From Deltaproteobacteria bacterium (GTDB taxonomy: Bacteria; Myxococcota; XYA12-FULL-58-9), in contig JACRCV010000027.1 of the NCBI GenBank assembly GCA_016218825.1, positions 1 to 64,000 of the forward strand: a stretch of DNA of 64,000 nt, written 5' to 3'. The notes below the pieces were generated by a model. That model had not been told where the DNA came from. It ran no database searches and was given only the letters and a program-made list of their open reading frames with translations. Positions 1 to 64,000 of this stretch are shown piece after piece. The first letter of the stretch is position 1; every line of letters begins with the position of its first letter. The position numbers and the translations under genes were made by a program.

Positions 1-108
1 CCGCGCCCGCGCTCCCCCCCCCCCCCCCGGCGCGTCGCCTTCGGCGCCGCACTCGGCCCGCCCCCGAGTGGGGCGGGCGACATCGGTCCACCTCGAGAAC
101 TCGATCGC
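1..108 (+). repeat. Dispersed hairpin repeat, copy R1
   Basis: First of eight copies (R1-R8) of an intergenic element described under R7. Visible parts are the C-rich linker (12-28), a small hairpin (CGCC 36-39 with GGCG 43-46), hairpin C (GCCCGCCCC 56-64 with GGGGCGGGC 70-78) and the end motif CGAGAACTCGAT (94-105). The linker is CTCCCCACCCCCACCCC in other copies. Here it is CT followed by fifteen C, the same total length, so both A positions have become C. The left end runs off or close to the window edge. Confidence 0.75.
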
Positions 109-184
109 TTGATTGGCGCGCGGCCGTTGTCAGGTCGGGAGCCGCCTGTTATGAGCCGGCCTCGCTCTGATGGAGGTTCGGCAG

Positions 185-1270
185 ATGATCCGCTCGCGCT
201 CCTGTCTCTGGCTCGCGATCCTTGCTCTGGCGGTGGTGGGGTGCTCCAAGGCCGATGACGCCGGCTCGGGTCTTGCTGCCGGCGACGGCGACGGCGACGG
301 CGGCGGCGACGTCGGCGGACCGCAGACCGGCGAGGCGTGCAGCACCGCGTTCGCGCCGGCGTGGACCGGGTCGCCGCTGGTGCTGACCGGCGACACCTCC
401 GGGATGGCGAACGACCACCACTTCTCGGGTTGCGCCGACGCGACCTGGTCCTACCAAGCGGCGGACCTGGTCTATCGCCTGAGCCTTCCGGCCGGCAGCT
501 ACATGGCGACGTTGAAGCCGGGGCACGACTACACCTACTTCAGCTTGCTGTTGGTGCGGGCCACCGGCTGCGGCGGCTTCGACGCCGCATGCGCCGATCG
601 GGACGACGCCGATCTCGCGCACCTCTATCCACGGGTGCCGTTCGCGGTCGCGAGCGGCGAGAGCGTCTACCTGGTGGTGGACTCGGCGTTGGATCCGATC
701 CAGAACGAGCTCGGCACCTACGACGGGCCCTTTACCCTGACGCTCGAGTCGTTCGTCTTGGGCGGCCTGGGCACGACCTGCTCCGGGTCCTACTCTTGCG
801 CCGACGACATGGTGTGCTTCAGCAAGCAGGATCAGCCGCCGGGCTACTGCACCGATCTGTGCAGCCTCGTCGACTGCGGCACCGGGGCGGTGCCGATGAC
901 CTGCCGGGACATCAGCGACCATCCGCACTACTCCGCCGACTCGCTCGCCTGCATCGCCACGAGCGAGATCGGCACCCTCGCCCTCGGGGCCGAGTGTCAC
1001 TACAGCTTCCAGTGCGATCCGGCGAGCTGCGTGATCCCGTTCGCGGGCGACTTCTTCGGCGAGTGTCGCACCCGGTGCACGACGACCTGCGGCGCCAACG
1101 AGACCTGCGTCGACGTCAGCGACGACCTGCTCGACCCGTTGCCGGCCGGTACCGTGAAGGTCTGCGCCGCCGACAGCGCCACGGGTGTCGTGCTGCAGGG
1201 CGACGCCTGCATCTACACCTACGAGTGCGAAGGCGCGAACGTCTGCTCCGGCGGCTACTGTCTGCCGTAG
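185..1270 (+). CDS. Cys-rich secreted lipoprotein
   Basis: A 361-residue predicted lipoprotein of unknown function. The N-terminus MIRSRSCLWLAILALAVVGC is a lipoprotein signal with the modified Cys at residue 20. A Gly/Asp-rich linker follows (about residues 30-45). A middle domain comes next, and then a Cys-rich C-terminal half with three similar segments that each begin Leu-Gly or Gln-Gly, place two Cys within about ten residues, and end in a further Cys. The start at 185 is preferred over the in-frame ATG at 170 because GGAGG lies about ten bases before 185. Cys-rich lipoproteins of this style are frequent in myxobacteria. No partner gene is evident, since the next gene starts 120 bases later and is unrelated. 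Confidence 0.85.
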   Translation: MIRSRSCLWLAILALAVVGCSKADDAGSGLAAGDGDGDGGGDVGGPQTGEACSTAFAPAWTGSPLVLTGDTSGMANDHHFSGCADATWSYQAADLVYRLSLPAGSYMATLKPGHDYTYFSLLLVRATGCGGFDAACADRDDADLAHLYPRVPFAVASGESVYLVVDSALDPIQNELGTYDGPFTLTLESFVLGGLGTTCSGSYSCADDMVCFSKQDQPPGYCTDLCSLVDCGTGAVPMTCRDISDHPHYSADSLACIATSEIGTLALGAECHYSFQCDPASCVIPFAGDFFGECRTRCTTTCGANETCVDVSDDLLDPLPAGTVKVCAADSATGVVLQGDACIYTYECEGANVCSGGYCLP

Positions 1271-1392
1271 CGACCGCGGGCGGGCGGTGACGCCGGCCCG
1301 CAGGCCTCCGTCGGTGCTCGCCTTGGACCGGGAACCAATCGCGTGCTATTGCCTTGAGGGAACGCCATGCTGCGGTGCTCGGTGAGGGATCC

Positions 1393-3462
1393 ATGGAGTT
1401 GGAGATCCGGGACGTCCAGTCGCAAGCCTCGCACCTGATCAGCGAGAAGGGCGCGGTCCTCGGACGCCAGGGCGGCGGCGGCGACGTGCCGGTCCCGGAG
1501 CGCACCGTCTCCGGCAAGCACTGCCGCATCTTCATCAAAGACGGCAAGTGGTTCATCGAAGATCTGCGCTCGTCCAACGGCACCTTCGTCAACGGCACCC
1601 GGATCAACGCGCCGACGCCGCTCGCGGTGGGAGCGAAGTTCACCCTGTGCCGCTACGCCTACGAGGTGACGCGGCTCTTGGGCGAGGAGAAGACCGGCGC
1701 CACCGCGATGCTCGAGGACGCGGCGCTGGTGGCCGGCGGCGAGGTGCTCTCCGACACCCGGACCCGACCGATCGATCGTTCCGGGTCCGGACGGTCGGCC
1801 CCGGAGTTTGCCGGTCCGACGTTGAGATCGCCGGCGTCGGCGCTGCGCGACGCCAACCGCGGCAGCGGGCCGAAGGAGATCTCCGGACCGACGAACGTCC
1901 GGGAGATCTCGGGCCCGGCCGGCGCGGCGCGCGAGCTGTCGGGCCCGGTGGGTCTCGGACGCGAGGCCTCGGGGCCGAAGAGCTCGCCGCGCGAAACCTC
2001 CGGTCGGGGTTCGGCGCCGCGTGAGGTGTCCGGGAGCGGCTCGGCGCCGCGGGATCCCGCGGTGAAGTCGCAGCCGCCGGCGCGCTATTCGGTCCCCACC
2101 GGTGACGGCATGTTGATCCCGGAGCCGTCGGCGTCGGGGGTCGACGAGGCGGCGACGGCGTTGGCGGGGCTCACCGGGACCTCGGGGAGCTGGCTCGAGG
2201 GGCTGTCGACCGCGCTGCCGCGGGCCGCCGCCTACTACCTCACCGCCATCCCCGGTCTGCTCGCGAACCCGATCGCGGCGGTGCAGGGCGGGATCGGCGC
2301 GCCGCGCTTCGGGGCGTTCGCCGCCGGCGAGCTCATCGGCTACGCGCTGCCACCCTATCTCGTGGCGCTGGTGTTGCCGGCGTTGGCCGCGATCGTCTCG
2401 GCCGCGATCCGCGGCGGTATGGCGAGCGCTCTGGTCGTGGCGCTGCTCATCAACCTCGGGGTGGCCGTGGTCGCGGCGCTGCTCGTCGGGGTCTTGTGGC
2501 ACCCGCTGCTCACCTGGTGGGTGGCGCTGCTCAAGGGCCAGTCCGATCAGGTGTCGCGCACCAACATGGCGGTGATGGTGTTCGCCGCGGTCGGCATCAT
2601 GGGGATCGCCGGCGCCGCCGGCGTCGCGCTCAGCGCCATCCCGGTGCCCTTCGTCGGCATCCTGGCGCCGATCGTCTCGGCGGTGGGGTTGCTGATCGTC
2701 TTCTACGTCCAATACAGCTGGTTCCGGCACTTCGAGGTCATGAAGTGGTTTCCCCTCGTGCTCCTGGTTCTCGGGGCGCTGGCGTGCGTCCCGCCGATCC
2801 TCGCCGCGGTGGCGATCGTGCGCGCCGACATCGCGACCATGCGGGGCCACGGCGGCACCTCGACCGTGGCGCTCGCCGATGCGGCGGCGGCGGCCCGGGC
2901 GTTGGACGAGCAGGCCCGAGAGGCCGACAAGGGCGCGGCGGGCGAGATCGCGGAGCTGGCGCGCAAAGCGGAGCAGGCGGCGGCAGCGACCGCGGCGACC
3001 GGTACCCCCGGCGGCGGGGCCGCCTCGTCGCCTGCCGGCGGCAGCGTTGGCGCAGCGCCCGGCGCGACGCCGGCGCCGAGCCCGAGCGGCACGCTGGGCT
3101 CGACCACCGCCGTGCCGTCGGCCGGCGGATCGTCGCCGGCGGCGACCGGCACCGGGAGCACGCCGCGGACACCGCCGACGGCGTATCAGGAGTTCGTGCG
3201 CAAGCGCGACGCGATCGAGGCCGCGATCGACGCCGATCCGACCCTGTTGAAGCAGAAGGGCGTGCTGCCGGTGTATCAGGAGCTGCTGAAGATCACCGCG
3301 AAGATCAAGAGCCGGTGCGGCGGCAAGGCCAAGTCCGGCAAGCGGGGCGGGGCGGACAAGATGGACAAGCGCATCGCCGACAAGCTCTGCGACGCCGAGG
3401 TCTTCGAGGCCACCGGCACCGTCGTCGACCACCTCTACCGGCTGGTGGTCGAGAGGCAATAG
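1393..3462 (+). CDS. FHA domain protein with Yip1-like membrane region
   Basis: A 689-residue protein. Residues 1-92 are a forkhead-associated domain (GR at 24-25, SGKHCRI from 40, SSNGTF 60-65), which in known members binds phosphothreonine peptides. A low-complexity linker follows, with six tandem roughly ten-residue units of the type REISGPxxxx (encoded at about 1873-2052). Then come several hydrophobic helices (about residues 270-480) that resemble a Yip1-type membrane domain. The rest is an Ala/Gly/Pro-rich stretch and a basic C-terminal domain with Lys-rich helices and two Cys. The ATG at 1393 follows GGTGAGGG, whereas the upstream in-frame ATG (1354) has no ribosome site. The likely role is a membrane-anchored sensor of Ser/Thr kinase phosphorylation; no kinase gene is in the window. 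Confidence 0.85.
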   Translation: MELEIRDVQSQASHLISEKGAVLGRQGGGGDVPVPERTVSGKHCRIFIKDGKWFIEDLRSSNGTFVNGTRINAPTPLAVGAKFTLCRYAYEVTRLLGEEKTGATAMLEDAALVAGGEVLSDTRTRPIDRSGSGRSAPEFAGPTLRSPASALRDANRGSGPKEISGPTNVREISGPAGAARELSGPVGLGREASGPKSSPRETSGRGSAPREVSGSGSAPRDPAVKSQPPARYSVPTGDGMLIPEPSASGVDEAATALAGLTGTSGSWLEGLSTALPRAAAYYLTAIPGLLANPIAAVQGGIGAPRFGAFAAGELIGYALPPYLVALVLPALAAIVSAAIRGGMASALVVALLINLGVAVVAALLVGVLWHPLLTWWVALLKGQSDQVSRTNMAVMVFAAVGIMGIAGAAGVALSAIPVPFVGILAPIVSAVGLLIVFYVQYSWFRHFEVMKWFPLVLLVLGALACVPPILAAVAIVRADIATMRGHGGTSTVALADAAAAARALDEQAREADKGAAGEIAELARKAEQAAAATAATGTPGGGAASSPAGGSVGAAPGATPAPSPSGTLGSTTAVPSAGGSSPAATGTGSTPRTPPTAYQEFVRKRDAIEAAIDADPTLLKQKGVLPVYQELLKITAKIKSRCGGKAKSGKRGGADKMDKRIADKLCDAEVFEATGTVVDHLYRLVVERQ

Positions 3463-3490
3463 ACCGTCTTCAGGGGGACGTGATACACTC

Positions 3491-3574
3491 GGGGGCGGGG
3501 GATTCAGGGGGTGGGGGTGGGGAGCGACGCCGCATCGGCGGCGCGGGCATCAGATGAAGGCGAAAACGGTCTAG
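3491..3574 (-). repeat. Dispersed hairpin repeat, copy R2 (G-rich on + strand)
   Basis: The element lies in the convergent gap between the FHA gene and the LiaF-like gene. Bases 3504-3574 match R3 (5690-5760) in inverted orientation at 68 of 71 positions. Hairpin A pairs CGCCGC with GCGGCG. On the + strand 3491-3522 holds five runs of four or five G separated by short loops, a strong G-quadruplex pattern in the 3' end of the FHA transcript. Only one arm of hairpin C is kept. Confidence 0.8.
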
Positions 3575-3621
3575 CGCTCGGGCTAGGACCTGTTGAGCCA
3601 GCGCTCGGGTGCACGCGCGGC

Positions 3622-4368
3622 TCAGTGCTTGATCGCGACGCCGCCCAAGACCACGCTGCCGGTGAGGACCAGGCGCTTGCCGTCGCCCTCGGTCTCCGCG
3701 AGCGGCGGGGTGCGGTCCTCGATGCCGCCCAACACCGGCGTGATCTCGGTCACCACGTGCCAATCGGCGGGGACCCGCAGCTCGATGCCGCTCATCACGC
3801 AGTCGAGGTCGAGCTTGACCTCGCCAAGGGCGAGCTTCGCCTGGCGCAGGTCGACCTCGACGCCGGCCATCACCGCCGAGATGTCGCCGCCTTTGAACTG
3901 CTGCGACTCGACCTTGATCTGCGCGCCGCCCATCGTGACCGAGCGGTGCAGCTCGTCGGTCGAGACCGATTCGAGGCGCGCCAGGTGGCGGCGCTTGTGG
4001 GTCGAGCCGTGCACCGCGACCGCGATCCCGAGCGCGATGAGGACCAGCGGCCAGAGGTGGCTGACCCCGAAGACCATCACCCCGAGGTTCTCGAGCAGCA
4101 GGCCGAGGCCGAAGAGGGCGGCGACCAGCGCCACGCCGATGCCGACCGGGCCGCGGGCGTGGAACAGGTGCGACAGGCCGAAGACCACGAGGACCAGCGG
4201 CCAGAGCTCCCAGAGGTGGACGCCGGGCGCCAGCACCCCGAGCTCTCGGAGCAAGAGCAGCGCGCCGACGCTGACCAGGAGCAGCCCGGGGAAGATCCCG
4301 GGGGGCGAGTGTCGGCGGCGGCAGTGGGGCGCGGCTGGAGTGGTCGAGCTTTGCGTCGCGGTGGTCAT
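3622..4368 (-). CDS. LiaF-like / DUF5668 membrane protein
   Basis: A 248-residue protein. Its N-terminal half has four hydrophobic helices as two repeated hairpins, with LWELWPLVLVVFG and HLWPLVLIALG as matching halves. Its C-terminal half is a beta-rich domain with 'MGGAQIKV' and 'VMAGVEVDLRQA' steps, typical of the LiaF C-terminal / cell-wall-active antibiotic response domain. In Bacillus, LiaF modulates an envelope-stress two-component system. Here no histidine kinase or regulator is adjacent, so a role in envelope stress is only inferred. The start at 4368 follows GAGGACACC; an ATG five codons upstream (4383) lacks a good site. The gene stands alone, convergent with the FHA gene. Confidence 0.8.
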   Translation of the reverse strand: MTTATQSSTTPAAPHCRRRHSPPGIFPGLLLVSVGALLLLRELGVLAPGVHLWELWPLVLVVFGLSHLFHARGPVGIGVALVAALFGLGLLLENLGVMVFGVSHLWPLVLIALGIAVAVHGSTHKRRHLARLESVSTDELHRSVTMGGAQIKVESQQFKGGDISAVMAGVEVDLRQAKLALGEVKLDLDCVMSGIELRVPADWHVVTEITPVLGGIEDRTPPLAETEGDGKRLVLTGSVVLGGVAIKH

Positions 4369-4623
4369 GATGGTGTCCTCCATGCGCCGTGTTTGGCGCT
4401 ATCTACGACGAAACCTACGCCGTGGCGAGCCGCGCCGCCGCAAGGATTCGGTGAACGGACCGCGGGCGCCGGTGAACGGCGGTGCTTGGTCGGTGGGCGC
4501 CGCCGGGGCGTGTCGCCGCCATGTGCGGCGGCGCAAGTTGTTGCGAGATTGCCAGATCTTCCCTAGAATCCCCTATGTCGCGACGACCCCCGACGGGGAC
4601 GCCGGCATTTGCTGGAGGACACG

Positions 4624-4986
4624 ATGGTAGAAGGAACGAGCGGACCAACCGCGATGGGTGGTCGAACAGTCAGCCACCGGGAAGACCCCAACTCCTTCGA
4701 CGTCAAGCCCAAGAGCGGCGGAACGCTCGTCTGCTGGCGCGACGACGCGGACGAGCCGCTTCGTTTTTGGCTCGGCCCCGCCGGCAGCAGGGACATCCGG
4801 GTCGAAGGCGAGGTCTATGACGCCGAGGGCGCCATCGCCAGGCTCGTCCACGCGTACCGCAACGCGCCGTGGGACTACGGGACGACCGACGCCGCCGACA
4901 AGTACCAGGAGGTGCTGGAGCGCGTCGCCAAGACCATGGGTCAGAGCGTCGCCCACCTGCTGGCGACGTACGCGGCCGAGCGCTAG
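4624..4986 (+). CDS. Small hypothetical protein
   Basis: A 120-residue soluble protein without recognised family. It has a central beta-rich part (LVCWRDDADEPLRFWLG) and a helical C-terminus (about residues 75-118). Start 4624 is chosen because GGAGGACACG precedes it; an in-frame ATG at 4609 lacks a site. It lies 83 bases before the cyclase-like gene on the same strand and may be cotranscribed with it. Strong GC bias at third positions supports a real gene. Confidence 0.7.
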   Translation: MVEGTSGPTAMGGRTVSHREDPNSFDVKPKSGGTLVCWRDDADEPLRFWLGPAGSRDIRVEGEVYDAEGAIARLVHAYRNAPWDYGTTDAADKYQEVLERVAKTMGQSVAHLLATYAAER

Positions 4987-5069
4987 CCGGCGCCCCTCCG
5001 GGAGCGCCACCTTCAATCTCGCCGGGCCGGGGCGCACCGGGGTGACGCCGTCGGCCACAGGGTTGCGCC

Positions 5070-5693
5070 ATGAGCACGCACGAAGACGATCTCCTCAAGG
5101 GCAGTGAAGCCCGGCTCTGGCGGCTGGTGGCCGCGCGCACCCAACCCGGCGCTGACACCAAGGCTATCGACGAGCGGATCTGGGATCTGTTCGGGGACGA
5201 CTGGGCGGTGATGTTCACCGACCTGTCGGGCTTCTCGCGGCAGGTCGCGAGGTTCGGCATCATCCACTTCCTGCAGGTGATCTACGAGCAGAAGCGCCTG
5301 CTCTTGCCGATCGTCGCCGATCATGACGGCATCCTCATCAAGACCGAGGCCGACAGCTTCTTGATCCTGTTCAAGCGGGCCAAGGGCGCTCTCGAATGCG
5401 CGGTCGTGTTGCAGCGTGCCTGTCGACAGATGAACGAGCGCCGCCTGCCGGAGGAGCAGGTCCTCCTCTGTCTCGGTATCGGCTACGGCCGGATCCTGCG
5501 CATCGGCGACGTCGACGTCTTCGGCGCCGAGGTGAACGCCGCGAGCAAGCTCGGCGAAGACACCGCCAAGGCCAACGAGATCCTCATGACCGGCGCCGCG
5601 ATGAGCGCCGCCGGCAATATCCCGGGGCTGCGCTACGAAGACCTCGGCCTCGCGGTGCCCGGCTCCGACCACAACTACCGGGTCTTGTACTAG
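5070..5693 (+). CDS. Class III nucleotidyl cyclase-like protein
   Basis: A 207-residue, single-domain protein that matches the class III adenylate/guanylate cyclase fold. Visible motifs are FTDLSGFS with metal-binding Asp51, KTEADSF with base-contacting Lys91 and second metal Asp95, and DVFGAEVNAASK with Asp149 and Asn156. The position of the transition-state Arg (usual pattern N-x-x-x-R) is Lys160. No sensor or membrane domain is fused, which is short for the family. It may be an active cyclase, a weak one, or a nucleotide-binding relic. Its TAG stop lies inside repeat copy R3. Confidence 0.82.
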   Translation: MSTHEDDLLKGSEARLWRLVAARTQPGADTKAIDERIWDLFGDDWAVMFTDLSGFSRQVARFGIIHFLQVIYEQKRLLLPIVADHDGILIKTEADSFLILFKRAKGALECAVVLQRACRQMNERRLPEEQVLLCLGIGYGRILRIGDVDVFGAEVNAASKLGEDTAKANEILMTGAAMSAAGNIPGLRYEDLGLAVPGSDHNYRVLY

Positions 5694-5760
5694 GCCGTTT
5701 TCGCCTTCATCTGATTCCCGCGCCGCTGATGCGGCGTCGCTCCCCACCCCCACCCCCTGA
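5690..5760 (+). repeat. Dispersed hairpin repeat, copy R3
   Basis: A copy of 71 bases nearly identical (68 of 71) to R2 in opposite orientation. It contains GATTCCCG, hairpin A (CGCCGC 5721-5726 with GCGGCG 5731-5736, loop TGAT) and the linker CTCCCCACCCCCACCCC. It fills the convergent gap between the cyclase-like and UbiB-like genes and supplies the TAG stop codon of the former (5691-5693). Confidence 0.8.
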
Positions 5761-5826
5761 CGGTCCAGGCCGCGTTCGACAGGTTCTCGAGTCGGGGTGT
5801 GGCGGCGCCGCCGGGGCGCGAGGCGC

Positions 5827-7164
<1,338 letters not shown>

Positions 7165-7213
7165 GGGTTCGCCGCCCCGATCGAGGCGGCGGCGCGCCGC
7201 GGCGCAAGATGTC

Positions 7214-7630
7214 TCATCTTCGCGGACGTGCGGGTCGACCGTCGCGGCCGGTCCGACGCCCGGAAGTGCGGCGCAGGGCCCGGAGCCCGAGCTCGGAGAC
7301 CTGGCGCAGCTCGAGCACGTCCCCGTCGCCGGCGGGACAGCGCGACGCCCAGTCGACGGCCTCCTGCTTCGAATTCACCTGCCACAGCCAATAGGTGGTC
7401 GCGATCGGGTCGGCGGCGGCGAACGGGCCGTCGCTGACCGTGGCCCGGCCGCCCGCGAATCGGATGCGGGCGCCCTTGGCGCTCGGCTGCAGGCCGTCGG
7501 TGCCCAGGAGCACGCCGGCGTTGGCGAGCGCCTGGTTGTACTTCATCATCGCCGCGACGCCTCGCGGGTCCGGCAGCTTGCCGCTCTCGACCTGCGGGTC
7601 GCCGGGGATCAAGAAGACCAGGAAGCGCAT
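7214..7630 (-). CDS. YCII-related domain protein
   Basis: A 138-residue protein. Residues 1-105 show the YCII (dimeric alpha-beta barrel) pattern, including DGPFAAADP and EAVDWASRCPAGDGDVLELRQV. A basic, Arg-rich tail of about 25 residues follows and may be an unstructured extension. Family members are often paired with ECF sigma factors, but none is here. The start at 7630 (MRFLVFLIPGD) fits the family N-terminus; a start nine codons upstream is also open. It lies 49 bases upstream of the UbiB-like gene on the same strand and may be transcribed with it. Confidence 0.8.
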   Translation of the reverse strand: MRFLVFLIPGDPQVESGKLPDPRGVAAMMKYNQALANAGVLLGTDGLQPSAKGARIRFAGGRATVSDGPFAAADPIATTYWLWQVNSKQEAVDWASRCPAGDGDVLELRQVSELGLRALRRTSGRRTGRDGRPARPRR

Positions 7631-7710
7631 CGTCGGGCAGCCTGCCAGCCGGGACAACGTCGGTCAAATCGGGCGGCGGCCGTTCAGCGACTATCAACAC
7701 CGGCGCCGCC

Positions 7711-8655
7711 ATGATTAGATTAGTTGTCCGCATGGCGATGACCACGAAGCGCGTCACGCTCACGACCGCAGCCGACCGCGCCGATCTCGTCGTGCGGGAT
7801 CTGACCGGTCGATCGCGCTCCGGGGTGCGCGGGCTCTTCGATCACGGCTGCGTCACCCGCGACGGCGCGGCGCTCGACGCCGGCGACCGACTCGCCGCGG
7901 GCGCGACCGTGGTCGTCACGTTCGATGCGGCGCGCCACTACAAGGAGAAGCCGCGGCTCCCCGTCAACCGGGCGCTCGCGATCGTCTTCGAAGATCCGCA
8001 CCTCATTGTCGTGGACAAGCCCGCCGGGCTCCTCAGCGTGCCGACGCCGCGAGGCGAGACTGACACCCTGTTCGATGCGGTCTGTCGCCACGTGAACCGC
8101 GGGCCGCGGCTGCGCAAGCAGGTCACCGTGGTCCAGCGGCTGGACCGCGACACCTCGGGGCTCTTGGTGTTCGCCAAGAACCGGGTGGTCGGGGCGAAGC
8201 TGCAGGCGCAGCTCAAGGCGCGCAAGCCGGAGCGCGAGTACGTCGCCTTCGTCGCCGGGCATCTGGCGCTCGCCAAGGCGACCTTTCGCTCCTACTTGCG
8301 TACCGCCGAGGGGTTGCACGAGGAGTCCACCGCCGACCCATCGCTCGGCAAGGAAGCCGTCACCCACTACGAGGTCGTGGAGCGGTTGCGGCAGGCGACG
8401 CAGGTCCGCGTCCACCTGGAGACCGGGCGCCGCAATCAGATCCGGGCGCACTTCGCCGAAGCCGGCCACCCGGTGCTCGGGGACACCCACTACGAGCCGC
8501 AGCGGGCCGCGCATCCGGCGTGGACGGCCAAACGCCTGGCGCTGCATGCCGCCGGGCTCGGGTTCGTGCACCCGATGACCGGCGCGCGCCTGCGCTTCGC
8601 TTCCCCGCTGCCGGACTGCTTCGCGCGTTTTCTCGTGGACGCCGCACAGCGGTAG
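7711..8655 (+). CDS. RluA-family RNA pseudouridine synthase
   Basis: A 314-residue enzyme that isomerises uridine to pseudouridine in rRNA or tRNA. An S4-like N-terminal segment (about 15-75) precedes the catalytic domain. That domain has VVDKPAGLLSVP (100-111) and the motif QRLDRDTSG (142-150) with catalytic Asp145. The C-terminal GRRNQIRAHFAEAGHPVLGD is the conserved RluA block. The first residue of the usual HRLD motif is Gln rather than His. Starts at 7711, 7732 and 7738 are all open with no clear ribosome site. The target site cannot be told from sequence. Confidence 0.92.
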   Translation: MIRLVVRMAMTTKRVTLTTAADRADLVVRDLTGRSRSGVRGLFDHGCVTRDGAALDAGDRLAAGATVVVTFDAARHYKEKPRLPVNRALAIVFEDPHLIVVDKPAGLLSVPTPRGETDTLFDAVCRHVNRGPRLRKQVTVVQRLDRDTSGLLVFAKNRVVGAKLQAQLKARKPEREYVAFVAGHLALAKATFRSYLRTAEGLHEESTADPSLGKEAVTHYEVVERLRQATQVRVHLETGRRNQIRAHFAEAGHPVLGDTHYEPQRAAHPAWTAKRLALHAAGLGFVHPMTGARLRFASPLPDCFARFLVDAAQR

Positions 8656-8729
8656 CGCGGCCCTCGGGGTGCGCGCTTCGGCTTCGGGGGTCGCCAATCT
8701 TCGTGCTCCCTCACGGCTGGCGTGAGAGC

Positions 8730-9560
8730 TTACTGCCCGGTGACCGAGACCGAGCCAAAGTCGAGGACGTCCACGAGCAGCAGCGCCGCCAAACCGAACA
8801 ACCCGGTGGCTCCGAACAAGGGTGCGCCGCCCACGTGAGGCTCGCGGTCGGACGTGGCGCCGGCCGAGATCAGGGCCATGCCCCCTGCCGCGAGCTCTGC
8901 CACGAACAACAGCGTCGACTCGCGGTTCTGTTCGTTGACCCAGGTGGACAGCGGCACGTCCCGTCCCGAGGTGCTCCGATCGCTCTGATAGCGCTGCCAG
9001 TCACTGTCGGTGATGAGAGCCCGAAGCATGTCTTGAGATTCCGGCATCTTGGAAGGACCAGGCGCCGGAGCCTTGACGCCGAAGAGCTGCAGGACCGCGT
9101 CTTCGACGGCCTCGTCGTAGGTGTTCTCGTCGTTGGCGGCTTTGTGTTTGGCGCTACCGAGGACTTTCTGCTGCTTGGTGTCGATGAGCTTCAGGACGAT
9201 GATGATGCTGTCGCCGAGGTGCGCGACCTGCCCGGCCAGCAGCAACTCCGCCCCGAGCGCGCCACCAATCTCCGCGGCGCACGTCACGTCGTCGCAGCCG
9301 AGCTGGTCCTTGAGGTTCTCCAGCCCCAACATCGCGTCGATATCAGATCGACCAATCACCTCGTACTTGCCGAGGCGCCGCACGGAGTTGGCGAGCAGCT
9401 CGTTCAGCGTGCCAACCGCGGCCTCGGGCAGCTCCGAGAAGCGCAGCGGCATCACCACGAGCTTCGCGGCAGCTGCCGCAGCGGCGCCTTTCGCCGGAAC
9501 TGCCGGCGGGCTCGGGTCCGAGGACAGGACGAGGGTCAGCGAGATCGCGAGAGCCACCAT
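8730..9560 (-). CDS. TolB-like N-terminal domain protein, paralogue A
   Basis: A 276-residue exported or membrane-anchored protein. It has a short hydrophobic N-terminus, then a domain starting KLVVMPLRFSELP with the run GCDDVTCAAEIGGALGAELL. A linker and two C-terminal hydrophobic helices (about 215-270) follow. The core resembles TolB/CsgG-type N-terminal domains that Myxococcota place in many sensory or envelope proteins. It is a tandem paralogue of the upstream gene (9614-10426), with the same domain order and matching helices. The two lie 53 bases apart and are probably one operon. The function is unknown. Confidence 0.8.
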   Translation of the reverse strand: MVALAISLTLVLSSDPSPPAVPAKGAAAAAAAKLVVMPLRFSELPEAAVGTLNELLANSVRRLGKYEVIGRSDIDAMLGLENLKDQLGCDDVTCAAEIGGALGAELLLAGQVAHLGDSIIIVLKLIDTKQQKVLGSAKHKAANDENTYDEAVEDAVLQLFGVKAPAPGPSKMPESQDMLRALITDSDWQRYQSDRSTSGRDVPLSTWVNEQNRESTLLFVAELAAGGMALISAGATSDREPHVGGAPLFGATGLFGLAALLLVDVLDFGSVSVTGQ

Positions 9561-9613
9561 GTCATCTGCCCTTGCCGTTGCAGGCCCGGTGCGCCCGGCG
9601 CATGCAGCAGAGG

Positions 9614-10426
9614 TTATTCATCAGCCACCTCGACACCGCCGACGTTGACGAAGTCGATTCCGAGCAAGGTTCCAAGGGCCACCGTGGAAATCGCCAAGAC
9701 CACGCTCGGCTTCTTGTCGTCGGGGTGATTCTGACGCTCGAGGATGAAGAGGGGCACGGCGAGGGCGAATATCGTGCCCGCGACCAGCTCCCCGACGAGA
9801 AGGACTGTCGACTCGTGGTTCTTCGCGCGCACCCAATCCGACAGCGTAACGTCTCGTCCTGTCGTCGAGACGTAATACTGATATCTCGCCCAGTCTCGAT
9901 GCTTGATGCGCGCGCGCAAGGGGTCATCAGGGACCGACGCCGGCTGGGCCCCATCCGGCGCCCGGCGTCCAAAGAGCGTCTGCACCGCCTCCCCCAGCGC
10001 CCGATCGTATCCGTCCGGCGAATCGCTCGCCTTGTGCTTGACGCTGTTGAGGACCCGGCGCTCCTGGGCGTTGATCAGCTTGAGGACGATGACGAGGTTG
10101 TTGCCGAGCTTCGCGATCCGGCCCGCGACCAAGAACTCGGCTCCCAGAGCGCCGCCGATCTCAGCCGCACAGGCCACGTCGTCACACCCGGCGGACGTCG
10201 CTGCATTCTGGGCCCCGAGCAGGGCGTCGAGGTCGGACTTGCCCAACACTTGGTGCTCGCCGAGGCCTCGAATCGCCTCGGTGACCAGCTCGCCGAATAC
10301 GGCGTGCAACCCGTCTGGCAGCGAAGAAAGCTGCAGCGGCATCACGACGAGCTTGGGCTTGGCGACCTCGGCGTCGGCAGCGCCGGCGCCGAGCAGCACC
10401 CCAAGGATGACGACGATGCTCTGCAT
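9614..10426 (-). CDS. TolB-like N-terminal domain protein, paralogue B
   Basis: A 270-residue tandem paralogue of the downstream gene. It begins with a signal-like MQSIVVILGVLLGAGAADA, then KPKLVVMPLQLSSLP and the shared block GCDDVACAAEIGGALGAEF. A 'STTGRDVTLSDWV' segment is also shared with its partner, and two hydrophobic helices end the protein (about 205-260). An in-frame start 35 codons upstream (10531) would add an Arg-rich, non-signal extension, so 10426 is preferred. It diverges from the DUF2203 gene across a 134-base gap that should hold both promoters. Confidence 0.8.
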   Translation of the reverse strand: MQSIVVILGVLLGAGAADAEVAKPKLVVMPLQLSSLPDGLHAVFGELVTEAIRGLGEHQVLGKSDLDALLGAQNAATSAGCDDVACAAEIGGALGAEFLVAGRIAKLGNNLVIVLKLINAQERRVLNSVKHKASDSPDGYDRALGEAVQTLFGRRAPDGAQPASVPDDPLRARIKHRDWARYQYYVSTTGRDVTLSDWVRAKNHESTVLLVGELVAGTIFALAVPLFILERQNHPDDKKPSVVLAISTVALGTLLGIDFVNVGGVEVADE

Positions 10427-10560
10427 CACGATAGGAATATTTCGTGCCCCGGAGAGGGAGGCAAGAAGAAAGGTGGCGGAGGCCGGCGGCGCGGTGCGGA
10501 GCCGTCGGCAATTGACAGCCCGACAACCCATGTCCAGCTCAACGCGGAGGAGGACAGGCT

Positions 10561-10908
10561 ATGCCGGTCTTCGATCTCGCGGCGGCGCGGCGCCTGGTGC
10601 CGCAGCTGCGCGCGATCACCGAAGCAGCGTTGCGCGAGTGGGCGGCGTGCGAGGCTCGAATCGAGGCGGCCGTCGACGGCGGCGCTCCGCGCCCCGACGC
10701 CGAGCGGGCGCTCGAGAGGATCGTGTTGGAGTGGACCCGCCGGGTGACGGACCTAGGGGCGGTGGCCAAGGGGTTGTGGTTGGTGGACTTCGACAACGGC
10801 GACGGTTACTACTGCTGGCGATATCCGGAGACGACCGTCGAGTATTGCCACGGCCATCACGAGGGCTTCGCCGGCCGGCGCCCCATCGCGCCCGAGAGCC
10901 TGAACTAG
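10561..10908 (+). CDS. DUF2203 family protein
   Basis: A 115-residue protein matching DUF2203: FDLAAARRLVPQL at the start, a helical middle, then GLWLVDFDNGDGYYCWRYPE and GFAGRRPI near the end. In the family the last block usually reads YWH. Here it is VEYCHGHH, so Trp is replaced by Cys. The function of the family is unknown. The gene has its own divergent promoter region with paralogue B, and GGAGG lies about ten bases before the ATG. Confidence 0.85.
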   Translation: MPVFDLAAARRLVPQLRAITEAALREWAACEARIEAAVDGGAPRPDAERALERIVLEWTRRVTDLGAVAKGLWLVDFDNGDGYYCWRYPETTVEYCHGHHEGFAGRRPIAPESLN

Positions 10909-11169
10909 GGCCGGGACGGGTCCCCTGAACTGTCACCCCCTCGCCGTAGCCTATTCGTGACGGCACCCAGGTCTCGTGATCTGGGCAAACGGTCGGAGCT
11001 CCGGGACGAGTGCGGCATTCCCGCCGGACCGGGGCCCGACCGGCCGCCACTGTGGGCGCAGCCTGCGGCCGCCCGTGAGGAGTGGCCGGCACCGTGGGCC
11101 CGGCTCGACACCGACCTCAACCGAGACAGGGTGGAGAGGCTGCTCGAGCCCTGGACGGTGGGGCTGTCG

Positions 11170-11421
11170 TCACTCCGGCTGGCAGCTCTTCTCGCTGCTG
11201 CCGCTCACGCCGTTGCATGCCTCCGTCGCCGAGCAGTCGGTCTGCGCGGCGCACACCTTGCGACAGAAGCTCCCGCTCGTCCCGTTGGTGCAGATAGCGC
11301 CATCAACGCACTCATCCCTGCTCCCGGACTGATCGCACTTCTCGCCGATCTCGGCGGCACCGCCGCATCCCGGAGCGCACAGAGACAGCACGGCGAACGA
11401 AACCAATAGGATCCCTCGCAT
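11170..11421 (-). CDS. Small Cys-rich lipoprotein
   Basis: An 83-residue predicted lipoprotein. MRGILLVSFAVLSLCAPGC is a signal with a lipobox-like end. A short mature domain with ten Cys follows (CDQSGSRDECVDGAICTNG, then CAAQTDCSATEAC). Start 11421 follows GAGGAGTGGGCC; a longer frame from 11478 lacks a site. It resembles the Cys-rich modules of the first lipoprotein in the window. The 260 bases between its end and the DUF2203 gene hold no convincing gene. Confidence 0.75.
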   Translation of the reverse strand: MRGILLVSFAVLSLCAPGCGGAAEIGEKCDQSGSRDECVDGAICTNGTSGSFCRKVCAAQTDCSATEACNGVSGSSEKSCQPE

Positions 11422-11573
11422 GGCCCACTCCTCTTTCTTGATGCCGGCGAGCGTATTCGTGCGTGACGGTCGGGGCAAGATGCGAGCGTCCGCATCGCTC
11501 GAAGTCCACGATCGGCCGCGATATGGGCACGCATGACCGGCGCGCGCGCTTCGCGCCCGAGAACAGGTGAGGC

Positions 11574-12662
11574 ATGAGACGAGGCTTGAAGGTTGGCGGT
11601 GGTGTCATCCTGGCACTGGCGGTGCTCGCGGCCTTGCGGGTCGCCTTGGAGCCCCAGCCAAGGCCAGCCATCGACGCTTCGATGCTTCCGCTCTGCATGA
11701 AGGTGATCGCGGGCGACAGCAGCGCCGCCCGCGAGCTCGAGGCGCATCCGGTGGTGCGCAAGATGTCCGAAGGGATGCGCGAGGAGGTCCAGTTCACGGC
11801 CGAGGAGCTCGCTCGCGCTGCCTTCTTGGCCGCCGACGACCAGCGATTCTCGTGGCGCCGACTCCGCGACAACGCTCGGTTCGTGACTCCGTTCGCCGCG
11901 AAAGCACCCACGCTCCTGGAGGGGCTGATAGGGCGCAACGCCGCCAGGGCGAGCGAGTTCCTCGCGACGCCGATGCGCGCCGACAACGTGCCGGTACACC
12001 TCGTTTGCGGCGGGCCGTGGGACGGCTATGTGCTCTACTTCGACCGGGGCGCCGAGCTGTTCTTGGACATCGGCTGGCACGCCGACGGCGAGATTGACGC
12101 GATCCTGCCTGGCTTCGAGGCCGTGCTGACGCACGAGCTGTGGCACATCGCCTTCGGCGAGCACGTTCGGATGCGCTTCGCCGTGGACTACAAGCACGCC
12201 GTTGATCCCGCCACTCTGTTCATCTACGAGATGATCAACGAAGGTGTCGGGCACTACTACTCCATGCGCCCTCGCTTGTACCCGACAATCAGCGTCGCGC
12301 AATTCGAGGAGAAGCAAGCGGCGGTGTTCGCGCTACTCGAGACCAGCTATCCCCAATTGCTGGCCGAGAAGGACGCGGACAGACGCAGAGAGATGCTGTG
12401 GCGCTCGCACGCCGGCGTCCCGTTCTGGCAGAAGTGGGGCGCTGTGCCCGGCGCGCTCGTCGTCTATCGCCTCGTCGAAGCGATTGGCGCCGAAGGTGTG
12501 CGCGCGCTGTTGGCGCACGAGCCCTTCTCGCTGCTGATCGCCTATCAAGATCAACGTGCTGCACATCCAGCTTGGCCGCCGCTCCCGATGTCGCTGGTCG
12601 AGGACGCGCGCCGCCTACGGAGGCGGCAAGTTCCCGGTGGCGGCACGGCGTCGCCGCAATGA
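11574..12662 (+). CDS. Putative membrane-anchored zinc metalloprotease
   Basis: A 362-residue protein with one N-terminal hydrophobic helix (residues 5-24) that acts as signal or anchor. A gluzincin-like site is visible: HELWH at 187-191 and, 32 residues later, INEGVGHYYS with Glu223 as likely third ligand. The spacing and the Tyr-rich helix after the Glu recall DUF2268/DUF5700-type predicted Zn proteases. The substrate is unknown. It diverges from the small lipoprotein across 152 bases, and AGGTGAGG precedes the ATG. The gene has lower GC bias than its neighbours. Confidence 0.75.
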   Translation: MRRGLKVGGGVILALAVLAALRVALEPQPRPAIDASMLPLCMKVIAGDSSAARELEAHPVVRKMSEGMREEVQFTAEELARAAFLAADDQRFSWRRLRDNARFVTPFAAKAPTLLEGLIGRNAARASEFLATPMRADNVPVHLVCGGPWDGYVLYFDRGAELFLDIGWHADGEIDAILPGFEAVLTHELWHIAFGEHVRMRFAVDYKHAVDPATLFIYEMINEGVGHYYSMRPRLYPTISVAQFEEKQAAVFALLETSYPQLLAEKDADRRREMLWRSHAGVPFWQKWGAVPGALVVYRLVEAIGAEGVRALLAHEPFSLLIAYQDQRAAHPAWPPLPMSLVEDARRLRRRQVPGGGTASPQ

Positions 12663-12740
12663 CCGCGCGGGGGTCACGTCCGGCCAAGTGGTTTGCAGGC
12701 GCCACGAGTCGTGTAGCGCGAGTGCCGACGGGCGCGCGGG

Positions 12741-13433
12741 CTACATCGTGCCTTCGCGCACGAACAGCTCGAGGAACTCGCCGGTCTTGACGTTGGCAAA
12801 CAGGCAGGCCGAGAACGCGATGTTGCCGTCCACCGTTTCATCGTGCGTCTTCACCCGGGCGGTCACAGCCTTGACGTCACCGGGCTTGCCCAGCAGCCGC
12901 ACGAGCTTGGCCACTTCCTTCTGGAGCGGCGCGAGATTCTCGGCGTTCGGAGAATAGGCAAAACCATCGCGCACGATCTTCGCACCATCGACTACCGCCG
13001 CATCGAGAGAGCGGCCTTCCGTGGCGGCGATCTTCGACGACGCTGGCAGCTCGACCTCTTGCCGGTCGGCGTAGCCGCGCCGCAACATCTCGATGGCGAG
13101 CCCCTTTAGTTGGTCTGCGCTCGGGGTCTTGCTGCGCGCGATCCTGCCGGTCGCGACTCCCACGGAGCCTGTCGATATCTGCTCGTCGAGCCATTGCTGG
13201 CCGATGGCCGAACCCGCGCGCGCGAGCGGATGACTCCCAGGCAGCTTTACGGTGGCCAGCCCACCGGCGGTGGTAGGTTTGCCCGTCTTCGGGACGTCGT
13301 TCGCCTTGCTCCGGTCGGGCGTCTTCTTCCGCGCGCGCTCTGCGGCCTGCTGACGTGCAAGACGCGTCTGCAAGCTGTTCGGCCCAAAACAACTCTGGTC
13401 ACCGTTCGGTCCGGCCCAAATCCCGAGTGGCAT
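12741..13433 (-). CDS. Hypothetical protein next to the decayed island
   Basis: A 230-residue soluble protein with no recognised domain. The N-terminal third is Arg/Lys-rich and probably disordered (LARQQAAERARKK). The C-terminal part (about 100-230) is mixed alpha/beta, with a QKEVAKLVRLLGKPGDVKA helix. Two ATGs lie at 13436 and 13433, and a perfect AGGAGG (13439-13444) is spaced five bases from the second, which is chosen. That ribosome site overlaps the stop codon of a short upstream reading frame, as in an operon. Codon use is less GC-biased than in flanking genes, which suggests transfer. Confidence 0.65.
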   Translation of the reverse strand: MPLGIWAGPNGDQSCFGPNSLQTRLARQQAAERARKKTPDRSKANDVPKTGKPTTAGGLATVKLPGSHPLARAGSAIGQQWLDEQISTGSVGVATGRIARSKTPSADQLKGLAIEMLRRGYADRQEVELPASSKIAATEGRSLDAAVVDGAKIVRDGFAYSPNAENLAPLQKEVAKLVRLLGKPGDVKAVTARVKTHDETVDGNIAFSACLFANVKTGEFLELFVREGTM

Positions 13434-13442
13434 CATGTCCTC

Positions 13443-13538
13443 CTATTCGACCTTCGTGAACAGCACGATCTCATTGCCAATCGTCAAGAAGACGCCCTCA
13501 TGCTCCCAGACCGGCAAAGCTACAGCAACACTCTCGCG
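13443..13538 (-). pseudogene. Possible C-terminal remnant of an interrupted gene
   Basis: This reading frame, without a usable start codon, encodes VALPVWEHEGVFLTIGNE and a few more residues before a TAG. The TAG overlaps the AGGAGG of the 12741-13433 gene. The protein-like composition and the stop/ribosome-site overlap suggest the 3' end of an upstream operon gene whose front was lost where the fic-hsdR segment now abuts. This is an inference from one short frame. Confidence 0.3.
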
Positions 13539-13539
13539 A

Positions 13540-13665
13540 TCACAACGAGGGCTCTCGTCCGAAGTTCTCGAACAGGGCTTCTTGGCAATCCCAGCGTAGG
13601 TCGCCGACGAACAGCTCCATGCAGGCGCGTTCGAGGGCGTTCTCGGTGAAGGCTTGCGTGCTCAT
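13540..13665 (-). pseudogene. Truncated HsdR N-terminus (type I restriction subunit remnant)
   Basis: A 41-codon frame starts MSTQAFTENALERACMELF and includes DLRWDC. This resembles the N-terminus of type I restriction endonuclease subunit R, where 'F(T/S)E..LE.A...L...GW' opens the protein. It stops after 41 codons, whereas HsdR is normally about 1000 residues. Its ATG overlaps the TGA of the upstream fic gene (ATGA), as in intact type I loci where fic-like genes sit beside hsdR. It is therefore probably the stub left after loss of most of a restriction system. Confidence 0.5.
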
Positions 13666-14666
13666 TTGAGGACGTACCTGCCGTTCTTCTGGGTGCCGAT
13701 GCGCTTGATGAGCCCGGCCTTGATGAGGGGCTTCAACGTGTCGAGGGCGCCTTGCTTGGACACTCCCAGGGCATCCCAAATCTGGCGCGGGGTCATGGAG
13801 CCGTTGGCCTTGAGGAGAAACAGCACTTGCTCTTGCTTGGGTCGGAGCACGAGCCTGGTCTTGCCCGTGGTCGCCGAGAATTGCTGCACGCGGCGCCAGA
13901 CCCGCTCCAGGGTCTGGTGCAGGCCTTCGGCGGAGTATTCCAGGAAGCCCGTCAGATCCTCGCCGGCCTCACGAACGGCCTGCAGCTCGCGGTAGTAGCG
14001 CGGTCGGTCCTCCCAGTAGTGCTCGTCCACCGAGAAGACGTGGTGGGAGTCGAAGCCCCGGCGATACAGCTCCCAGATGGCCAGGGCACGACCCGTGCGG
14101 CCGTTGCCATCGGCGAAGGGATGGATGGCCTCGAAGCGGTAGTGCAGGATTCCTTGCGAGAGCACGGGCGAAAGCTCGGCGCTCCGGGTGTTCCACCAGT
14201 CGAGCAGCTCGGTCATGAGGCCCTTCACCTCGCGGGTCTTGGGCGGCAAGTACTGGCCGACGCGGACCTCAACGTTGCGGTACACGCCGGCCTCACCCTG
14301 GTCCATCACGTCGCCCGCGATGAGCAGGTGCAGGCGGCACACCTCGGCGTGGGTGACGGCCTTCTTGGTCGCGAACTTCTCGATGTACCTGAGGCCCGCA
14401 AAGTAGCCGATTACCTCGCGTTGGGGCTTGGATGGCATCGGCAGGAGCGTGCCTTGCTCCTCGACGGCCCGGACCTGCTCCAGCGTCAGCGGGTTGCCTT
14501 CGATGGCGGTCGAGGAGTGGGCGTTGCGGGCGCGGCTGTCCTTTTGGAGGGCTGGAATCCAGGCCACCTCCACGGCTGCGGCCTGGATGCGCTCGCGCAC
14601 GGCGGCGATGGCCTCGACGAGCCCGAGGAGCTTGGGCGTGATGGTGAACTTCGGCTCGTAGCCCAT
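13662..14666 (-). CDS. Fic family protein (predicted AMP transferase) with winged helix
   Basis: A 334-residue class II Fic protein. An N-terminal inhibitory helix carries STAIEGN (Ser52, Glu56). The catalytic motif HPFADGNGRTGR begins at His182. A C-terminal winged-helix domain (about 255-334, with MTPRQIWDALGVSKQG) could bind DNA. Fic enzymes with this motif transfer AMP to a hydroxyl side chain; the inhibitory Glu keeps them off. Start 14666 (MGYEPKF) has TGGAG five bases ahead; a GTG three codons upstream is possible. The gene stop overlaps the HsdR stub ATG. It is likely a survivor of a type I restriction island. Confidence 0.9.
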   Translation of the reverse strand: MGYEPKFTITPKLLGLVEAIAAVRERIQAAAVEVAWIPALQKDSRARNAHSSTAIEGNPLTLEQVRAVEEQGTLLPMPSKPQREVIGYFAGLRYIEKFATKKAVTHAEVCRLHLLIAGDVMDQGEAGVYRNVEVRVGQYLPPKTREVKGLMTELLDWWNTRSAELSPVLSQGILHYRFEAIHPFADGNGRTGRALAIWELYRRGFDSHHVFSVDEHYWEDRPRYYRELQAVREAGEDLTGFLEYSAEGLHQTLERVWRRVQQFSATTGKTRLVLRPKQEQVLFLLKANGSMTPRQIWDALGVSKQGALDTLKPLIKAGLIKRIGTQKNGRYVLK

Positions 14667-14685
14667 GAGCTCCACGCTATTCGTG

Positions 14686-14715
14686 GGTCAAGTATGGGTC
14701 AAGAGATTGGTCAAG
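14686..14715 (-). promoter_or_regulatory. Three TTGACC direct repeats upstream of fic
   Basis: Three copies of CTTGACC, read on the fic strand, lie at 14709-14715, 14697-14703 and 14686-14692, spaced 12 and 11 bases and about 20 bases before the fic start. One-helical-turn spacing suits an operator for a regulator that binds side by side, perhaps the Fic winged helix itself. One copy could also serve as a -35 box. This is a pattern observation only. Confidence 0.4.
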
Positions 14716-14725
14716 CAGTTGCGGC

Positions 14726-14899
14726 GACCTGGGCGTCGGCCTGGGACACGTCCAGTTCACCCGAGACGAGCTCGGCCAAGACGCTCGGCCGTGGCGGGTG
14801 CGCACTGTCGTCAGCTTCGATGACGCGGCACGGGCTCGGGCGTTCGAGGCCTATCTCAAGTCGGGGTCGGGTAGGGCGTTTGCCAAGAAACGGCTGTAG
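14726..14899 (+). pseudogene. GIY-YIG nuclease C-terminal remnant
   Basis: A frame of 57 codons ends in TAG (14897-14899). It encodes PWRVRTVVSFDDAARARAFE and then YLKSGSGRAFAKKRL, the conserved C-terminal end of small stand-alone GIY-YIG endonucleases. The GIY and YIG strands and catalytic Arg/Glu that should come first are missing, and no start codon or ribosome site is present. It faces opposite to fic and ssrA. It is interpreted as a relic of a mobile or defence gene beside the tmRNA gene. Confidence 0.7.
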
Positions 14900-14930
14900 G
14901 GCCCGCCTACGCCCCGACTTCGCGGCACAC

Positions 14931-14996
14931 AGCTTCGTCGCGGCTTCGGCGTGGCAGCCTTCGCGCCGGACATTGCTGCACGGAGCTTCGTCGCGG
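14931..14996 (+). repeat. Short direct repeat between nuclease remnant and ssrA
   Basis: AGCTTCGTCGCGG occurs at 14931-14943 and again at 14984-14996. The 141 bases between the nuclease remnant and the tmRNA gene hold this repeat and the hairpin at 15020-15034, and no reading frame that looks coding. They may be scars of insertion at the ssrA 3' end. Confidence 0.45.
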
Positions 14997-15019
14997 AAGC
15001 CCGGGCGTGCCGAGCCGAA

Positions 15020-15034
15020 GCGCCCGACGGGCGC
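15020..15034 (-). terminator. Hairpin just downstream of ssrA
   Basis: GCGCCC pairs with GGGCGC around a three-base loop, beginning six bases after the encoded CCA of tmRNA. There is no T run, so it may be a processing or Rho-assisted end rather than a classical intrinsic terminator. Confidence 0.35.
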
Positions 15035-15040
15035 GAAGGC

Positions 15041-15405
<365 letters not shown>

Positions 15406-15416
15406 ACCGAGCGCCT

Positions 15417-15445
15417 ACTCTAGTCCCTCGGCCGCCCGATGTCAC
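15417..15445 (-). promoter_or_regulatory. Predicted sigma-70 type promoter of ssrA
   Basis: On the minus strand GTGACA (15440-15445) and TAGAGT (15417-15422) are separated by exactly 17 bases. They match the -35 consensus at five of six and the -10 consensus at four of six positions. The mature tmRNA starts 11 bases after the -10 box, so a short 5' leader would be removed by RNase P. The -35 box overlaps the stop codon of the enzyme I gene. Confidence 0.6.
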
Positions 15446-17157
15446 CTGGGCGCCGGCACCGACTCGGCGGGCGCGAGGTCGCGGCGCACTTCGGCGATCG
15501 CGGCGCGCGCTTCGGCGGCCGCGCCCGGGGTCACGATCAAGCGGCTGAAGCCCAGGCGCGCCAACATCCCGGCGTGCTCGGGGCTCCCCGCCACCTCGCC
15601 GCCGATGAAGATGTCCCGCAACCGCCCGAGCGCCGCGGCGCGCTTCGCCATCCACGCGAGCAACGTAAACAACCCGGAGGCGTCCGGCGACAGATAGGCG
15701 GCGACGTCGGCGTTGTTGCGGTCCGCGGCCGCCAGATACTGCGTCAGGTCGTTGGTGCCCACCGTCACGTAGTCCATCCGCGCCAAGAACCCCTCGATCG
15801 CCAGCGCCGCCGACGGGATCTCCACCATCGCCGCGAGCTGCACCCGCTGGTTGTGGGGCACGTCCGCGGCCATGAGCTCGGCTTGCACTGCGCGCAAGTG
15901 GGTCCGCGCCGCGTCGAGGTCGGCGACGTTGGTGACCATCGGCAACAAGATGATCGCGTCGCTGTCGGCCGTGGCCCGCAAGATCGCGCGCAGCTGCGTG
16001 CACAGCTCGCCGGGGTGGCGATGCAGATGGCGGCGTAGACCCCGGAGCCCCAACGCCGGGTTGCCGCCACCCTCCTCGTCGAGCGCCACGCTCACCTTCT
16101 CGGCGCCGATGTCGAAGGTGCGCAACACCAGCGGTCGACCCTTGAGCCCCTCGACACACGCCCGGTAGACGTTGAGCTGCTCCTCCTCCAGCGGCGCGCC
16201 GCCGCGCGACAACATCATGAACTCGGTGCGGAACAGGCCGACGCCGAACAGCCGGGCCTCGAAACACTCGTGCATCCGATCCGGCGCGTCGATGTTGGCC
16301 CAGAGCTCCACCTGGTGCCCATCGCGGGTGAGCGCGGCCTCGGGCGGCACCACCCCGTCGTGACGCTTGGCCGCACGGTGCGCCTTGGTCGCCGCGTGGC
16401 GGGTCAGAGGGCTCGGGTTCACGATCGTCTCGCCGCGCTCGCCGTCGACGAGCAGCGGTGTGCCGTCGGCGATGAGCTCGGGCGGGATGTCGCTGCCGGC
16501 GATGCTCGGGATGCCGCTGGCGCGCAACAACAACGCCGCGTGCGACGCGAACGCCTTGCTGCTCGTGAGCACCGCGACCACCTGGGAGCGAAGCGCCCGC
16601 AACACCCCGGAGACCTGCAGGTGGTGGGTCACGAACACCGTGTCACGGCCGGAGGTGACGAGCGGCCGCAGCGCGTCCTCGCCATGAATCAACGCGGTGC
16701 GGATCGACTGGCAGACGTCGCGGATGTCCTCGGCCCGAGCGCGCAGATAGGAGTCGCGGCTGCCCGCCAAACGGTCGGCGGCGGCGCAAAACGCCTTCTC
16801 CACCGCGTGCTCGGCGCGGATCCGCTCGTTCTGGATCAACTCGACGATGCCGCGGATGAACTGCCGGTCGTCGAGGATCAGCTGGTGCGCGCCGACGATC
16901 TGGTCCAGGTCCTCGTCGGTCGGGGCGTGGAAGTGACGCACGTGATCGGTCAGGTGCCGGCGCACGTGCCCGATGGCGTCCGCCAGCCGCGTGACCTCCG
17001 CCTCGACCTCGCCGACCGCTACCTCGATGCGCACGCCGCCGCCGGGCGGCGACAGGTCGAGGTGGGCATAGCCGAACGCCACCCCGCGGCCGAGGACATG
17101 ACCCGCCAGCCGAAGCTCCTGCGCCGGCCGACTCCGCTGTTCAGTGTCGCGCGTCAC
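15442..17157 (-). CDS. ptsI: PTS enzyme I (PEP-protein phosphotransferase) lacking the active-site Cys
   Basis: A 571-residue enzyme I, which takes phosphate from phosphoenolpyruvate onto a His and passes it to HPr. The phospho-His is His206 in SKAFASHAALLL, followed by GIPSIAG. PEP-binding blocks follow: GLFRTEFM, LVLRTFDIGAEK, and VGTNDLTQYLAAADRNN. At the proton-donor position, usually MCGE, the sequence is IFIGGEVAGS, so the catalytic Cys is Gly519. The length matches the family. No HPr or sugar EII gene is nearby, which suggests a regulatory (PTS-Ntr-like) role. The start is a GTG at 17157 or the TTG before it, with no strong ribosome site. Confidence 0.9.
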   Translation of the reverse strand: MTRDTEQRSRPAQELRLAGHVLGRGVAFGYAHLDLSPPGGGVRIEVAVGEVEAEVTRLADAIGHVRRHLTDHVRHFHAPTDEDLDQIVGAHQLILDDRQFIRGIVELIQNERIRAEHAVEKAFCAAADRLAGSRDSYLRARAEDIRDVCQSIRTALIHGEDALRPLVTSGRDTVFVTHHLQVSGVLRALRSQVVAVLTSSKAFASHAALLLRASGIPSIAGSDIPPELIADGTPLLVDGERGETIVNPSPLTRHAATKAHRAAKRHDGVVPPEAALTRDGHQVELWANIDAPDRMHECFEARLFGVGLFRTEFMMLSRGGAPLEEEQLNVYRACVEGLKGRPLVLRTFDIGAEKVSVALDEEGGGNPALGLRGLRRHLHRHPGELCTQLRAILRATADSDAIILLPMVTNVADLDAARTHLRAVQAELMAADVPHNQRVQLAAMVEIPSAALAIEGFLARMDYVTVGTNDLTQYLAAADRNNADVAAYLSPDASGLFTLLAWMAKRAAALGRLRDIFIGGEVAGSPEHAGMLARLGFSRLIVTPGAAAEARAAIAEVRRDLAPAESVPAPR

Positions 17158-17281
17158 CAAGGCCGCACCGCGGTCAAAATATCACGCCGGACCTCTTGAC
17201 TCAATGCGACAAGATCCGCGCCAACGCTCGCGCGCCCGGCGCTCCTTGCCTCGGGCGCAGCGCTCGGGCATATGGGCCGCC

Positions 17282-18331
17282 ATGAAAGTCGGACTCGTAG
17301 GCTTCGCCGGATCGGGCAAGACCACCCTCTTCAACGCCCTCACCGGCCTGAAGGCCGACACCGGCTTCGGCGGCAAAGAGGCCGCGAACCTCGGCATGAT
17401 CAAAGTGCCCGACGCCCGCGTCGACTTCTTGGCCGAGATCTTCAAGCCCAAGAAGAAGACCCTGGCCGAGATCGGCTTCGTCGACGTCGCCGGCCCCGAC
17501 GCCAAGAAGAGCGAGAAGGGCCTCGACGCCAAGCTGGTCGCCGACATGCGCCTCTCGGACGCGCTGGTGCACGTGGTGCGCGGCTTCGACAACCCGGCGC
17601 TCACCCGGCCGCCGGATCTGCTGCGCGACCTCGAGGAGTTCGAGGCCGAGATGGTGTTCTCCGATCTGGTGCAGGTCGAGAGCCGCCTCGACCGCATCCG
17701 CAAAGAGGGCAAGAAGGGCGCGGAGAAGACCTTCTTCGAGACCCTCGCCGCGCACATGGAGGCCGGCAACCCGCTGCGCACCCTGGCCCTCTCGGAGGCT
17801 GACCTCGCGAGCGTCTCCGGCTTTGCGTTCTTGTCGCAGAAGCCGTGCATGGTGCTTTGCAGCGTCGCCGACGACGCCGCCGGCCGCGAGCTCGGTGACG
17901 ATCTGAAGGCCGCCGCCAAGAAGCGCCAGCTCACCCTGGTCCACATGGCGGGGCGCGCCGAGGCCGAGATCAGCGAGCTCGGCCCCGAGGAGCAGGCCGC
18001 GTTCTTGGCCGACCTCGGCGTGACCGCGCCGGCGCGCGCTCGCTTCATCGCCGCGGCCTACGCCCAGCTCGAGCTGATCTCGTTCTTGACCACCGGCGAG
18101 GACGAGTGCCGCGCCTGGACCATCAAGCGCGGCACCGTGGCGCGCCGCGCCGCCGGCAAGATCCACAGCGACATCGAGCGTGGCTTCATCCGCGCCGAGG
18201 TCATCCCGTTCGCCGACTTCAAGGCCCTCGGCACCGAGGCCAAGTGCCGCGAGGCCGGCAAGCTCCGCCTCGAGGGCAAGGAGTACGTGGTCCAGGACGG
18301 CGACATCGTGCACTTCCGCTTCAACGTCTGA
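17282..18331 (+). CDS. ychF: YchF/OLA1 family ribosome-associated ATPase
   Basis: A 349-residue Obg-superfamily P-loop protein. GFAGSGKTT (7-16) is the Walker A and DVAGPDAKK the switch II region. A helical coiled-coil insert (about 100-190) and a C-terminal TGS-type domain (about 265-349, ending [11 protein letters not shown]) complete the YchF layout. The family prefers ATP, binds ribosomes and dampens stress responses. The length is slightly below the usual 363. The ATG at 17282 matches the family start MKVGLVG; a longer open frame upstream is not conserved in character. It diverges from enzyme I across 124 bases. Confidence 0.93.
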
Positions 18332-18367
18332 CCGCGTCCCACAGGGTAGCCGAGCTCTTGCCTGCCT

Positions 18368-18539
18368 TTGATTCCCGGCGGGCGCTTCGCGCCCGTCCTC
18401 CCCACCCCCACCCCGGAGCGTCGCCTGCGGCGCCGCTCTCGGCCCGCCCCCGGGTGGGCCCGGGTGGGGCGGGCGACATCTTTGATTCCCGGCGGGCGCT
18501 TCGCGCCCGTCCATCGGTCCAGCCCGAGAACGCGATCGG
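18368..18539 (+). repeat. Dispersed hairpin repeat, copy R4, with nested second hairpin
   Basis: This copy fills most of the 267-base gap between ychF and dacA. In order it holds TTGATTCCCG, hairpin A (GGGCGC 18380-18385 with GCGCCC 18389-18394), the linker CTCCCCACCCCCACCCC, hairpin B, and an expanded hairpin C. Then a second hairpin A unit (18481-18511) lies between two CATC tetranucleotides (18477-18480 and 18512-18515), inside sequence that in R1 reads ACATCGGTCCA. The end motif reads CGAGAACGCGAT. The flanking CATC looks like a small target duplication. Confidence 0.8.
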
Positions 18540-18598
18540 CGTGCCGACGCCTGAGAGTCCTGTTGAGAGCGACGGGCACGTGTGCTACTCGCAACGCG

Positions 18599-19438
18599 AT
18601 GGATCTCGGGCTCTTAGCTGACAACACCGTGTGGAAAGTCCTGGCGGCGGTCGCCGACATCCTGGTGGTCAGCTACCTCATCTACCGGGTCCTGCTCCTC
18701 ATCCGCGGCACCCGCGCGCAGCAGGTGCTGGTCGGCCTGGCGCTCGTCGGCATCGCGTTCTTCGCCTCGAAGTTCCTGCAGCTGCACACCCTGTCGTGGA
18801 TCTTCGACAACTTCATCGGCTCGTTTCTGCTCCTCGTCATTGTCGTCTTTCAACACGACATTCGCCGCGGTCTATCGCGCGTCGGCCGGCGGCCGTTCTT
18901 CGGCGGCGTCGCCTATGGCCAGGGCGCGTACCTGGTCGACGAGCTGACCCGCGCCGCGGAGGCGATGAGCCGGGACAAGATCGGCGCCATCATCCTCTTG
19001 GAGCGCGAGGCCGATCTGAGCGAGCTCGCGGAGACCGGGATCCGCATCGACGGCCGGGTGTCGACCGGCCTCATCGTCCAGACCTTCATGCCGCCGGGGC
19101 CGCTGCACGACGGCGCCGCCATCATCCAACAGGGGCGGCTCACCGCCGGCGCGGTGTTCTTGCCGCTCACCCAGAACCCGCGCCTCGATCCGTCGCTCGG
19201 CACCCGCCATCGGGCGGCGGTCGGCGCCACCGAGGAGGTCGACGCGGTCGCCATCGTCGTCAGCGAAGAGCGCGGTCAGATCTCGATCGCCGAGGGCGGC
19301 GCCCTCACCCGCGACCTGGACCCGGCGATGCTGCGCAAGGTGCTGACCCGCTACTTCGGGCCACGCACCGTGCGGGTCGCGAAAGAGCGCCGCACCGACG
19401 ACAAGCGCCGCGACAGCGGCCGGCAGACCGGGGTCTAA
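18599..19438 (+). CDS. dacA: Diadenylate cyclase (c-di-AMP synthase), membrane type
   Basis: A 279-residue CdaA-type enzyme that joins two ATP into c-di-AMP. Three N-terminal hydrophobic helices (about 13-35, 38-58, 67-85) precede the DAC domain, with the catalytic DGA at 171-173 ([12 protein letters not shown]) and RHR at 203-205. Start 18599 (MDLGLLADN) fits the family; an open frame extending upstream only translates repeat R4. It heads a tight run with cdaR (three-base gap) and glmM, the same order used by Gram-positive c-di-AMP operons, where CdaR and GlmM modulate the cyclase. Confidence 0.95.
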
Positions 19439-19441
19439 CGG

Positions 19442-20386
19442 ATGCGCCTGACCTTCATCACCCGCAACCTGACCCTGAAGATCTTCTCGCTGGTGCTCGC
19501 GAGTCTGCTCTACGTCTTCGTCGGCCTCGAGAGCGCGACGCCGGTGGACGTCGAGTTCCGCCTCGAGTACCACACCGCCGACGACATGATGGTGACCGGC
19601 GACCCGCCGGCGATCGTGCTCACCACGCTGCAGGGGCCGTGGGCCAACCTGCGCTCCTTCGACATCGCGACCTTGCCGCCGGTCGTGGTCGATCTCGCCG
19701 GCGCCGAGCCCGGGACCCTGCGGCATCGCATCGACACCGGTGACATCCAGGTGCCCGGCGGCATGAAGGTCGTCGCCATTCGGCCGTCGGAGGTCGAGCT
19801 CACCCTCGATCGCCGCGTCGAGCGGCTGGTCGTCGTCGAGCCCGACGTCACCGAGCGGCCGGCGTTCGGCTACGAGATCGTCGAGATTCGAGTCGAGCCG
19901 AAGCAGGTGCGCGTCGTCGGGCCGATGGCGCGGATGCGCGCCCTCGACTTCGTCGCCACCCGGCCGATCGACATCGGCGGCCGCGAGGACGACGTCAACA
20001 TGGAGGTCGACCTGCGGCCCCCGGCGCCCGGCATGCGGCTGTTGGACAAGCGGGTGCGGGTGTTGATCGAGATCGGCGAGGAGCTCGTGACCCGGACCTT
20101 CGCGAGCCAGAAGGTGGTGATCGACAACGCCCCGCGCGGGACGCGCGTCGCCCCCGACAGCGTCAGCGTCGCGCTCAAGGGCCCGCGGCGCTTCCTGGAC
20201 GTCGCCGGGGGCAAGGTGAGCTTCGAGGTCTTCGTCGACGCGATGCCCGAGCTCGAGGAGGGCCAACAGATCTTCGAGAAGAACGTCTCGATCCGCAACG
20301 CGCCGGAGCGCTCGCTGCTCGTGATCCCGGTCCCGAAGGTGACGCTGCAGATCCCCAAGGTCGCGGTCCGCAAGAAGAGGAAGTGA
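19442..20386 (+). CDS. cdaR: YbbR-domain regulator of diadenylate cyclase
   Basis: A 314-residue protein with one N-terminal membrane helix (about 8-28, LTLKIFSLVLASLLYVFVG) and an extracytoplasmic part of YbbR-type repeats rich in beta strands. Several blocks of the 'VEPKQVRVVGPMARM' kind are seen at about residues 45-290. The end is Lys/Arg-rich (VRKKRK). CdaR homologues bind the membrane cyclase and tune c-di-AMP output. The gene starts three bases after dacA and ends two bases before glmM, so the three are surely cotranscribed. Confidence 0.88.
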   Translation: MRLTFITRNLTLKIFSLVLASLLYVFVGLESATPVDVEFRLEYHTADDMMVTGDPPAIVLTTLQGPWANLRSFDIATLPPVVVDLAGAEPGTLRHRIDTGDIQVPGGMKVVAIRPSEVELTLDRRVERLVVVEPDVTERPAFGYEIVEIRVEPKQVRVVGPMARMRALDFVATRPIDIGGREDDVNMEVDLRPPAPGMRLLDKRVRVLIEIGEELVTRTFASQKVVIDNAPRGTRVAPDSVSVALKGPRRFLDVAGGKVSFEVFVDAMPELEEGQQIFEKNVSIRNAPERSLLVIPVPKVTLQIPKVAVRKKRK

Positions 20387-20388
20387 CG

Positions 20389-21786
20389 ATGGCGAACAAA
20401 CGGTCCGCGGCCGGGGCCGAGGACGGCAAGACCCGCGAGCGGCGCCTGTTCGGCACCGACGGCGTGCGCGGCGTCGCCAACCAACACCCGATGACCTGCG
20501 AGGTGGCTTTGGCGCTCGGGCGCGCCGTGGCCTACGAGGTCCGGCAGAAGGCCGGGCGGCACCGGATCATCGTCGGCAAGGACCCGCGGCTGTCGGGCTA
20601 CATGCTGGAGATGGCGCTGGCGAGCGGCGTCTGCTCGATGGGGGTCGACGTGCTGCTGGTCGGGCCGCTGCCGACGCCGGCGATCGCCTTCTTGACCCAG
20701 GACATGCGGGCCGAGGCCGGGGTGATGATCAGCGCCAGCCACAACCCCTACGAGGACAACGGCATCAAGATCTTCGCCAGCGACGGCTTCAAGCTCCCCG
20801 ACGAGCGCGAGAGCCGACTGGAGCAGCTCCTCGCCGACGAGAAGGTCGGCAAGGTGCGGCCGGTCAGGAGCGCGGTCGGCAAGGCCTACCGCATCGACGA
20901 CGCCTCGGGTCGCTACGTCGTCGCGCTGAAGTCGGTGTTCCCGACCGATCTGGATCTCGAGGGGCTGACCGTGGTCGTCGACTGCGGCAACGGCGCCGCC
21001 TACAAGGTAGCGCCGACCGTGCTCCGCGAGCTCGGGGCCACGACCCACGCGCTCGGCGTCGCCCCCGACGGCCGCAACATCAATCGCCGCTGCGGCGCGC
21101 TGCACCCGCACGGGTTGAAGGCCGCCGTCCGCCGCACCCGCGCCGACCTCGGCATCGCGTTGGACGGCGACGCCGATCGCCTGGTGGTCGTCGACGACCA
21201 GGGCGAGGTCGTGGACGGCGACTTGTTGCTCGCCCTCGGCGCCGAGCAGCTGCTCACCGCCGGCGCCCTGAAGCACAAGACCCTGGTCGCGACGGTGATG
21301 TCGAACCTGGCGCTCGACAAGCGGGTGCGGGCGCTCGGCGGCAAGGTGGTGCGCACCCAGGTCGGCGACCGTTACGTCGTCGAGGCGATGCGCAAAGGCG
21401 ACCACAACTTCGGCGGCGAGCAGTCGGGGCATTTGATCTACCTCGACCACGCGACCACCGGCGACGGGATGTTGGCGGCCTTGAAGCTGCTCGCGGTGCT
21501 GCAGAAGAGCGGCGTCAAGCTCTCGGAGCTGAAGCGCAGCCTGATCTTGTTCCCGCAGGCCCTGGTGAACGTCGCCATCCGGCAGAAGAAGCCGCTCGAG
21601 GAGCTGCCGGCGGTGCAGACGCTCATCCGCCGCATCGAGAGCCGCCTCGGCGCGGACGGCCGGATCCTGGTGCGGTTCTCGGGCACCGAGGCCAAGGCGC
21701 GGGTGCTCGTCGAGGGGCCGGACAAGAAGACCGTGAACAAGATGGCGTCCGAGATCGCCGCGGCCATCGAGCGCGCGCTCGGTTGA
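20389..21786 (+). CDS. glmM: Phosphoglucosamine mutase
   Basis: A 465-residue enzyme that converts glucosamine-6-phosphate to glucosamine-1-phosphate for UDP-GlcNAc. Motifs are LFGTDGVRG (20-28), the phosphoserine loop SASHNP with catalytic Ser117, the metal loop DGDADR (about 258-263), the sugar loop GGEQSGH and the phosphate loop [11 protein letters not shown]. The length matches GlmM. Start 20389 follows AGAGGA; the GTG overlapping the cdaR stop (20383) is less likely. The first 17 residues are a basic extension before the conserved core. Confidence 0.95.
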
Positions 21787-21796
21787 GGAGAGGACC

Positions 21797-22519
21797 ATGG
21801 GCATTCGCCGGCTGGGTGTGAACATCGATCACGTCGCGACGTTGCGGCAGACGCGCCGCAAGCTCTACCCCGATCCGGTCGCGGCGGCGTCGGTCTGCGA
21901 GCGGGCGGGGGCCGATCAGATCACCTGCCATCTGCGCGAGGACCGGCGCCACATCCAGGACCGCGATCTGCGCCTGCTGCGGTCCACGGTCGCCACCCGC
22001 CTGAACCTCGAGATGGCGGCGACCCAGGAGATGCTGAAGACCGCGTACGACGTCAAGCCCGACATGGTGACCCTGGTCCCGGAGCGACGCGAGGAGCTGA
22101 CCACCGAGGGCGGCCTCGACGTCACCCACCACAAAGACGGCCTGAAGAAGTTCCTCCAGAGCCTCAAGGACGCCGACATCGAGACCAGCCTGTTCATCGA
22201 TCCGGATCTGGACCAGGTGCGCGCGGCGCATCGGATCGAGGCGCAAGCGGTCGAGCTGCACACCGGCAAGTTCTGTGACGCCCGCGGCGACGCCGAGCGG
22301 CGCGCCGAGCTCCAACGCCTGGCGGACGCGGCGATGGCGGCCGCGAAGCTCGGGCTGAAGGTCGCCGCCGGCCACGGGCTCAACTACCACAACATCGGCG
22401 CGCTCTTACCGATCCCCGAGATCGAGGAGTACAACATCGGTCACGGCATCGTCGCGCACGCGGTCTTCGTCGGCCTCGAGCGCGCGGTGCGCGACATGGT
22501 GGCGTTGCTCTGCGCCTGA
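21797..22519 (+). CDS. pdxJ: Pyridoxine 5'-phosphate synthase
   Basis: A 240-residue TIM-barrel enzyme that condenses deoxyxylulose 5-phosphate with aminoacetone phosphate in vitamin B6 synthesis. Conserved blocks are [15 protein letters not shown] at the start, [17 protein letters not shown] (30s-50s), [27 protein letters not shown] and [20 protein letters not shown] precedes the ATG. It is ten bases after glmM, in the same operon. Confidence 0.96.
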
Positions 22520-22539
22520 GCGGGCGCGGGAGGGGTTTC

Positions 22540-24072
22540 GTGGACTATCTGGTCAGTGCGGTGGAGATGCGCGAGCTCGATCGCCTGGCCATCGAGGGCC
22601 GGCGGATCCCGGGCCGGGTGTTGATGGAGACCGCCGGTCTCGCGGTCGCCGATCACTCTGCCCGCATGCTCCCGCAGCCGGGTCGGGTGGCCGTGGTCTG
22701 CGGCACCGGCAACAACGGCGGTGACGGCTTCGTGGCGGCGCGCTCGCTCCAGGCGCGCGGCTACGAGGTGCGGGTGTTCATCATCGGCGACCGGGAGCGG
22801 GTCAAGGGCGACGCCCGCCTGGCGCTCGACGCGTTGGTGCTCGCGGCGCCGCAGACGATCCAGGCGGTCAACGACGCCAAAGGGATGTGGAGCTTCGCCG
22901 AGTACCTGCGCGGCGCAAGGCTCGCGGTCGACGCGTTGTTCGGCACCGGCCTGAGCTCCGACGTCAAAGGCCTCGCCGCCGAGGTCATCGACGTGTTGAA
23001 CGAGAGCGACACCCCGGTGTTGGCGGTCGACATCCCGTCGGGGGTGGACGCCGACACCGGCCTGATCCTCGGGCGGGCGGTGACCGCCACCGCCACCGTG
23101 ACCTTCGCGTTCCCGAAGCGGGGCCACTATCAGTGTCCGGGCGCGATGCAGCGCGGCACGCTCGAGGTCGTCGACATCGGGATCGCGAAGGCCTTGGCCG
23201 AGAAGCTGCCGGTCGCGGCGCGGCTCCTCGGCGCAGCGGACGGGCCGCGGCTGCTCCCGCCGCGGCCTTTGGACGCCCACAAGGGCCACTTCGGCCACGC
23301 GCTGGTGCTCGCCGGCTCGCGGACGACGCCGGGGGCCGCGGTGTTGGCGCTCCAGGGCGCGCTGCGGGCCGGGGCCGGTCTCGTGAGCTTCGCCGCCGAC
23401 GCCGCGACCTTGGCGGCCGCGCCGGCGCGGCCGCCCGAGGTGATGCTGCGCTTGCGCGACGAGGGCGAGGCGGTCGACGCGTGGCTGGCGCGGGCGCTCG
23501 CCGGGGTGACCGCGGTCGTCGCCGGCCCGGGGATCAGGACCGACGCGGAGGCGAAGACGCGGCTGCAGACGTTGATGTGCAGCTGCAAGGTGCCGCTGGT
23601 CCTGGACGCCGACGCCTTGAACCTGCTCGCGGCGACCCCGGATCTGTTCGCGACGGCGCAGGCGCCGCTGGTCTTGACCCCGCACCCCAAGGAGATGGCG
23701 CGCCTGACGGGGACGTCGGTGGCGGTGGTGCAACGGGATCGGATCGCGGCGGCGCTGCAGCTGTCGAGCAGTCGGCGTGCGGTCGTGGTGTTGAAGGGCG
23801 CGGGCACGGTGGTCGCGAGCCCCGAGGGGGAGGTGGCGGTGATCGACGCCGGCAACCCGGGGATGGCGAGCGGCGGCACCGGCGACGTCCTCGCCGGGAT
23901 CATCGGCGGCTTCTTGGCGCAAGGTCTCGGCGCGACGGTGGCGGCGGAGCTCGGCGCCCTGGTGCACGGGGTCGCCGGGGATCACGCGGCGAAGCGCTCG
24001 GGGCAGACCGGGCTCATCGCCACCGACATCGTCTCGAGCATGGGCGCGGTGTTCGCGGCCTGGCAGCGCTGA
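22540..24072 (+). CDS. nnr: Bifunctional NAD(P)H-hydrate epimerase and dehydratase
   Basis: A 510-residue fused repair enzyme. Residues 1-220 are the YjeF_N epimerase, with VCGTGNNGGDGFVAARSL and the LAVDIPSGVDADTG block. Residues 235-505 are the ADP/ATP-dependent dehydratase of ribokinase fold, with HKGHFGHALVLAGS, LTPHPKEMARLTG and GGTGDVLAGIIGGFLAQG. It restores hydrated NADH and NADPH. The start is a GTG at 22540 with GGGAGGGG ahead. In many relatives acpS lies between pdxJ and this gene. Here only 20 bases separate them, so acpS must be elsewhere. Confidence 0.95.
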   Translation: MDYLVSAVEMRELDRLAIEGRRIPGRVLMETAGLAVADHSARMLPQPGRVAVVCGTGNNGGDGFVAARSLQARGYEVRVFIIGDRERVKGDARLALDALVLAAPQTIQAVNDAKGMWSFAEYLRGARLAVDALFGTGLSSDVKGLAAEVIDVLNESDTPVLAVDIPSGVDADTGLILGRAVTATATVTFAFPKRGHYQCPGAMQRGTLEVVDIGIAKALAEKLPVAARLLGAADGPRLLPPRPLDAHKGHFGHALVLAGSRTTPGAAVLALQGALRAGAGLVSFAADAATLAAAPARPPEVMLRLRDEGEAVDAWLARALAGVTAVVAGPGIRTDAEAKTRLQTLMCSCKVPLVLDADALNLLAATPDLFATAQAPLVLTPHPKEMARLTGTSVAVVQRDRIAAALQLSSSRRAVVVLKGAGTVVASPEGEVAVIDAGNPGMASGGTGDVLAGIIGGFLAQGLGATVAAELGALVHGVAGDHAAKRSGQTGLIATDIVSSMGAVFAAWQR

Positions 24073-24102
24073 GGCGCTGCGGCTCGGACCGCCGGGTTGG
24101 CG

Positions 24103-24591
24103 ATGGCAGCGCGACCAACGATAAGCGCCGGGTTCGACGCCGTCCTCGGCGATCGGCGGGCGACCATGAGCCTGGCGCGCGCCTTCGGGCAGAGCGTCGG
24201 TCCGGGGACGGTGTTGGCGCTCGTCGGTGAGCTCGGCGCCGGCAAGACCACGTTCGTGCAGGGGCTCGCCGCGGGCCTGCGGATCCCCGATCTGCGGCAG
24301 GTGTTGAGCCCGACGTTCACGCTGGTCAACGAGTACGGCGGCGGGCGTTTGCCGCTCGTGCACCTCGACTTCTATCGCCTCGCGGGCGTCGAGGCCGGCA
24401 TCGCCCTCGGGCTCGAGGAGCAGACCGCGCGGCAGGACGCGGTGGTCGCGGTCGAGTGGGCGGACCGGGCGCCGGCCCTGATCCCCAACGACGCGGTGTG
24501 GCTGCGCTTTGCGTGGCAGGGGAGGGCGGGGCGCAGCGTCAGCGTCACCGGCACGTCGCGGCCGTCATCACGGCGTCGCGGGCCCACCTGA
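24103..24591 (+). CDS. tsaE: tRNA t6A biosynthesis ATPase TsaE
   Basis: A 162-residue P-loop protein needed with TsaB, TsaC and TsaD to form N6-threonylcarbamoyladenosine at tRNA position 37. Walker A is GELGAGKTT (42-50). SPTFTLVNEY and LVHLDFYRL are the family blocks after it, and VVAVEWADRAP corresponds to the conserved EW motif. A Ser/Arg-rich tail of about 12 residues ends the protein. ATG 24103 is preferred to a TTG two codons upstream. It closes the dacA operon. Confidence 0.93.
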   Translation: MAARPTISAGFDAVLGDRRATMSLARAFGQSVGPGTVLALVGELGAGKTTFVQGLAAGLRIPDLRQVLSPTFTLVNEYGGGRLPLVHLDFYRLAGVEAGIALGLEEQTARQDAVVAVEWADRAPALIPNDAVWLRFAWQGRAGRSVSVTGTSRPSSRRRGPT

Positions 24592-24673
24592 GGGGGCGCG
24601 GCGCGGCCGGGGGACGCGGAGTATCGACTCCGGGGGAGCCTTGAGGCTACATTCGCCGCCGATGGAGGCTCCC

Positions 24674-26305
24674 ATGCTCACCGCGGTGACCGAAGTCCCC
24701 CCGTGCAAGAACGAACCGGTGCTGTCGTACGCCCCCGGCACCCCCGAGCGCGCCCACCTCAAGGAGGCGCTGGCGCAAATGGGGCGCGAGGGGCGCGAGC
24801 TGTGCTCGGTCGTCGACGGCGAGGCGCTCTCGACCGCGAAGAAGCTCGAGGTCCGGCCGCCGCACGACCACCGCCGGGTGATCGCCACCGTCTGTCAAGG
24901 CGGCGCCCCCGAGGTCCAGAAGGCGATCGCGGCCGCGGGGCGCGCCCGCGACGCCTGGGGTGCGATGCCCTTCGACGAGCGCGCCGGGGTGTTCTTACGC
25001 GCCGCCGAGCTCTTGGCCGGCCGCTACCGTTACAAGGTGAACGCGGCGACGATGCTCGGCCAGAGCAAGACGATGCACCAGGCGGAGATCGACTCGGCGT
25101 GCGAGCTCGTCGACTTCTGGCGCTTCAACGTCGCCTTCGCCCGGCGCATCCTCACCGACCAACCGCTCTCCGGTCCCGGCACCTGGAACCGGATGGACTA
25201 CCGGCCGCTCGACGGCTTCGTCCTCGCGGTGACGCCGTTCAACTTCACCTCGATCGCCGGCAACCTGCCGACCGCCCCGGCGTTGATGGGCAACACCGTG
25301 GTCTGGAAGCCGGCGACCACCGCGGCGCTCTCGGCGCAGGTGATCATGGACGTCCTCGTCGAGGCCGGCCTGCCGCCGGGGGTCGTGAACCTGGTGCACG
25401 CGCCCGGCCGCGTGATCGGCGAGGTGGCGCTCACCCACCCCGAGCTCGCCGGGGTGCACTTCACCGGCTCCACCGGCACCTTCCAGACGATGTGGCAGAC
25501 GGTGGCGGCGAGCCTCAACAAGTACCGCTGTTACCCGCGCATGGTCGGCGAGACCGGCGGCAAGGACTTCATCTTCGTGCACGCCTCGGCGGACGTCGCC
25601 GCGGTGGTGACCGCGGTGGTGCGCGGTGGCTTCGAGTACCAAGGGCAGAAGTGCTCGGCGGCGTCGCGGATCTACGTGCCGAAGAGCCTGTGGAAAGACT
25701 TCGCGGCGCGCCTCGAGGCCGAGGTCAAGGCCATCAAGATGGGCGACGTCGAGGACCCCGAGACCTTCATGGGCGCGGTGATCGACGCCGCGGCCTTCGC
25801 CGACCACGAGCGCTACATCGGCTACGCCAAGGAGAACAACGGCGCGACGCTGTGGCTCGGCGGCAAGTGCGACGACAAGGTGGGCTACTTCGTCCAGCCG
25901 ACCGTGGTCGTCGCTGACGACCCGCAGCACCGGCTGATGGCGGAGGAGATCTTCGGGCCGGTGGTGACGATCCATCCCTACGAGGACGGCGCCGTCGACG
26001 CGACGCTCACGCTCTGCGACCGCACGAGCCCCTACGCGCTCACCGGCGCGGTGTTCGCCCGGGATCGGCACTTCGTGCTGCAGGCGATGCAGGCGCTGCG
26101 GTTCGCGGCCGGCAACTTCTATATCAATGACAAGCCGACCGGCGCCGTCGTCGGCCAGCAGCCGTTCGGTGGGGCGCGGGCCTCCGGGACCAACGACAAG
26201 GCCGGCAGTCTGTTGAACCTCATCCGCTGGACCAGCCCGCGGGCGATCAAGGAGACCTTCGATCCGCCGCGCGACTGGCGCTACCCGTTCATGCGGCGGG
26301 ATTAG
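24674..26305 (+). CDS. pruA: 1-pyrroline-5-carboxylate dehydrogenase
   Basis: A 543-residue aldehyde dehydrogenase of the P5CDH / ALDH4 group, which oxidises glutamate semialdehyde to glutamate with NAD in proline breakdown. Catalytic Glu293 (MVGETGGKDF) and Cys327 (YQGQKCSAASR) are present, as are TPFNFTSIAGNLP and GGARASGTNDKAG. The length fits ALDH4A1-like enzymes. The start at 24674 follows GGAGG; an ATG four codons earlier is less likely. No proline dehydrogenase is beside it. It follows tsaE by 82 bases, perhaps with its own promoter. Confidence 0.9.
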   Translation: MLTAVTEVPPCKNEPVLSYAPGTPERAHLKEALAQMGREGRELCSVVDGEALSTAKKLEVRPPHDHRRVIATVCQGGAPEVQKAIAAAGRARDAWGAMPFDERAGVFLRAAELLAGRYRYKVNAATMLGQSKTMHQAEIDSACELVDFWRFNVAFARRILTDQPLSGPGTWNRMDYRPLDGFVLAVTPFNFTSIAGNLPTAPALMGNTVVWKPATTAALSAQVIMDVLVEAGLPPGVVNLVHAPGRVIGEVALTHPELAGVHFTGSTGTFQTMWQTVAASLNKYRCYPRMVGETGGKDFIFVHASADVAAVVTAVVRGGFEYQGQKCSAASRIYVPKSLWKDFAARLEAEVKAIKMGDVEDPETFMGAVIDAAAFADHERYIGYAKENNGATLWLGGKCDDKVGYFVQPTVVVADDPQHRLMAEEIFGPVVTIHPYEDGAVDATLTLCDRTSPYALTGAVFARDRHFVLQAMQALRFAAGNFYINDKPTGAVVGQQPFGGARASGTNDKAGSLLNLIRWTSPRAIKETFDPPRDWRYPFMRRD

Positions 26306-26399
26306 GCGAAGCACGCCCGGCGACGTCGCAGGCTGTTCCCTCTGGACTCGCGGCCCACCACTGTGCGATGGCTCGTGTCCTCAAAAGGAGTACATCACA

Positions 26400-27044
26400 A
26401 TGCCAAGCACCAAGTCCGCGAATCCCTTTCTGAAGATGGCGCACGTCGACCTCGCGTATGCCGTACAGCGGCTCACCCGTCTCGGCATGACCACCGTGGC
26501 GCAGGTGCAGGCGCTCGGCGCCGAGCGGCAGGCGGAGATCGCCCAGCTCCAGGCTCGCGTCACCGCGCTCAAAGCCGCGGTCGACGTCGGGGTCGCGACG
26601 TTCGCCAAGCGCGCCGTGGGCCGCCCCAAGGGCTCGAAGAACAAGATCAAGATCGCGAAGGCCGCGGCCAAGGTGCAACGCCAGGCGAAGCCGTCGTCGA
26701 AGGTCGCCGCCGCCCAGCGGATCCAGGGCCGCTACATGGGGCTGCGCCGCCACCTGAGCCCGCAGCTGCAGGCGAGAGCCACGAAGATCGCGCAGGCCCG
26801 CGGCGTCGCGGCGGCGTTGAAGTTCGTCGAGTCGAAGCGCGTCAAGCGAGTGGCGCCCGCAAAGCCGAAGATGAAGATGACGCCGAAGATGCGGGCGGCG
26901 CGGAAGATCCAGGGCCGCTACCTCGGGCTGCGGCGCCGGTTGAGCCGCGAGCTGCAGACCGAGGCCACGAGGATTGCCCAGACCGAGGGCGTCGCCGCGG
27001 CGCTGCGTTTTGCCGAGGCCAAGGCGGCCAGCCAGGCGGCTTGA
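26400..27044 (+). CDS. Basic AT-hook protein with duplicated IQGRY module
   Basis: A 214-residue, strongly basic protein. Residues 30-60 form a predicted coiled coil (AERQAEIAQLQARV). Residues 74-82 are an AT-hook, GRPKGSKNK, which binds the minor groove of AT-rich DNA. Two similar roughly 41-residue modules follow (about 105-146 and 167-208). Each begins with IQGRY(M/L)GLRR and contains AT(K/R)IAQ and GVAAAL. The modules are about two-thirds identical and joined by a Lys-rich linker. It could be a nucleoid or chromatin-like protein; the repeat is not a family I can name. AAAAGGAG lies nine bases before the ATG. Confidence 0.75.
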   Translation: MPSTKSANPFLKMAHVDLAYAVQRLTRLGMTTVAQVQALGAERQAEIAQLQARVTALKAAVDVGVATFAKRAVGRPKGSKNKIKIAKAAAKVQRQAKPSSKVAAAQRIQGRYMGLRRHLSPQLQARATKIAQARGVAAALKFVESKRVKRVAPAKPKMKMTPKMRAARKIQGRYLGLRRRLSRELQTEATRIAQTEGVAAALRFAEAKAASQAA

Positions 27045-27110
27045 GCGGCCAACCGGGGACCTGCGCCGATTTTTTTGGCGAGGGTCGGTCCGGTCTTATC
27101 ATTGCCTTCG

Positions 27111-27965
27111 ATGTCGGCTCTGCCACTTAGGGCGTATGCTCCGTCGGACGACGCGCCGCGGCCGTTCTTGAAGTGGGCCGGCGGCAAGGCCAAGCTGGTC
27201 CCCGAGATCCTCGCCCGCTTCCCGCGGCGCTTCGGCACCTACCACGAGCCGTTCTTGGGCGGCGGCGCGGTGTTCTTCGCTCTCGGGCCGAGGCGCGCCG
27301 TGCTCTCGGATTTGAACGCCGAGCTGATCGCGACCTACAGCGCCATCCGCGACGACGTCGAAGCGGTGATCCGGGCGCTGGCGGTGCACGCGGTGTCCGA
27401 AGAGCACTTCTACTCGGTGCGCGCCGCCTCGGTCGCCGGGCTCGGCAACACCGCGGTCGCCGCCCGGACGATCTTCCTCAATCGCACCTGCTTCAACGGC
27501 CTGTACCGGGTGAACTCGAAGGGCCAGTTCAACGTGCCCTTCGGGCGTTACGCCAACCCGAAGATCTGCAACGCCGACAACCTGCGCGCCGTGTCCCGGG
27601 CGCTCCAGGGCGTCCCGATCCGCCACGAGAGCGTCTTCACCATCACCCCTCGGGTGGCCGCGGGCGACCTGGTCTACTTCGATCCGCCCTACGACCCGGT
27701 GTCGGCGACGTCGTCGTTCACCGCGTACGCCAAGACCGCCTTCGGCAAGGACGAGCAGGTCGCGCTCGCGGCGTTGTGTCGTGAGCTCAGCGAGCGCGGC
27801 GCGCACGTGCTGTTGTCCAACTCCGACACCCCGTTCATCCGCGAGCTCTACCGCGACTGCGAGGTCGACACCGTGCACTGCCGGCGGCCGATCAACGCGC
27901 GCGCCGATCGGCGCGGCCCGGTCACCGAGGTGCTGGTGCGGCTGCCGGCCGGGCCCCGCGGCTGA
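27111..27965 (+). CDS. Dam-family DNA adenine methyltransferase
   Basis: A 284-residue N6-adenine methyltransferase of the D12/Dam class. FLKWAGGKAKL (19-29) is the SAM-binding motif I region, EPFLGGGAVFF follows, and DPPY (191-194) is the catalytic motif. The target-recognition part contains NRTCFNGLYRVN, which in Dam relatives reads GATC. ATG 27111 (MSALPLR) is chosen over an upstream in-frame ATG in a T-rich stretch (27075). It stands alone without a restriction gene, which suggests an orphan methylase for regulation or repair, or one tied to the neighbouring AT-hook gene. Confidence 0.9.
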   Translation: MSALPLRAYAPSDDAPRPFLKWAGGKAKLVPEILARFPRRFGTYHEPFLGGGAVFFALGPRRAVLSDLNAELIATYSAIRDDVEAVIRALAVHAVSEEHFYSVRAASVAGLGNTAVAARTIFLNRTCFNGLYRVNSKGQFNVPFGRYANPKICNADNLRAVSRALQGVPIRHESVFTITPRVAAGDLVYFDPPYDPVSATSSFTAYAKTAFGKDEQVALAALCRELSERGAHVLLSNSDTPFIRELYRDCEVDTVHCRRPINARADRRGPVTEVLVRLPAGPRG

Positions 27966-27974
27966 GCGCCGGAG

Positions 27975-29000
27975 TCAGGAGCGAACCGAGCGGTTCTTCA
28001 TGGCGCCGGCCGACTGGCGGGCGTCGATCAGATCGAGCACCAGCTTCGCGACGTCGTTGCGCTGCTGGTCGACCTCTTTCCAGGCCTCGTGCAGGCGGCG
28101 CTGGTCGGGGCGCTGCCCGGCCAAGAGCGCGGTGATGTTGTTCGCGATCTCCACCTGGGCTTCTTCGTTCTTGAGCAGCGCCTGCAGGCCGATGGTGCCG
28201 GCGCGGATCGCGTTGGTGGTGCCGAGCCCGGTCGCGTAGCTCGACTCGAGCGCGGCGGCCCGCGAGTAGAGGTTGTCGGCCTGCTCGGCGAGGGGCGCGG
28301 CCTCGGTGAGGGCGGCGGCTTCGCGCTCCACCTGCGCCTCGTTCTCGGCCTTCTTGTCGGGATCGTCGCCGAGCGCCTTCAAGCGCTCCTCCTTGTACAT
28401 CGCGAGCGCTTGCGCGTCGGTCTTGCCCGCGGCCTTGGCCCGGTCGTAGCAGCTCTCGGCCAGATCCTTGTCGACGCCGGCGTCGTCGAGGATCTGGTTG
28501 GCCTGGTTCTCGTACTGGCCGGCCTGGCTGCGCAGCGCCGCGGCCTCGTCCAGCTTGCTGGTCTTGGTGTCGGCGGCGGCGTCCGCCATCATGTTCTGCC
28601 GCATCCACGTGGACATCAGCTCGTTGACGGTGTTCATGCTCTGCCCTTCCATCTGCAGCTTCAGATACTGGGCGAGCATGTTCTCGGTGGTGGTGGGGGT
28701 GTCGCCGATGTGCAACAGGTTGGCCGCGAAGGACTCGGCGCCGCGCTGCTCGTTCTCGCCGAGCGTCGGCGACGGCGCCGCCGGGGCGCCCAGCACCGTC
28801 TGCGGATCGAAGGCCCGGTTCTCTTGGCCGCGAACGCGCGTCGTGGTGTCCTGCGGAGCCGTGGCGGTCGTTCCGGTCGTGCGCGCCGTGGTCGCGGTTT
28901 GTCCGACCTCGGTGCGCGTCGACGTGCCGGTGCTCGGCGTCGGGTCGGTGGTCTGCTGTTCTAGGACTCTCGAGGATCCTACATCGCGAACGTTCGACAT
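27975..29000 (-). CDS. Thr-rich N-terminus, helical hypothetical protein
   Basis: A 341-residue protein of unknown family. The first about 60 residues are rich in Thr, Ser and Gln and probably disordered. Residues 85-330 are mostly predicted helix with heptad-like stretches (AAALRSQAGQYENQANQIL, AQVEREAAALTEAAPLAEQA). There is no signal peptide and only one Cys. GAGGAG precedes the ATG. It ends ten bases from the methylase gene end. Upstream, a 209-base gap with an AT-rich patch (about 29126-29139) separates it from the sulfotransferase on the same strand. The architecture resembles secreted or structural helical proteins, but nothing specific can be claimed. Confidence 0.7.
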   Translation of the reverse strand: MSNVRDVGSSRVLEQQTTDPTPSTGTSTRTEVGQTATTARTTGTTATAPQDTTTRVRGQENRAFDPQTVLGAPAAPSPTLGENEQRGAESFAANLLHIGDTPTTTENMLAQYLKLQMEGQSMNTVNELMSTWMRQNMMADAAADTKTSKLDEAAALRSQAGQYENQANQILDDAGVDKDLAESCYDRAKAAGKTDAQALAMYKEERLKALGDDPDKKAENEAQVEREAAALTEAAPLAEQADNLYSRAAALESSYATGLGTTNAIRAGTIGLQALLKNEEAQVEIANNITALLAGQRPDQRRLHEAWKEVDQQRNDVAKLVLDLIDARQSAGAMKNRSVRS

Positions 29001-29209
29001 CGTGGTCTCCTCACCGTAGGGCAGCAGCAGTAAGTAGCTAACCTACACGGATACGCCTCGGCCAGGCTAGCCATGCGCGATGACGCCACCCCGCAACCGC
29101 CAAAGCCGCAACCCCGCGACACAAAACTCTTATTGTTCGTGCAGTTGCGGCAGGAGCCCGGCTGCCGGCTGCCCGGAGCCGGCGACGATGGTCTCCGCCC
29201 GCCGGTCTC

Positions 29210-30211
29210 TCAGGTGCGCAACAGCACGTCGCAGTAGTAGCGCACCTTCTTGACGGCATCGCCGAGCGCGTTCTGGTGGATGTTCTTGCGCAGGTGCAAG
29301 AGCACAGAGCGCTTCAGGCGGTAGGTGTTGACGCTCGCGGTCCTCGTGGTCTTGGCGTTCTTGCCGGCGAGGGCGTCGAACAGGCGCTCTTTGGGGTAGC
29401 CCCAGGCGGAGAGCCACGCCGGGTCGACCTCGTCCAGGATCTGGCGCGCCATGGCCAACGCCTCGGGGCGGGCGAGCAGGTCGTTCGCCCAAGTCTCGAC
29501 CGAGTCGGTGACCGGCCGGTCGTGGCGCTCGACCGCCATCGGGTCGCCGTACGACTTGCTGATGTGCTTCTGCTTGCCGTACTCGACGCAGCCGTCCTCG
29601 AACGGCAGCCCGAGGTGCGTGAGGACGCGCTGCATCTCGGCCTTGGGGTCCTGCACCAGATCTTCGTAGCGCACCCGCACGTGCGGCACCGGCGCCTCGG
29701 CGAGGAAGGCGCCGATGGCCTGCAGGTAGGGCTTGAGGAGCGGGTTGGTCTCGTGCGCCGCGCGGTAGTCGCCGCCGAAGAACGAGTGCGCCTGCGAGTG
29801 CAGGATCGCCATCGGGTGGCGGGTGAGCACGACGTACTTGGCCTCGGGGTAGAGCTTGGTCACGAACGGCAGCACCAGCGCGTAGGCCGGGGTCTTGTCG
29901 AGGAAGTAGGTCTTGCCGGTCTTCGCGAGCACCCGCTCGTAGATGGTGCTGGCGTATGCCCGGCAGGCGTCGAGGTAGTCGGCCTCGCCGTTCGGGAGCT
30001 CGTCGCACAGCTCCCGCATCGCTTGGGCGGCGTTGATGTGGTCGTAGGGCGCCTTGTCGACGGTGTCGAAGTAGCCCAGGTAGTTGAGCGGCGTCAGCAG
30101 GTGCGGCTCCGGGTGGGTGTACACCGCGGAGTGCGAGCCGATCATCCGCTGCAACAGGGTCGAGCCGGAGCGCGGCGCGCAGACGACGAAGATCAGGTTC
30201 TCGTGGATCAT
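29210..30211 (-). CDS. Sulfotransferase family protein
   Basis: A 333-residue PAPS-dependent sulfotransferase. The phosphosulfate loop is CAPRSGSTLLQRMIGSHS (11-28), and the 3'-phosphate motif is VVLTRHPMAILHS with Arg131 and Ser139. Members move sulfate to hydroxyl or amino groups of sugars, peptides or small molecules. The start at 30211 (MIHENLIF) lies 11 bases after the stop of the 1562-residue gene, so the two are translationally close and probably cotranscribed. A longer open frame upstream overlaps that gene and is rejected. The acceptor is unknown; the giant neighbour or something it processes is a candidate. Confidence 0.88.
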   Translation of the reverse strand: MIHENLIFVVCAPRSGSTLLQRMIGSHSAVYTHPEPHLLTPLNYLGYFDTVDKAPYDHINAAQAMRELCDELPNGEADYLDACRAYASTIYERVLAKTGKTYFLDKTPAYALVLPFVTKLYPEAKYVVLTRHPMAILHSQAHSFFGGDYRAAHETNPLLKPYLQAIGAFLAEAPVPHVRVRYEDLVQDPKAEMQRVLTHLGLPFEDGCVEYGKQKHISKSYGDPMAVERHDRPVTDSVETWANDLLARPEALAMARQILDEVDPAWLSAWGYPKERLFDALAGKNAKTTRTASVNTYRLKRSVLLHLRKNIHQNALGDAVKKVRYYCDVLLRT

Positions 30212-30222
30212 GGAGCTACGAC

Positions 30223-33200
30223 TTACGCCAGCCGACTGAGGACGCGCAAGCCGGGGAGGTGGGCGGCGTCGCCGCTGATACCGTCGATGATCGGGGCGAC
30301 CTCGGGGAAGTCCTTGAGGGCCGCCGCCAGCTCGGCGCGGCTCCTGATGACGAGCTCGCGGCGCTCGCCGCGGTCGATGACGCACAGGCTGAAGCTGGTG
30401 TCGCGCTCGGCGAAGGTCAGCTCGTAGAGCCGGTCGAAGCGCGGCCGGCCGTAGGCGTCGTAGATCCGGTATTGGTAGCGGACCCCGGGAAACGGTTGGT
30501 CGACGGGCACCGGGGGGCGTTCCGGGAAGTACTGGTGCAGCTGGCCCTGGCCGCTCTTCCTCGCCAGCTCCGTCTGCCGCTCGGCCTGCGTCGCCTGCTT
30601 CTTCCACTTCCGCACCGCGTCGAGCACGTCGCTGTCGCCGATCTCCTGCTTGATGCGCCACAGGTGGCGCTCGAGCTTGCCGGCGGTCGCGAGCCGGTCG
30701 AGGTTCACCAGGATCTCACCGCCCTTGCGGGAGAAGATCACCTCTTCCGGGAAGTGGTTGCCGCCCTCGGGCTCGGGGGGCGGCGGCACCCGGGCGTCGA
30801 ACTGTGCGCCGCGCAGGAACACGAAGCTCGAGACGTTGCTCTCCAACAGGTCCTCGCGCGCCAGAAGGTCGAACAGCGCCGCGGCCCGCTCTTGCTCCTT
30901 GTCGCTGGCGTCCTCGGGCAGCGTCAGATCGGCGGGCTTGAGCTCGACGTCGGCGAGCTTGGCGAGCAGGCGCCGGCTGATGGAGATCGTGGCGCCGGCC
31001 TGAGTGTCCTTCTGCAGGCTGAGCAGGCCCAGCGCCTCGCCGATGCTCTGGAAGAACGAGCCCTCGCGGATGGTCACCTGCTTGTTGACGAAGCGCGCCG
31101 GGTCGACGTGACTGTCGACGAACGCCAAGAGCTTCTCGAGGCCGCGGGCTTCCGTGGCGTCGAGCTTCTCCTCGCCGATGATGCGCATCCCGGCGCGAAT
31201 CGGGGTGCCGTCGGCGAGCTTGGTCTCCTGCTTGCGGCGCCAGAGGGCCTCCGCGGTGTCGAGGTGGTCGTCGGTCGGCGTCGTCACCGGCGGCAACTCG
31301 GCGTCGAGGCTCGCGAGGTGCAGGTCCCCTTCGAGCGCCCGGAAGTCGTTCTTGGCGTCGGCGCTGAGCTCGTCGACGACGAGCGCGTCACAGGGGAACG
31401 GCGTCCCGGCCCGCGCCGCCTCCTTGGCGTCGTAAAGGAGCTTGGTGACCTTGTCGCCGCTCAAGAATTCGGCGAAGCGGGTGAGCTGCTCGGGGTCCGC
31501 GAGCTCGCCCAAGGCCTTCTTCGAGAAGAAGCTGCCGATGCCGGCGTCCGCGAGCTCGCCTACCCGGGAGACGATGCGGCGGATCTGCTGCTTCTGCGCC
31601 TCGGGCTTGGAGACGTACTGGAAGAGATCGAGGAAGCCGCCGGCGGTGCGCGCCCGCTTGTAGGCGAAGACCTCGCCGCTCTTGCTGTCGACCACGTTGT
31701 CGCCCGGGTTGCGATAGCTCCAGGTCGTCAGGCCGGCGAGGCCGACGCTGCGCCCGTAGTTGTAGTCGCCGAACACGATCGAGCCGTCGGCGATGCTCAG
31801 CTGCAGGTTGGTGCCGACGGTGACGGTCTTCTTGCGGCCGTCTTCCTTCAGGCCCTCCCAACCGACGTGCGCCGCGAGCCCCACCGGCCCGTGCTGGTGC
31901 AGGCCGACGCCGACCTCGACGCCGACCACCAGGCGGTTCTTGGTGCCGATCTTCGCCGAGGCGCGCAGCCGGGTCATCGTCTGGATGACCTGGAAGCCCC
32001 AGGTGCCGAACTCACCGTCGATGGCGAAGAGCGGCCCGAAGTCGAGCTTCTTGAAGTCGTCGAGCGACACCCGGGCGTTGGCGGCGACGTTCAAGTGGCC
32101 GTAGCTCGTGGGCGACACCCAGCCCGGCAGCACCACGGTCTTGTCGACCAGATCGACGTTGATGCCGAGCTCGGCGTAGACGTCGGCGGGGATGCTCTCG
32201 CCGCGCTGCAAGGCCAACAGCGCCGCGTACTGCACTCCCCGCATCAGGCCCTCGCGCGGCAGGCGCACCTTGGCGGGGTCGATGCCGGCGGCGTCGAGCG
32301 CCTCCTTCACCCCGGGGGGCAGCGTCTGGTCCTGGGGGATCTGAATGGTCCCGGTCTTCTGGATCGCGAGCATGCCGGCGTCGCCGCGGAGCCGGTCGGA
32401 CACCGCGCTCGCAGTCACCGCGACGCCGTCGCCGAGGTCCTTGCCGACGCCCACCGAGCCGCGCAGGTCCTTGGTGCTCATCCAACTCTTCGGCTCGACG
32501 GCGGCGACGTCGCCGGTCACGAAGCCGCGGTCGGTGCCGTAGGTGGCGCCGACGCCGAGCGTCTGATCGATGGCGGTGTTGGTGAAGCGCGTTCGGAGCT
32601 CGAGGAGTTGGTCCTCCGAGAGATTGAGCTTCACCCCCGAGGCCAGCTCCAGTTGGTGGTTCTCGAACGTCAGGGTCGACAGGCCGCTCTGCAGCGCCCG
32701 CGGCCCGGTGTCGATGTCCTGCACCGGGGTCGCCGGCAGACCCACGAGGGCGCCGTCCACGAAGAAGCCGCCCTGCTCCGCCGCGAGGGGCTTCTCGTAG
32801 CGGCCGCCGAGCCGAGCTTCGCTGGACCCGCCGACTGAGGCGCCGGCGTTCAGGTTCCGGGCCTGGTGCGTCGTCACGGTGCCGGTGGCCCGAAACTGCA
32901 GGCCGTAGCTGAGCTTGCCGTCACCCACCCGGGCGCTGTCCTTCACCCCGAGGTGGGTGGCGCCGACCACGAGCGAATCGGTGCGGCCGTTGGCGAAGCG
33001 AACGTCGTACTTGCCGACCGAGGACTCGACGACCAGGTGCTCGCTCTCGAAGCCCAACCCGGCGACGGTGTAGGCGACCTGGTGGCCGTCGACGATCTTG
33101 TCGCCGGCCGCGAGGCGGCCTTTGAGAGCGCCGAAGAACTGACCCACGGCTTCGGCGTCGCCGGTCAGCTGCCCGCGGTCGTTCACCACGTCGACCCGGG

Positions 33201-34911
33201 TGCCCGCCGGTAGGGTCTCGCCGTTGAGGAATCGCTCCATCACCTTGCGCGGCGACACGCTGTTGTCCAGCACCTCGCCGAGGGGTGTCTGCACCCGGCC
33301 GCGGATCCGGCCGTTGGCGTCCGTCAGGTAGTACCAGAGGCTCACCTTGCCCTTGTAGGTCTCGTATTGGCGCAAGACCTCTTCCATGCTCCTGCCGGTG
33401 TAGAGGGTGCCGTAGTCGTTGATGACGACGGTGCCGCTGTCGAGCCGAAAGATGTTGATCACGTGGCCGGCGACGGTCGCGGCGCCCGAGTGGATGCCGA
33501 GGCTCTCGAGCACCTGGGCGACCGCGAGGTGAATGTCGGAGCAGATCCCTTCCGGGGTCTTTTGGCCGGTGCGGATCGACTGCCGCAGCGCCGCGAGCAT
33601 CTCGGCGGTCGACGAGTCCACCACGACGCCGTCGTAGAAGGCTCCGTCGTAGTTGTAGTCGCTCATCAGGCTCGCGAGCGTCGTCGCGATGATGACCTTC
33701 TCGAGATCCGAGGCGCGGCCGAACTGGGCCACGAGGTTCGCCTGGATCGCGGCCGGGTCCGAGTGTTGGAGGATGAAGCCCAGCTTGTACTGCGTGGCCG
33801 CGATCTGACAGGCGATCTGCTCCTGGGAAAGGCCGGAGCTCGGGAACAGCTGCTGGTAGCCGGCGGCGAGGGCGTCCAGGCGCAGCCGGGCCTTGGGCTC
33901 GTTGTAGCTCTGATAGGACGTGAGCGCCCAGAGCGGGTTGTGGTCCTGCCGCGACGGCGCGCGGTTCTCGAAGCTGCGCCTGGCATCGAGCCCGCGCGTG
34001 CTCGCCGCGACTCCGGCCGGCGAGGGGTCGAGCCCGCCCGCCGCCAACGCCGGCGTGTTGTGCGGCGCGGCGTCGGGCGTCGGCGGCGCTAGCGTGGCGA
34101 CGTCGGTCTCGGACACGGCGGCCGCCTTGGCTTTCAAGGGGGGCGCGCCTTGCGGCGTCTTCACCTCGGCGCCGGGTCTCTCGAGGCCGGCCACGAGATC
34201 GTCGATGGCGAACATCGGCAGCGACACGCTGCCGAAGCTGCCCCGGGCCGCCTCGACCGAGCCAGGCCGTGGGAGCTTGTCTTGCAGGCCCTTGGGCAGG
34301 CCGGCGAACAGCGCCTGGTAGGCGTTGGTGTCGGCGGTGAGAAACTTCCAAAGCGCGGCGCGGGTCCGCTCGCCCATGCGGCCGTCGACGTTGGAGCGGC
34401 CGGCGTGGGTCGGTGGCAGCAAGCCCTTCGTGACCAGATGGGCCTGCAGGCGCGCCACCATCCCCGAGGCGGCGCGGCTGCCGGACGGGGCGCCGAGCTC
34501 GGGTGCCGCGAGGCCGGCCTGGAGCTGCGCGGCGCTGTTGCTCTCGGCGGCGTAGATTTGGCCGCCTTCGAGCCAGCCCAAGCTCTCGACGGCGCGCAGG
34601 TCCACCGCGCGTTGCCATTGCTCGAGCAGCGCCCGCCGCGCCGGATCCGATTCGATGGCGGCGGCCGCCAGCCGATCGTTCAAGAACGCGCGCAGCTGGC
34701 GTTGATCGGCGAAGGTGAAGCGGTGTGTGGCGCCGGCGCTGTCGGTCAGGCTCGCGAACACCGGGTCGCCCGCGCTGCGACCGAACGACACGTCGACCTG
34801 CACGGCGCGCGCCTTCTGCGGCGCGGCCGGGTCTTTGGCGCTGCCGGCGTCGTCGTCGCGATAGCGGAGGTGCAACGTCGTCGCGTCGTACCGATCAACT
34901 CTATTGGCCAC
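30223..34911 (-). CDS. 1562-residue protein with PG-binding-like module and transglutaminase-like triad
   Basis: A very large protein of unknown function. Residues 150-192 look like a peptidoglycan-binding-1 module (VARLQAHLVTKGLLPP, then VDGRMGERTRAAL). Residues 450-505 carry a plausible transglutaminase-like Cys-His-Asp set: Cys457 in GICSDIHLA, His483 in AGHVINIF, Asp499 in VINDYGT. Residues about 650-1110 are rich in short beta strands with repeated Gly, reminiscent of barrel or fibre strands. The C-terminus (about 1150-1562) is mixed and charged. There is no signal peptide (MANRVDRYDATTLHLRYRD), and hydrophobic helices are absent. It precedes the sulfotransferase by 11 bases and diverges from the AttH-like lipoprotein gene. 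Confidence 0.8.
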   Translation of the reverse strand: MANRVDRYDATTLHLRYRDDDAGSAKDPAAPQKARAVQVDVSFGRSAGDPVFASLTDSAGATHRFTFADQRQLRAFLNDRLAAAAIESDPARRALLEQWQRAVDLRAVESLGWLEGGQIYAAESNSAAQLQAGLAAPELGAPSGSRAASGMVARLQAHLVTKGLLPPTHAGRSNVDGRMGERTRAALWKFLTADTNAYQALFAGLPKGLQDKLPRPGSVEAARGSFGSVSLPMFAIDDLVAGLERPGAEVKTPQGAPPLKAKAAAVSETDVATLAPPTPDAAPHNTPALAAGGLDPSPAGVAASTRGLDARRSFENRAPSRQDHNPLWALTSYQSYNEPKARLRLDALAAGYQQLFPSSGLSQEQIACQIAATQYKLGFILQHSDPAAIQANLVAQFGRASDLEKVIIATTLASLMSDYNYDGAFYDGVVVDSSTAEMLAALRQSIRTGQKTPEGICSDIHLAVAQVLESLGIHSGAATVAGHVINIFRLDSGTVVINDYGTLYTGRSMEEVLRQYETYKGKVSLWYYLTDANGRIRGRVQTPLGEVLDNSVSPRKVMERFLNGETLPAGTRVDVVNDRGQLTGDAEAVGQFFGALKGRLAAGDKIVDGHQVAYTVAGLGFESEHLVVESSVGKYDVRFANGRTDSLVVGATHLGVKDSARVGDGKLSYGLQFRATGTVTTHQARNLNAGASVGGSSEARLGGRYEKPLAAEQGGFFVDGALVGLPATPVQDIDTGPRALQSGLSTLTFENHQLELASGVKLNLSEDQLLELRTRFTNTAIDQTLGVGATYGTDRGFVTGDVAAVEPKSWMSTKDLRGSVGVGKDLGDGVAVTASAVSDRLRGDAGMLAIQKTGTIQIPQDQTLPPGVKEALDAAGIDPAKVRLPREGLMRGVQYAALLALQRGESIPADVYAELGINVDLVDKTVVLPGWVSPTSYGHLNVAANARVSLDDFKKLDFGPLFAIDGEFGTWGFQVIQTMTRLRASAKIGTKNRLVVGVEVGVGLHQHGPVGLAAHVGWEGLKEDGRKKTVTVGTNLQLSIADGSIVFGDYNYGRSVGLAGLTTWSYRNPGDNVVDSKSGEVFAYKRARTAGGFLDLFQYVSKPEAQKQQIRRIVSRVGELADAGIGSFFSKKALGELADPEQLTRFAEFLSGDKVTKLLYDAKEAARAGTPFPCDALVVDELSADAKNDFRALEGDLHLASLDAELPPVTTPTDDHLDTAEALWRRKQETKLADGTPIRAGMRIIGEEKLDATEARGLEKLLAFVDSHVDPARFVNKQVTIREGSFFQSIGEALGLLSLQKDTQAGATISISRRLLAKLADVELKPADLTLPEDASDKEQERAAALFDLLAREDLLESNVSSFVFLRGAQFDARVPPPPEPEGGNHFPEEVIFSRKGGEILVNLDRLATAGKLERHLWRIKQEIGDSDVLDAVRKWKKQATQAERQTELARKSGQGQLHQYFPERPPVPVDQPFPGVRYQYRIYDAYGRPRFDRLYELTFAERDTSFSLCVIDRGERRELVIRSRAELAAALKDFPEVAPIIDGISGDAAHLPGLRVLSRLA

Positions 34912-35027
34912 GGCCCATTCTACCGCGCGCCGAGGAAAAGTCGACGGGGTGTGCGTCTGGCATCACCGACCGGGATGTGGTGTAGGTCGGTTGGGGACTG
35001 GGTCTTGTCGCCGAAGCGGAGGTGCAG

Positions 35028-36233
35028 ATGCGACCGAAGATGGCGCTGTTGTTCGTGGTGGGCTTGGGCGCGGCGGGCTCGTGCTCGTCGGAGCCGGTGT
35101 GTGGCAACGACGTCGTCGAGGACGGCGAGCGTTGTGACGGCAACTGCCCGACAGCGTGCGTCGCCGCCGCGGCTTGCATGACCGCGGCGGTGGTCGGCGA
35201 CAGCGCCGGCTGCAGCGCCCACTGTGAGGAGACGCCGCTCGCCACCTGCGTCGACGGCGACGGCTGCTGTCCCGCCGGGTGCGGGGCCACGGGTGACACC
35301 GACTGCGTGGTCTGCAGCGCCGGGCCCCCGGCCGGCGTCCGAGTCAGCCTGCCCGCCGACGACGCCCCCCATTTCTCCGACATCGAGTGGTGGTACTGGA
35401 CCGGCCACTTGCAGACCGAGACCGGCCGGCAGTTCGGTTTCCAGCTGGTGTACTTCTTGGCGCAGTACGGGGGGTTCTGGGCGCACGCGGTGCACCAGGC
35501 GTTGACCGACGTGCAGGCTGGCGCCTTCCATTTCGCAGACGACGCTGGCGCGAATCGGCCGCAGACGGTGAGCACCGGCTACTTGTTGGCGATGCCGCTG
35601 GCTTCGGCGCAGGGCGGCGACGGCTTCGACGTGTTGCACAGCTCGGTGGACGGGCTGGTGCTGGATCTGGAGCTCGGCGCGGTCAAGGCGCCGGTGTACC
35701 AGTACGGCGTCGGCTACGTCGACTACCCGTTCGGCGGCAATACCTACTACTACTCGCGCGAGCGGATGGACGCGACCGGCACGCTGACGATCGGACAGGA
35801 CAAGCTGAAGGTCACCGGCGATGCGTGGTTCGACCACCAATGGGGCCAACTGTCGGACGCGAGGGCGATGGGCTGGGACTGGTTCGCGCTCAGCCTCGAC
35901 GACGACCGGGAGATCATGGTGTTCATCATCCGCTCGACCCCGGTGATGGTCGGGGGCTCGTACACCGACGCCGGCTGCCAGACCCAACCGATCCAGGAGG
36001 GTGACGTGTCGATCACCGCGACCGGCGCGTGGGTGAGCCCGCACACCGGGCGGACCTACCCGTCCGGATGGGACATCCAGGTCCTCGGAATGCAGTTTCA
36101 CGTCGAGCCGCTCCTCGACGATCAAGAGCTCAACGTGAGCGTGCCGCCGCCCGGCGTGGCCTACTGGGAGGGCGCGTGCGCCGTCACCGGCGACGCCACC
36201 GGCAAGGCCTACGTCGAGCTGACCGGCTACTGA
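35028..36233 (+). CDS. AttH/CrtC-like predicted secreted lipoprotein
   Basis: A 401-residue protein. A lipoprotein-type signal ends GAAGSC (Cys19). Residues 24-95 are a Cys-rich segment (CGNDVVEDGERCDGNC and similar) common as a surface module in myxobacteria. Residues 100-400 match the lipocalin-like AttH/CrtC fold, with DIEWWYWTGHLQTETG at the front, AWFDHQWGQL in the middle and GWDWFALSLDD after it. Relatives include carotenoid 1,2-hydratase and predicted secreted hydrolases, so the substrate is probably lipophilic. GGAGG lies five bases before the ATG at 35028. Confidence 0.85.
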   Translation: MRPKMALLFVVGLGAAGSCSSEPVCGNDVVEDGERCDGNCPTACVAAAACMTAAVVGDSAGCSAHCEETPLATCVDGDGCCPAGCGATGDTDCVVCSAGPPAGVRVSLPADDAPHFSDIEWWYWTGHLQTETGRQFGFQLVYFLAQYGGFWAHAVHQALTDVQAGAFHFADDAGANRPQTVSTGYLLAMPLASAQGGDGFDVLHSSVDGLVLDLELGAVKAPVYQYGVGYVDYPFGGNTYYYSRERMDATGTLTIGQDKLKVTGDAWFDHQWGQLSDARAMGWDWFALSLDDDREIMVFIIRSTPVMVGGSYTDAGCQTQPIQEGDVSITATGAWVSPHTGRTYPSGWDIQVLGMQFHVEPLLDDQELNVSVPPPGVAYWEGACAVTGDATGKAYVELTGY

Positions 36234-36407
36234 GGACCCGACGGTCTCGGCGTCGGGCCGTGACCGAGGCCTCGAAGACAGGCCGATCTACGGCTAAGCT
36301 TTGACGCGCAGCTCAGCAATCACGGGTCTTCTTGCGGGCGCGGGCGCGGCCATGATCGGCCGCCCCCTTCTTCGAGAGCTCCGGGCCTCCGACTGAGAGG
36401 TGAAGGT

Positions 36408-39400
36408 ATGTGGTGTGCGTTGATGCGGCGACAGCTCGCGATGCAGTCATCCCTGCTCATGAGGGCGGCCCTGTTCGGTTCGTTGCTGCTGGCGTCCGGG
36501 TGCAGCGACGTCTTCGCGTCGTTGTTCGCGCGCACGGTGTCGTTCGCGGCCGGCGCCCAGAGCGTCGACGAGGCGGCCGGGGGCGCCGAGGTCGTCGTCC
36601 TGCTCAGTGACCCGGCCGCGGCCGAGATGTCGGCGCCGCTCGTGGTCTCGGGGACCGCGACCCCGGGCAGCGACTTCGACGCGGTCGGGACCGCGGTGTT
36701 CTTCCACGCCGGTGAGGTGCGGGCGGTGCTTCGCCTGGCGCTCGTCGACGACACGGTCAGCGAGTCGGACGAGACCGTGGTGCTGACGCTCGGCGACGAC
36801 ACCGGCGCCGACGTTCATCCCGGCTCCCTCGCCATCCACACCCTGACGATTCGCAACGACGACGCGGTGCCGACGCTCGCGGCCTTCGGGGTGACGGTGT
36901 CGGAGACCGACGGCAGCGCGGTGCTGCCGGTGCGGCTCTCGGCCGCGGCCGGCCAACCGGTGACCGTGGGCTACACCGCGGTGTCCGGGACCGCGGTGGC
37001 CGGCGCCGACTTCGCGCAGACCAGCGGGACCTTGATGTTCGCGTCCGGGCTGACCGAGACCAGCGTCACGCTCCAGATCGCGAACGACAACGAGGTCGAA
37101 GGCACCGAGAGCTTCGTGGTCCGCCTGGAGGGCGCCGTCGGCGCGAGCGTCGGGGTGCCGGAGGCGACGATCAACATCCTCGACGACGACACCGTGCCGG
37201 CGCTGACCGCCGCCGCCGTCGTCGCCGGCGAGAACCAGGGTCGAGCCACCTTCACCTTGTCGTTGTCGGCGGCGACCGGGGCGTCGGTGACCGTGTCGTG
37301 GTCCACCGCGGACCAGACCGCGATCGCCGGCCTCGACTACACCGCCGGCGCCGGCAGCGTGACCTTCGATCCCGGGGTGACCGAACAGACGTTCGTCGTA
37401 GAGCTCGCGGACGACAGCCTCGTCGAGGGCAGCGAGAGCTTCGCGGTGGCGTTGTTCAACCCGCGGCACGCGACGTTGGCGACTGCGCAGGTGCCGGCGA
37501 CCATCCTCGACGACGACCTCGTGCCCGTGGTGTCGGTGGCCGATGCGCAGGTGTCTGAGCTGGGCGGCAGCGTGGCGGTGATCGTGAGCCTGTCGGCGGC
37601 GACCGGGCTGCCGGTGACCGTCGCGGTCGCGACCGCGGACGGCAGCGCCCAGGCGGGCGCCGACTACGTCGCCTACGCCGGGACGATCACCTTCGAGCCC
37701 GGGGCGACCAGCAAGGTCACGACGCTGGCTATCGTCGACGACGCCGTCCTCGAAGGCAGCGAGACCTTCTTCGTCGATCTGAGCGCCCCCACGCACGCGG
37801 TGTTGGGCACGGCGCATGCCGCGGTGACGATCTTCGACGACGAGGTCGTGCCGGCGGTGTCGATTGTCGACGCGCAGACGCCGGAGAACGGCGGCGCGAT
37901 GACCTTCACCCTGACCGTCGACCAGCCGTCGGGGGCCCTGGTGAGCGTCTCTGCGACCACCGCCGACCAGACCGCGTTTGCGGGGACCGACTATCAAGCG
38001 ACCGCGACCTCGGTGCTCTTCGCCCCGGGCACGGTTGTCCAGACGCTGAGCGTGCCCCTCTTCGACGACGGCGTCGTCACCGGGAGTCAGAGCTTCACGG
38101 TGAGCATCGCCAACCCGGTGCACGCGACGCTCGGCCGGAGCACGGCGGTCGGCACGATCTTGGACGACGAGGTCGTGCCGGTGTTGAGCATCGCCGACGC
38201 CACCTTGCCCGAGAGCGCGCTGATCCTCGATCTGGTGGTGACGCTCGACGCCCCGTCCGGCAGCCCGGTGAGCGTGCAGTACGCGACCAGCGACTTCACC
38301 GCGCAGGGCGGCGACGACTATCTGTCGACCGCGGGGACCCTGAGCTTCGCGCCCGGGGTCACGGCGCTCGCGATCCCGGTGCCGCTCCTCGATGACGCCG
38401 TCCTCGAGGGCACCGAGACGTTCTTCGTCGACGTCAGCGCGCCGCTGCATGCGATCCTGGGCCGGGCGCACGCGGTCGCCACCGTGCTCGACGACGAGGT
38501 GGTGCCGGATCTCAGCATCGCCGCCGCGCAGGTCCCCGAGGTCGCCTTGCTCATGGCGTTCACCGTCACACTGAGCGCCGCCACCGGGATGCCGGTCACC
38601 GCGACCTACGGCACCACGAGCGGCACCGCCGCCGCCGACGTCGATTACACCACGACCTCCGGGCCCCTGACCTTTGCGGCCGGCGAGCTCACGAAGACCG
38701 TGACGGTGCCGATCCTCGACGACAGCGACCCCGAAGGGAGCGAGACCTTCTCGGTGACCCTCGCCGATGTTTCGGGCGCCAACCTCACGGGTGCGGCCGC
38801 GACCGGCACGATCCTCGACGACGACTTCTTGCCGGCGCTGAGCATCGGCGACGCCACCGGCATCGAGAACGCCGGGTTCATGGACTTCACGGTCGCGCTC
38901 GCCGCGGCGAGCGGCGCCGTGGTCACGGTGGATTGGGCGACCGGCGGCGGCAGCGCTATCGCCGGCGCCGACTACCAGGCGACGAACGGCGTCGTGACCT
39001 TCGACCCCGGCGTCACGACCCAGACGGCGCAGGTCACGCTCTACGACAACGGCGTCGCGACCGGGTCGCGGACCTTCTTCGTGACGCTCACGAACCCGGT
39101 GAACGCCGCGCTCGGGCGGACGCCGGCGCTCGGCACCATTCTGGACGACGACGTCATCCCCGCGGTCAGCATCGCCGACGCCTCGGCGTCCGAGCTCGCG
39201 GCGACGCTGGACGTCGCGGTGACCTTGTCAGCGCCGACCGGGTCGTCGGTGAGCGTGGCCTACACCACCGTCGACGGCAGCGCCCTGCAACCGGACGACT
39301 ATCTGCAGACCGCCGGAACCTTGACCTTCGCGCCCGGGATCACGAGCGCCGTCGTCAGCGTGCCGCTCGTCGATGACATTCTGACCCAGGGGACGCTGAG

Positions 39401-42400
39401 CTTCGACGTCCAGCTGTCATCCCCGTCGCAGGCGACCTTGGGCCGGACCCCCGCCGTCGGCACGATCTTCGACGACGAGGTGATCCCCGATCTCGGCATC
39501 GCCGACGCGCAGGGCATCGAGAGCGCCGGCGGCATGGACTACGTCGTGACCTTGAGCGCCGCCACCGGGGCGCCGGTCAGCTTGACCTTCGCCACCACCG
39601 GCGGCAGCGCCGCCGCCGACGTCGATTACACCACGACCTCCGGGCCCCTGACCTTTGCGGCCGGCGAGCTCACGAAGACCGTGACGGTGCCGATCCTCGA
39701 CGACAGCGACCCCGAAGGGAGCGAGACCTTCTCGGTGACCGTGGCGAACGTATCGGGCGCGAACGTGGTGCGCCCGACCGCGACCGGCACCATCCTCGAC
39801 GACGACTTCTTGCCGGCGCTGAGCATCGGCGACGCCTCGGCGTCGGAGGGGAGCGCCCGGATCACCTTCACGGTGTCGCTGTCGGACCTGAGCGGGCGGG
39901 TGACCAGCGTCGATTTCAGCACCATCGGCGGCACCGCGGCGCCGGGTACCGACTACGTCGACCAGAGCGGCACGCTTTCGATCGCGGCCGGCGCGGCCTC
40001 GACGACGGTGTCGTTTGATCTGATCGCCAACGCGAAGGACGAGCCGGATCGGAGCTTCACCGTCGGCCTCGCGAATCCGACGGCCGCCACGATCACCGAC
40101 GGCGCCGGCGCCGGCACCGTCCTCGACGACGACGATCCGCCGAGCGTCGAGCTCGAAAGCGTCGCGCAGAGCAACGCCGAGAGCGTCACCACCGTGACCT
40201 TGACCCTGCAGCTGTCGGCGGCGTCGGGTCTCCTGGTCTCCGCGCCCTTCACCGTCAACGCGGCGTCGACCGCGCTCGACCCCGACGACTACAGCATCGT
40301 GGCGAGCCCGGCGCTGATCGCGGCCGGCGACACGACCCAGACGATCACCATCACCGTGGTGGACGACGCGCTCGCCGAGCCGGCGGAGACTGTCGTGGTC
40401 GACCTCGGCGCTCCGAGCAACGCGACCCTGGGCGCCAACCAGACGCACACGGTGACGATCACCGACAACGACGTGCTGCCGACGCTCGAGTTTGCCGCCG
40501 CGGCGCAGAGCAACCTCGAGAACGTGACCAGCGTGACGATCACCGTGCGGCTGTCGGCGATCGCCGGGCTCCCGGTCACCGTGCCCTTCGGCGTCAACCC
40601 GGCGTCGACCGCGGCCGACCCCGCCGACTACGGCATCGCGGCGAGCCCGGTCGTCATCGGCGCCGGGAGCCTGACCCAGACCATCGCCGTCACCGTGGTG
40701 GGCGACGGCAGCGACGAGGCCTCCGAGGCCATCGTCGTGGATCTCGGCGCGCCGACCAACGCCACCCTCGGCGCGCTGCAGACGCACACCGTGACCATCC
40801 TCGACGACGACCCGTGTGACGGTCCGAAGATCAACGCCGCCGAGTACCTCGACACCGACGGCAACGGTCGCCTCGACCACGTCCGTCTGGTCTTCGACGA
40901 GACCGTGGACGACAGCACCTTCGACGCCTTCAACGCTGCGGGGACGCCGAACGACCAGCTTCACGACGTCACGACGGTGTGGGGCGTCGCCGGCTACAGC
41001 GGTGTTCGTCTCGACACCCGCGACGTCATCGGCGGCTACGACCCCGCCGACACCGGCATCGACGACGACGAGCTCTGGCTGGCGTTCGACGAGCTCAGCG
41101 TCGGCTTCGATACCGGCAGAGCGCCGGAGCTCACCGCGACTCAGAGCGCCTTGAGGGACGTGGACACCGGCACCTGCTACGTGCAGACCAGCGTCGCCAA
41201 CTGCCTGGTGGCGGCCGCCGCCAACATCGTCGCCGCCGACGTCGTCGAGGCGGATCGGGCGGCGCCGATCATCGCCAAGGCGAGCGGCGACACCGGCTCG
41301 ACCACGTTGAACCTCTTCTTCAGCGAGCCGGTCGACGCCAGCGGCGTGCTCGGCTGTCTCGGGGTGCTCGCCGGCGGTGACTTCTTCTACGACGACCAGA
41401 GCGGCTCGGACGCGCACGCCATCCTGAGCATCGGCGCCGACGCCGACGCCTGTGACGATCGGCGCGCGAGCGCGACCTTGGACGTGGCGCTCGCGGTCGC
41501 CGACATGGACACCGACCAGGTGCGCGCCGCTGCCGGTCTCGCGATCTTCGACGCCAGCAACAACGCCATGGGGCTCGCGACCCGCTTGGTCCAGATCGCC
41601 GACGCGCCCTCCGTCTTCTCGGTGGGCTCCGCCGGCTCCCAGAAGATCCAGATCCGCTTCTCGGAGCCGGTGGACCTGACGGCGGCGATGGCGCTCGGCA
41701 ACTACACTCTGAGCGAGTCGCCGGTGGAGGCCGGCTGCAGCGGCTCGGGCTCGGACAGCGTCGCGCTCAGCGGCGCGGTGCTGGCGCTCTCGGCTACCAC
41801 CTTCGAGCTGTCGACCGACAACCCGCAGTGCTCGAGCACCACCTATCAGCTCGCGGCGTCCGCGGCGATCACCGACCAAGACGAAGGGCTGGCGCTCGTC
41901 GACCCGAAGTTCGGCACCTTCATCGGCGACGCGCAGCTCTACATCACGAACGTCACCTGCATCGACACCACCAACGTCGCGGTCACCTTCAGCAAGAACG
42001 TGCAGGCCGGGTCGGGCGTCGGCGGCGCCGAGAACACCGCCCGCTACCAGCTCTCGGGGCCGGTGGCGCTCGGCGCCATCAGCACCGCGGTGTTGATAGC
42101 AGCGAACCAGGTGAAGCTGACCCACACGGCGCCGCAAACCGGCGGCACGTTCACGCTCGTCGGCTCGAACGGCACCAATGGCGACGGCTTCGACGACGCC
42201 GGGGTCGGCGCCATCCAGGTCAGCGGGACGGCGGAGACGCTGCAGGCGCCGCCCGGCGATCGGCTGCTCTGGTCCGGCTGTGGCACCACCGTCGACACCT
42301 TCGCGCAGGGGCCGGTCATCACCAATCCGTTCGCCGACGGCTCGTCGGTGGGCTTCCTGGCGTCCTACGCCGGCCAGGTCTACATCGGCCCGAACAACCT

Positions 42401-43799
42401 GGGCTACAGCGCCGCGCGCTTCAACCCGGACGGCAGCAACCCGCAGACCTTGAGCTTCTCGTTTGTGCGCGACGGCACCGCCACGCCGTGCAACGGCGGC
42501 GGGGCTTGCACCCACCAGAACACCGGCGCCCAGCCCTACCGGACCCTCGGCCACACCGGCTGCACCAACAACAACACCACGCTCGCGACCGGTTGCGGCC
42601 CCGACAACGAGAACGGCCGTGGTCTGTTCTCGACCGGCGTCCTGCGCGGCATGGAGCGGCTGTTCATCGGCGGCGCCCGCAGCGCCGCGGAGTTCGACTA
42701 CGTCTACTATACGGCGGACACCGACGCGCAGCTCGACTTCAACTACGTCGACTTCGACAACATGACCGGCTCGAACTCCAACGGCTTGTCGAGCACCGCG
42801 GTGTTCAACGACCGCCTCTTCATCGGCATGGCGCGGCAGCCGAACAATCGGCCGGACTTCTCCAAGGTGAGCTTCAACGTCGCGGACACCGGTGCCTGCG
42901 ATCCGGCCACGAGCTGCAACGCCACCGAGTCGGTGGCGGCGCACAGCGTGCGGCTGGACATCCACAACATGCCGTACTTCGGGGCGATGGCGCCGGTCGC
43001 GAATCGCAACTGGGCGTACTATGTCGGCGTGGACTCTCTGACGGTGTTCAACGGCCTGATCTACGCCGCCGCCGGCGGTCACGGTCGGGTGGATCACAAC
43101 GGCGGTCTGATCCGCTCCAACAGCGCCGATCCCGCGGCCTGCACCGGATCGGGGACCTGTGCCGATTGGACCGAGATCGCGCCGCGCGCCGACGCCGCCT
43201 GGCACAACGGCAGCGGGCGCTTCTCCCTCGAGCTCAACAAGACCTACGATCTCATCCCCGGCGACAAGGCCTTCGCCCAGTTCGCCGAGTACAACGGGCG
43301 CCTCTTCGTGACCCGGACGACCTGCACGGTGCAGGGCGCGAACGGCGCCGACGCCGCGGTCCACACCGTCGCCGGCTGCAACGACGGCACGGTGACGAAC
43401 CGCCAGGCGCAGCTCTGGAAGTGCGATCCGGCGCTCAACGCCCCGGCGACGTCCTGCGAGGCCGCGGACTGGGGCGTCGTCGCCGACGGCGGCACCGGCC
43501 TCACCAACTTCGCCGACGCCAACAACCGCACGCTGTCGATGGCGGTCGCGAACGGCAGCTACCTCTACGTCGGCTTCGACAACACCAGCGGCGTCGAGAT
43601 CTGGCGCACCAACACCGCGAACCCCGGCGCCGCCACCGACGTCTGGACCCAGGTGGGCGCCGACGGCCTCGGCGACGCCGCCAACATCCAGCAGATCTAC
43701 TCGGCGATCTCGATCCAGCTCGGTTCCCGCTACTACCTGTACGTCAGCGCCGGCAAGGGTGGGGTGCCGGTGCGGGTCTTCCGCCAGGTGAACGATTAG
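36408..43799 (+). CDS. Giant Calx-beta repeat surface lipoprotein
   Basis: A 2463-residue predicted lipoprotein (signal ending LLLASGC, Cys32). Residues about 36-1470 contain thirteen Calx-beta-like repeats, each closing with a DDD or DDE turn (NILDDDTVPAL, TILDDEVVPVL and similar). Their acidic loops should bind calcium. Residues about 1470-1960 hold Ig-like (SbsA-type) units with FSEPVD and TFSKNVQ starts. The last about 500 residues are a separate beta-rich, Asn/Gly-rich domain with several Cys. Such proteins act in adhesion or as surface fibres. Two repeats share a 133-base identical stretch. The ATG at 36408 has GAGAGGTGAAGG ahead. It is followed by the OmpA-type gene on the same strand. 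Confidence 0.9.
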   Translation: MWCALMRRQLAMQSSLLMRAALFGSLLLASGCSDVFASLFARTVSFAAGAQSVDEAAGGAEVVVLLSDPAAAEMSAPLVVSGTATPGSDFDAVGTAVFFHAGEVRAVLRLALVDDTVSESDETVVLTLGDDTGADVHPGSLAIHTLTIRNDDAVPTLAAFGVTVSETDGSAVLPVRLSAAAGQPVTVGYTAVSGTAVAGADFAQTSGTLMFASGLTETSVTLQIANDNEVEGTESFVVRLEGAVGASVGVPEATINILDDDTVPALTAAAVVAGENQGRATFTLSLSAATGASVTVSWSTADQTAIAGLDYTAGAGSVTFDPGVTEQTFVVELADDSLVEGSESFAVALFNPRHATLATAQVPATILDDDLVPVVSVADAQVSELGGSVAVIVSLSAATGLPVTVAVATADGSAQAGADYVAYAGTITFEPGATSKVTTLAIVDDAVLEGSETFFVDLSAPTHAVLGTAHAAVTIFDDEVVPAVSIVDAQTPENGGAMTFTLTVDQPSGALVSVSATTADQTAFAGTDYQATATSVLFAPGTVVQTLSVPLFDDGVVTGSQSFTVSIANPVHATLGRSTAVGTILDDEVVPVLSIADATLPESALILDLVVTLDAPSGSPVSVQYATSDFTAQGGDDYLSTAGTLSFAPGVTALAIPVPLLDDAVLEGTETFFVDVSAPLHAILGRAHAVATVLDDEVVPDLSIAAAQVPEVALLMAFTVTLSAATGMPVTATYGTTSGTAAADVDYTTTSGPLTFAAGELTKTVTVPILDDSDPEGSETFSVTLADVSGANLTGAAATGTILDDDFLPALSIGDATGIENAGFMDFTVALAAASGAVVTVDWATGGGSAIAGADYQATNGVVTFDPGVTTQTAQVTLYDNGVATGSRTFFVTLTNPVNAALGRTPALGTILDDDVIPAVSIADASASELAATLDVAVTLSAPTGSSVSVAYTTVDGSALQPDDYLQTAGTLTFAPGITSAVVSVPLVDDILTQGTLSFDVQLSSPSQATLGRTPAVGTIFDDEVIPDLGIADAQGIESAGGMDYVVTLSAATGAPVSLTFATTGGSAAADVDYTTTSGPLTFAAGELTKTVTVPILDDSDPEGSETFSVTVANVSGANVVRPTATGTILDDDFLPALSIGDASASEGSARITFTVSLSDLSGRVTSVDFSTIGGTAAPGTDYVDQSGTLSIAAGAASTTVSFDLIANAKDEPDRSFTVGLANPTAATITDGAGAGTVLDDDDPPSVELESVAQSNAESVTTVTLTLQLSAASGLLVSAPFTVNAASTALDPDDYSIVASPALIAAGDTTQTITITVVDDALAEPAETVVVDLGAPSNATLGANQTHTVTITDNDVLPTLEFAAAAQSNLENVTSVTITVRLSAIAGLPVTVPFGVNPASTAADPADYGIAASPVVIGAGSLTQTIAVTVVGDGSDEASEAIVVDLGAPTNATLGALQTHTVTILDDDPCDGPKINAAEYLDTDGNGRLDHVRLVFDETVDDSTFDAFNAAGTPNDQLHDVTTVWGVAGYSGVRLDTRDVIGGYDPADTGIDDDELWLAFDELSVGFDTGRAPELTATQSALRDVDTGTCYVQTSVANCLVAAAANIVAADVVEADRAAPIIAKASGDTGSTTLNLFFSEPVDASGVLGCLGVLAGGDFFYDDQSGSDAHAILSIGADADACDDRRASATLDVALAVADMDTDQVRAAAGLAIFDASNNAMGLATRLVQIADAPSVFSVGSAGSQKIQIRFSEPVDLTAAMALGNYTLSESPVEAGCSGSGSDSVALSGAVLALSATTFELSTDNPQCSSTTYQLAASAAITDQDEGLALVDPKFGTFIGDAQLYITNVTCIDTTNVAVTFSKNVQAGSGVGGAENTARYQLSGPVALGAISTAVLIAANQVKLTHTAPQTGGTFTLVGSNGTNGDGFDDAGVGAIQVSGTAETLQAPPGDRLLWSGCGTTVDTFAQGPVITNPFADGSSVGFLASYAGQVYIGPNNLGYSAARFNPDGSNPQTLSFSFVRDGTATPCNGGGACTHQNTGAQPYRTLGHTGCTNNNTTLATGCGPDNENGRGLFSTGVLRGMERLFIGGARSAAEFDYVYYTADTDAQLDFNYVDFDNMTGSNSNGLSSTAVFNDRLFIGMARQPNNRPDFSKVSFNVADTGACDPATSCNATESVAAHSVRLDIHNMPYFGAMAPVANRNWAYYVGVDSLTVFNGLIYAAAGGHGRVDHNGGLIRSNSADPAACTGSGTCADWTEIAPRADAAWHNGSGRFSLELNKTYDLIPGDKAFAQFAEYNGRLFVTRTTCTVQGANGADAAVHTVAGCNDGTVTNRQAQLWKCDPALNAPATSCEAADWGVVADGGTGLTNFADANNRTLSMAVANGSYLYVGFDNTSGVEIWRTNTANPGAATDVWTQVGADGLGDAANIQQIYSAISIQLGSRYYLYVSAGKGGVPVRVFRQVND
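38627..38759 (+). repeat. 133-bp perfect internal repeat, copy 1 (Calx-beta)
   Basis: Bases 38627-38759 are identical to 39608-39740, in frame and 981 bases apart (327 codons, three Calx-beta units). Other units of the same protein are far less alike at DNA level. Confidence 0.95.
39608..39740 (+). repeat. 133-bp perfect internal repeat, copy 2 (Calx-beta)
   Basis: Second copy of the 133-base direct repeat. After about 40 diverged bases the similarity resumes through GACGACGACTTCTTGCCGG, so the recombined segment is probably larger than the perfect match. Confidence 0.95.
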
Positions 43800-43864
43800 T
43801 GCTGCCGCCGGCCCGAGATCGCTAGGATTTCGTTACGAACGTTTCGGCGATAGGAGAGTCATCG

Positions 43865-45676
<1,812 letters not shown>

Positions 45677-45701
45677 GCGACAGCCCCTCGCGTCAACGAC
45701 G

Positions 45702-46928
45702 ATGCGCGCCCCGGACCGATTCGAGCAATATCACCGCTACAAGACGGCGGTGGCCGGAGAGCCGCTGCCGCTGGCGCTCATCGACCTCGACTACGTGGAT
45801 CACAACCTCGGCGTCATCCTCGAGGCCGCCCGCGTCGGCCACAAGGCGCTGCGTCTGGCCACCAAGTCGGTGCGGGCGCCGGCGGTGATCGACCACCTGG
45901 TCGAGGCGAGCCGGGGGGCGATCGCGGGGGTGATGGCGTACGCGGTCACCGAGGCGGCGCTGCTCGTCGAGGGGGGCCACACCGACGTGCTCGTCGCCTA
46001 CCCCTCGGTGCAGGCCTCGGACGTCGAGCTGCTCGTGGCGCTGAACGCCGGCGGGCGCGCCAAGGTCGGCATCGTCGTCGACTGTGCGGAGCACCTCGAC
46101 TGTCTCGAGGCCGTGGCGGCAGCGAAGAACGTCGTCGTCCCGGTGATCATCGAGGTCGATCTGTCGCTGCGCTTGTTCGGCGGGCTGCTGCACCTCGGCG
46201 CCTACCGCAGCCCGCTGCGCAGCGCCGCCGGCGTCTTGGCGCTGGCCCGCGAGGTCCGGACGCGCTCGCACCTGCAGCTCGACGGGGTGATGGGCTACGA
46301 GGCGCAGATGGCCGGGGTGGGGGAGAACAACCCGTTCACGCGGGCGTTGAACCCGGTCAAGCGCCTGGTGAAGCGCTTGAGCCTGCCGATGATCCGCCGA
46401 CGGCGTCACGAGGTCCGGGCGACGCTGGTGGCCGACGGCTTCGCGCTGCGGGTCGTGAACGGCGGCGGCACCGGCAGCCTGACGACGACGCGGCACGAAG
46501 ACGCGGTCACCGAGGTCACCGTGGGCTCGGGGTTCCTCTGCAGTCATCTGTTCGACTACTACGCCAGCCTGCGGGGGCTGTTGCCCGCGGCGTGGTTCGC
46601 GCTCCAGGTGGTGCGGGTGTCCGATCCGGGGTTCGTCACCTGTCACGGCGGCGGCCTGATCGCGTCCGGTGAGCCGGGTCGGGATCGGCTGCCGCTGCCG
46701 CACCTGCCGCCCGGGCTGCGCCTGACGAGGTTCGAGGGCGCCGGCGAGGTGCAGACGCCGCTGTGCGGCCGGGGCGCGTACGAGCTCCGGCCCGGCGATC
46801 CGGTCTTCTTCCGCCACGCCAAGGCCGGCGAGCTCGCGGAGCACTTCACCGAGTATCTGCTGGTGCGCGGCGCCAAGGTGGTCGGGCGGGCGCCCACCTA
46901 CCGCGGCCTCGGCAAGGACTTTCTCTAA
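45702..46928 (+). CDS. PLP-dependent D-amino-acid deaminase / aldolase-like protein
   Basis: A 408-residue fold-type III PLP protein of the D-threonine aldolase / D-serine dehydratase-like / D-amino-acid deaminase group. The N-terminal alanine-racemase-like barrel has LALIDLDYVDHN at 24-35 and the PLP Lys55 in LRLATKSVR. The phosphate-binding VNGGGTGS block follows at about 252-259. The C-terminal DSD1-like domain has TCHGGG and FFRHAKAGELAEHF, with His residues positioned for a metal. The substrate cannot be assigned. It lies nine bases before a dipeptidase homologue, an arrangement fitting release and breakdown of D-amino acids. Confidence 0.85.
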   Translation: MRAPDRFEQYHRYKTAVAGEPLPLALIDLDYVDHNLGVILEAARVGHKALRLATKSVRAPAVIDHLVEASRGAIAGVMAYAVTEAALLVEGGHTDVLVAYPSVQASDVELLVALNAGGRAKVGIVVDCAEHLDCLEAVAAAKNVVVPVIIEVDLSLRLFGGLLHLGAYRSPLRSAAGVLALAREVRTRSHLQLDGVMGYEAQMAGVGENNPFTRALNPVKRLVKRLSLPMIRRRRHEVRATLVADGFALRVVNGGGTGSLTTTRHEDAVTEVTVGSGFLCSHLFDYYASLRGLLPAAWFALQVVRVSDPGFVTCHGGGLIASGEPGRDRLPLPHLPPGLRLTRFEGAGEVQTPLCGRGAYELRPGDPVFFRHAKAGELAEHFTEYLLVRGAKVVGRAPTYRGLGKDFL

Positions 46929-46937
46929 GGGGGCCCC

Positions 46938-48002
46938 ATGACTGCCATCATCGCGAGCGCCGATCTGGCGCGTGAGCTCGGCATCCCGACCGCGGCGGTC
47001 GAGCTGACGCGCGACGCCGATCTCATCGATCTGCACCTCGAGGCGTTCATCACCCACCGCCTGTTCGGCTACGACATCCTGGCCCGGCACCGTCCGGACG
47101 TCCTCGGTGGGCGTTTCTTCGGTCACCTCGACGTGCCGCGGTTGCGAGACGGTGGCGTCGCGGGCGGGATGTGGTCGATCACCACCAACCCTTTTCGGCC
47201 GCGGCCAGCGCGATGGCGGGTCTTCGAGGACAACGTCCGACGTCTCCAGGCCATCGTCGACCGGTCCGGGGGAAGTCTGCGCTTCGCGCGCTCGGTCGCC
47301 GAATATCGCGAGGTGCGGGCGGCCGGGGCGCACGCTTGCTTCCTCTCGATCCAGGGGGCCGACGCCTTGGCCGCGGCGCCGAGCGGTGTCGCCTCGGTGC
47401 CGGGCGGGCTGTTGGTCCGGGTGACGCTCGTACATCTGACGAGCTCGTTGTACGGCACCACGTCGAGCCCGCTGTCGCGGCTGCGGCGCGACCATCACCT
47501 GACCACCGCCGGCAAAGACCTGGTGCGGGATCTGAACGCCAACCGGGTGTTCGTCGATCTCGCGCACCTGCATCCCGCGGGCTTCTGGGACGCTGTCGCG
47601 GTGCACGACAAGAGCCAGCCGCTCGTCGTCACCCACACCGGGATCGCCGGGGTGTGCAAGAGTTGGCGCAACATCGACGATCGCCAGATCAAGGCGGTGG
47701 CAGACAGCGGCGGCACCATCGGCATCATCTTCCAGATGCCGTTCTTGGCCGCCGCCGGACATCCGACAGACGGCCGCATCGTGCTCGATCACATGGAGCA
47801 CATCATCAAGGTGGCGGGGGAGGACTTCGTGTCCGTCGGCTCCGACTACGACGGCGTGGTCGTGCCGCCGCCGGGGCTCACGAGCGCGCATCAGTACCCG
47901 CGGCTCGTCGCCTGGATGCTCGAGCGACGTTGGTCGGAGGCTCGGATCAAGAAGATCTTGGGCGGCAACTTCCTGCGGGCGTTGGGGATGTTGCGGCCGT
48001 AG
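46938..48002 (+). CDS. M19 renal-dipeptidase homologue with altered metal site
   Basis: A 354-residue member of peptidase family M19 (membrane dipeptidase), whose members split dipeptides, often with a D-residue at the end, using two zinc ions. His33, His210 (FVDLAH) and His233 (VTHTGIAGVC) are kept, as are WRNIDD and VGSDYDG. Two ligands differ: the Asp of the usual H-x-D is Glu35 (DLHLEAF), and the bridging Glu is Gln139 (LSIQGADAL). It may bind one metal only or act on another substrate. There is no signal peptide. It is cotranscribed with the upstream PLP enzyme. Confidence 0.85.
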   Translation: MTAIIASADLARELGIPTAAVELTRDADLIDLHLEAFITHRLFGYDILARHRPDVLGGRFFGHLDVPRLRDGGVAGGMWSITTNPFRPRPARWRVFEDNVRRLQAIVDRSGGSLRFARSVAEYREVRAAGAHACFLSIQGADALAAAPSGVASVPGGLLVRVTLVHLTSSLYGTTSSPLSRLRRDHHLTTAGKDLVRDLNANRVFVDLAHLHPAGFWDAVAVHDKSQPLVVTHTGIAGVCKSWRNIDDRQIKAVADSGGTIGIIFQMPFLAAAGHPTDGRIVLDHMEHIIKVAGEDFVSVGSDYDGVVVPPPGLTSAHQYPRLVAWMLERRWSEARIKKILGGNFLRALGMLRP

Positions 48003-48013
48003 AGGGCTGCGCC

Positions 48014-48922
48014 TCACGGCGCCGTCGGGGTCGGATCCGGTGGCCGGCGGCGCTTCGCGATCGCCAGGAAGCGCGGGTCGGGCCGGATGAGCTCGAGATC
48101 GGGATCGCGCCGCGCCCAGGCCTTCAGGTGATCGCCGCCCAAGGCGACGGCGTGGGCGAGGTAGTTGAGCGCGGTGTCGGGGTGGCCGAGGCGGGCGTGG
48201 GCGCAGGCGAGGTTGTAGCTCAGATCGGCGTCCTCGGGGGTGAGGCTCTGCGCCTGGTACCAGAGGGCCAGCGCCAGCTCGTAGCTCGCGTCGGCGTGGG
48301 CGCGCGCGGCGCGCAGCGACAGGACCTGCGCCTCCATGCGGGTGAGGGTGACGACCCGGAGATCGCGGGCCGCCGGCGCGCTGTCGTAGGCGATGCTCAA
48401 GGCCACCTGCCGGCGGTCTCGGGCCACGAGCCAGACGCGCTCCAAGACCGGCACCCCGGCGGCAAACAGCGCCACCGGCAGCTCGGCATCCGCGGCCGCG
48501 AGCCGCAGCTCGCCGTCCTGCTCGTAGAGGTCGCCGTGCGCGGTCGTCAAGGTCGGCGTGGTCGCGACCTCCGGCCACGCGAACCCGAGCGCCGTGATCG
48601 CATTTGCGACCGGGCTCGACTGTATGGCGCGGATCGCGTCTTCGACGCCGAGCGCCGGTGTCAGCAGCGTCGCGGCCGGGAGCTCGGCCTCGAGCGCCGG
48701 TGACGTCCGCGTGTGCCGTTCGGAGTCGACGACGAAGAGGTCGAGGCGCGGCGCTCGGCCGAGGGTGCGCTCGAGCACCAGGTGCCGCGGCGGCTGGTCG
48801 GCGAACGCCAGCAGGAAGAGCTCGTGGGCGACCGGGTCCGGGAGCGGCGGGCGGCCGCCGCGCTGGAAGGGCACGGCGCAGCCCGCGAGGAGGAGCACGG
48901 CTGAGGGCGACAGACAGCGCAT
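48014..48922 (-). CDS. Lipoprotein with TPR-like C-terminus
   Basis: A 302-residue predicted lipoprotein (signal MRCLSPSAVLLLAGC, Cys15). The middle part (about 30-200) is unassigned. Residues 210-290 contain TPR-like helices (DADLSYNLACAHARLGHPD, TALNYLAHAVALGG). An upstream in-frame start (48976) is disfavoured because the signal begins at 48922. It converges with the dipeptidase homologue (11-base gap) and diverges from the diguanylate cyclase. The function is unknown. Confidence 0.75.
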   Translation of the reverse strand: MRCLSPSAVLLLAGCAVPFQRGGRPPLPDPVAHELFLLAFADQPPRHLVLERTLGRAPRLDLFVVDSERHTRTSPALEAELPAATLLTPALGVEDAIRAIQSSPVANAITALGFAWPEVATTPTLTTAHGDLYEQDGELRLAAADAELPVALFAAGVPVLERVWLVARDRRQVALSIAYDSAPAARDLRVVTLTRMEAQVLSLRAARAHADASYELALALWYQAQSLTPEDADLSYNLACAHARLGHPDTALNYLAHAVALGGDHLKAWARRDPDLELIRPDPRFLAIAKRRRPPDPTPTAP

Positions 48923-49018
48923 GGCAGCGCGCCTACCGTGACATACCTCGCCCGAGATTGAAACTCGGGTCGGCATCGCCTAATAATGAGAAAGTCGCCT
49001 CGGTGCGGGTAGGTGCCC

Positions 49019-49930
49019 ATGGACTTCGAAGACAAGACATCGGTGATCAGCTCGAAGCTCGTCGAGGGTTTGGTCAAGGAGAAGGTGGACTCGCGGGCGG
49101 CGTGTTTCATCGTGCTCGCCGGCACCCAGGCCGGGCGGATGTACAAGCTCGAAGGCGACGAAATCGTCATTGGCCGCGTCGACGACGCGCTGATCCGCAT
49201 CGACGACGACGGGGTGTCGCGGCGCCACGCCAAGATCGTCCGCACCCCCGACGGCGGCGTCACTATCCAGGACATGGGCAGCACCAACGGCACGTTCTGC
49301 AACGGCGAGAAGGTCGGCAGTCGCACGCTGCAAGACGGCGACAAGATCCAGATCGGCAGCACCACGATCTTGAAGTTCAGCTTCCAGGACTCGGTGGAGG
49401 AGGACTTCCAGCGCCGGCAGTACGAGTCGGCGACCCGCGACGCGCTCACCGGTTGCTTCAACAAGAAGTACCTCCTGGAGCGGCTGCCGAGCGAGCTCGC
49501 CTCCGCGAAGCGGCACGACAAGACGATGGCGCTGGCGATGATGGACATCGACCACTTCAAGCGGGTCAACGACACCTACGGCCACCCGGCGGGCGACTAC
49601 GTGTTGCGGCACGTCGCCGACGTGATGTTGCAGACGGTGCGCGCCGACGACGTCCTCGCCCGGTTCGGCGGCGAGGAGTTCGCGATGATCATGCGCGAGA
49701 CCTCGCCGGACAACGCGGTGATCGCGGCGGAGCGCATCCGGCGGCGCATCGAGGCCGCCGAGTTCGTGTTCGAGGGCACCAAGATCCCGGTGACGATCAG
49801 CGTCGGCGTCGCCAGCTGGGTGCCGGGGAAGTCCGACGATGCCCAGGAGCTGTTGGCGCTGGCCGACGAGTTCCTCTACAAAGCCAAGCGCAACGGCCGC
49901 AACCGCACCGAGAGCGCCGAGCTCGGCTGA
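49019..49930 (+). CDS. FHA-GGDEF diguanylate cyclase
   Basis: A 303-residue soluble enzyme expected to make c-di-GMP from two GTP. Residues 30-120 are an FHA domain (IGR 51-53, SRRHAKI 67-73, STNGTF 88-93) that senses phosphothreonine. Residues 135-298 are a GGDEF domain with an intact GGEEF active site (217-221) and an RADD inhibitory site (208-211) exactly five residues upstream, so product feedback is likely. This makes c-di-GMP output responsive to Ser/Thr kinases. ATG 49019 is preferred to a GTG two codons earlier. It diverges from the TPR lipoprotein. Confidence 0.95.
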   Translation: MDFEDKTSVISSKLVEGLVKEKVDSRAACFIVLAGTQAGRMYKLEGDEIVIGRVDDALIRIDDDGVSRRHAKIVRTPDGGVTIQDMGSTNGTFCNGEKVGSRTLQDGDKIQIGSTTILKFSFQDSVEEDFQRRQYESATRDALTGCFNKKYLLERLPSELASAKRHDKTMALAMMDIDHFKRVNDTYGHPAGDYVLRHVADVMLQTVRADDVLARFGGEEFAMIMRETSPDNAVIAAERIRRRIEAAEFVFEGTKIPVTISVGVASWVPGKSDDAQELLALADEFLYKAKRNGRNRTESAELG

Positions 49931-50010
49931 ACCAAGTCAATCTCGACCGATGCGGCCTCCGGTGTCTGCGAACCTGGACAGTGGGGACCCAGATTTTCCA
50001 GGTCTTTTCC

Positions 50011-50026
50011 CGGCCTGGGGCTTGCA
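50011..50026 (+). promoter_or_regulatory. Possible sigma-54 promoter before the lipoprotein pair
   Basis: CGGCCT, five bases, then TTGCA has the GG-N10-GC spacing of sigma-54 sites and a perfect -12 half, but the -24 half (TGGCAC) matches poorly. It lies 40 bases before the start at 50066. Weak, pattern-only support. Confidence 0.25.
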
Positions 50027-50065
50027 GTGCTCAACATGGCTGATCGAGGCGAGTCGGGGTGTTTG

Positions 50066-50731
50066 ATGCGGCGCGTTTCGTGGTGGTTCTTGGTGATGGC
50101 GCTGGCGGCGACGGCCCCGGCCTGCCTCATCGGCACCTGGCCCACCCCCGAAGACACCGACCCGACCTCGAAGGGCGCGACGCCGGGGCAGCCGCTGTCT
50201 CCGGAGGCCTGTGACGGCTTCGACAACGACGCCGACGGCAGCGTCGACGAAGGCTGCCCCTGCACCGAGGTCGCGCGGGGGTGCGCCGGCCACGACGACG
50301 CTCACTGCGGGCTCGGGGTGCAGTGGTGCACCGCGGGCATCTGGCAGGAGTGCACCGACCTCGGGCCGCCGTTCACGCCGGTCCGGAACGGCGTCGTCGC
50401 GCTGAGCAGCGTGTCGCCGGCGGCGCTCGTCCGCGGACAGGGCCAGGCGTTGACGGTGGTCGTGACCCCGGTGACTCGATGCGCCGGCACGGTCGCGACC
50501 GAGCTCGAGCTCCGGCTCGTGGCCGCCCTGCCCCAGATGAGTATCCGCGCGCGGCCGCACGACGACGGGCTCGAGGGCGATCTGGTCGCCGGTGACGGTG
50601 CCTACACCGCGACCCTCGTCGATCCCTTCGGCCCCGGCGTCGGCGCGCAGTCGCTGGCGCTCACCGCGACCGCGGTCATCGACGGCAGCCTCGTCGCCGC
50701 CCACGCCGCCGTGCCGCTGGAGGAGCCATGA
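50066..50731 (+). CDS. Lipoprotein with MopE-type metal-binding motif
   Basis: A 221-residue predicted lipoprotein (signal ending ATAPAC, Cys20). Residues about 50-66 read ACDGFDNDADGSVDEGC, the calcium/metal-binding motif seen in MopE-like proteins and in many myxobacterial surface proteins. A short Cys-rich stretch follows. Then comes a beta-sandwich-like domain with a DGAYTATLVDPFGPG segment. The ATG at 50066 begins the signal; an upstream ATG (50027) does not. Its last four bases overlap the next lipoprotein (ATGA), so the two are made together. Confidence 0.78.
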   Translation: MRRVSWWFLVMALAATAPACLIGTWPTPEDTDPTSKGATPGQPLSPEACDGFDNDADGSVDEGCPCTEVARGCAGHDDAHCGLGVQWCTAGIWQECTDLGPPFTPVRNGVVALSSVSPAALVRGQGQALTVVVTPVTRCAGTVATELELRLVAALPQMSIRARPHDDGLEGDLVAGDGAYTATLVDPFGPGVGAQSLALTATAVIDGSLVAAHAAVPLEEP

Positions 50732-51159
50732 GTCGCGTCTGGCCCTTGTGCCTGGTGCTCGCGACCGCGGCGTGCTCCGGCGGCGCGATGCTGGCGGATC
50801 GCGCCGAGGTGCCCGGCGCCGGCTGCCCCGGGGTTTCTTCGACCGTGCGGCTCACCGTGAGCCCGGCGAGCCTGGCTCGGGGCGCGGCGACCGAGCTCGT
50901 GGTGGAGTGGGCCCTCGACACCGCGCTGAACGCGACGGCGTTCGCGACCCTGGTGAGCGGCGCGCAAGACGAGATCGAGGTGGTGGTGGAGCTCCTCGAG
51001 GAGGGCATGCCGACCCACGATTGGACCTACCGCGGCCGGCAGCTCAACCCCTACGGGAACGGGGCGCCGGCGGGCGTGGTGGCGGTCGTTGCCACGTCCC
51101 AGAAGGCGACGGGGTGCAGCGTCGCCCCGAGCGCCACGACCAGCTTCACTCTCGAGTAG
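50728..51159 (+). CDS. Small lipoprotein, coupled to the upstream lipoprotein
   Basis: A 143-residue predicted lipoprotein (signal MSRVWPLCLVLATAAC, Cys16). The mature part is a single beta-rich domain with VRLTVSPASLARGAATELVV and two further Cys, and it has no known family. It overlaps the preceding gene by four bases (ATGA), which indicates translational coupling and perhaps a complex of the two products. Repeat copy R5 follows seven bases after the stop. Confidence 0.75.
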   Translation: MSRVWPLCLVLATAACSGGAMLADRAEVPGAGCPGVSSTVRLTVSPASLARGAATELVVEWALDTALNATAFATLVSGAQDEIEVVVELLEEGMPTHDWTYRGRQLNPYGNGAPAGVVAVVATSQKATGCSVAPSATTSFTLE

Positions 51160-51165
51160 TCGCTA

Positions 51166-51195
51166 TGGCGCGAAGCGCCCGCCGGGAATCAAAAG
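51166..51195 (-). repeat. Dispersed hairpin repeat, copy R5 (partial)
   Basis: Only the hairpin A end remains: GGCGC-GAA-GCGCC (from 51167) followed by CCGCCGGGAATCAAAAG. It matches R7 and the nested unit of R4, in minus orientation, in the gap between the lipoprotein pair and the LD-carboxypeptidase gene. Confidence 0.65.
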
Positions 51196-51248
51196 GATGA
51201 GGTTGAAGACCGGTGGCATGGCGGCAGGCGTCGCGTTAGGGTGGGGAA

Positions 51249-52145
51249 ATGTCGTCTTTGCCCCCACCGCTTCGTGCCGGCGCCGCGATTCGGATCGTGG
51301 CGCCGAGCGGCGCGTTCGATCGCACCGTCTTTGACGCCGGCGTGCGGCTGATCGAGGCGGCCGGCTTCAAGCCGGTGTTCGATGACGGGCTGTTCGCGCG
51401 GCAGCGCTACCTCGCCGGCAGCGACGCGCGCCGCCGCCGGGAGCTCGTCGCCGCCCTCGAGGATCCCGGCGCCGAGGCGATCTGGACGGCGCGGGGCGGG
51501 TACGGCGCGACGCGGCTGTTGCCGGCCTTGGGTCTGGACTGGATCCGGAGGCGCCCCAAGTGGCTGATCGGGTTCTCCGACGCCACCGCGCTGCACGCTG
51601 TCTGGGCGCGCGCCGGGCTGGCGTCGGTGCACGGCGCCAACGTGACGACCCTGGCGCAGTGGACGGCGGCGGCCCAGGCCGAGCTCGTCGCGCTCCTTTG
51701 CGGCGGCGCGGTCCCGGCCCTGACCGGCACGACGGTGCACGACGGACCGACGGTGCGCGGGCCGCTCTTGGGCGGCAACCTCACGGTGCTCGCGGCGATG
51801 GCCGGCACCGATGCGCTGCCGAGCTTCGCCGGCTCGGTGGTGCTGCTCGAAGACATCGGCGAGCGCCCCTATCGCCTCGACCGCTCGCTGACGCAGCTGG
51901 TGCAGGCCGGCGCGTTCGCCGGGGTGAAGGGCTTCGCGGTCGGCCAGCTGACCGACTGCGTCGAGCCCGCCGGGGCTCCGGACGTCGGCTGCAGCGCCCT
52001 GGAGGTGGTGGTGGAGGTCCTGGCGCCGCTCGGCGTGCCGATCGTCGCCGAGTTGCCGGTGGGCCACGAGTCGAGCGCGAGGCCGGTCGTGCTCGGCCGC
52101 GACGTCGCGCTGGTCCCGAGCGCCGCGACCCTCGAGAGGTGCTGA
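51249..52145 (+). CDS. LD-carboxypeptidase (peptidase family S66)
   Basis: A 298-residue LdcA/MccF-family enzyme that removes the terminal D-Ala from the L,D bond of murein tetrapeptides, mainly in recycling. Nucleophile Ser110 (IGFSDATALH), Glu201 (LLEDIGERPYRLDR) and His273 (VGHESSARPV) form the catalytic set. It has the family length and no signal peptide, so it is probably cytosolic. It lies next to a serine hydrolase gene and mpl, which fits the same recycling pathway. Confidence 0.93.
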   Translation: MSSLPPPLRAGAAIRIVAPSGAFDRTVFDAGVRLIEAAGFKPVFDDGLFARQRYLAGSDARRRRELVAALEDPGAEAIWTARGGYGATRLLPALGLDWIRRRPKWLIGFSDATALHAVWARAGLASVHGANVTTLAQWTAAAQAELVALLCGGAVPALTGTTVHDGPTVRGPLLGGNLTVLAAMAGTDALPSFAGSVVLLEDIGERPYRLDRSLTQLVQAGAFAGVKGFAVGQLTDCVEPAGAPDVGCSALEVVVEVLAPLGVPIVAELPVGHESSARPVVLGRDVALVPSAATLERC

Positions 52146-52151
52146 CCGGCG

Positions 52152-53519
52152 TTGGCGAACCGAAGCCCACAGGACTATCATCCCCCCGTGCCAGCCCCCC
52201 CCACCAAGAAGACGGCGAGCGCGCCGGCGGCGACAGCCGGCGCCGCGGCGGCGACCCCCGAGGCGCGTTCGGACGCGCGGATCCCGGACATCGACCGCTG
52301 CATCCAGACCGGGATCTTCGAGCAGACTTTCTCCGGCGCCGCTTGCATCGCCTCGGTCGGCGGCAAGATCTTCCATCGCGGCATCTACGGCTGCCCGACC
52401 TTGCCACCGCCGGTGAAGAAGCTCGGCTTCGACGCGCTCTTTGATCTGGCGTCGCTCACCAAACCGCTCGGCACCGGGCTCGCGACCCTGGTGCTCGCGA
52501 GTCAGAACCGCATCGATCTGAACGCCAGCGTCGCGAAGACCATCCCGGAGCTGAAGGACCCGCGCTTTCAGGCGATCACCATCGACATGCTGCTCGAGCA
52601 CACCGCCGGTTTCCCGGCGTTTCGCAGCTTCTGGCAGGACCTGTTGCAGGAAGAGGAGAAGAAGGCGGAGAGCGAGCGGACCCTCGGCACCCGCAAGGCG
52701 GTGCCGTATTTTCGCAAGGCGCTCGCCGACTGCACCCTGGAGCACGCGCCCGGCACCAAGACGGTCTACTCCGACATCGGCTTCATGCTCCTGGCCCTCA
52801 TCGTCGAGGGGATCTGCGGCAAGCCCCTCGACGTCTTCCTGGCGCGCGACGTCTACCGGCTGCTCGGGCTGCAAGACGACCTGTTCTTCGTTCGCCTCGA
52901 CGACGAGCACACCCGCAGCCGCTTGCGCAAGCGCACCTTCGTCGCGACCGAGGAGTGCCAGTGGCGCAAGAAGGTGCTGCAGGGCGAGGTCCACGACCCG
53001 AACGCCTGGGGGATGGGCGGGGTCGCGGGCCACGCCGGCTTGTTCGGCACCGTCGACGCGGTGTGGACGCTGGTGAAGGCGCTGTGGGAGTCCTACAAAG
53101 GCGACAGCCGGGTGTTTCACAACGGCACCGTGCGCCGCTTCTGGACCCGCTCCAAGCGCCTGCGCGACACGACGCGGACCCTCGCCTGGGACACGCCCTC
53201 CGCTCACGACTCGCAGGCCGGCAAGCGCTTCTCGCTGACCTCGGTCGGCCATCTCGGCTTCACCGGCACCTCGATCTGGGTCGATCTGTCGACCGACATC
53301 ATCGGCGTGGTGCTGACGAACAGCGTCCACCCGTCGGTCGAGGGCAAGAAGGAGAAGCTGGCGAAGTTCCGCCCTCGACTCTACGAGCTCATCGCCAAGC
53401 ACGGCGAGTCGCTGCCCGCGGACCCCAGTCGGAAGACCGGCGCGGCGGCGTTCTACTCCGGCCCGATCATCGGGACCACCGTTCCCTTCAAGAACCCGCT
53501 CGGCGGGCCAAAGAAGTAG
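52152..53519 (+). CDS. Beta-lactamase-fold serine hydrolase
   Basis: A 455-residue class C beta-lactamase / penicillin-binding-protein-like hydrolase. The SxxK motif is SLTK (101-104), and the YxN-equivalent is YSD (206-208). GHLGFTGTS late in the protein stands where KTG usually lies. The first about 45 residues are Ala/Pro-rich and low complexity, without a clear signal peptide. The TTG at 52152 is the longest start and a GTG at 52188 is equally possible; neither has a good ribosome site. It is three bases before mpl, which suggests a role in muropeptide turnover rather than antibiotic resistance. Confidence 0.85.
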   Translation: MANRSPQDYHPPVPAPPTKKTASAPAATAGAAAATPEARSDARIPDIDRCIQTGIFEQTFSGAACIASVGGKIFHRGIYGCPTLPPPVKKLGFDALFDLASLTKPLGTGLATLVLASQNRIDLNASVAKTIPELKDPRFQAITIDMLLEHTAGFPAFRSFWQDLLQEEEKKAESERTLGTRKAVPYFRKALADCTLEHAPGTKTVYSDIGFMLLALIVEGICGKPLDVFLARDVYRLLGLQDDLFFVRLDDEHTRSRLRKRTFVATEECQWRKKVLQGEVHDPNAWGMGGVAGHAGLFGTVDAVWTLVKALWESYKGDSRVFHNGTVRRFWTRSKRLRDTTRTLAWDTPSAHDSQAGKRFSLTSVGHLGFTGTSIWVDLSTDIIGVVLTNSVHPSVEGKKEKLAKFRPRLYELIAKHGESLPADPSRKTGAAAFYSGPIIGTTVPFKNPLGGPKK

Positions 53520-53522
53520 TGA

Positions 53523-54941
53523 ATGCAGCGATTGGACATCTACCTCGTGGGCATCTGCGGCACCGGCGTCGGCTCGCTCGCCGGGCTGTTGCAGCAGCAG
53601 GGGCATCGGGTGCGCGGCAGCGACGAGCACGTCTATCCGCCGATGAGCGACAAGCTCGAGGAGTGGGGGATCGAGGCCCTCGAGGGCTACGACGCGGGCC
53701 ACCTCGAGCCCGCCCCCGATCTGGTGATCATCGGCAACGTGATCCGCGCCACCAACCCGGAGGCGGTGGCGGCGCGGGAGCGCGGCCTGAAGACGATGTC
53801 GATGCCGGAGGCGGTGGGGGAGTTCGGCATCGGCGCCAAGCACGCGATCGTCATCGCCGGGACCCACGGCAAGACCACGACCACGGCGCTGCTGGCGCAC
53901 GTGTTGATGGAGGCCGGCCGCGACCCGTCGTTCCTGATCGGCGGCGCCCCGGTGGGCTTCAAGGAGTCGTTCCGCCACGGCAGCGGCTCGCTCTTCGTCG
54001 TCGAGGGCGACGAGTACGACACCGCCTACTTCGACAAGGGGCCGAAGTTCCTGCACTACCGGCCGCAGATCGCGGTGATCACCAGCCTGGAGTTCGACCA
54101 CGCCGACATCTACCCGACCCTGGCCGCGGTGGAGGCGGCCTTCCGGGCCCTGGTCGGCAAGGTGCCCGCGGACGGCCGCTTGGTGATCTGGCAGGGCGCG
54201 GAGCGCGCCTGGGCGCTGGCGCTGGCGCACGCCCGGACCTCGCGGGTGACGATCTACTCGACGCGGGCGACGCCGGACGCGCACCTCTACATGAAGCAGT
54301 TCACCAGCGGCCCGGAGGGCCTGGTCTTCGAGCCGGTGCTCCGCGGCCGCTCGCTCGGCGAGATGCGGGTGGCGCTGTGGGGCGAATTCAGCGCCATGAA
54401 CGTGCTCGCGGCGATCGGCGCGCTCGAGGACTGTGATCTCTCGGCGGCGCAGATCCGCCGCGGCATGGAAACCTTCAAGGGCGTAAAGCGGCGCCTCGAG
54501 ATCCGCGGCGTGCACCGCGGCGTGGCCGTGGTCGACGACTTCGGCCACCATCCGACCGCGGTGCGCGAGACTTTGGCGGCGTCGCGCAGCCGGTGGCCGG
54601 GGCGGCGCCTGTGGGCGGTCTTCGAGCCGCGCAGCGCCACGACGCGCCGCAACGTGTTCCAGCAGGAGCTGGTCGCCGCCTTCGATCAGGCGGACGAGAT
54701 CGTGGTGGCGAGCCACGAGCGCTTGACCGAGATCCCGGTCGCGGATCGCTTCGATCCGGCGCAGTTGGTCGTGGACCTGGTGGCGCGCGGCCGGCGCGCT
54801 CGCTTCGTACCGACGATCAACGACATCGTGGCCCTGATCGGCCGCGAGGCGGCCGACGGCGACGTGGTGATCATCTTCTCCAACGGCTCCTTCGGCGGCC
54901 TGCACGGCAAGCTCGAGGCGCGGCTCGAGGTGCGGGCGTGA
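53523..54941 (+). CDS. mpl: UDP-MurNAc:tripeptide ligase (murein recycling)
   Basis: A 472-residue Mur-ligase-family enzyme that attaches recycled L-Ala-gamma-D-Glu-meso-DAP to UDP-MurNAc. The N-terminal Rossmann part begins IYLVGICGTGVGSLAGLL (6-23). ATP is bound by AGTHGKTTTT (112-121). EGDEYDTAYFD and FDHADIYPT are family blocks, and VDDFGHHPTAVRETL is diagnostic of the Mpl/MurC group. Mpl usually reads EYDTAFFDK, close to what is seen. Its stop overlaps the next start (GTGA). Confidence 0.95.
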   Translation: MQRLDIYLVGICGTGVGSLAGLLQQQGHRVRGSDEHVYPPMSDKLEEWGIEALEGYDAGHLEPAPDLVIIGNVIRATNPEAVAARERGLKTMSMPEAVGEFGIGAKHAIVIAGTHGKTTTTALLAHVLMEAGRDPSFLIGGAPVGFKESFRHGSGSLFVVEGDEYDTAYFDKGPKFLHYRPQIAVITSLEFDHADIYPTLAAVEAAFRALVGKVPADGRLVIWQGAERAWALALAHARTSRVTIYSTRATPDAHLYMKQFTSGPEGLVFEPVLRGRSLGEMRVALWGEFSAMNVLAAIGALEDCDLSAAQIRRGMETFKGVKRRLEIRGVHRGVAVVDDFGHHPTAVRETLAASRSRWPGRRLWAVFEPRSATTRRNVFQQELVAAFDQADEIVVASHERLTEIPVADRFDPAQLVVDLVARGRRARFVPTINDIVALIGREAADGDVVIIFSNGSFGGLHGKLEARLEVRA

Positions 54942-55807
54942 ACGAGCTCGTCAGCGCCGCGACCGAGATCGCGACCCAGGCCGGGCGGCTCCTCAAAGAC
55001 GCGCACCACCGGGGGGACGCCGCGATCTCGTCGAAGAGCACGGTGATCGATCTGGTCACCGACGCCGACCGCGAGAGCGAAGCCTATATTCTGGGGGCGA
55101 TCCACGCCCGCTTTCCGGATCACGCCGTGGTCGCCGAGGAGTCCGGTCACGGTCGCCGCGACGGCGCCTACCGTTGGGTCGTGGACCCTCTGGACGGCAC
55201 GGTCAACTTCGCGCACGGGCTGCCGCACTTCGCGGTGCTGATCGGGGTGCAGGCCTGGAAGGGCGGCGCCTTCGAGACCGTGGTCGGCGTCACCTACGAC
55301 CCCATGCTCGCCGAGCTCTTCGTGGCGGTTGAGGGCGGTCACGCGACGCTGAACGGCGCGCGGCTGCGGACCTCCGGCACCACGCGCCTGATCGACGCGG
55401 TTGGCGCCACCGGGTTCATGTACGATCGCCTGAGCCGCGGCGACGACAACCACCGCGAGTTCTGCCGCTTGAACCTGTTGACGCAGGGCGTGCGCCGCAC
55501 CGGCTCGGCCGGCCTGGACCTGGCGTACGTCGCCTGCGGCCGCTTCGACTTCTTCTGGGAGTCGACGCTGCGGCTCTGGGACCTGGTCGGCGGCGCCCTG
55601 ATGATCCGGGAGGCCGGCGGGGTGATCACCAACGTCGACGGCAGGCCGCACGACCCGGATCGCGGCACCGCGCTCGCGGCCAATCCGACGCTGCACCCGA
55701 TGGTGCTGGCGGCGCTCGCCTCGGCGGCGGCGCACCCGACCGGCAGCCGCGACGGCCTCGAGGCCTTCCTGCCGCCCGAGCTCGCCAAAGGGCTCTTCCG
55801 CGGCTAG
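54938..55807 (+). CDS. suhB: Inositol monophosphatase family protein
   Basis: A 289-residue magnesium-dependent phosphatase of the IMPase/SuhB family. The metal-site motifs are VVAEESGH (about 66-73), WVVDPLDGTVNFAHGLP (about 85-101) and WDLVGGALMIREAGG (about 211-225). In the last block the usual WDxAAG is slightly changed. The start is a GTG overlapping the mpl stop by four bases. It may act on inositol phosphate or be a SuhB-like transcription factor; both are known for the family. Confidence 0.9.
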   Translation: MNELVSAATEIATQAGRLLKDAHHRGDAAISSKSTVIDLVTDADRESEAYILGAIHARFPDHAVVAEESGHGRRDGAYRWVVDPLDGTVNFAHGLPHFAVLIGVQAWKGGAFETVVGVTYDPMLAELFVAVEGGHATLNGARLRTSGTTRLIDAVGATGFMYDRLSRGDDNHREFCRLNLLTQGVRRTGSAGLDLAYVACGRFDFFWESTLRLWDLVGGALMIREAGGVITNVDGRPHDPDRGTALAANPTLHPMVLAALASAAAHPTGSRDGLEAFLPPELAKGLFRG

Positions 55808-55833
55808 CCCCAATCAGCAGCACGCGATCAAGT

Positions 55834-55907
55834 CCCCGCCCCACCCGGGGGCGGGGATTTAGGGGTGGGGGTGGGGAGCGGCGCGGCGGCCGCGCCGCGG
55901 GAATCAA
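55834..55907 (-). repeat. Dispersed hairpin repeat, copy R6 (G-rich on + strand)
   Basis: This copy lies in the convergent gap between suhB and the transporter gene. Hairpin C pairs CCCCGCCCC (55834-55842) with GGGGCGGGG (55848-55856). Hairpin A is a 9-bp stem, GCGGCGCGG (55878-55886) with CCGCGCCGC (55890-55898), followed by GGGAATCAA. On the + strand 55847-55876 has five runs of four or more G. Confidence 0.8.
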
Positions 55908-55941
55908 ATGCAGGCGGGGTTCTCTTTGGGGAGTAGTGTTT

Positions 55942-57195
55942 CTATAGGTTACAGAGCCCGAGGCGAGCCCGGCGCCAGAGAAGCGCGAGGAGCGCGGTGG
56001 CGATGGCCGCCGACAGCACCAGCACCAGGAAGATGCGGGTCAGATCGCTCGGGTCTTCCTGGAACAGGTTGCCGATGACGAGCTCCTGCACCGCGGAGCC
56101 GACCGAGCCCATGCCGTTGATGATGCCGGCCGCGGCGAGCGCGTACTTGCGCGAGCCGACGTCGATGGCGCCGGCGCCGCTGATCAAAGAGTCCGGCCCG
56201 TAGAGCATGAAGCCGGTGAGGCTGTAGGCGATCCCGAAGGCGACGAGCGCGTGCGCCCCGGCGACGTAGAGCATCACGGTGCTCGCGAACAGGCCCACCA
56301 TCATCATGAAGGCGACCGCGGCGCGCCGGCCTTGGAACAGGCGGTCGGACGCCCAGCCGGCGGCGAGCACGCCGACGAAGCCGAAGAGGTCGAAGAGGGT
56401 CGAGAAGTAGCCGGCGTTGTCGTGCGCCAGGCCGAACGACAGCTGCAGGAAGTACGGGGTCCAGCTCCACAGCGCGTAGCGGATGAACTTGATGAAGAAG
56501 TAGAAGCTGCCCATCATCAGGATGGTGACCAAGAGCGGGCGGTTGAAGCCGGTGACCGGGGCGGCGGCGCTCGCTTGCGGCGTGTCGTCCCTAGGCGTGA
56601 CCGTGTCGGAGATTGGCGCCAGGCCGACGTCCTCGGGGCGGTTTCGCTGCAGGGCATAGAACAGGAACCAGACGCCGGTGAGCACCAGCGACGCCGCCCA
56701 GAACGAGTAGCGCCAGCCGGCGACGCCGAGGATGAAGGCGGCGAAGCCCTTCGCGAGGGCGCCACCGATCTGGTAGCAGGTGGCCCAGACGCCCATCACC
56801 CGGCCGCGCTCCGCCTGGCGAAACCAGTTCGCCATCGTGCCGACGTTGCCGGACCAGCCGGTGGCTTGGGCGAGGCCGTTCAGCGCCATGAACGCCATGA
56901 AGGTCCAGGCGTTGTTGGCGAAGCCGAACACCGCGTTGCAGGCGAGGGAGATGCCCATGCCGGCGAGGAGCAGGCGGCGGGCGCCGATCCGTGAGCCGAT
57001 GGCGGCGGCGTTGAACTCGCCGACGGCGTAGGCCACCAGGTAGACCAGGCCGATGTTGGCGAGGGTGTGGGCGTCGAGGCCCAGCTCCTGAGTCAGATCG
57101 CCTTTGACGACGTAGAACGTCTTGCGACAGAAGTAGAACCCGGCGTAGCTACACCAGGTGCTGACGAAGGCGCGGATGCGAAAGGCGCGCAACAT
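55942..57195 (-). CDS. MFS transporter, organophosphate:phosphate antiporter type
   Basis: A 417-residue membrane protein with about twelve hydrophobic helices. The N-terminal YAGFYFCRKTFYVVKGDL (residues 18-35) is typical of the GlpT/UhpT (OPA) branch, which swaps sugar or glycerol phosphates for phosphate. GWSGNVGTMANWF and YGPDSLISGAGAIDVG are further OPA-like blocks. The ATG at 57195 is used; an open frame extending upstream only translates repeat R7. No phosphate-sugar genes adjoin, so the substrate is open. Its promoter should be in the 334-base divergent gap that also holds R7. Confidence 0.87.
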   Translation of the reverse strand: MLRAFRIRAFVSTWCSYAGFYFCRKTFYVVKGDLTQELGLDAHTLANIGLVYLVAYAVGEFNAAAIGSRIGARRLLLAGMGISLACNAVFGFANNAWTFMAFMALNGLAQATGWSGNVGTMANWFRQAERGRVMGVWATCYQIGGALAKGFAAFILGVAGWRYSFWAASLVLTGVWFLFYALQRNRPEDVGLAPISDTVTPRDDTPQASAAAPVTGFNRPLLVTILMMGSFYFFIKFIRYALWSWTPYFLQLSFGLAHDNAGYFSTLFDLFGFVGVLAAGWASDRLFQGRRAAVAFMMMVGLFASTVMLYVAGAHALVAFGIAYSLTGFMLYGPDSLISGAGAIDVGSRKYALAAAGIINGMGSVGSAVQELVIGNLFQEDPSDLTRIFLVLVLSAAIATALLALLWRRARLGLCNL

Positions 57196-57336
57196 CGCCG
57201 CATCGTGTGACAATGTCAGCGCGGGCGCGGGGATTATGGGGGCGACGGTCAACGGGTTTCGCTCACCAGGAAGGCGACACCTACATAGGCGAGCAGTGGT
57301 GCGAGGGCAAGGGGAACCACCGTTGCCGCCAGGGCC

Positions 57337-57480
57337 ATCGAGTTCTCGGGCTTCGCCGATGTTGCCCGCCCCACCCGGGGGCGGGCCGAGAGCGGCGCCT
57401 GCCGCGCGACGCTCCGGGGTGGGGGTGGGGAGGACGGGCGCGAAGCGCCCGCCGGGAATCAAAAGAAGCGAGAACTCGAT
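57337..57480 (-). repeat. Dispersed hairpin repeat, copy R7 (most complete)
   Basis: A 144-bp element with perfect 12-bp terminal inverted repeats ATCGAGTTCTCG (57337-57348) and CGAGAACTCGAT (57469-57480). Inside are hairpin C (GCCCGCCCC 57364-57372 with GGGGCGGGC 57378-57386), hairpin B, the linker GGGGTGGGGGTGGGG (57416-57430), hairpin A (GGGCGC 57436-57441 with GCGCCC 57445-57450) and GGGAATCAA. It fills the 334-base divergent gap between the transporter and acyltransferase genes. The rest of that gap holds no gene. Confidence 0.85.
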
Positions 57481-57529
57481 CGCCTGTGCGTGGTTGACAG
57501 CCTCACGGGCCTCGGCTAGTTCGCCAGGC

Positions 57530-58417
57530 GTGGATCTCGCCACCGTCACCGCGCGTTTGTTGAAGCTTGCGACCAAGGTTTCGGACGAGGTCGGCAGCAT
57601 CATCTCGAACCCCGAGCTCGACGCCCGCATGGATCGCGTGCCCGCCAACCTCGGGCCCTACGGCGTCGACCCTTTCGGCTTCGATCCCGAGTACTTGAAG
57701 AAGTGCATGGGGATGGTGTCCTGGATCTATCACAACTACTTCCGCTGCCAGGTGTTCGGGGTCGCCAACGTCCCCGAGGGCCGTTGTCTGCTCGTCGGCA
57801 ACCACTCCGGGCAGCTGCCGTTCGACGCCGCGATGGTGTCGACCGCGGTGTTCCTGGAGCGCGAGCCGCCGCGCTTCGTGCGCAGCATGATCGAGCGCTT
57901 CGTGCCCGATACGCCCTTCATCTCGACCTTCATGGCGCGCTGCGGCCAGATCCTCGGCACCCCCGAGAACTGCCGCCGGGTGCTGTCGAACGGCGACGCG
58001 ATCTTGGTGTTCCCTGAAGGGGTGGGGGGGCTCAACAAGACCTGGCGGGATCGCTACCGGCTGCAGGAGTTCGGCCAGGGGTTCATGCGCCTGGCGATCG
58101 AGACCGCGAGCCCGATCGTGCCGGTGGCGGTGATCGGCGCCGAGGAGCAGGCGCCGACCTTCATCAACGCCAAGTTCATCGGCAAGCTCTTCGGCGTCCC
58201 GGCGTTTCCGATCACGCCGACGAACCCGCTGTTGCCGGTGGTCGGGCTGTTGCCCTACCCGACGCGCTATCGGATCTACTTCGGCAAGCCGCTGCAGTTC
58301 ACCGGCGACGCCAACGACGAGGACGAGGTGATCCTGAAGAAGGTCGATGAGGTGAAGGCGACGATGCAGGCCATGATCGACGACGGCCTGGCGGCGCGCG
58401 AGCACGTGTTCTGGTGA
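57530..58417 (+). CDS. PlsC-like phospholipid/glycerolipid acyltransferase
   Basis: A 295-residue acyltransferase of the PlsC/LPLAT superfamily, which transfers acyl groups to lysophosphatidate-like acceptors. The catalytic block is VGNHSGQLPFDAA (89-101), with His92 and Asp99. The acceptor-binding block is ILVFPEGVGGLNK (158-170). The spacing of His and Asp follows the 'NHSGQLPFD' subgroup. There is no clear membrane helix; the N-terminal 45 residues are helical. The start is the GTG at 57530, since the frame further upstream runs through R7. It lies 16 bases before the SDR gene. Confidence 0.88.
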   Translation: MDLATVTARLLKLATKVSDEVGSIISNPELDARMDRVPANLGPYGVDPFGFDPEYLKKCMGMVSWIYHNYFRCQVFGVANVPEGRCLLVGNHSGQLPFDAAMVSTAVFLEREPPRFVRSMIERFVPDTPFISTFMARCGQILGTPENCRRVLSNGDAILVFPEGVGGLNKTWRDRYRLQEFGQGFMRLAIETASPIVPVAVIGAEEQAPTFINAKFIGKLFGVPAFPITPTNPLLPVVGLLPYPTRYRIYFGKPLQFTGDANDEDEVILKKVDEVKATMQAMIDDGLAAREHVFW

Positions 58418-58433
58418 CGGCGAGGGAGAGCCT

Positions 58434-59372
58434 GTGCGAATTCTGATCACCGGCATAGCCGGGCGTCTCGGGAGACGGGTCGCGAACCGCCTACGGCGCA
58501 ACCATGAGGTGATCGGGATCGACCGCCGGCCCTGTCCGGCGCTGCCGACCGACATCGTCCACCATCGGGTGGACATCCGCCGCCGCCCGGCCGAGGACGT
58601 CTTCCGGCACGCCAAGATCGACGCCGTCATTCACCTCGGCATCATCCACAACTTCCGTATCCCCGCCGAGCAGCTCCACGCCAGAAACGTCATGGGCACC
58701 GAGACGCTCTTGAAGTACGTCAGCAAGTACAACGTCAAGAAGCTGGTGCTGCTGTCGAGCGGCGACGTCTACGGCGCGAGCGCCGAGAACAGCCAGTTCA
58801 TCGACGAGGACGTGCCGCTGATGGCGAGCCAGCGCTTCCCGGAGATCCGGGCGCTCGTGGCCGTGGACCGGATGGTGCAGTCGTTCTTCTGGCGCCACCA
58901 CGACATCGAGACCGTGATCCTGCGGCCGACCTTCATCGTCGGCCCGAACGTGCGCAACGCGCCGTCGAAGTACTTCCGCCTCCGGGTGATCCCGACCTTG
59001 ATGGGCTTCGACCCGATGGTGCAGCTGTTGCACGAGGACGACCTGCTACGGATGCTGGATGCGTCGTTGAAGCCCGGCCTGCGCGGCGTCTTCAACCTCG
59101 CCGGCACCGCCCCGGTGCCGCTGTCGAGGATCTTGAAGATCCTCGGCAAGCCGACCATCCCGGTTCCGGCGCCGATCGCGCGGGCGTTGCTCGAGCGGGC
59201 CTGGAAGTACCGGCTGACGTCGTTTCCGGCGCCGGAGCTCGATCACATCCGCTACAACACCGTCCTCGACACCAGCCGCGCCAAAGAGGTGCTCGGCATC
59301 GAGCCGGAGCGCAGCCTCTACGAGATCCTGGAGCCGTTCCGCGCCGAGGATCAGGCCGACTACACCGACTGA
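58434..59372 (+). CDS. NAD-binding extended SDR protein without visible Tyr-Lys pair
   Basis: A 312-residue epimerase/dehydratase-type SDR. The Rossmann motif is GIAGRLG (7-13), Asp30 ends the second strand, and SSGDVYGAS holds the active-site Ser region (108-116). At the place where YxxxK is expected the sequence is IRALVAVDRM, so the catalytic Tyr and Lys are not seen. The protein may therefore bind NAD and a lipid or quinone without classical catalysis. The start is a GTG at 58434 after GAGGGAGAG. Coupling with the acyltransferase gene suggests lipid metabolism. Confidence 0.8.
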   Translation: MRILITGIAGRLGRRVANRLRRNHEVIGIDRRPCPALPTDIVHHRVDIRRRPAEDVFRHAKIDAVIHLGIIHNFRIPAEQLHARNVMGTETLLKYVSKYNVKKLVLLSSGDVYGASAENSQFIDEDVPLMASQRFPEIRALVAVDRMVQSFFWRHHDIETVILRPTFIVGPNVRNAPSKYFRLRVIPTLMGFDPMVQLLHEDDLLRMLDASLKPGLRGVFNLAGTAPVPLSRILKILGKPTIPVPAPIARALLERAWKYRLTSFPAPELDHIRYNTVLDTSRAKEVLGIEPERSLYEILEPFRAEDQADYTD

Positions 59373-59375
59373 CGC

Positions 59376-60470
59376 CTACGTCTGCAGGGCGGCGCGGCGG
59401 CTGATCTCGAAGGCGATCGCCTGGTGCTCGAGACAACCGACGACCTCCTTGACCCGGGTCACCGGCGCCGCCGGCGCCTGAAAGCGGTCGCGCCAGGCGC
59501 GCGCCCGCGCTGCCGCGTTCCAGAGCTCGTCGTGGGTGATCGCCTGGCTCTCGGTGGCGGTCACCAGCCCCCGGTACAGCTCTTGGATGACCTCCGGGGC
59601 GTGGCAGGCGAGGAACACGTCGACGCCGGCCTTGAGCCCCATCGTCGCCATCGCGTGGACGTCGTAGTGGTCGTAGACCGCCTTCATCTCCAGGTCATCG
59701 CTGACGATGACGCCGCGAAACTGCAGCTCGCGGCGCAGCGGCGCCAGGGCCGGGACCGACAGGGTCGCCGGGCGATCCGGATCGAGCGCCTCGACCACCA
59801 CGTGCGCGGTCATGATGGCGCTGACGCCGGCCTTGGCCGCGGCCGCGAACGGCAGCCACTCGACCTCGCGCAGGCGCGACAGCTCGTGGCTCACCTTCGG
59901 CAGCGCCTTGTGGCTGTCGAGGTCGGTGTCGCCGTGGCCCGGGAAGTGCTTGCCGCAGGCCGCGATCCCCGCCGCCTGCAGCGCGCCGATGAACGCCGCG
60001 CCCTGGGTCGCGACCTCGGCGGCCGACGCCGAGAACGAGCGGTCGCCGATCACCGGGTTCTTGGGGTTGGTGTCGACGTCCAAGACCGGCGCGAAGTCGA
60101 CGTCGAAGCCGAGCGCCGAGAGCTCGCGGCCGAGCGCGGTCGCCATCGTCGCGGTGAGGGCGGTGTCGGCGGCGCGGCCGAGCGTCCGCATCGACGGCCA
60201 CTCTGTGGCGGGAGCGCGGACCCGTTGCACCCGGCCGCCCTCCTGGTCGACGGCGCAAAGCAGCCGGGCGCGCGGGTCGAAGAGCTTCAGCTCGCGGTTG
60301 AGCTCGGCGACCTGCAGCGGCGACTCGATGTTGCGGGCGAACAGGATCAACCCCAACGGCTTCACCTCGCGCAGGATCTCCTTGAGCTCGGCGGACAGCG
60401 TTTGCCCGTCGAAGCCGCAGATGATGGCGTGACCGGCAGCGGCGCGGATCTCTTCCCGGGTCTTGTACAT
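59376..60470 (-). CDS. nagZ: Beta-N-acetylhexosaminidase NagZ (GH3)
   Basis: A 364-residue glycoside hydrolase family 3 enzyme that removes GlcNAc from anhydro-muropeptides in cell-wall recycling. VDQEGGRVQR (74-83) binds substrate, and KHFPGHGDTDLDSH (174-187) carries the catalytic His-Asp loop typical of NagZ. Asp258 in VIVSDDLEMKAV is the nucleophile. It begins MYKTREEIR without a signal peptide, as expected for a cytosolic NagZ; a 32-codon upstream extension is rejected. It pairs functionally with mpl and the LD-carboxypeptidase in this region. It diverges from the 60565 gene across 94 bases. Confidence 0.94.
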   Translation of the reverse strand: MYKTREEIRAAAGHAIICGFDGQTLSAELKEILREVKPLGLILFARNIESPLQVAELNRELKLFDPRARLLCAVDQEGGRVQRVRAPATEWPSMRTLGRAADTALTATMATALGRELSALGFDVDFAPVLDVDTNPKNPVIGDRSFSASAAEVATQGAAFIGALQAAGIAACGKHFPGHGDTDLDSHKALPKVSHELSRLREVEWLPFAAAAKAGVSAIMTAHVVVEALDPDRPATLSVPALAPLRRELQFRGVIVSDDLEMKAVYDHYDVHAMATMGLKAGVDVFLACHAPEVIQELYRGLVTATESQAITHDELWNAAARARAWRDRFQAPAAPVTRVKEVVGCLEHQAIAFEISRRAALQT

Positions 60471-60564
60471 GGTGACGTCCCTCGAGGGCGGCGGGAGTAA
60501 AGCACGAAAGGGGCGTGCGGGCAGCCCCTTGGCGCGCACGCGCCCGCCCGTGTAGGATGAACCC

Positions 60565-61290
60565 ATGTCCGGTCGCGACCTCCTCTACAAACCCACGGTG
60601 CCGGTGCCGCTCCCCGAGGAGTCGAGCACCACGAAGCCGGCGGCCGACAAGGTCGGGGTCAAGGTCCCGCACGGTCGCGACCTGGGCGGCGTGCCCGGGG
60701 ACGGGCCGGTGCGAGCGCCGGTGGCGAAGGCGCCGACCGAACGCGCTTCGCCGCCGGCGTTCAAGGCGGCGTACTTCAACAAGGACATCTCGGGGGTCAA
60801 GGAAGCGAACCTCCGCCAGAGCAACCTCGCGGCGCTCCGGGGCGCCGAGGGCGCGAGCGATCTGAAGAAGGTGGTGCTGCCGCCGGCGATCGGCATCGAG
60901 ACCCCGGATCCGGCGCAGATCCGCCAGGCCGGGGAGCTGATGGGCCTGGACGGCGGGCTGGAGCTGAACCTGCAGACCTTCCTCGGGCGGCAGGGCGCCT
61001 TCGCCAAGGCCAAGGGCGTGACCGTCGAGATGATCGAGGAGCGCCTGCGGCAGCTCGAGGCGATGGTGACCGCGCGGCGCGCGGCGCTCGCCCGGATGCT
61101 CGCGGGGCGCGCCAAGGCCCGGGCGAGCTCGGTGACGCTCGAGCAGGCCGATGCCGCCAAAGGCAAGGCTCTCGACGAGACCGAAGACCTCGCCGCCGCC
61201 GGTGGGGACCTGGTGCGCCGGACCGCGGCCCAGGCCGAGGGCATGCACCTGCGGTTGGCGAAGGCGTTGGGCATCAAGAGGCAGAAGTAG
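60565..61290 (+). CDS. Hypothetical protein divergent from nagZ
   Basis: A 241-residue soluble protein of unknown family. The first about 65 residues are Pro/Lys-rich and likely disordered. Residues 70-130 are mixed, with a LRQSNLAALRGAEGASDL segment. Residues 135-240 are predicted helical, with IEERLRQLEAMVTARRAALA as a coiled-coil candidate and a basic end (IKRQK). AGGA precedes the ATG. It could be a myxobacterial structural or adaptor protein; no motif allows a function. Confidence 0.7.
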   Translation: MSGRDLLYKPTVPVPLPEESSTTKPAADKVGVKVPHGRDLGGVPGDGPVRAPVAKAPTERASPPAFKAAYFNKDISGVKEANLRQSNLAALRGAEGASDLKKVVLPPAIGIETPDPAQIRQAGELMGLDGGLELNLQTFLGRQGAFAKAKGVTVEMIEERLRQLEAMVTARRAALARMLAGRAKARASSVTLEQADAAKGKALDETEDLAAAGGDLVRRTAAQAEGMHLRLAKALGIKRQK

Positions 61291-61358
61291 CGCGACCGGT
61301 CAGAGTGATTCGCCGACGTCGCCGTCGATGAGCGCGAAAGGCGCGGTGCTGAGTCGTC

Positions 61359-62102
61359 GTGATTGATCTTCATTGTCATCTGTTGCCCGCGGTCGACGAC
61401 GGCGCGTTGAGCCTGGAGATGGCGGTGACGATGGCGCGCGCCCTCGCGGCCCGAGGCTATCAGACGATCGCGGCGTCGCCGCACATGGGCACCGGTCCGG
61501 GGGGCGACGTGGCGCTCGAGGTCGCGGCGGCCGCGAGAGCGCTGCTCGCGGCCGAGCTGCGGCGGCTCGACGTGGTGCTCGAGTTGGTGCCGAACGGCGA
61601 GCACTGGCTGTCGACGGAGCTCTTCGACCGGCTCGCGGCCGGGACCGCGGTGCCGATCGGTGGCGCGGGGCGCTGGCTGCTCGTCGAGGTGCCGTGGACC
61701 GGGATCCCGAACCTGGAGGACGTGATCTTTCGCTTGCAGACGAAAGGCTGGCGTCTGCTGCTCGCGCATCCGGAGCGGCTCGAGTCGCTGTCGCTCGAGC
61801 TGTTGCTGCGGCTGTCGGCGCGGGGGGTGCGGATGCAGTTGGAGCTCGGCAGCTTTGTTGGCATGTTCGGCGGCGACGCGGAGCACAAGGCCGAGCTGCT
61901 GATGCGAAAGGGTGTCGCGCACGTGCTGGCTACGGACATGCATCGCCCGGACAAGGCGAGTGAGTGGTTGGCGGCGGCGCTCACCGCGGTGCAGAGGCGT
62001 TTCGGGCTCGAGGCGCTGCGGCGCGGGACGGCCGACAACCCGCGGCTGATCCTCGACAACGGCGGCGCCGAGGCGGTCGCGCCTCTGGTGGAGGTCGCGT
62101 GA
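61359..62102 (+). CDS. CpsB/YwqE-like PHP-domain phosphatase
   Basis: A 247-residue metal-dependent phosphatase of the PHP family. It begins IDLHCHLLPAVDDGA (2-16), the H-x-H metal motif of CpsB/Wzb-type tyrosine phosphatases. ASPHMG (about 45-50), LAHPERLES (about 142-150) and ATDMHRPD (about 194-201) supply the other metal ligands. In capsule systems these enzymes dephosphorylate a Tyr autokinase. Such a kinase is not visible here, so the target is unknown. The start is GTG. The stop overlaps the next start (GTGA). Confidence 0.87.
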   Translation: MIDLHCHLLPAVDDGALSLEMAVTMARALAARGYQTIAASPHMGTGPGGDVALEVAAAARALLAAELRRLDVVLELVPNGEHWLSTELFDRLAAGTAVPIGGAGRWLLVEVPWTGIPNLEDVIFRLQTKGWRLLLAHPERLESLSLELLLRLSARGVRMQLELGSFVGMFGGDAEHKAELLMRKGVAHVLATDMHRPDKASEWLAAALTAVQRRFGLEALRRGTADNPRLILDNGGAEAVAPLVEVA

Positions 62103-63118
62103 AGCGAGCGCTGCGCCTCGGGATCAGTCTCGGTTTGAGCGGCCTGTTTCTGTGGTTCGCGTTTCACAACGTCGACCTCGACACGATGTGGGCGCAGCTG
62201 CGGCAGGTCCGGTGGTGGGCGGTGGTCGCGTTCGCGCTCCTGACCATGTTGATCCAGCTGTGCCGCATCTTGCGCTGGGAGGTGCTGGTCCGGCCGTTCG
62301 TCAAGATCTCGACCCCGACCCTGTTCCGGGTCTCCGGCCTCGGGCTGATGCTGATCATGGTGTTGCCGCTGCGCCTCGGCGAGTTCGCCCGACCTTACCT
62401 GTTGAAGAAGGAGACCGGGGCGCCGTTCTCGGCCGGGGTCGGCTCGGTGGTCGTCGAGCGGGCGATGGACGGCCTGCTGGTGACCGTGTTGTTCTTTCTC
62501 ACGACCTTCCTGCTCGGCGCCTCGCACCCGGTGCCGCGGCCGCTGATGGCGGCGGCGGTGGCGGCGCTACTGTTCTTCGCCGCGGTGACCGTGGTGATCA
62601 TCTTTGCCCTCATCACCGAGGCCCGCACCCTGGCGCTGGTGCGCCGTTTGGGGACGCCGTTGGCGCCGAGGCTCACCGAGCGCGCGGTCGGCATGCTCGG
62701 CGCGTTCGTGGTCGGGCTGCGCTCGCTCCCCGACGTCCGGGCCCTCGCGGTGTTCATCGGCTACACGTTGATTTACTGGGCCGCGAACGGCTGGGGCATG
62801 TACCTGGTGATGCGCGGCATGGGCTGGGACGTGCCGCTGTTGGCCGGCTTCACCATCGTCTGCGTGCTCGTCATCGGCATCATGATCCCGGCGGGCCCCG
62901 GTCACCTCGGCACCTTCCAAGGGGCGCTGTTGGCCGGGCTGTCGATCTTCAACATCGGCGCCTCCGAGGCCGCGGCCTACGGGATGGTCATCTATCCGCT
63001 GACGCTCCTGGTCATCATCGCCTTCGGCGTGCCCTATCTCTTCGGGCACGGCGGCGAGGTGTCCGAGATCATGCGGGCGTCGGCGGCGGCTGAAGAGGGC
63101 GCTGCCGGTCCAAGCTAG
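62099..63118 (+). CDS. Flippase-like (lysylphosphatidylglycerol synthase TM / UPF0104) membrane protein
   Basis: A 339-residue integral membrane protein with about eight hydrophobic helices. The pattern LRILRWEVLVRPF is near the second helix, LPLRLGEFARPYLL sits at residues 85-98 and IPAGPGHLGTFQGALLAG near residue 265; these are the conserved blocks of the MprF-type flippase / UPF0104 family. No synthase domain is attached. It is translationally coupled (GTGA) to the CpsB-like phosphatase, a pairing that hints at envelope polysaccharide or lipid export. It converges with the lyase gene across R8. Confidence 0.85.
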   Translation: MKRALRLGISLGLSGLFLWFAFHNVDLDTMWAQLRQVRWWAVVAFALLTMLIQLCRILRWEVLVRPFVKISTPTLFRVSGLGLMLIMVLPLRLGEFARPYLLKKETGAPFSAGVGSVVVERAMDGLLVTVLFFLTTFLLGASHPVPRPLMAAAVAALLFFAAVTVVIIFALITEARTLALVRRLGTPLAPRLTERAVGMLGAFVVGLRSLPDVRALAVFIGYTLIYWAANGWGMYLVMRGMGWDVPLLAGFTIVCVLVIGIMIPAGPGHLGTFQGALLAGLSIFNIGASEAAAYGMVIYPLTLLVIIAFGVPYLFGHGGEVSEIMRASAAAEEGAAGPS

Positions 63119-63136
63119 GTCGCCCTGCACCTGCTT

Positions 63137-63258
63137 TTGATTCCCGCGCCGCAGCTGCCGCGGCGCTCCCCACCCCCACTCCCCCAACCCCTCGCCCCCG
63201 GGTGGGGCGAGGGGCGCCGATCCATGAGCGCGGCCGAGAGCGGCCGCGCGGGAATCAA
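63137..63258 (+). repeat. Dispersed hairpin repeat, copy R8
   Basis: This copy fills the convergent gap between the flippase-like gene and the ammonia-lyase. It starts TTGATTCCCGCGC and ends with its exact reverse complement GCGCGGGAATCAA (63246-63258), because a second inverted hairpin A unit (GCGGCCG 63230-63236 with CGGCCGC 63241-63247) closes it. Hairpin A is GCGCCGC/GCGGCGC. Hairpin C is an 11-bp stem, CCCCTCGCCCC (63188-63198) with GGGGCGAGGGG (63204-63214). It may serve as a bidirectional terminator. Confidence 0.8.
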
Positions 63259-63270
63259 GAGATGAGCGGC

Positions 63271-64000
63271 CTAATCAGCCCACGAGCGCGCGAGCTTGCC
63301 GACGCTCGCCTCGACGGCGTCGAGGACGGTGCAGCGCTCGACGGCGGCGGCCATGTTGTTGTGGTCGTTGAACAACGGCCGATCGACGTCCAAGTGGCGG
63401 ACGGTCTCGCGCACCGCGGCGCGCGCCGCTTCTGTGCCTTTGCCGAAATGGAACTCGCGGAAGTCGAGGGCCTGCGCCGCGGCGATGAGCTCGATGGCCA
63501 ACACCCCGTGGGCGTTGGTCAGGATCTGCCGGGCCTTCAACGCCCCGTTCATCCCCATGCTGACGAAGTCCTCCTGGTCGGCGGCGGCGGGGATCGACTG
63601 GATGCAGGACGGCGTCGACAGGATGCGCTGCTCGACGATCAGCATGTCGGCGGTGTACTGGCTGAGCATGTGGCCGGAGAACATCCCGGCGCCCTTGGTC
63701 AAGAACGCCGGCAGGCCGACCGACAGCGCCGGGTTCAACAGCCGGTTCAGCCGGCGCTCCGAGAGCACGCTCACCATCGTCACCCCGGCGGCGACCGCGT
63801 CGATCGGCAGGCTCACCGGCGTGCCCTGAAAGTTGGCGCCGGTCAGCACCCGAGCCTCGCCGGGCAAGAAGATCGGGTTGTCGGCCACCGCGTTGAGCTC
63901 GATCTCCACCTGGGTGCGCGCCCAGCGCAGCGCGTCGCGCAACGCGCCGACCACCTGCGGCGTCGAGCGCAGCGAGTAGGCGTCTTGGACCTTGACCTTG
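63271..64000 (-). CDS. hutH: Histidine ammonia-lyase family, C-terminal part (cut by window end)
   Basis: The last about 243 residues of an aromatic amino acid ammonia-lyase; the start and the MIO-forming Ala-Ser-Gly loop lie beyond the window. Seen from the edge inward are VQDAYSLRSTPQVVGA, ELNAVADNPIF, HMLSQYTADMLIVEQ and SIPAAADQEDFVSMG, all standard blocks of HAL/PAL enzymes. HAL removes ammonia from histidine to give urocanate. With Ser where HutH often has Cys (SLRC), a related lyase or mutase (tyrosine, phenylalanine) cannot be fully excluded. The neighbours do not show other hut genes. Confidence 0.88.
   Translation of the reverse strand, partial: KVKVQDAYSLRSTPQVVGALRDALRWARTQVEIELNAVADNPIFLPGEARVLTGANFQGTPVSLPIDAVAAGVTMVSVLSERRLNRLLNPALSVGLPAFLTKGAGMFSGHMLSQYTADMLIVEQRILSTPSCIQSIPAAADQEDFVSMGMNGALKARQILTNAHGVLAIELIAAAQALDFREFHFGKGTEAARAAVRETVRHLDVDRPLFNDHNNMAAAVERCTVLDAVEASVGKLARSWAD

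What the first reader, a model, noticed from the sequence alone, without database searches (positions are those of the whole stretch)
13540..15040. Decayed defence island at the 3' end of ssrA
Next to the tmRNA 3' end lie a GIY-YIG nuclease remnant, a full Fic gene with class II inhibitory motif, and a 41-codon stub resembling the HsdR N-terminus that overlaps fic by ATGA. fic genes beside hsdR are known in type I restriction loci, and ssrA 3' ends are classical integration sites. The picture is a restriction island that lost its main genes but kept Fic.
Basis: partly seen in the sequence, partly recalled or inferred. Interest (0 to 1): 0.6.

Follow-up and report, generated by a model that had tools for sequence, protein, structure and literature searches.

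The report
Restriction-locus remnant keeping a self-regulated Fic
Next to a tmRNA gene sits the stump of a restriction defence locus whose only intact gene, fic, belongs to a family that carries the same three-repeat DNA site just before the gene in two bacterial phyla, probably the switch by which the protein controls itself.

Summary
Intact hsdS-fic-hsdR operons exist on plasmids, so this is an hsdS'-fic-'hsdR remnant. fic is absent from ssrA in the two nearest genomes. Integration at ssrA is circumstantial: 3 of 5 relatives carry an integrase or AbiE genes there, one between 22-bp repeats of the ssrA end; this window shows no second att site and no integrase.

Not foreseen: fic has an operator-like site, three direct repeats TTGACYNAT spaced 12 and 11 bp, 3-17 bp before the start codon in 18 of 19 family members from two phyla, in otherwise unalignable DNA. 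In that wider family fic mostly stands alone. Most likely mechanism: the Fic winged helix binds the repeats and represses its own gene. Binding is inferred, not shown.

The parts
15041..15405 (-). ssrA (tmRNA gene); its 3' end is at 15041
   Evidence: Rfam RF00023, 168.3 bits, full model 1-374
14786..14899 (+). C-terminal fragment of a GIY-YIG nuclease gene (37 codons and stop)
   Evidence: 22/36 identical to the C-terminus of the intact protein in L290, which is Pfam GIY-YIG 5.8e-15; library profiles do not see the fragment itself
14711..14782 (-). last 23 codons and stop of an hsdS gene
   Evidence: aligns end to end with HsdS C-termini of L127 and L138; score 64 against at most 43 in 5000 shuffles and 39 for the best other of 997 window ORF ends
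14683..14714 (-). operator-like site: three direct repeats TTGACYNAT, spaced 12 and 11 bp, ending 16 bp before the fic ATG; the hsdS stop codon lies inside the first repeat
   Evidence: 1 mismatch of 26 to the family pattern, 0 of 1000 shuffles as good; found in 18 of 19 members 3-17 bp before the start
13662..14666 (-). fic, 334 codons from ATG (a GTG at 14675 would give 337): class II Fic domain and C-terminal winged helix
13540..13665 (-). hsdR stub: first 41 codons, ATG overlapping the fic stop (ATGA)
   Evidence: custom HsdR N-terminal profile, 0 of 20000 shuffles as high; not seen by Pfam, NCBIfam or PADLOC

Best explanation
A type I restriction locus of the order hsdS-fic-hsdR once lay next to the ssrA 3' end. 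Deletions removed hsdM, all but 23 codons of hsdS and all but 41 codons of hsdR, and left fic whole together with the repeats before it. fic encodes a class II Fic enzyme, probably an AMP-transferase held off by its own SSTAIEGN helix. Its C-terminal winged helix most likely binds the three TTGACYNAT repeats just before the start codon and represses its own transcription, so that the gene works as a stand-alone, self-regulated toxin-like unit. Shown: the fragments and their order, the intact fic frame, the conservation of the repeats. Inferred: past integration at ssrA, AMP transfer, binding to the repeats, repression, target and trigger.
For: HsdR stub, HsdS tail and GIY-YIG tail each pass controls; hsdS and hsdR pieces flank fic in the order and strand of intact hsdS-fic-hsdR operons on plasmids, and in L285 fic and hsdR overlap by 4 bp as here (GTGA). 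ssrA 3' flanks in 3 of 5 relatives carry an integrase or AbiE genes, one between 22-bp copies of the ssrA end. fic is intact and dN is well below dS against G002 (0.087 and 0.53, NG86). The repeats are conserved in 18 of 19 members of two phyla, 78% against 24-27% identity in flanking blocks, and 12 of 16 genome-wide sites sit at a fic or a broken fic. CccR, a class II Fic with a C-terminal HTH, represses its own gene (PMC9755527, passages).
Against: No second att copy and no integrase in the window. No intact hsdS-fic-hsdR locus with a close Fic was found: those on plasmids are 29-33% identical, and none of 18 neighbourhoods of closer Fics shows hsdR or hsdS by tblastn (tblastn is weak for hsdS). 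G516 has only a poor form of the repeats, and 4 of 16 sites have no fic that I could see. CccR's site is an inverted, not a direct repeat. No binding or expression data exist for this family.
Confidence: 0.65

Rival explanations
1. A mobile, self-contained repeats-plus-fic cassette inserted into an hsdS-hsdR locus, intact or already broken; fic was never part of the restriction system, and ssrA is unrelated.
For: The family is mostly solitary; the DNA shared with G002 is exactly repeats plus fic; HsdR directly follows HsdS without fic in some genomes, e.g. G031.
Against: The stub's ATG overlaps the fic stop and the hsdS stop lies inside the first repeat, which looks like an operon rather than an insertion; other Fics do sit in such operons.
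Confidence: 0.25
2. The repeats are a promoter or an RNA element bound by another regulator, not by Fic.
For: TTGAC resembles a -35 box; four sites have no fic that I could see; Fic binding is untested.
Against: No sigma-70 type site is found at fic; three copies at 12 and 11 bp are not a promoter layout; the sites track fic and broken fic genes across genomes; Fic clades with other winged helices show other repeats in the same place.
Confidence: 0.2
3. The hsdS, hsdR and GIY-YIG pieces are chance resemblances and fic is simply a solitary gene beside ssrA.
For: No library profile matches the pieces; they are only 23, 41 and 37 codons long; the stub's margin is small with the 10-sequence profile.
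Against: Each piece passes shuffles or ORF controls, in the right strand and order.
Confidence: 0.05

Closest known systems
CccR of Yersinia pseudotuberculosis (PDB 7XUX; PMC9755527, passages read)
   Same: Class II Fic with C-terminal HTH; fold match at rank 4; the paper reports that it represses its own gene through the HTH domain.
   Different: CccR binds an inverted repeat with a 26-bp spacer; here three direct repeats at 12 and 11 bp. CccR is a T6SS effector; nothing here suggests secretion (not tested).
CbFic2 of Coxiella burnetii (PDB 8CIL; PMC10628234, passages read) and SoFic (3EQX, 3ZCN)
   Same: Class II Fic plus winged helix; fold matches. DNA binding stimulates CbFic2.
   Different: The CbFic2 work used random DNA, with no operator; for SoFic that paper says DNA binding had not been shown. 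Sequence identity about 20%.
hsdM-hsdS-fic-hsdR type I loci on plasmids (L079, L080, L081, L285)
   Same: Same gene order around fic; in L285 fic and hsdR overlap by 4 bp.
   Different: Here hsdM is gone and hsdS and hsdR are stumps; the Fic is only 29-33% identical; their fic genes lack the TTGACYNAT repeats in the stretches I read.
AbiE island at ssrA in relative G004 (L038)
   Same: Defence-type genes directly at the ssrA 3' end in a related genome.
   Different: It has a 22-bp repeat of the ssrA end on both sides; the window has not.

Membership tests
[quoted passage not shown]
   HPFADGNGRTGR; Pfam Fic 1.7e-18; motif as worded in PMC9755527
Class II Fic protein | Inhibitory motif (S/T)xxxE(G/N) N-terminal to the Fic motif | tested here: met
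   SSTAIEGN, invariant in 15 members
Class II Fic protein | AMP transfer to a target protein | not testable with these tools
   needs an assay
Self-regulated Fic-HTH protein (CccR-like) | C-terminal DNA-binding helix-turn-helix domain | tested here: met
   HTH_24 4.2e-7, MarR_2 1.1e-6; model
Self-regulated Fic-HTH protein (CccR-like) | Conserved repeat site at its own promoter | tested here: met
   18 of 19 members close to the start codon; direct, not inverted, repeats
Self-regulated Fic-HTH protein (CccR-like) | Binding to that site and repression | not testable with these tools
   needs gel shift and reporter assays
Type I restriction-modification locus | Intact hsdM, hsdS and hsdR | tested here: not met
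   only a 23-codon hsdS tail and a 41-codon hsdR head remain; so it is a remnant, not a working system
Type I restriction-modification locus | Gene order hsdS-fic-hsdR as in fic-bearing loci | tested here: met
   order and strand as in L079, L080, L081, L285
ssrA-integrated genomic island | Direct repeat of the ssrA 3' end beyond the island | tested here: not met
   one copy only in the window at up to 3 mismatches of 23
ssrA-integrated genomic island | Integrase gene | tested here: not met
   no similarity to G001's integrase or G004's integrase-like piece in the window
ssrA-integrated genomic island | Absent from ssrA in close relatives | tested here: met
   G001 lacks fic, G002 has it on another contig

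The most novel reading that the evidence does not exclude
Class II Fic proteins with a winged helix are one-protein switches that read their own, clade-specific direct-repeat operator: TTGACYNAT three times at 12 and 11 bp in this clade across two phyla, TTGACATAA in a 34%-identical relative, TTATCCA repeats in a 30%-identical clade. Such cassettes ride in restriction loci and outlive them, and operator DNA may also set the state of the enzyme.
Probability: 0.5. Interest if true: 0.65.

Novelty: new variant of a known kind. Interest (0 to 1): 0.5.

Why it matters
PMC9755527 (passage) says that class II proteins are 80% of all Fic proteins and that nearly nothing is known of their function and control. 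A precise, conserved DNA site before a whole Fic family makes that control directly testable and gives a way to find such genes and their broken copies by operator. The remnant also shows a toxin-like gene persisting after the restriction genes around it were lost.

Tried and rejected
Library profiles for stub and fragments: no match. tblastn of the stub: 6 weak plasmid hits, of which the 2 opened gave no support (one record has no annotated genes there, the other a hypothetical protein); only itself in 146 genomes; PDB nothing meaningful. First pairwise test of the stub against related HsdRs was not significant (best 47; best shuffle 50), which is why the profile was built. tblastn of the GIY-YIG tail in plasmids and in 290 held loci: none but itself; solved by a degenerate DNA pattern. 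A looser three-repeat pattern in 189 genomes of the window's phylum gave 4 sites in 2 genomes, simple repeats and a membrane-protein gene, none at fic; its YY position excludes the window's own first repeat, so it says nothing about this family. The same pattern in viral contigs: 25 stretches; of the 20 whose downstream side was read, none has a fic and several are simple repeats. Fic in viral contigs and phages: only distant. Sigma-70 scan: nothing at fic. Repeats in other Fic loci: of 54 upstream regions 7 beat all 60 shuffles, some of them GC-rich and coding-like, so only L011, L012 and L267 are taken as leads. An hsdS-like tail in L255 (by eye) was not tested and is not counted.

Rows dropped before a count: HsdR N-termini, 19 of 30 loci were extracted and 8 of those 19 used, the rest being wrong-strand pieces and one different N-terminus; HsdS C-termini, 15 of 35 chosen by eye; G371 (34% identical) left out; G197 (near-copy of G196) and G516 (poor fit) left out.

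Papers: searches (listings only); passages of PMC9755527 and PMC10628234. None of those listings showed a Fic gene with a direct-repeat operator or an hsdS-fic-hsdR remnant, but only open-licence papers are held.

Full report
What is there. The tmRNA gene is at 15041-15405 on the minus strand. Downstream from its 3' end come 141 bp without a recognised feature; a 37-codon GIY-YIG C-terminus on the plus strand (14786-14899); after 3 bp the last 23 codons of hsdS on the minus strand (14711-14782); a triple repeat (14683-14714); fic (ATG at 14666, stop at 13662-13664); and a 41-codon stub (13540-13665) whose ATG overlaps the fic stop as ATGA.

The stub is an HsdR N-terminus. Pfam, NCBIfam and PADLOC do not see it, nor does tblastn in plasmids or related genomes, and a first pairwise test was not significant. 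I then collected HsdR N-termini: 8 from annotated plasmid genes and 8 from related genomes. The profile of these 16 ranks the stub first among 20899 sequences (stub, 20000 shuffles, 898 window ORFs), 22.8 bits, E 1.1e-4; by its coordinates the second is the ORF that contains the stub. With 10 of the 16 it is still first, at 16.3 bits against 15.0 for the best shuffle.

The hsdS tail was not in the finding. VLAELVSGELDVSQADAQVAATA-stop aligns end to end with HsdS C-termini of two related genomes (LLPKLLSGEIRVREAEAQLAATA in L138); score 64, best of 5000 shuffles 43, best other of 997 window ORF ends 39. With the stub it brackets fic in the order hsdS-fic-hsdR. That order is intact on plasmids of Azotobacter, Vibrio, Shewanella and Salinivibrio, with Fics 29-33% identical to this one. 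Of the 11 Fic regions opened on plasmids these are 4; one more has a nuclease gene between fic and hsdR, one has hsdS before and an AbiEi gene after fic, and five have neither.

ssrA as an insertion point. I read the ssrA 3' flank in five relatives. G004 has AbiE-type genes and an integrase-like C-terminus between two copies of the ssrA end, 22 bp; Pfam supports AbiEii (1.6e-24) but not the integrase piece. G002 has an AbiEii fragment (1.8e-7), G001 a tyrosine integrase (3.3e-21). G006 has no mobile gene by eye; in G008 some genes look phage-like, by eye only. In the window there is no second copy of the ssrA end and no similarity to those integrases. The spot is a busy one in this group; past integration of this remnant is inferred.

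fic is not syntenic. Of 58 genomes searched, the own one included, only G002 has a close copy (86%), on another contig than its ssrA; the same-genus G001 has no match. The DNA shared with G002 ends at the repeats on one side and at the fic stop on the other. Between the two copies dN is 0.087 and dS 0.53 (NG86); YN00 gives dS 2.0, so only the direction is safe: the protein has been under selection, at least for part of that time.

The family. Four more copies came from genome contigs, Verrucomicrobiota by their record titles, 59-64% identical. A profile of six found 16 of 387 genomes of that phylum at E at most 1e-60. The handles drawn for the window's phylum and for that one do not overlap, so the window lies in another phylum. 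In 18 neighbourhoods other than the window (19 records were searched; G371 is too distant to count) no hsdR or hsdS was found by tblastn, which is weak for hsdS; one has an hsdM-like gene 5 kb away. L042 has a methylase-like ORF near fic, by eye.

The operator-like site. Before fic in 19 members (all those at 58% identity or more) I looked for TTGACYNATNNC-TTGACYNATNC-TTGACYNAT in 150 bp. Mismatches of 26: 0 in 8 members, 1 in 3, 2-4 in 7, and 7 in one (G516). Each of the 19 beats 1000 shuffles of its own region; 18 end 3-17 bp before the start codon, G516 at 42. Over 17 members the site is 78% identical in pairs, the three 32-bp blocks upstream 24-27%, the first 32 coding bases 67%. A scan of 387 genomes allowing 2 mismatches gave 16 sites in 15 genomes and none for the reversed pattern. 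Nine are those of fic genes found before; three more precede a fic cut by the contig end (G447) or one reduced to its two ends by an internal deletion (G511, G431; read by eye); four have no fic that I could see: one before a DNA methyltransferase-like gene (G365), one at a contig end (G418), one without a clear gene (G492) and a second site in G226. Seven of the 16 fic-bearing genomes do not appear, their sites being weaker or not found.

How it most likely works. The protein has the Fic motif, the class II inhibitory motif and a winged helix. An AlphaFold model (mean pLDDT 78, poor at residues 33-59) matches Fic structures, among them CccR (7xux) and CbFic2 (8cil), at TM about 0.5-0.6. CccR is reported to repress its own gene through its HTH domain, CbFic2 to change activity on DNA. 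By analogy this Fic should bind its three repeats, which end a few bases before the start codon, and shut its own gene off; copies 12 and 11 bp apart would put three subunits near one face of the helix. All of this paragraph beyond the calls is inference. Other Fic clades show other repeats in the same place (TTATCCA in L011 and L012, TTGACATAA in L267), as expected if each winged helix reads its own site; these are leads, seen in 2 loci and 1 locus.

Verdict. The finding is real and its reading right in the main: an hsdS'-fic-'hsdR remnant beside ssrA. That alone is an ordinary kind of thing. The conserved triple repeat of this Fic family is the part that a specialist may find new: a variant of a known kind, a Fic-HTH protein that controls itself.

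Noticed in passing
L038 (relative G004) 3908-6114: A 2.1-kb AbiE-type pair with an integrase-like C-terminus between two copies of the last 22 bp of ssrA: a small, apparently intact defence island.
   Followed up: partly
L279 (G511) and L283 (G431): The triple repeat is followed by fic genes reduced to their two ends by an internal deletion (by eye).
   Followed up: partly
L277 (G365), after the repeat: A near-match of the triple repeat (2 mismatches) stands before a DNA methyltransferase-like ORF instead of fic.
   Followed up: no
L011 and L012, within 100 bp before fic: Another Fic clade (about 30% identical) has TTATCCA direct repeats followed by the inverted form ATGGATAA.
   Followed up: partly
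L081 6949-6973: A palindrome GTTATCCGGAAATTCCGGATAAC lies between hsdS and fic in the Shewanella plasmid locus.
   Followed up: no
window 15276-15311, minus strand: The tmRNA tag reads ANDNVELALAA by my own reading of the sequence; ARAGORN's tag and boundaries look wrong against Rfam.
   Followed up: no
window 8730-9560 and 9614-10531, minus strand: Two neighbouring ORFs that look like paralogues; only one gives a weak Pfam hit, DUF2380-like.
   Followed up: no
G000:C62, about 36000-52000: The window's own genome holds further HsdR and HsdS matches on another contig, so type I loci still exist in this organism.
   Followed up: no

Follow-up and report, generated by a model that had tools for sequence, protein, structure and literature searches.

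Similar short stretches of DNA lie dispersed among the genes of the window, i.e., the initial 64 kb of C118, one of the 121 contigs of a 6.54 Mb genome (G000), and raise the question of whether they represent a single family, why their stems remain paired and how they reached their present positions. The repeat is a short two-hairpin DNA of ~110–160 bp without a gene. Very probably, its copies are non-autonomous mobile repeats (MITE/REP-like) in which one palindromic core resides in at least two insertion frames and which were recently amplified in one lineage of the Myxococcota.

The common core comprises TGATTCCCG, hairpin A, the C-rich linker CTCCCCACCCCCACCCC and hairpin C. Class I elements consist of a variable outer end, then TTTGATTCCCG, hairpin A and CTCCCCACCCCCACCCC, and after a short spacer hairpin C and a tail, while class II elements possess an additional hairpin B after the linker and the outer ends CAGGGCAATCGAGTTCTCG and CGAGAACTCGATCGCC. 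A sequence-only reading of the window had grouped eight copies (R1 to R8) into one family. The shared core bears out this grouping; the single element does not hold and is replaced by two insertion frames, with R1, R4 and R7 belonging to class II and R2, R3, R6 and R8 to class I. Likewise, all eight places exist, but the layout proposed to be common to them (GATTCCCG, hairpin A, linker, hairpin C) is shown in full by R4, R6, R7 and R8 alone, and parts of it are absent from R1, R2, R3 and R5. Positions in the following refer to the window, and genes are those called by a codon-usage gene finder in the present analysis rather than by a published annotation:

1-108 (+): R1, class II, reduced at the contig end to its C-side half, with hairpin C at 56-78 and terminal inverted repeat (TIR) at 94-106
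3459-3574 (-): R2, class I, youngest subfamily, with CTAG end at 3571-3574 and truncated hairpin C
5690-5760 (+): R3, class I without hairpin C, its CTAG end being the stop codon of gene 5070-5693
18368-18539 (+): R4, complete class II element between tandem genes
51166-51195 (-): R5, truncated solo hairpin-A unit without linker or hairpin C
55833-55907 (-): R6, complete class I core between convergent genes, with hairpin C at 55833-55857, linker at 55861-55877, hairpin A at 55878-55898 and GATTCCC at 55899-55905
57330-57486 (-): R7, class II with all parts present, in the order TIR, GATTCCC, hairpin A, linker, hairpin B, hairpin C and TIR
57330-57348 (+): R7, outer TIR on the hairpin-C side, CAGGGCCATCGAGTTCTCG, one mismatch to the family TIR
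57363-57388 (-): R7, hairpin C
57415-57431 (-): R7, C-rich linker (G-rich on the + strand)
57432-57453 (-): R7, hairpin A, GGCGGGCGCTTCGCGCCCGTCC, with GATTCCC before the hairpin at 57454-57460
57469-57486 (-): R7, outer TIR on the hairpin-A side, CAGGCGATCGAGTTCTCG
63137-63258 (+): R8, class I core with hairpin A at 63146-63166, linker at 63167-63183 and hairpin C at 63188-63213; behind it lies a solo hairpin-A unit in inverted orientation, which extends to 63258

R7 is located between the divergent genes 55942-57195 (-) and 57530-58417 (+). The perfect 12-bp terminal inverted repeat ascribed to it (ATCGAGTTCTCG / CGAGAACTCGAT) was confirmed and belongs to the longer family TIR, which places the true limits of R7 at about 57330-57486. 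Close to its C end, R4 has received another hairpin-A unit (18482-18512), which is bordered by ATC on either side. The end of R2 opposite to its CTAG coincides with the TAG stop (3460-3462) of gene 1393-3462, and its GATTCCC is altered to GATGCCCG; the gene upstream of R8 has its TAG stop at 63116-63118. What remains of R1 is the side with hairpins B and C, preceded by a poly-C stretch (1-30) that is probably an assembly fault at the repeat.

The family is real and far above chance, since the linker 18-mer, with at most one mismatch allowed, occurs 87 times genome-wide versus 5 times for the reversed pattern, and a covariance model built on 25 copies yielded at least 150 matches in G000 (E-values from 2.9e-18 to 1.4e-5). 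The proposed dispersed family thus extends to far more than a few additional copies. Overall, 76 distinct copies were extracted, of which complete ones free of other insertions were taken for alignment. With the same model, G001, a genome of the same genus, gave 7 matches, and six further genomes from the class gave none. In GTDB r220, the exact core pattern gave no match and a relaxed pattern retrieved two MAGs only; searches of viral contigs and plasmids for the repeat were likewise negative. The second MAG with the core (G020, ZH-Oct18-46) harbours 13 copies (within L263-L281), which run on over ~200 bp into another module, conserved and rich in palindromes, CCTGCCGCGCGCCCAAC ... GGGCGCTTGGCGCCCTCGCACTC ... 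GAGGGTCATTTTTCGGCCC; an Rfam scan of three of these loci gave no match. G020 was deposited as Proteobacteria, its gene content, however, looked delta/myxobacterial, and no spread across phyla is therefore claimed.

Recent mobility is apparent from empty sites. At nine loci with both neighbouring genes conserved in G001 or a second related genome (G002), the intergenic region of the relative is devoid of the element, and none of the orthologous loci examined in the sister genomes carries one. The clearest case is L070 versus L227: in G001, the convergent genes are only two bases apart (GAATAG-CA-CTACTTG), whereas in G000 a 120-bp element resides between the two stops. Together with 10-bp target duplications, these sites agree with the non-autonomous mobility suspected from the ends of R7.

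Class II is a MITE according to its 19-bp TIRs and its target-site duplications, with no parent transposase found. The TIR pairs lie ~155 bp apart in 12 copies, 8 of which are flanked by direct repeats of 9–10 bp just outside the element, as compared to a mean of 0.65 when flanks were shuffled among copies. R7, the flanks of which contain no detectable duplication, and three other class II copies lack a clear one. No bias towards gene ends is evident for class II. A DDE transposase acting in trans on the class II ends would generate the 10-bp duplications; ends and duplications are observed, the enzyme is presumed. Both the ends and the duplication length may be akin to those of the ISAs1 family.

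Class I, by contrast with class II, is tied to the 3' ends of genes. Its neighbours (n = 48) comprise 27 convergent, 19 tandem and 2 divergent gene pairs, versus 9, 31 and 8, respectively, for the gene pairs of the window. In half of the A-side genes (22 of 44), the stop codon ends 16–20 bp before GATTCC, and 20 of these 22 stops are TAG, compared to 19 of 49 genes in the window. CTAG is present at both ends in the youngest subfamily, and in only 6 class I copies altogether; it is only in this subfamily that terminal inverted repeats of class I are clear; outer-repeat pairing of class I as a set is not significantly above that of shuffles (93 of 1000). CTAG occurs 18 times in the window, 14 times at gene ends or between genes. 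Class I may accordingly insert at CTAG-type sites, which are rare and located mostly at TAG stops and between genes; insertion there would leave the flanking reading frames intact, such that copies survive at gene 3' ends. We infer CTAG to be the true class I target from few young copies; position and empty sites are directly observed. We take the association with stop codons to reflect a preference for certain targets, on which selection has acted by removing damaging insertions.

Ends, units and core have been shuffled, as indicated by a different interior within class I ends and by hairpin-A units occurring alone or inverted (second copy in R4, R5, right end of R8, L032 and L079). At L157 1501-1628 and L159 (G000 C98:56822-56949, C114:57901-58028), the interior of another repeat is enclosed by class I ends of the CTAGACCG type, which demonstrates a swapping of frames and interiors. 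Hairpin C is moreover an insertion hotspot in which other insertion sequences land: one and the same part of it is adjoined by no fewer than three distinct insertion-sequence-like ends (AGATTGGATGAGGTGG..., AGTGTGTGAAGATTTGG..., CTGACTCGGGATC...) (L001, L002, L016, L028, L035, L037, L038, L042, L049 and L076). IS110 (PF01548) was considered for this role and rejected, as it is absent from G000. REPs are similarly targeted by insertion sequences, with IS110, IS3, IS4 and others inserting into them (PMC1525189), and the several unrelated ends at one part of hairpin C are reminiscent of this; unlike there, the repeat that receives them lacks the tag of a REP.

Stem sequences had been proposed to differ between copies and nevertheless to remain paired by compensatory change. 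In the 25-copy alignment, 98.1 % of the cells are paired versus a mean of 87.9 % after shuffling (0 of 500 shuffles as high), sliding of the partner columns lowers pairing to 47–62 %, and 9 pairs are changed on both sides. Because related rows inflate pairing counts, a tree-aware null was applied, with the inferred substitutions redistributed over random columns along the tree; two hairpin-A pairs were significant, no off-helix pair was, and hairpin C is too little varied for a good test. In G020, the hairpin-A stems of the 13 copies are nearly all different and well paired (88 of 101 cells versus 65 % with the arms swapped). Compensation is hence upheld, while the selection on structure deduced from it is not required, as palindrome correction could also produce pairing. 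An origin of the paired changes from mutation, by template switching or palindrome correction in single-stranded DNA, instead of from selection is possible, if somewhat doubtful, and is compatible with mobility. It would account for hairpin-A types differing mostly by C-G to G-C double swaps in near-perfect palindromes and for the tree giving 14 single-branch pair-to-pair double changes versus 9 broken-to-paired ones; broken intermediates (C-T, C-C, A-C), however, remain in several copies, and stems with widely different sequences are found well paired in three genomes. In the mobile-repeat reading, movement would require paired hairpins, be it for recognition or for folding of the single strand, or the hairpins would persist as useful or harmless structures at transcript ends.

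A 3'-end RNA role of the repeats is possible, judging from predicted folds and positions. The predicted RNA structures exceed shuffles in stability (z from -1.1 to -2.9); in those of R4, R6 and R7, not R8, the C-rich linker prefers pairing with the 3' arm (GGGTGGGG) of hairpin C. The G-rich strand GGGGTGGGGGTGGGG has predicted G-quadruplex potential. In G020, 9 of the 13 copies start 0–11 nt from a gene stop, and 4 of them supply this stop as the TGA of TGATTCCCG. One could envisage the core as a portable 3'-end module docked on stop codons by different mobile frames in at least two bacterial lineages and acting as terminator or mRNA-end protector, a proposal we regard as rather unlikely; if true, transposition would rewire transcript ends genome-wide. 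Unlikely, and a little more so, is a core that acts at 3' ends as a conserved element (transcription terminator, stabiliser of mRNA 3' ends or bidirectional insulator between convergent genes) and is kept at gene ends by selection, not spread by transposition. The concentration of class I downstream of genes and its rarity between divergent ones, its fixed distance to stop codons, the stop-codon proximity in G020, the paired stems and the RNA folds would all suit such an element. This reading is opposed by the absence of any copy from the corresponding positions in the sister genomes, by target duplications showing that class II inserted, and by the indifference of class II to gene ends. Moreover, the hairpins are not followed by a U-tract: in the aligned copies, the T tract of an intrinsic terminator is found after neither hairpin A nor hairpin C on either strand.

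Among mobile repeats, a quite improbable alternative is that of REP/BIME-type repeats moved as single strands by RAYT (Y1 HUH), with hairpin A and TTGATTCCC as the REP unit. Three Y1 (RAYT-type) transposase genes are present in G000; none of them is flanked by core, linker or either TIR within the fetched 0.5–1.5 kb, and a RAYT partner was therefore rejected. Nor are Y1 enzymes known to duplicate 10 bp of target, as class II does. The family lacks two defining features of REPs, viz. a tag beside the palindrome and a RAYT gene flanked by the repeat: neither GTAG nor CGTC is located next to the hairpin, its conserved neighbour being TGATTCCC. Resemblances to REP/BIME/REPIN (PMC3733652, PMC2817692, PMC3116915) include high-copy palindromes, convergent or downstream location, the solo and inverted hairpin-A units, and repeat ends supplying TAG stop codons, as reported for REPs (PMC3733652); differences are the missing tag, the larger two-hairpin core with its C-rich linker, the lack of linkage to RAYT genes and the 10-bp target duplications of class II. 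Finally, chance pairing in a 70 % G+C genome, where any stem pairs readily (88 % in shuffles), has a negligible probability and is rejected by the shuffles, the slid partners, the two helix pairs alone significant on the tree, and a copy number of at least 150.

For the preferred reading of non-autonomous mobile repeats, a transposase or RAYT-like gene with matching ends was looked for and not detected: the Y1 genes are unlinked, and no pair of class I or class II ends occurs at transposon-size spacing in G000, i.e., no autonomous element was found. IS630 (PF13358), considered as parent for insertion at CTAG/TA, is absent from G000. G000 is a MAG, and MAGs often lose insertion sequences; a missing autonomous element weighs less for that reason. 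Also counting against this reading are R7 and the three other class II copies without clear target duplications, the small number of class I copies with CTAG at both ends, the outer repeats of class I pairing no better than shuffles, and a core whose conservation exceeds that of the class I ends, an uncommon trait in a MITE.

The repeat represents an undescribed family of small mobile DNA in bacteria, of a type already known. Rfam 15 contains no match to it above the gathering score, the window giving only the tmRNA gene (RF00023; 15041-15405, - strand), and the best sub-threshold match, at R6, is CC0196 sRNA (E = 0.7, 17.3 bits of 35). No such repeat in Myxococcota is described in the literature searched, and a search by sequence gave unrelated papers only; the statement that no named family has this layout accordingly agrees with Rfam and the literature covered. 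The closest parallels include BOX/RUP/SPRITE of Streptococcus pneumoniae (PMC10969869), which are likewise short, geneless and intergenic, with TIRs, target duplications, nested insertions and possible RNA hairpins. Unlike these, the present family has a conserved core common to two frames with different ends and target rules, lacks a detected parent transposase and has class I ends less conserved than the core. The Tn3-derived TIMEs (PMC4133298) are also small mosaic elements without a transposase gene, but differ in their ends and in their target duplications of 5–6 bp.

The family records how small mobile DNA spread recently and on a large scale in a little-studied phylum, with clear target duplications and empty sites, and shows one structured core serving two insertion modes. 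The strong tie to stop codons renders directly testable whether mobile hairpins become gene-end signals. In practical terms, the repeat and the insertion sequences landing in it fragment assemblies of such genomes. Among the 150 model matches listed, 16 are located within 250 bp of a contig start (e.g., C3:136, C24:115, C30:116, C46:116 and C20:130) versus ~0.7 expected, a pile-up attributed to copies interrupted in hairpin C by other repeats, which break the assembly.
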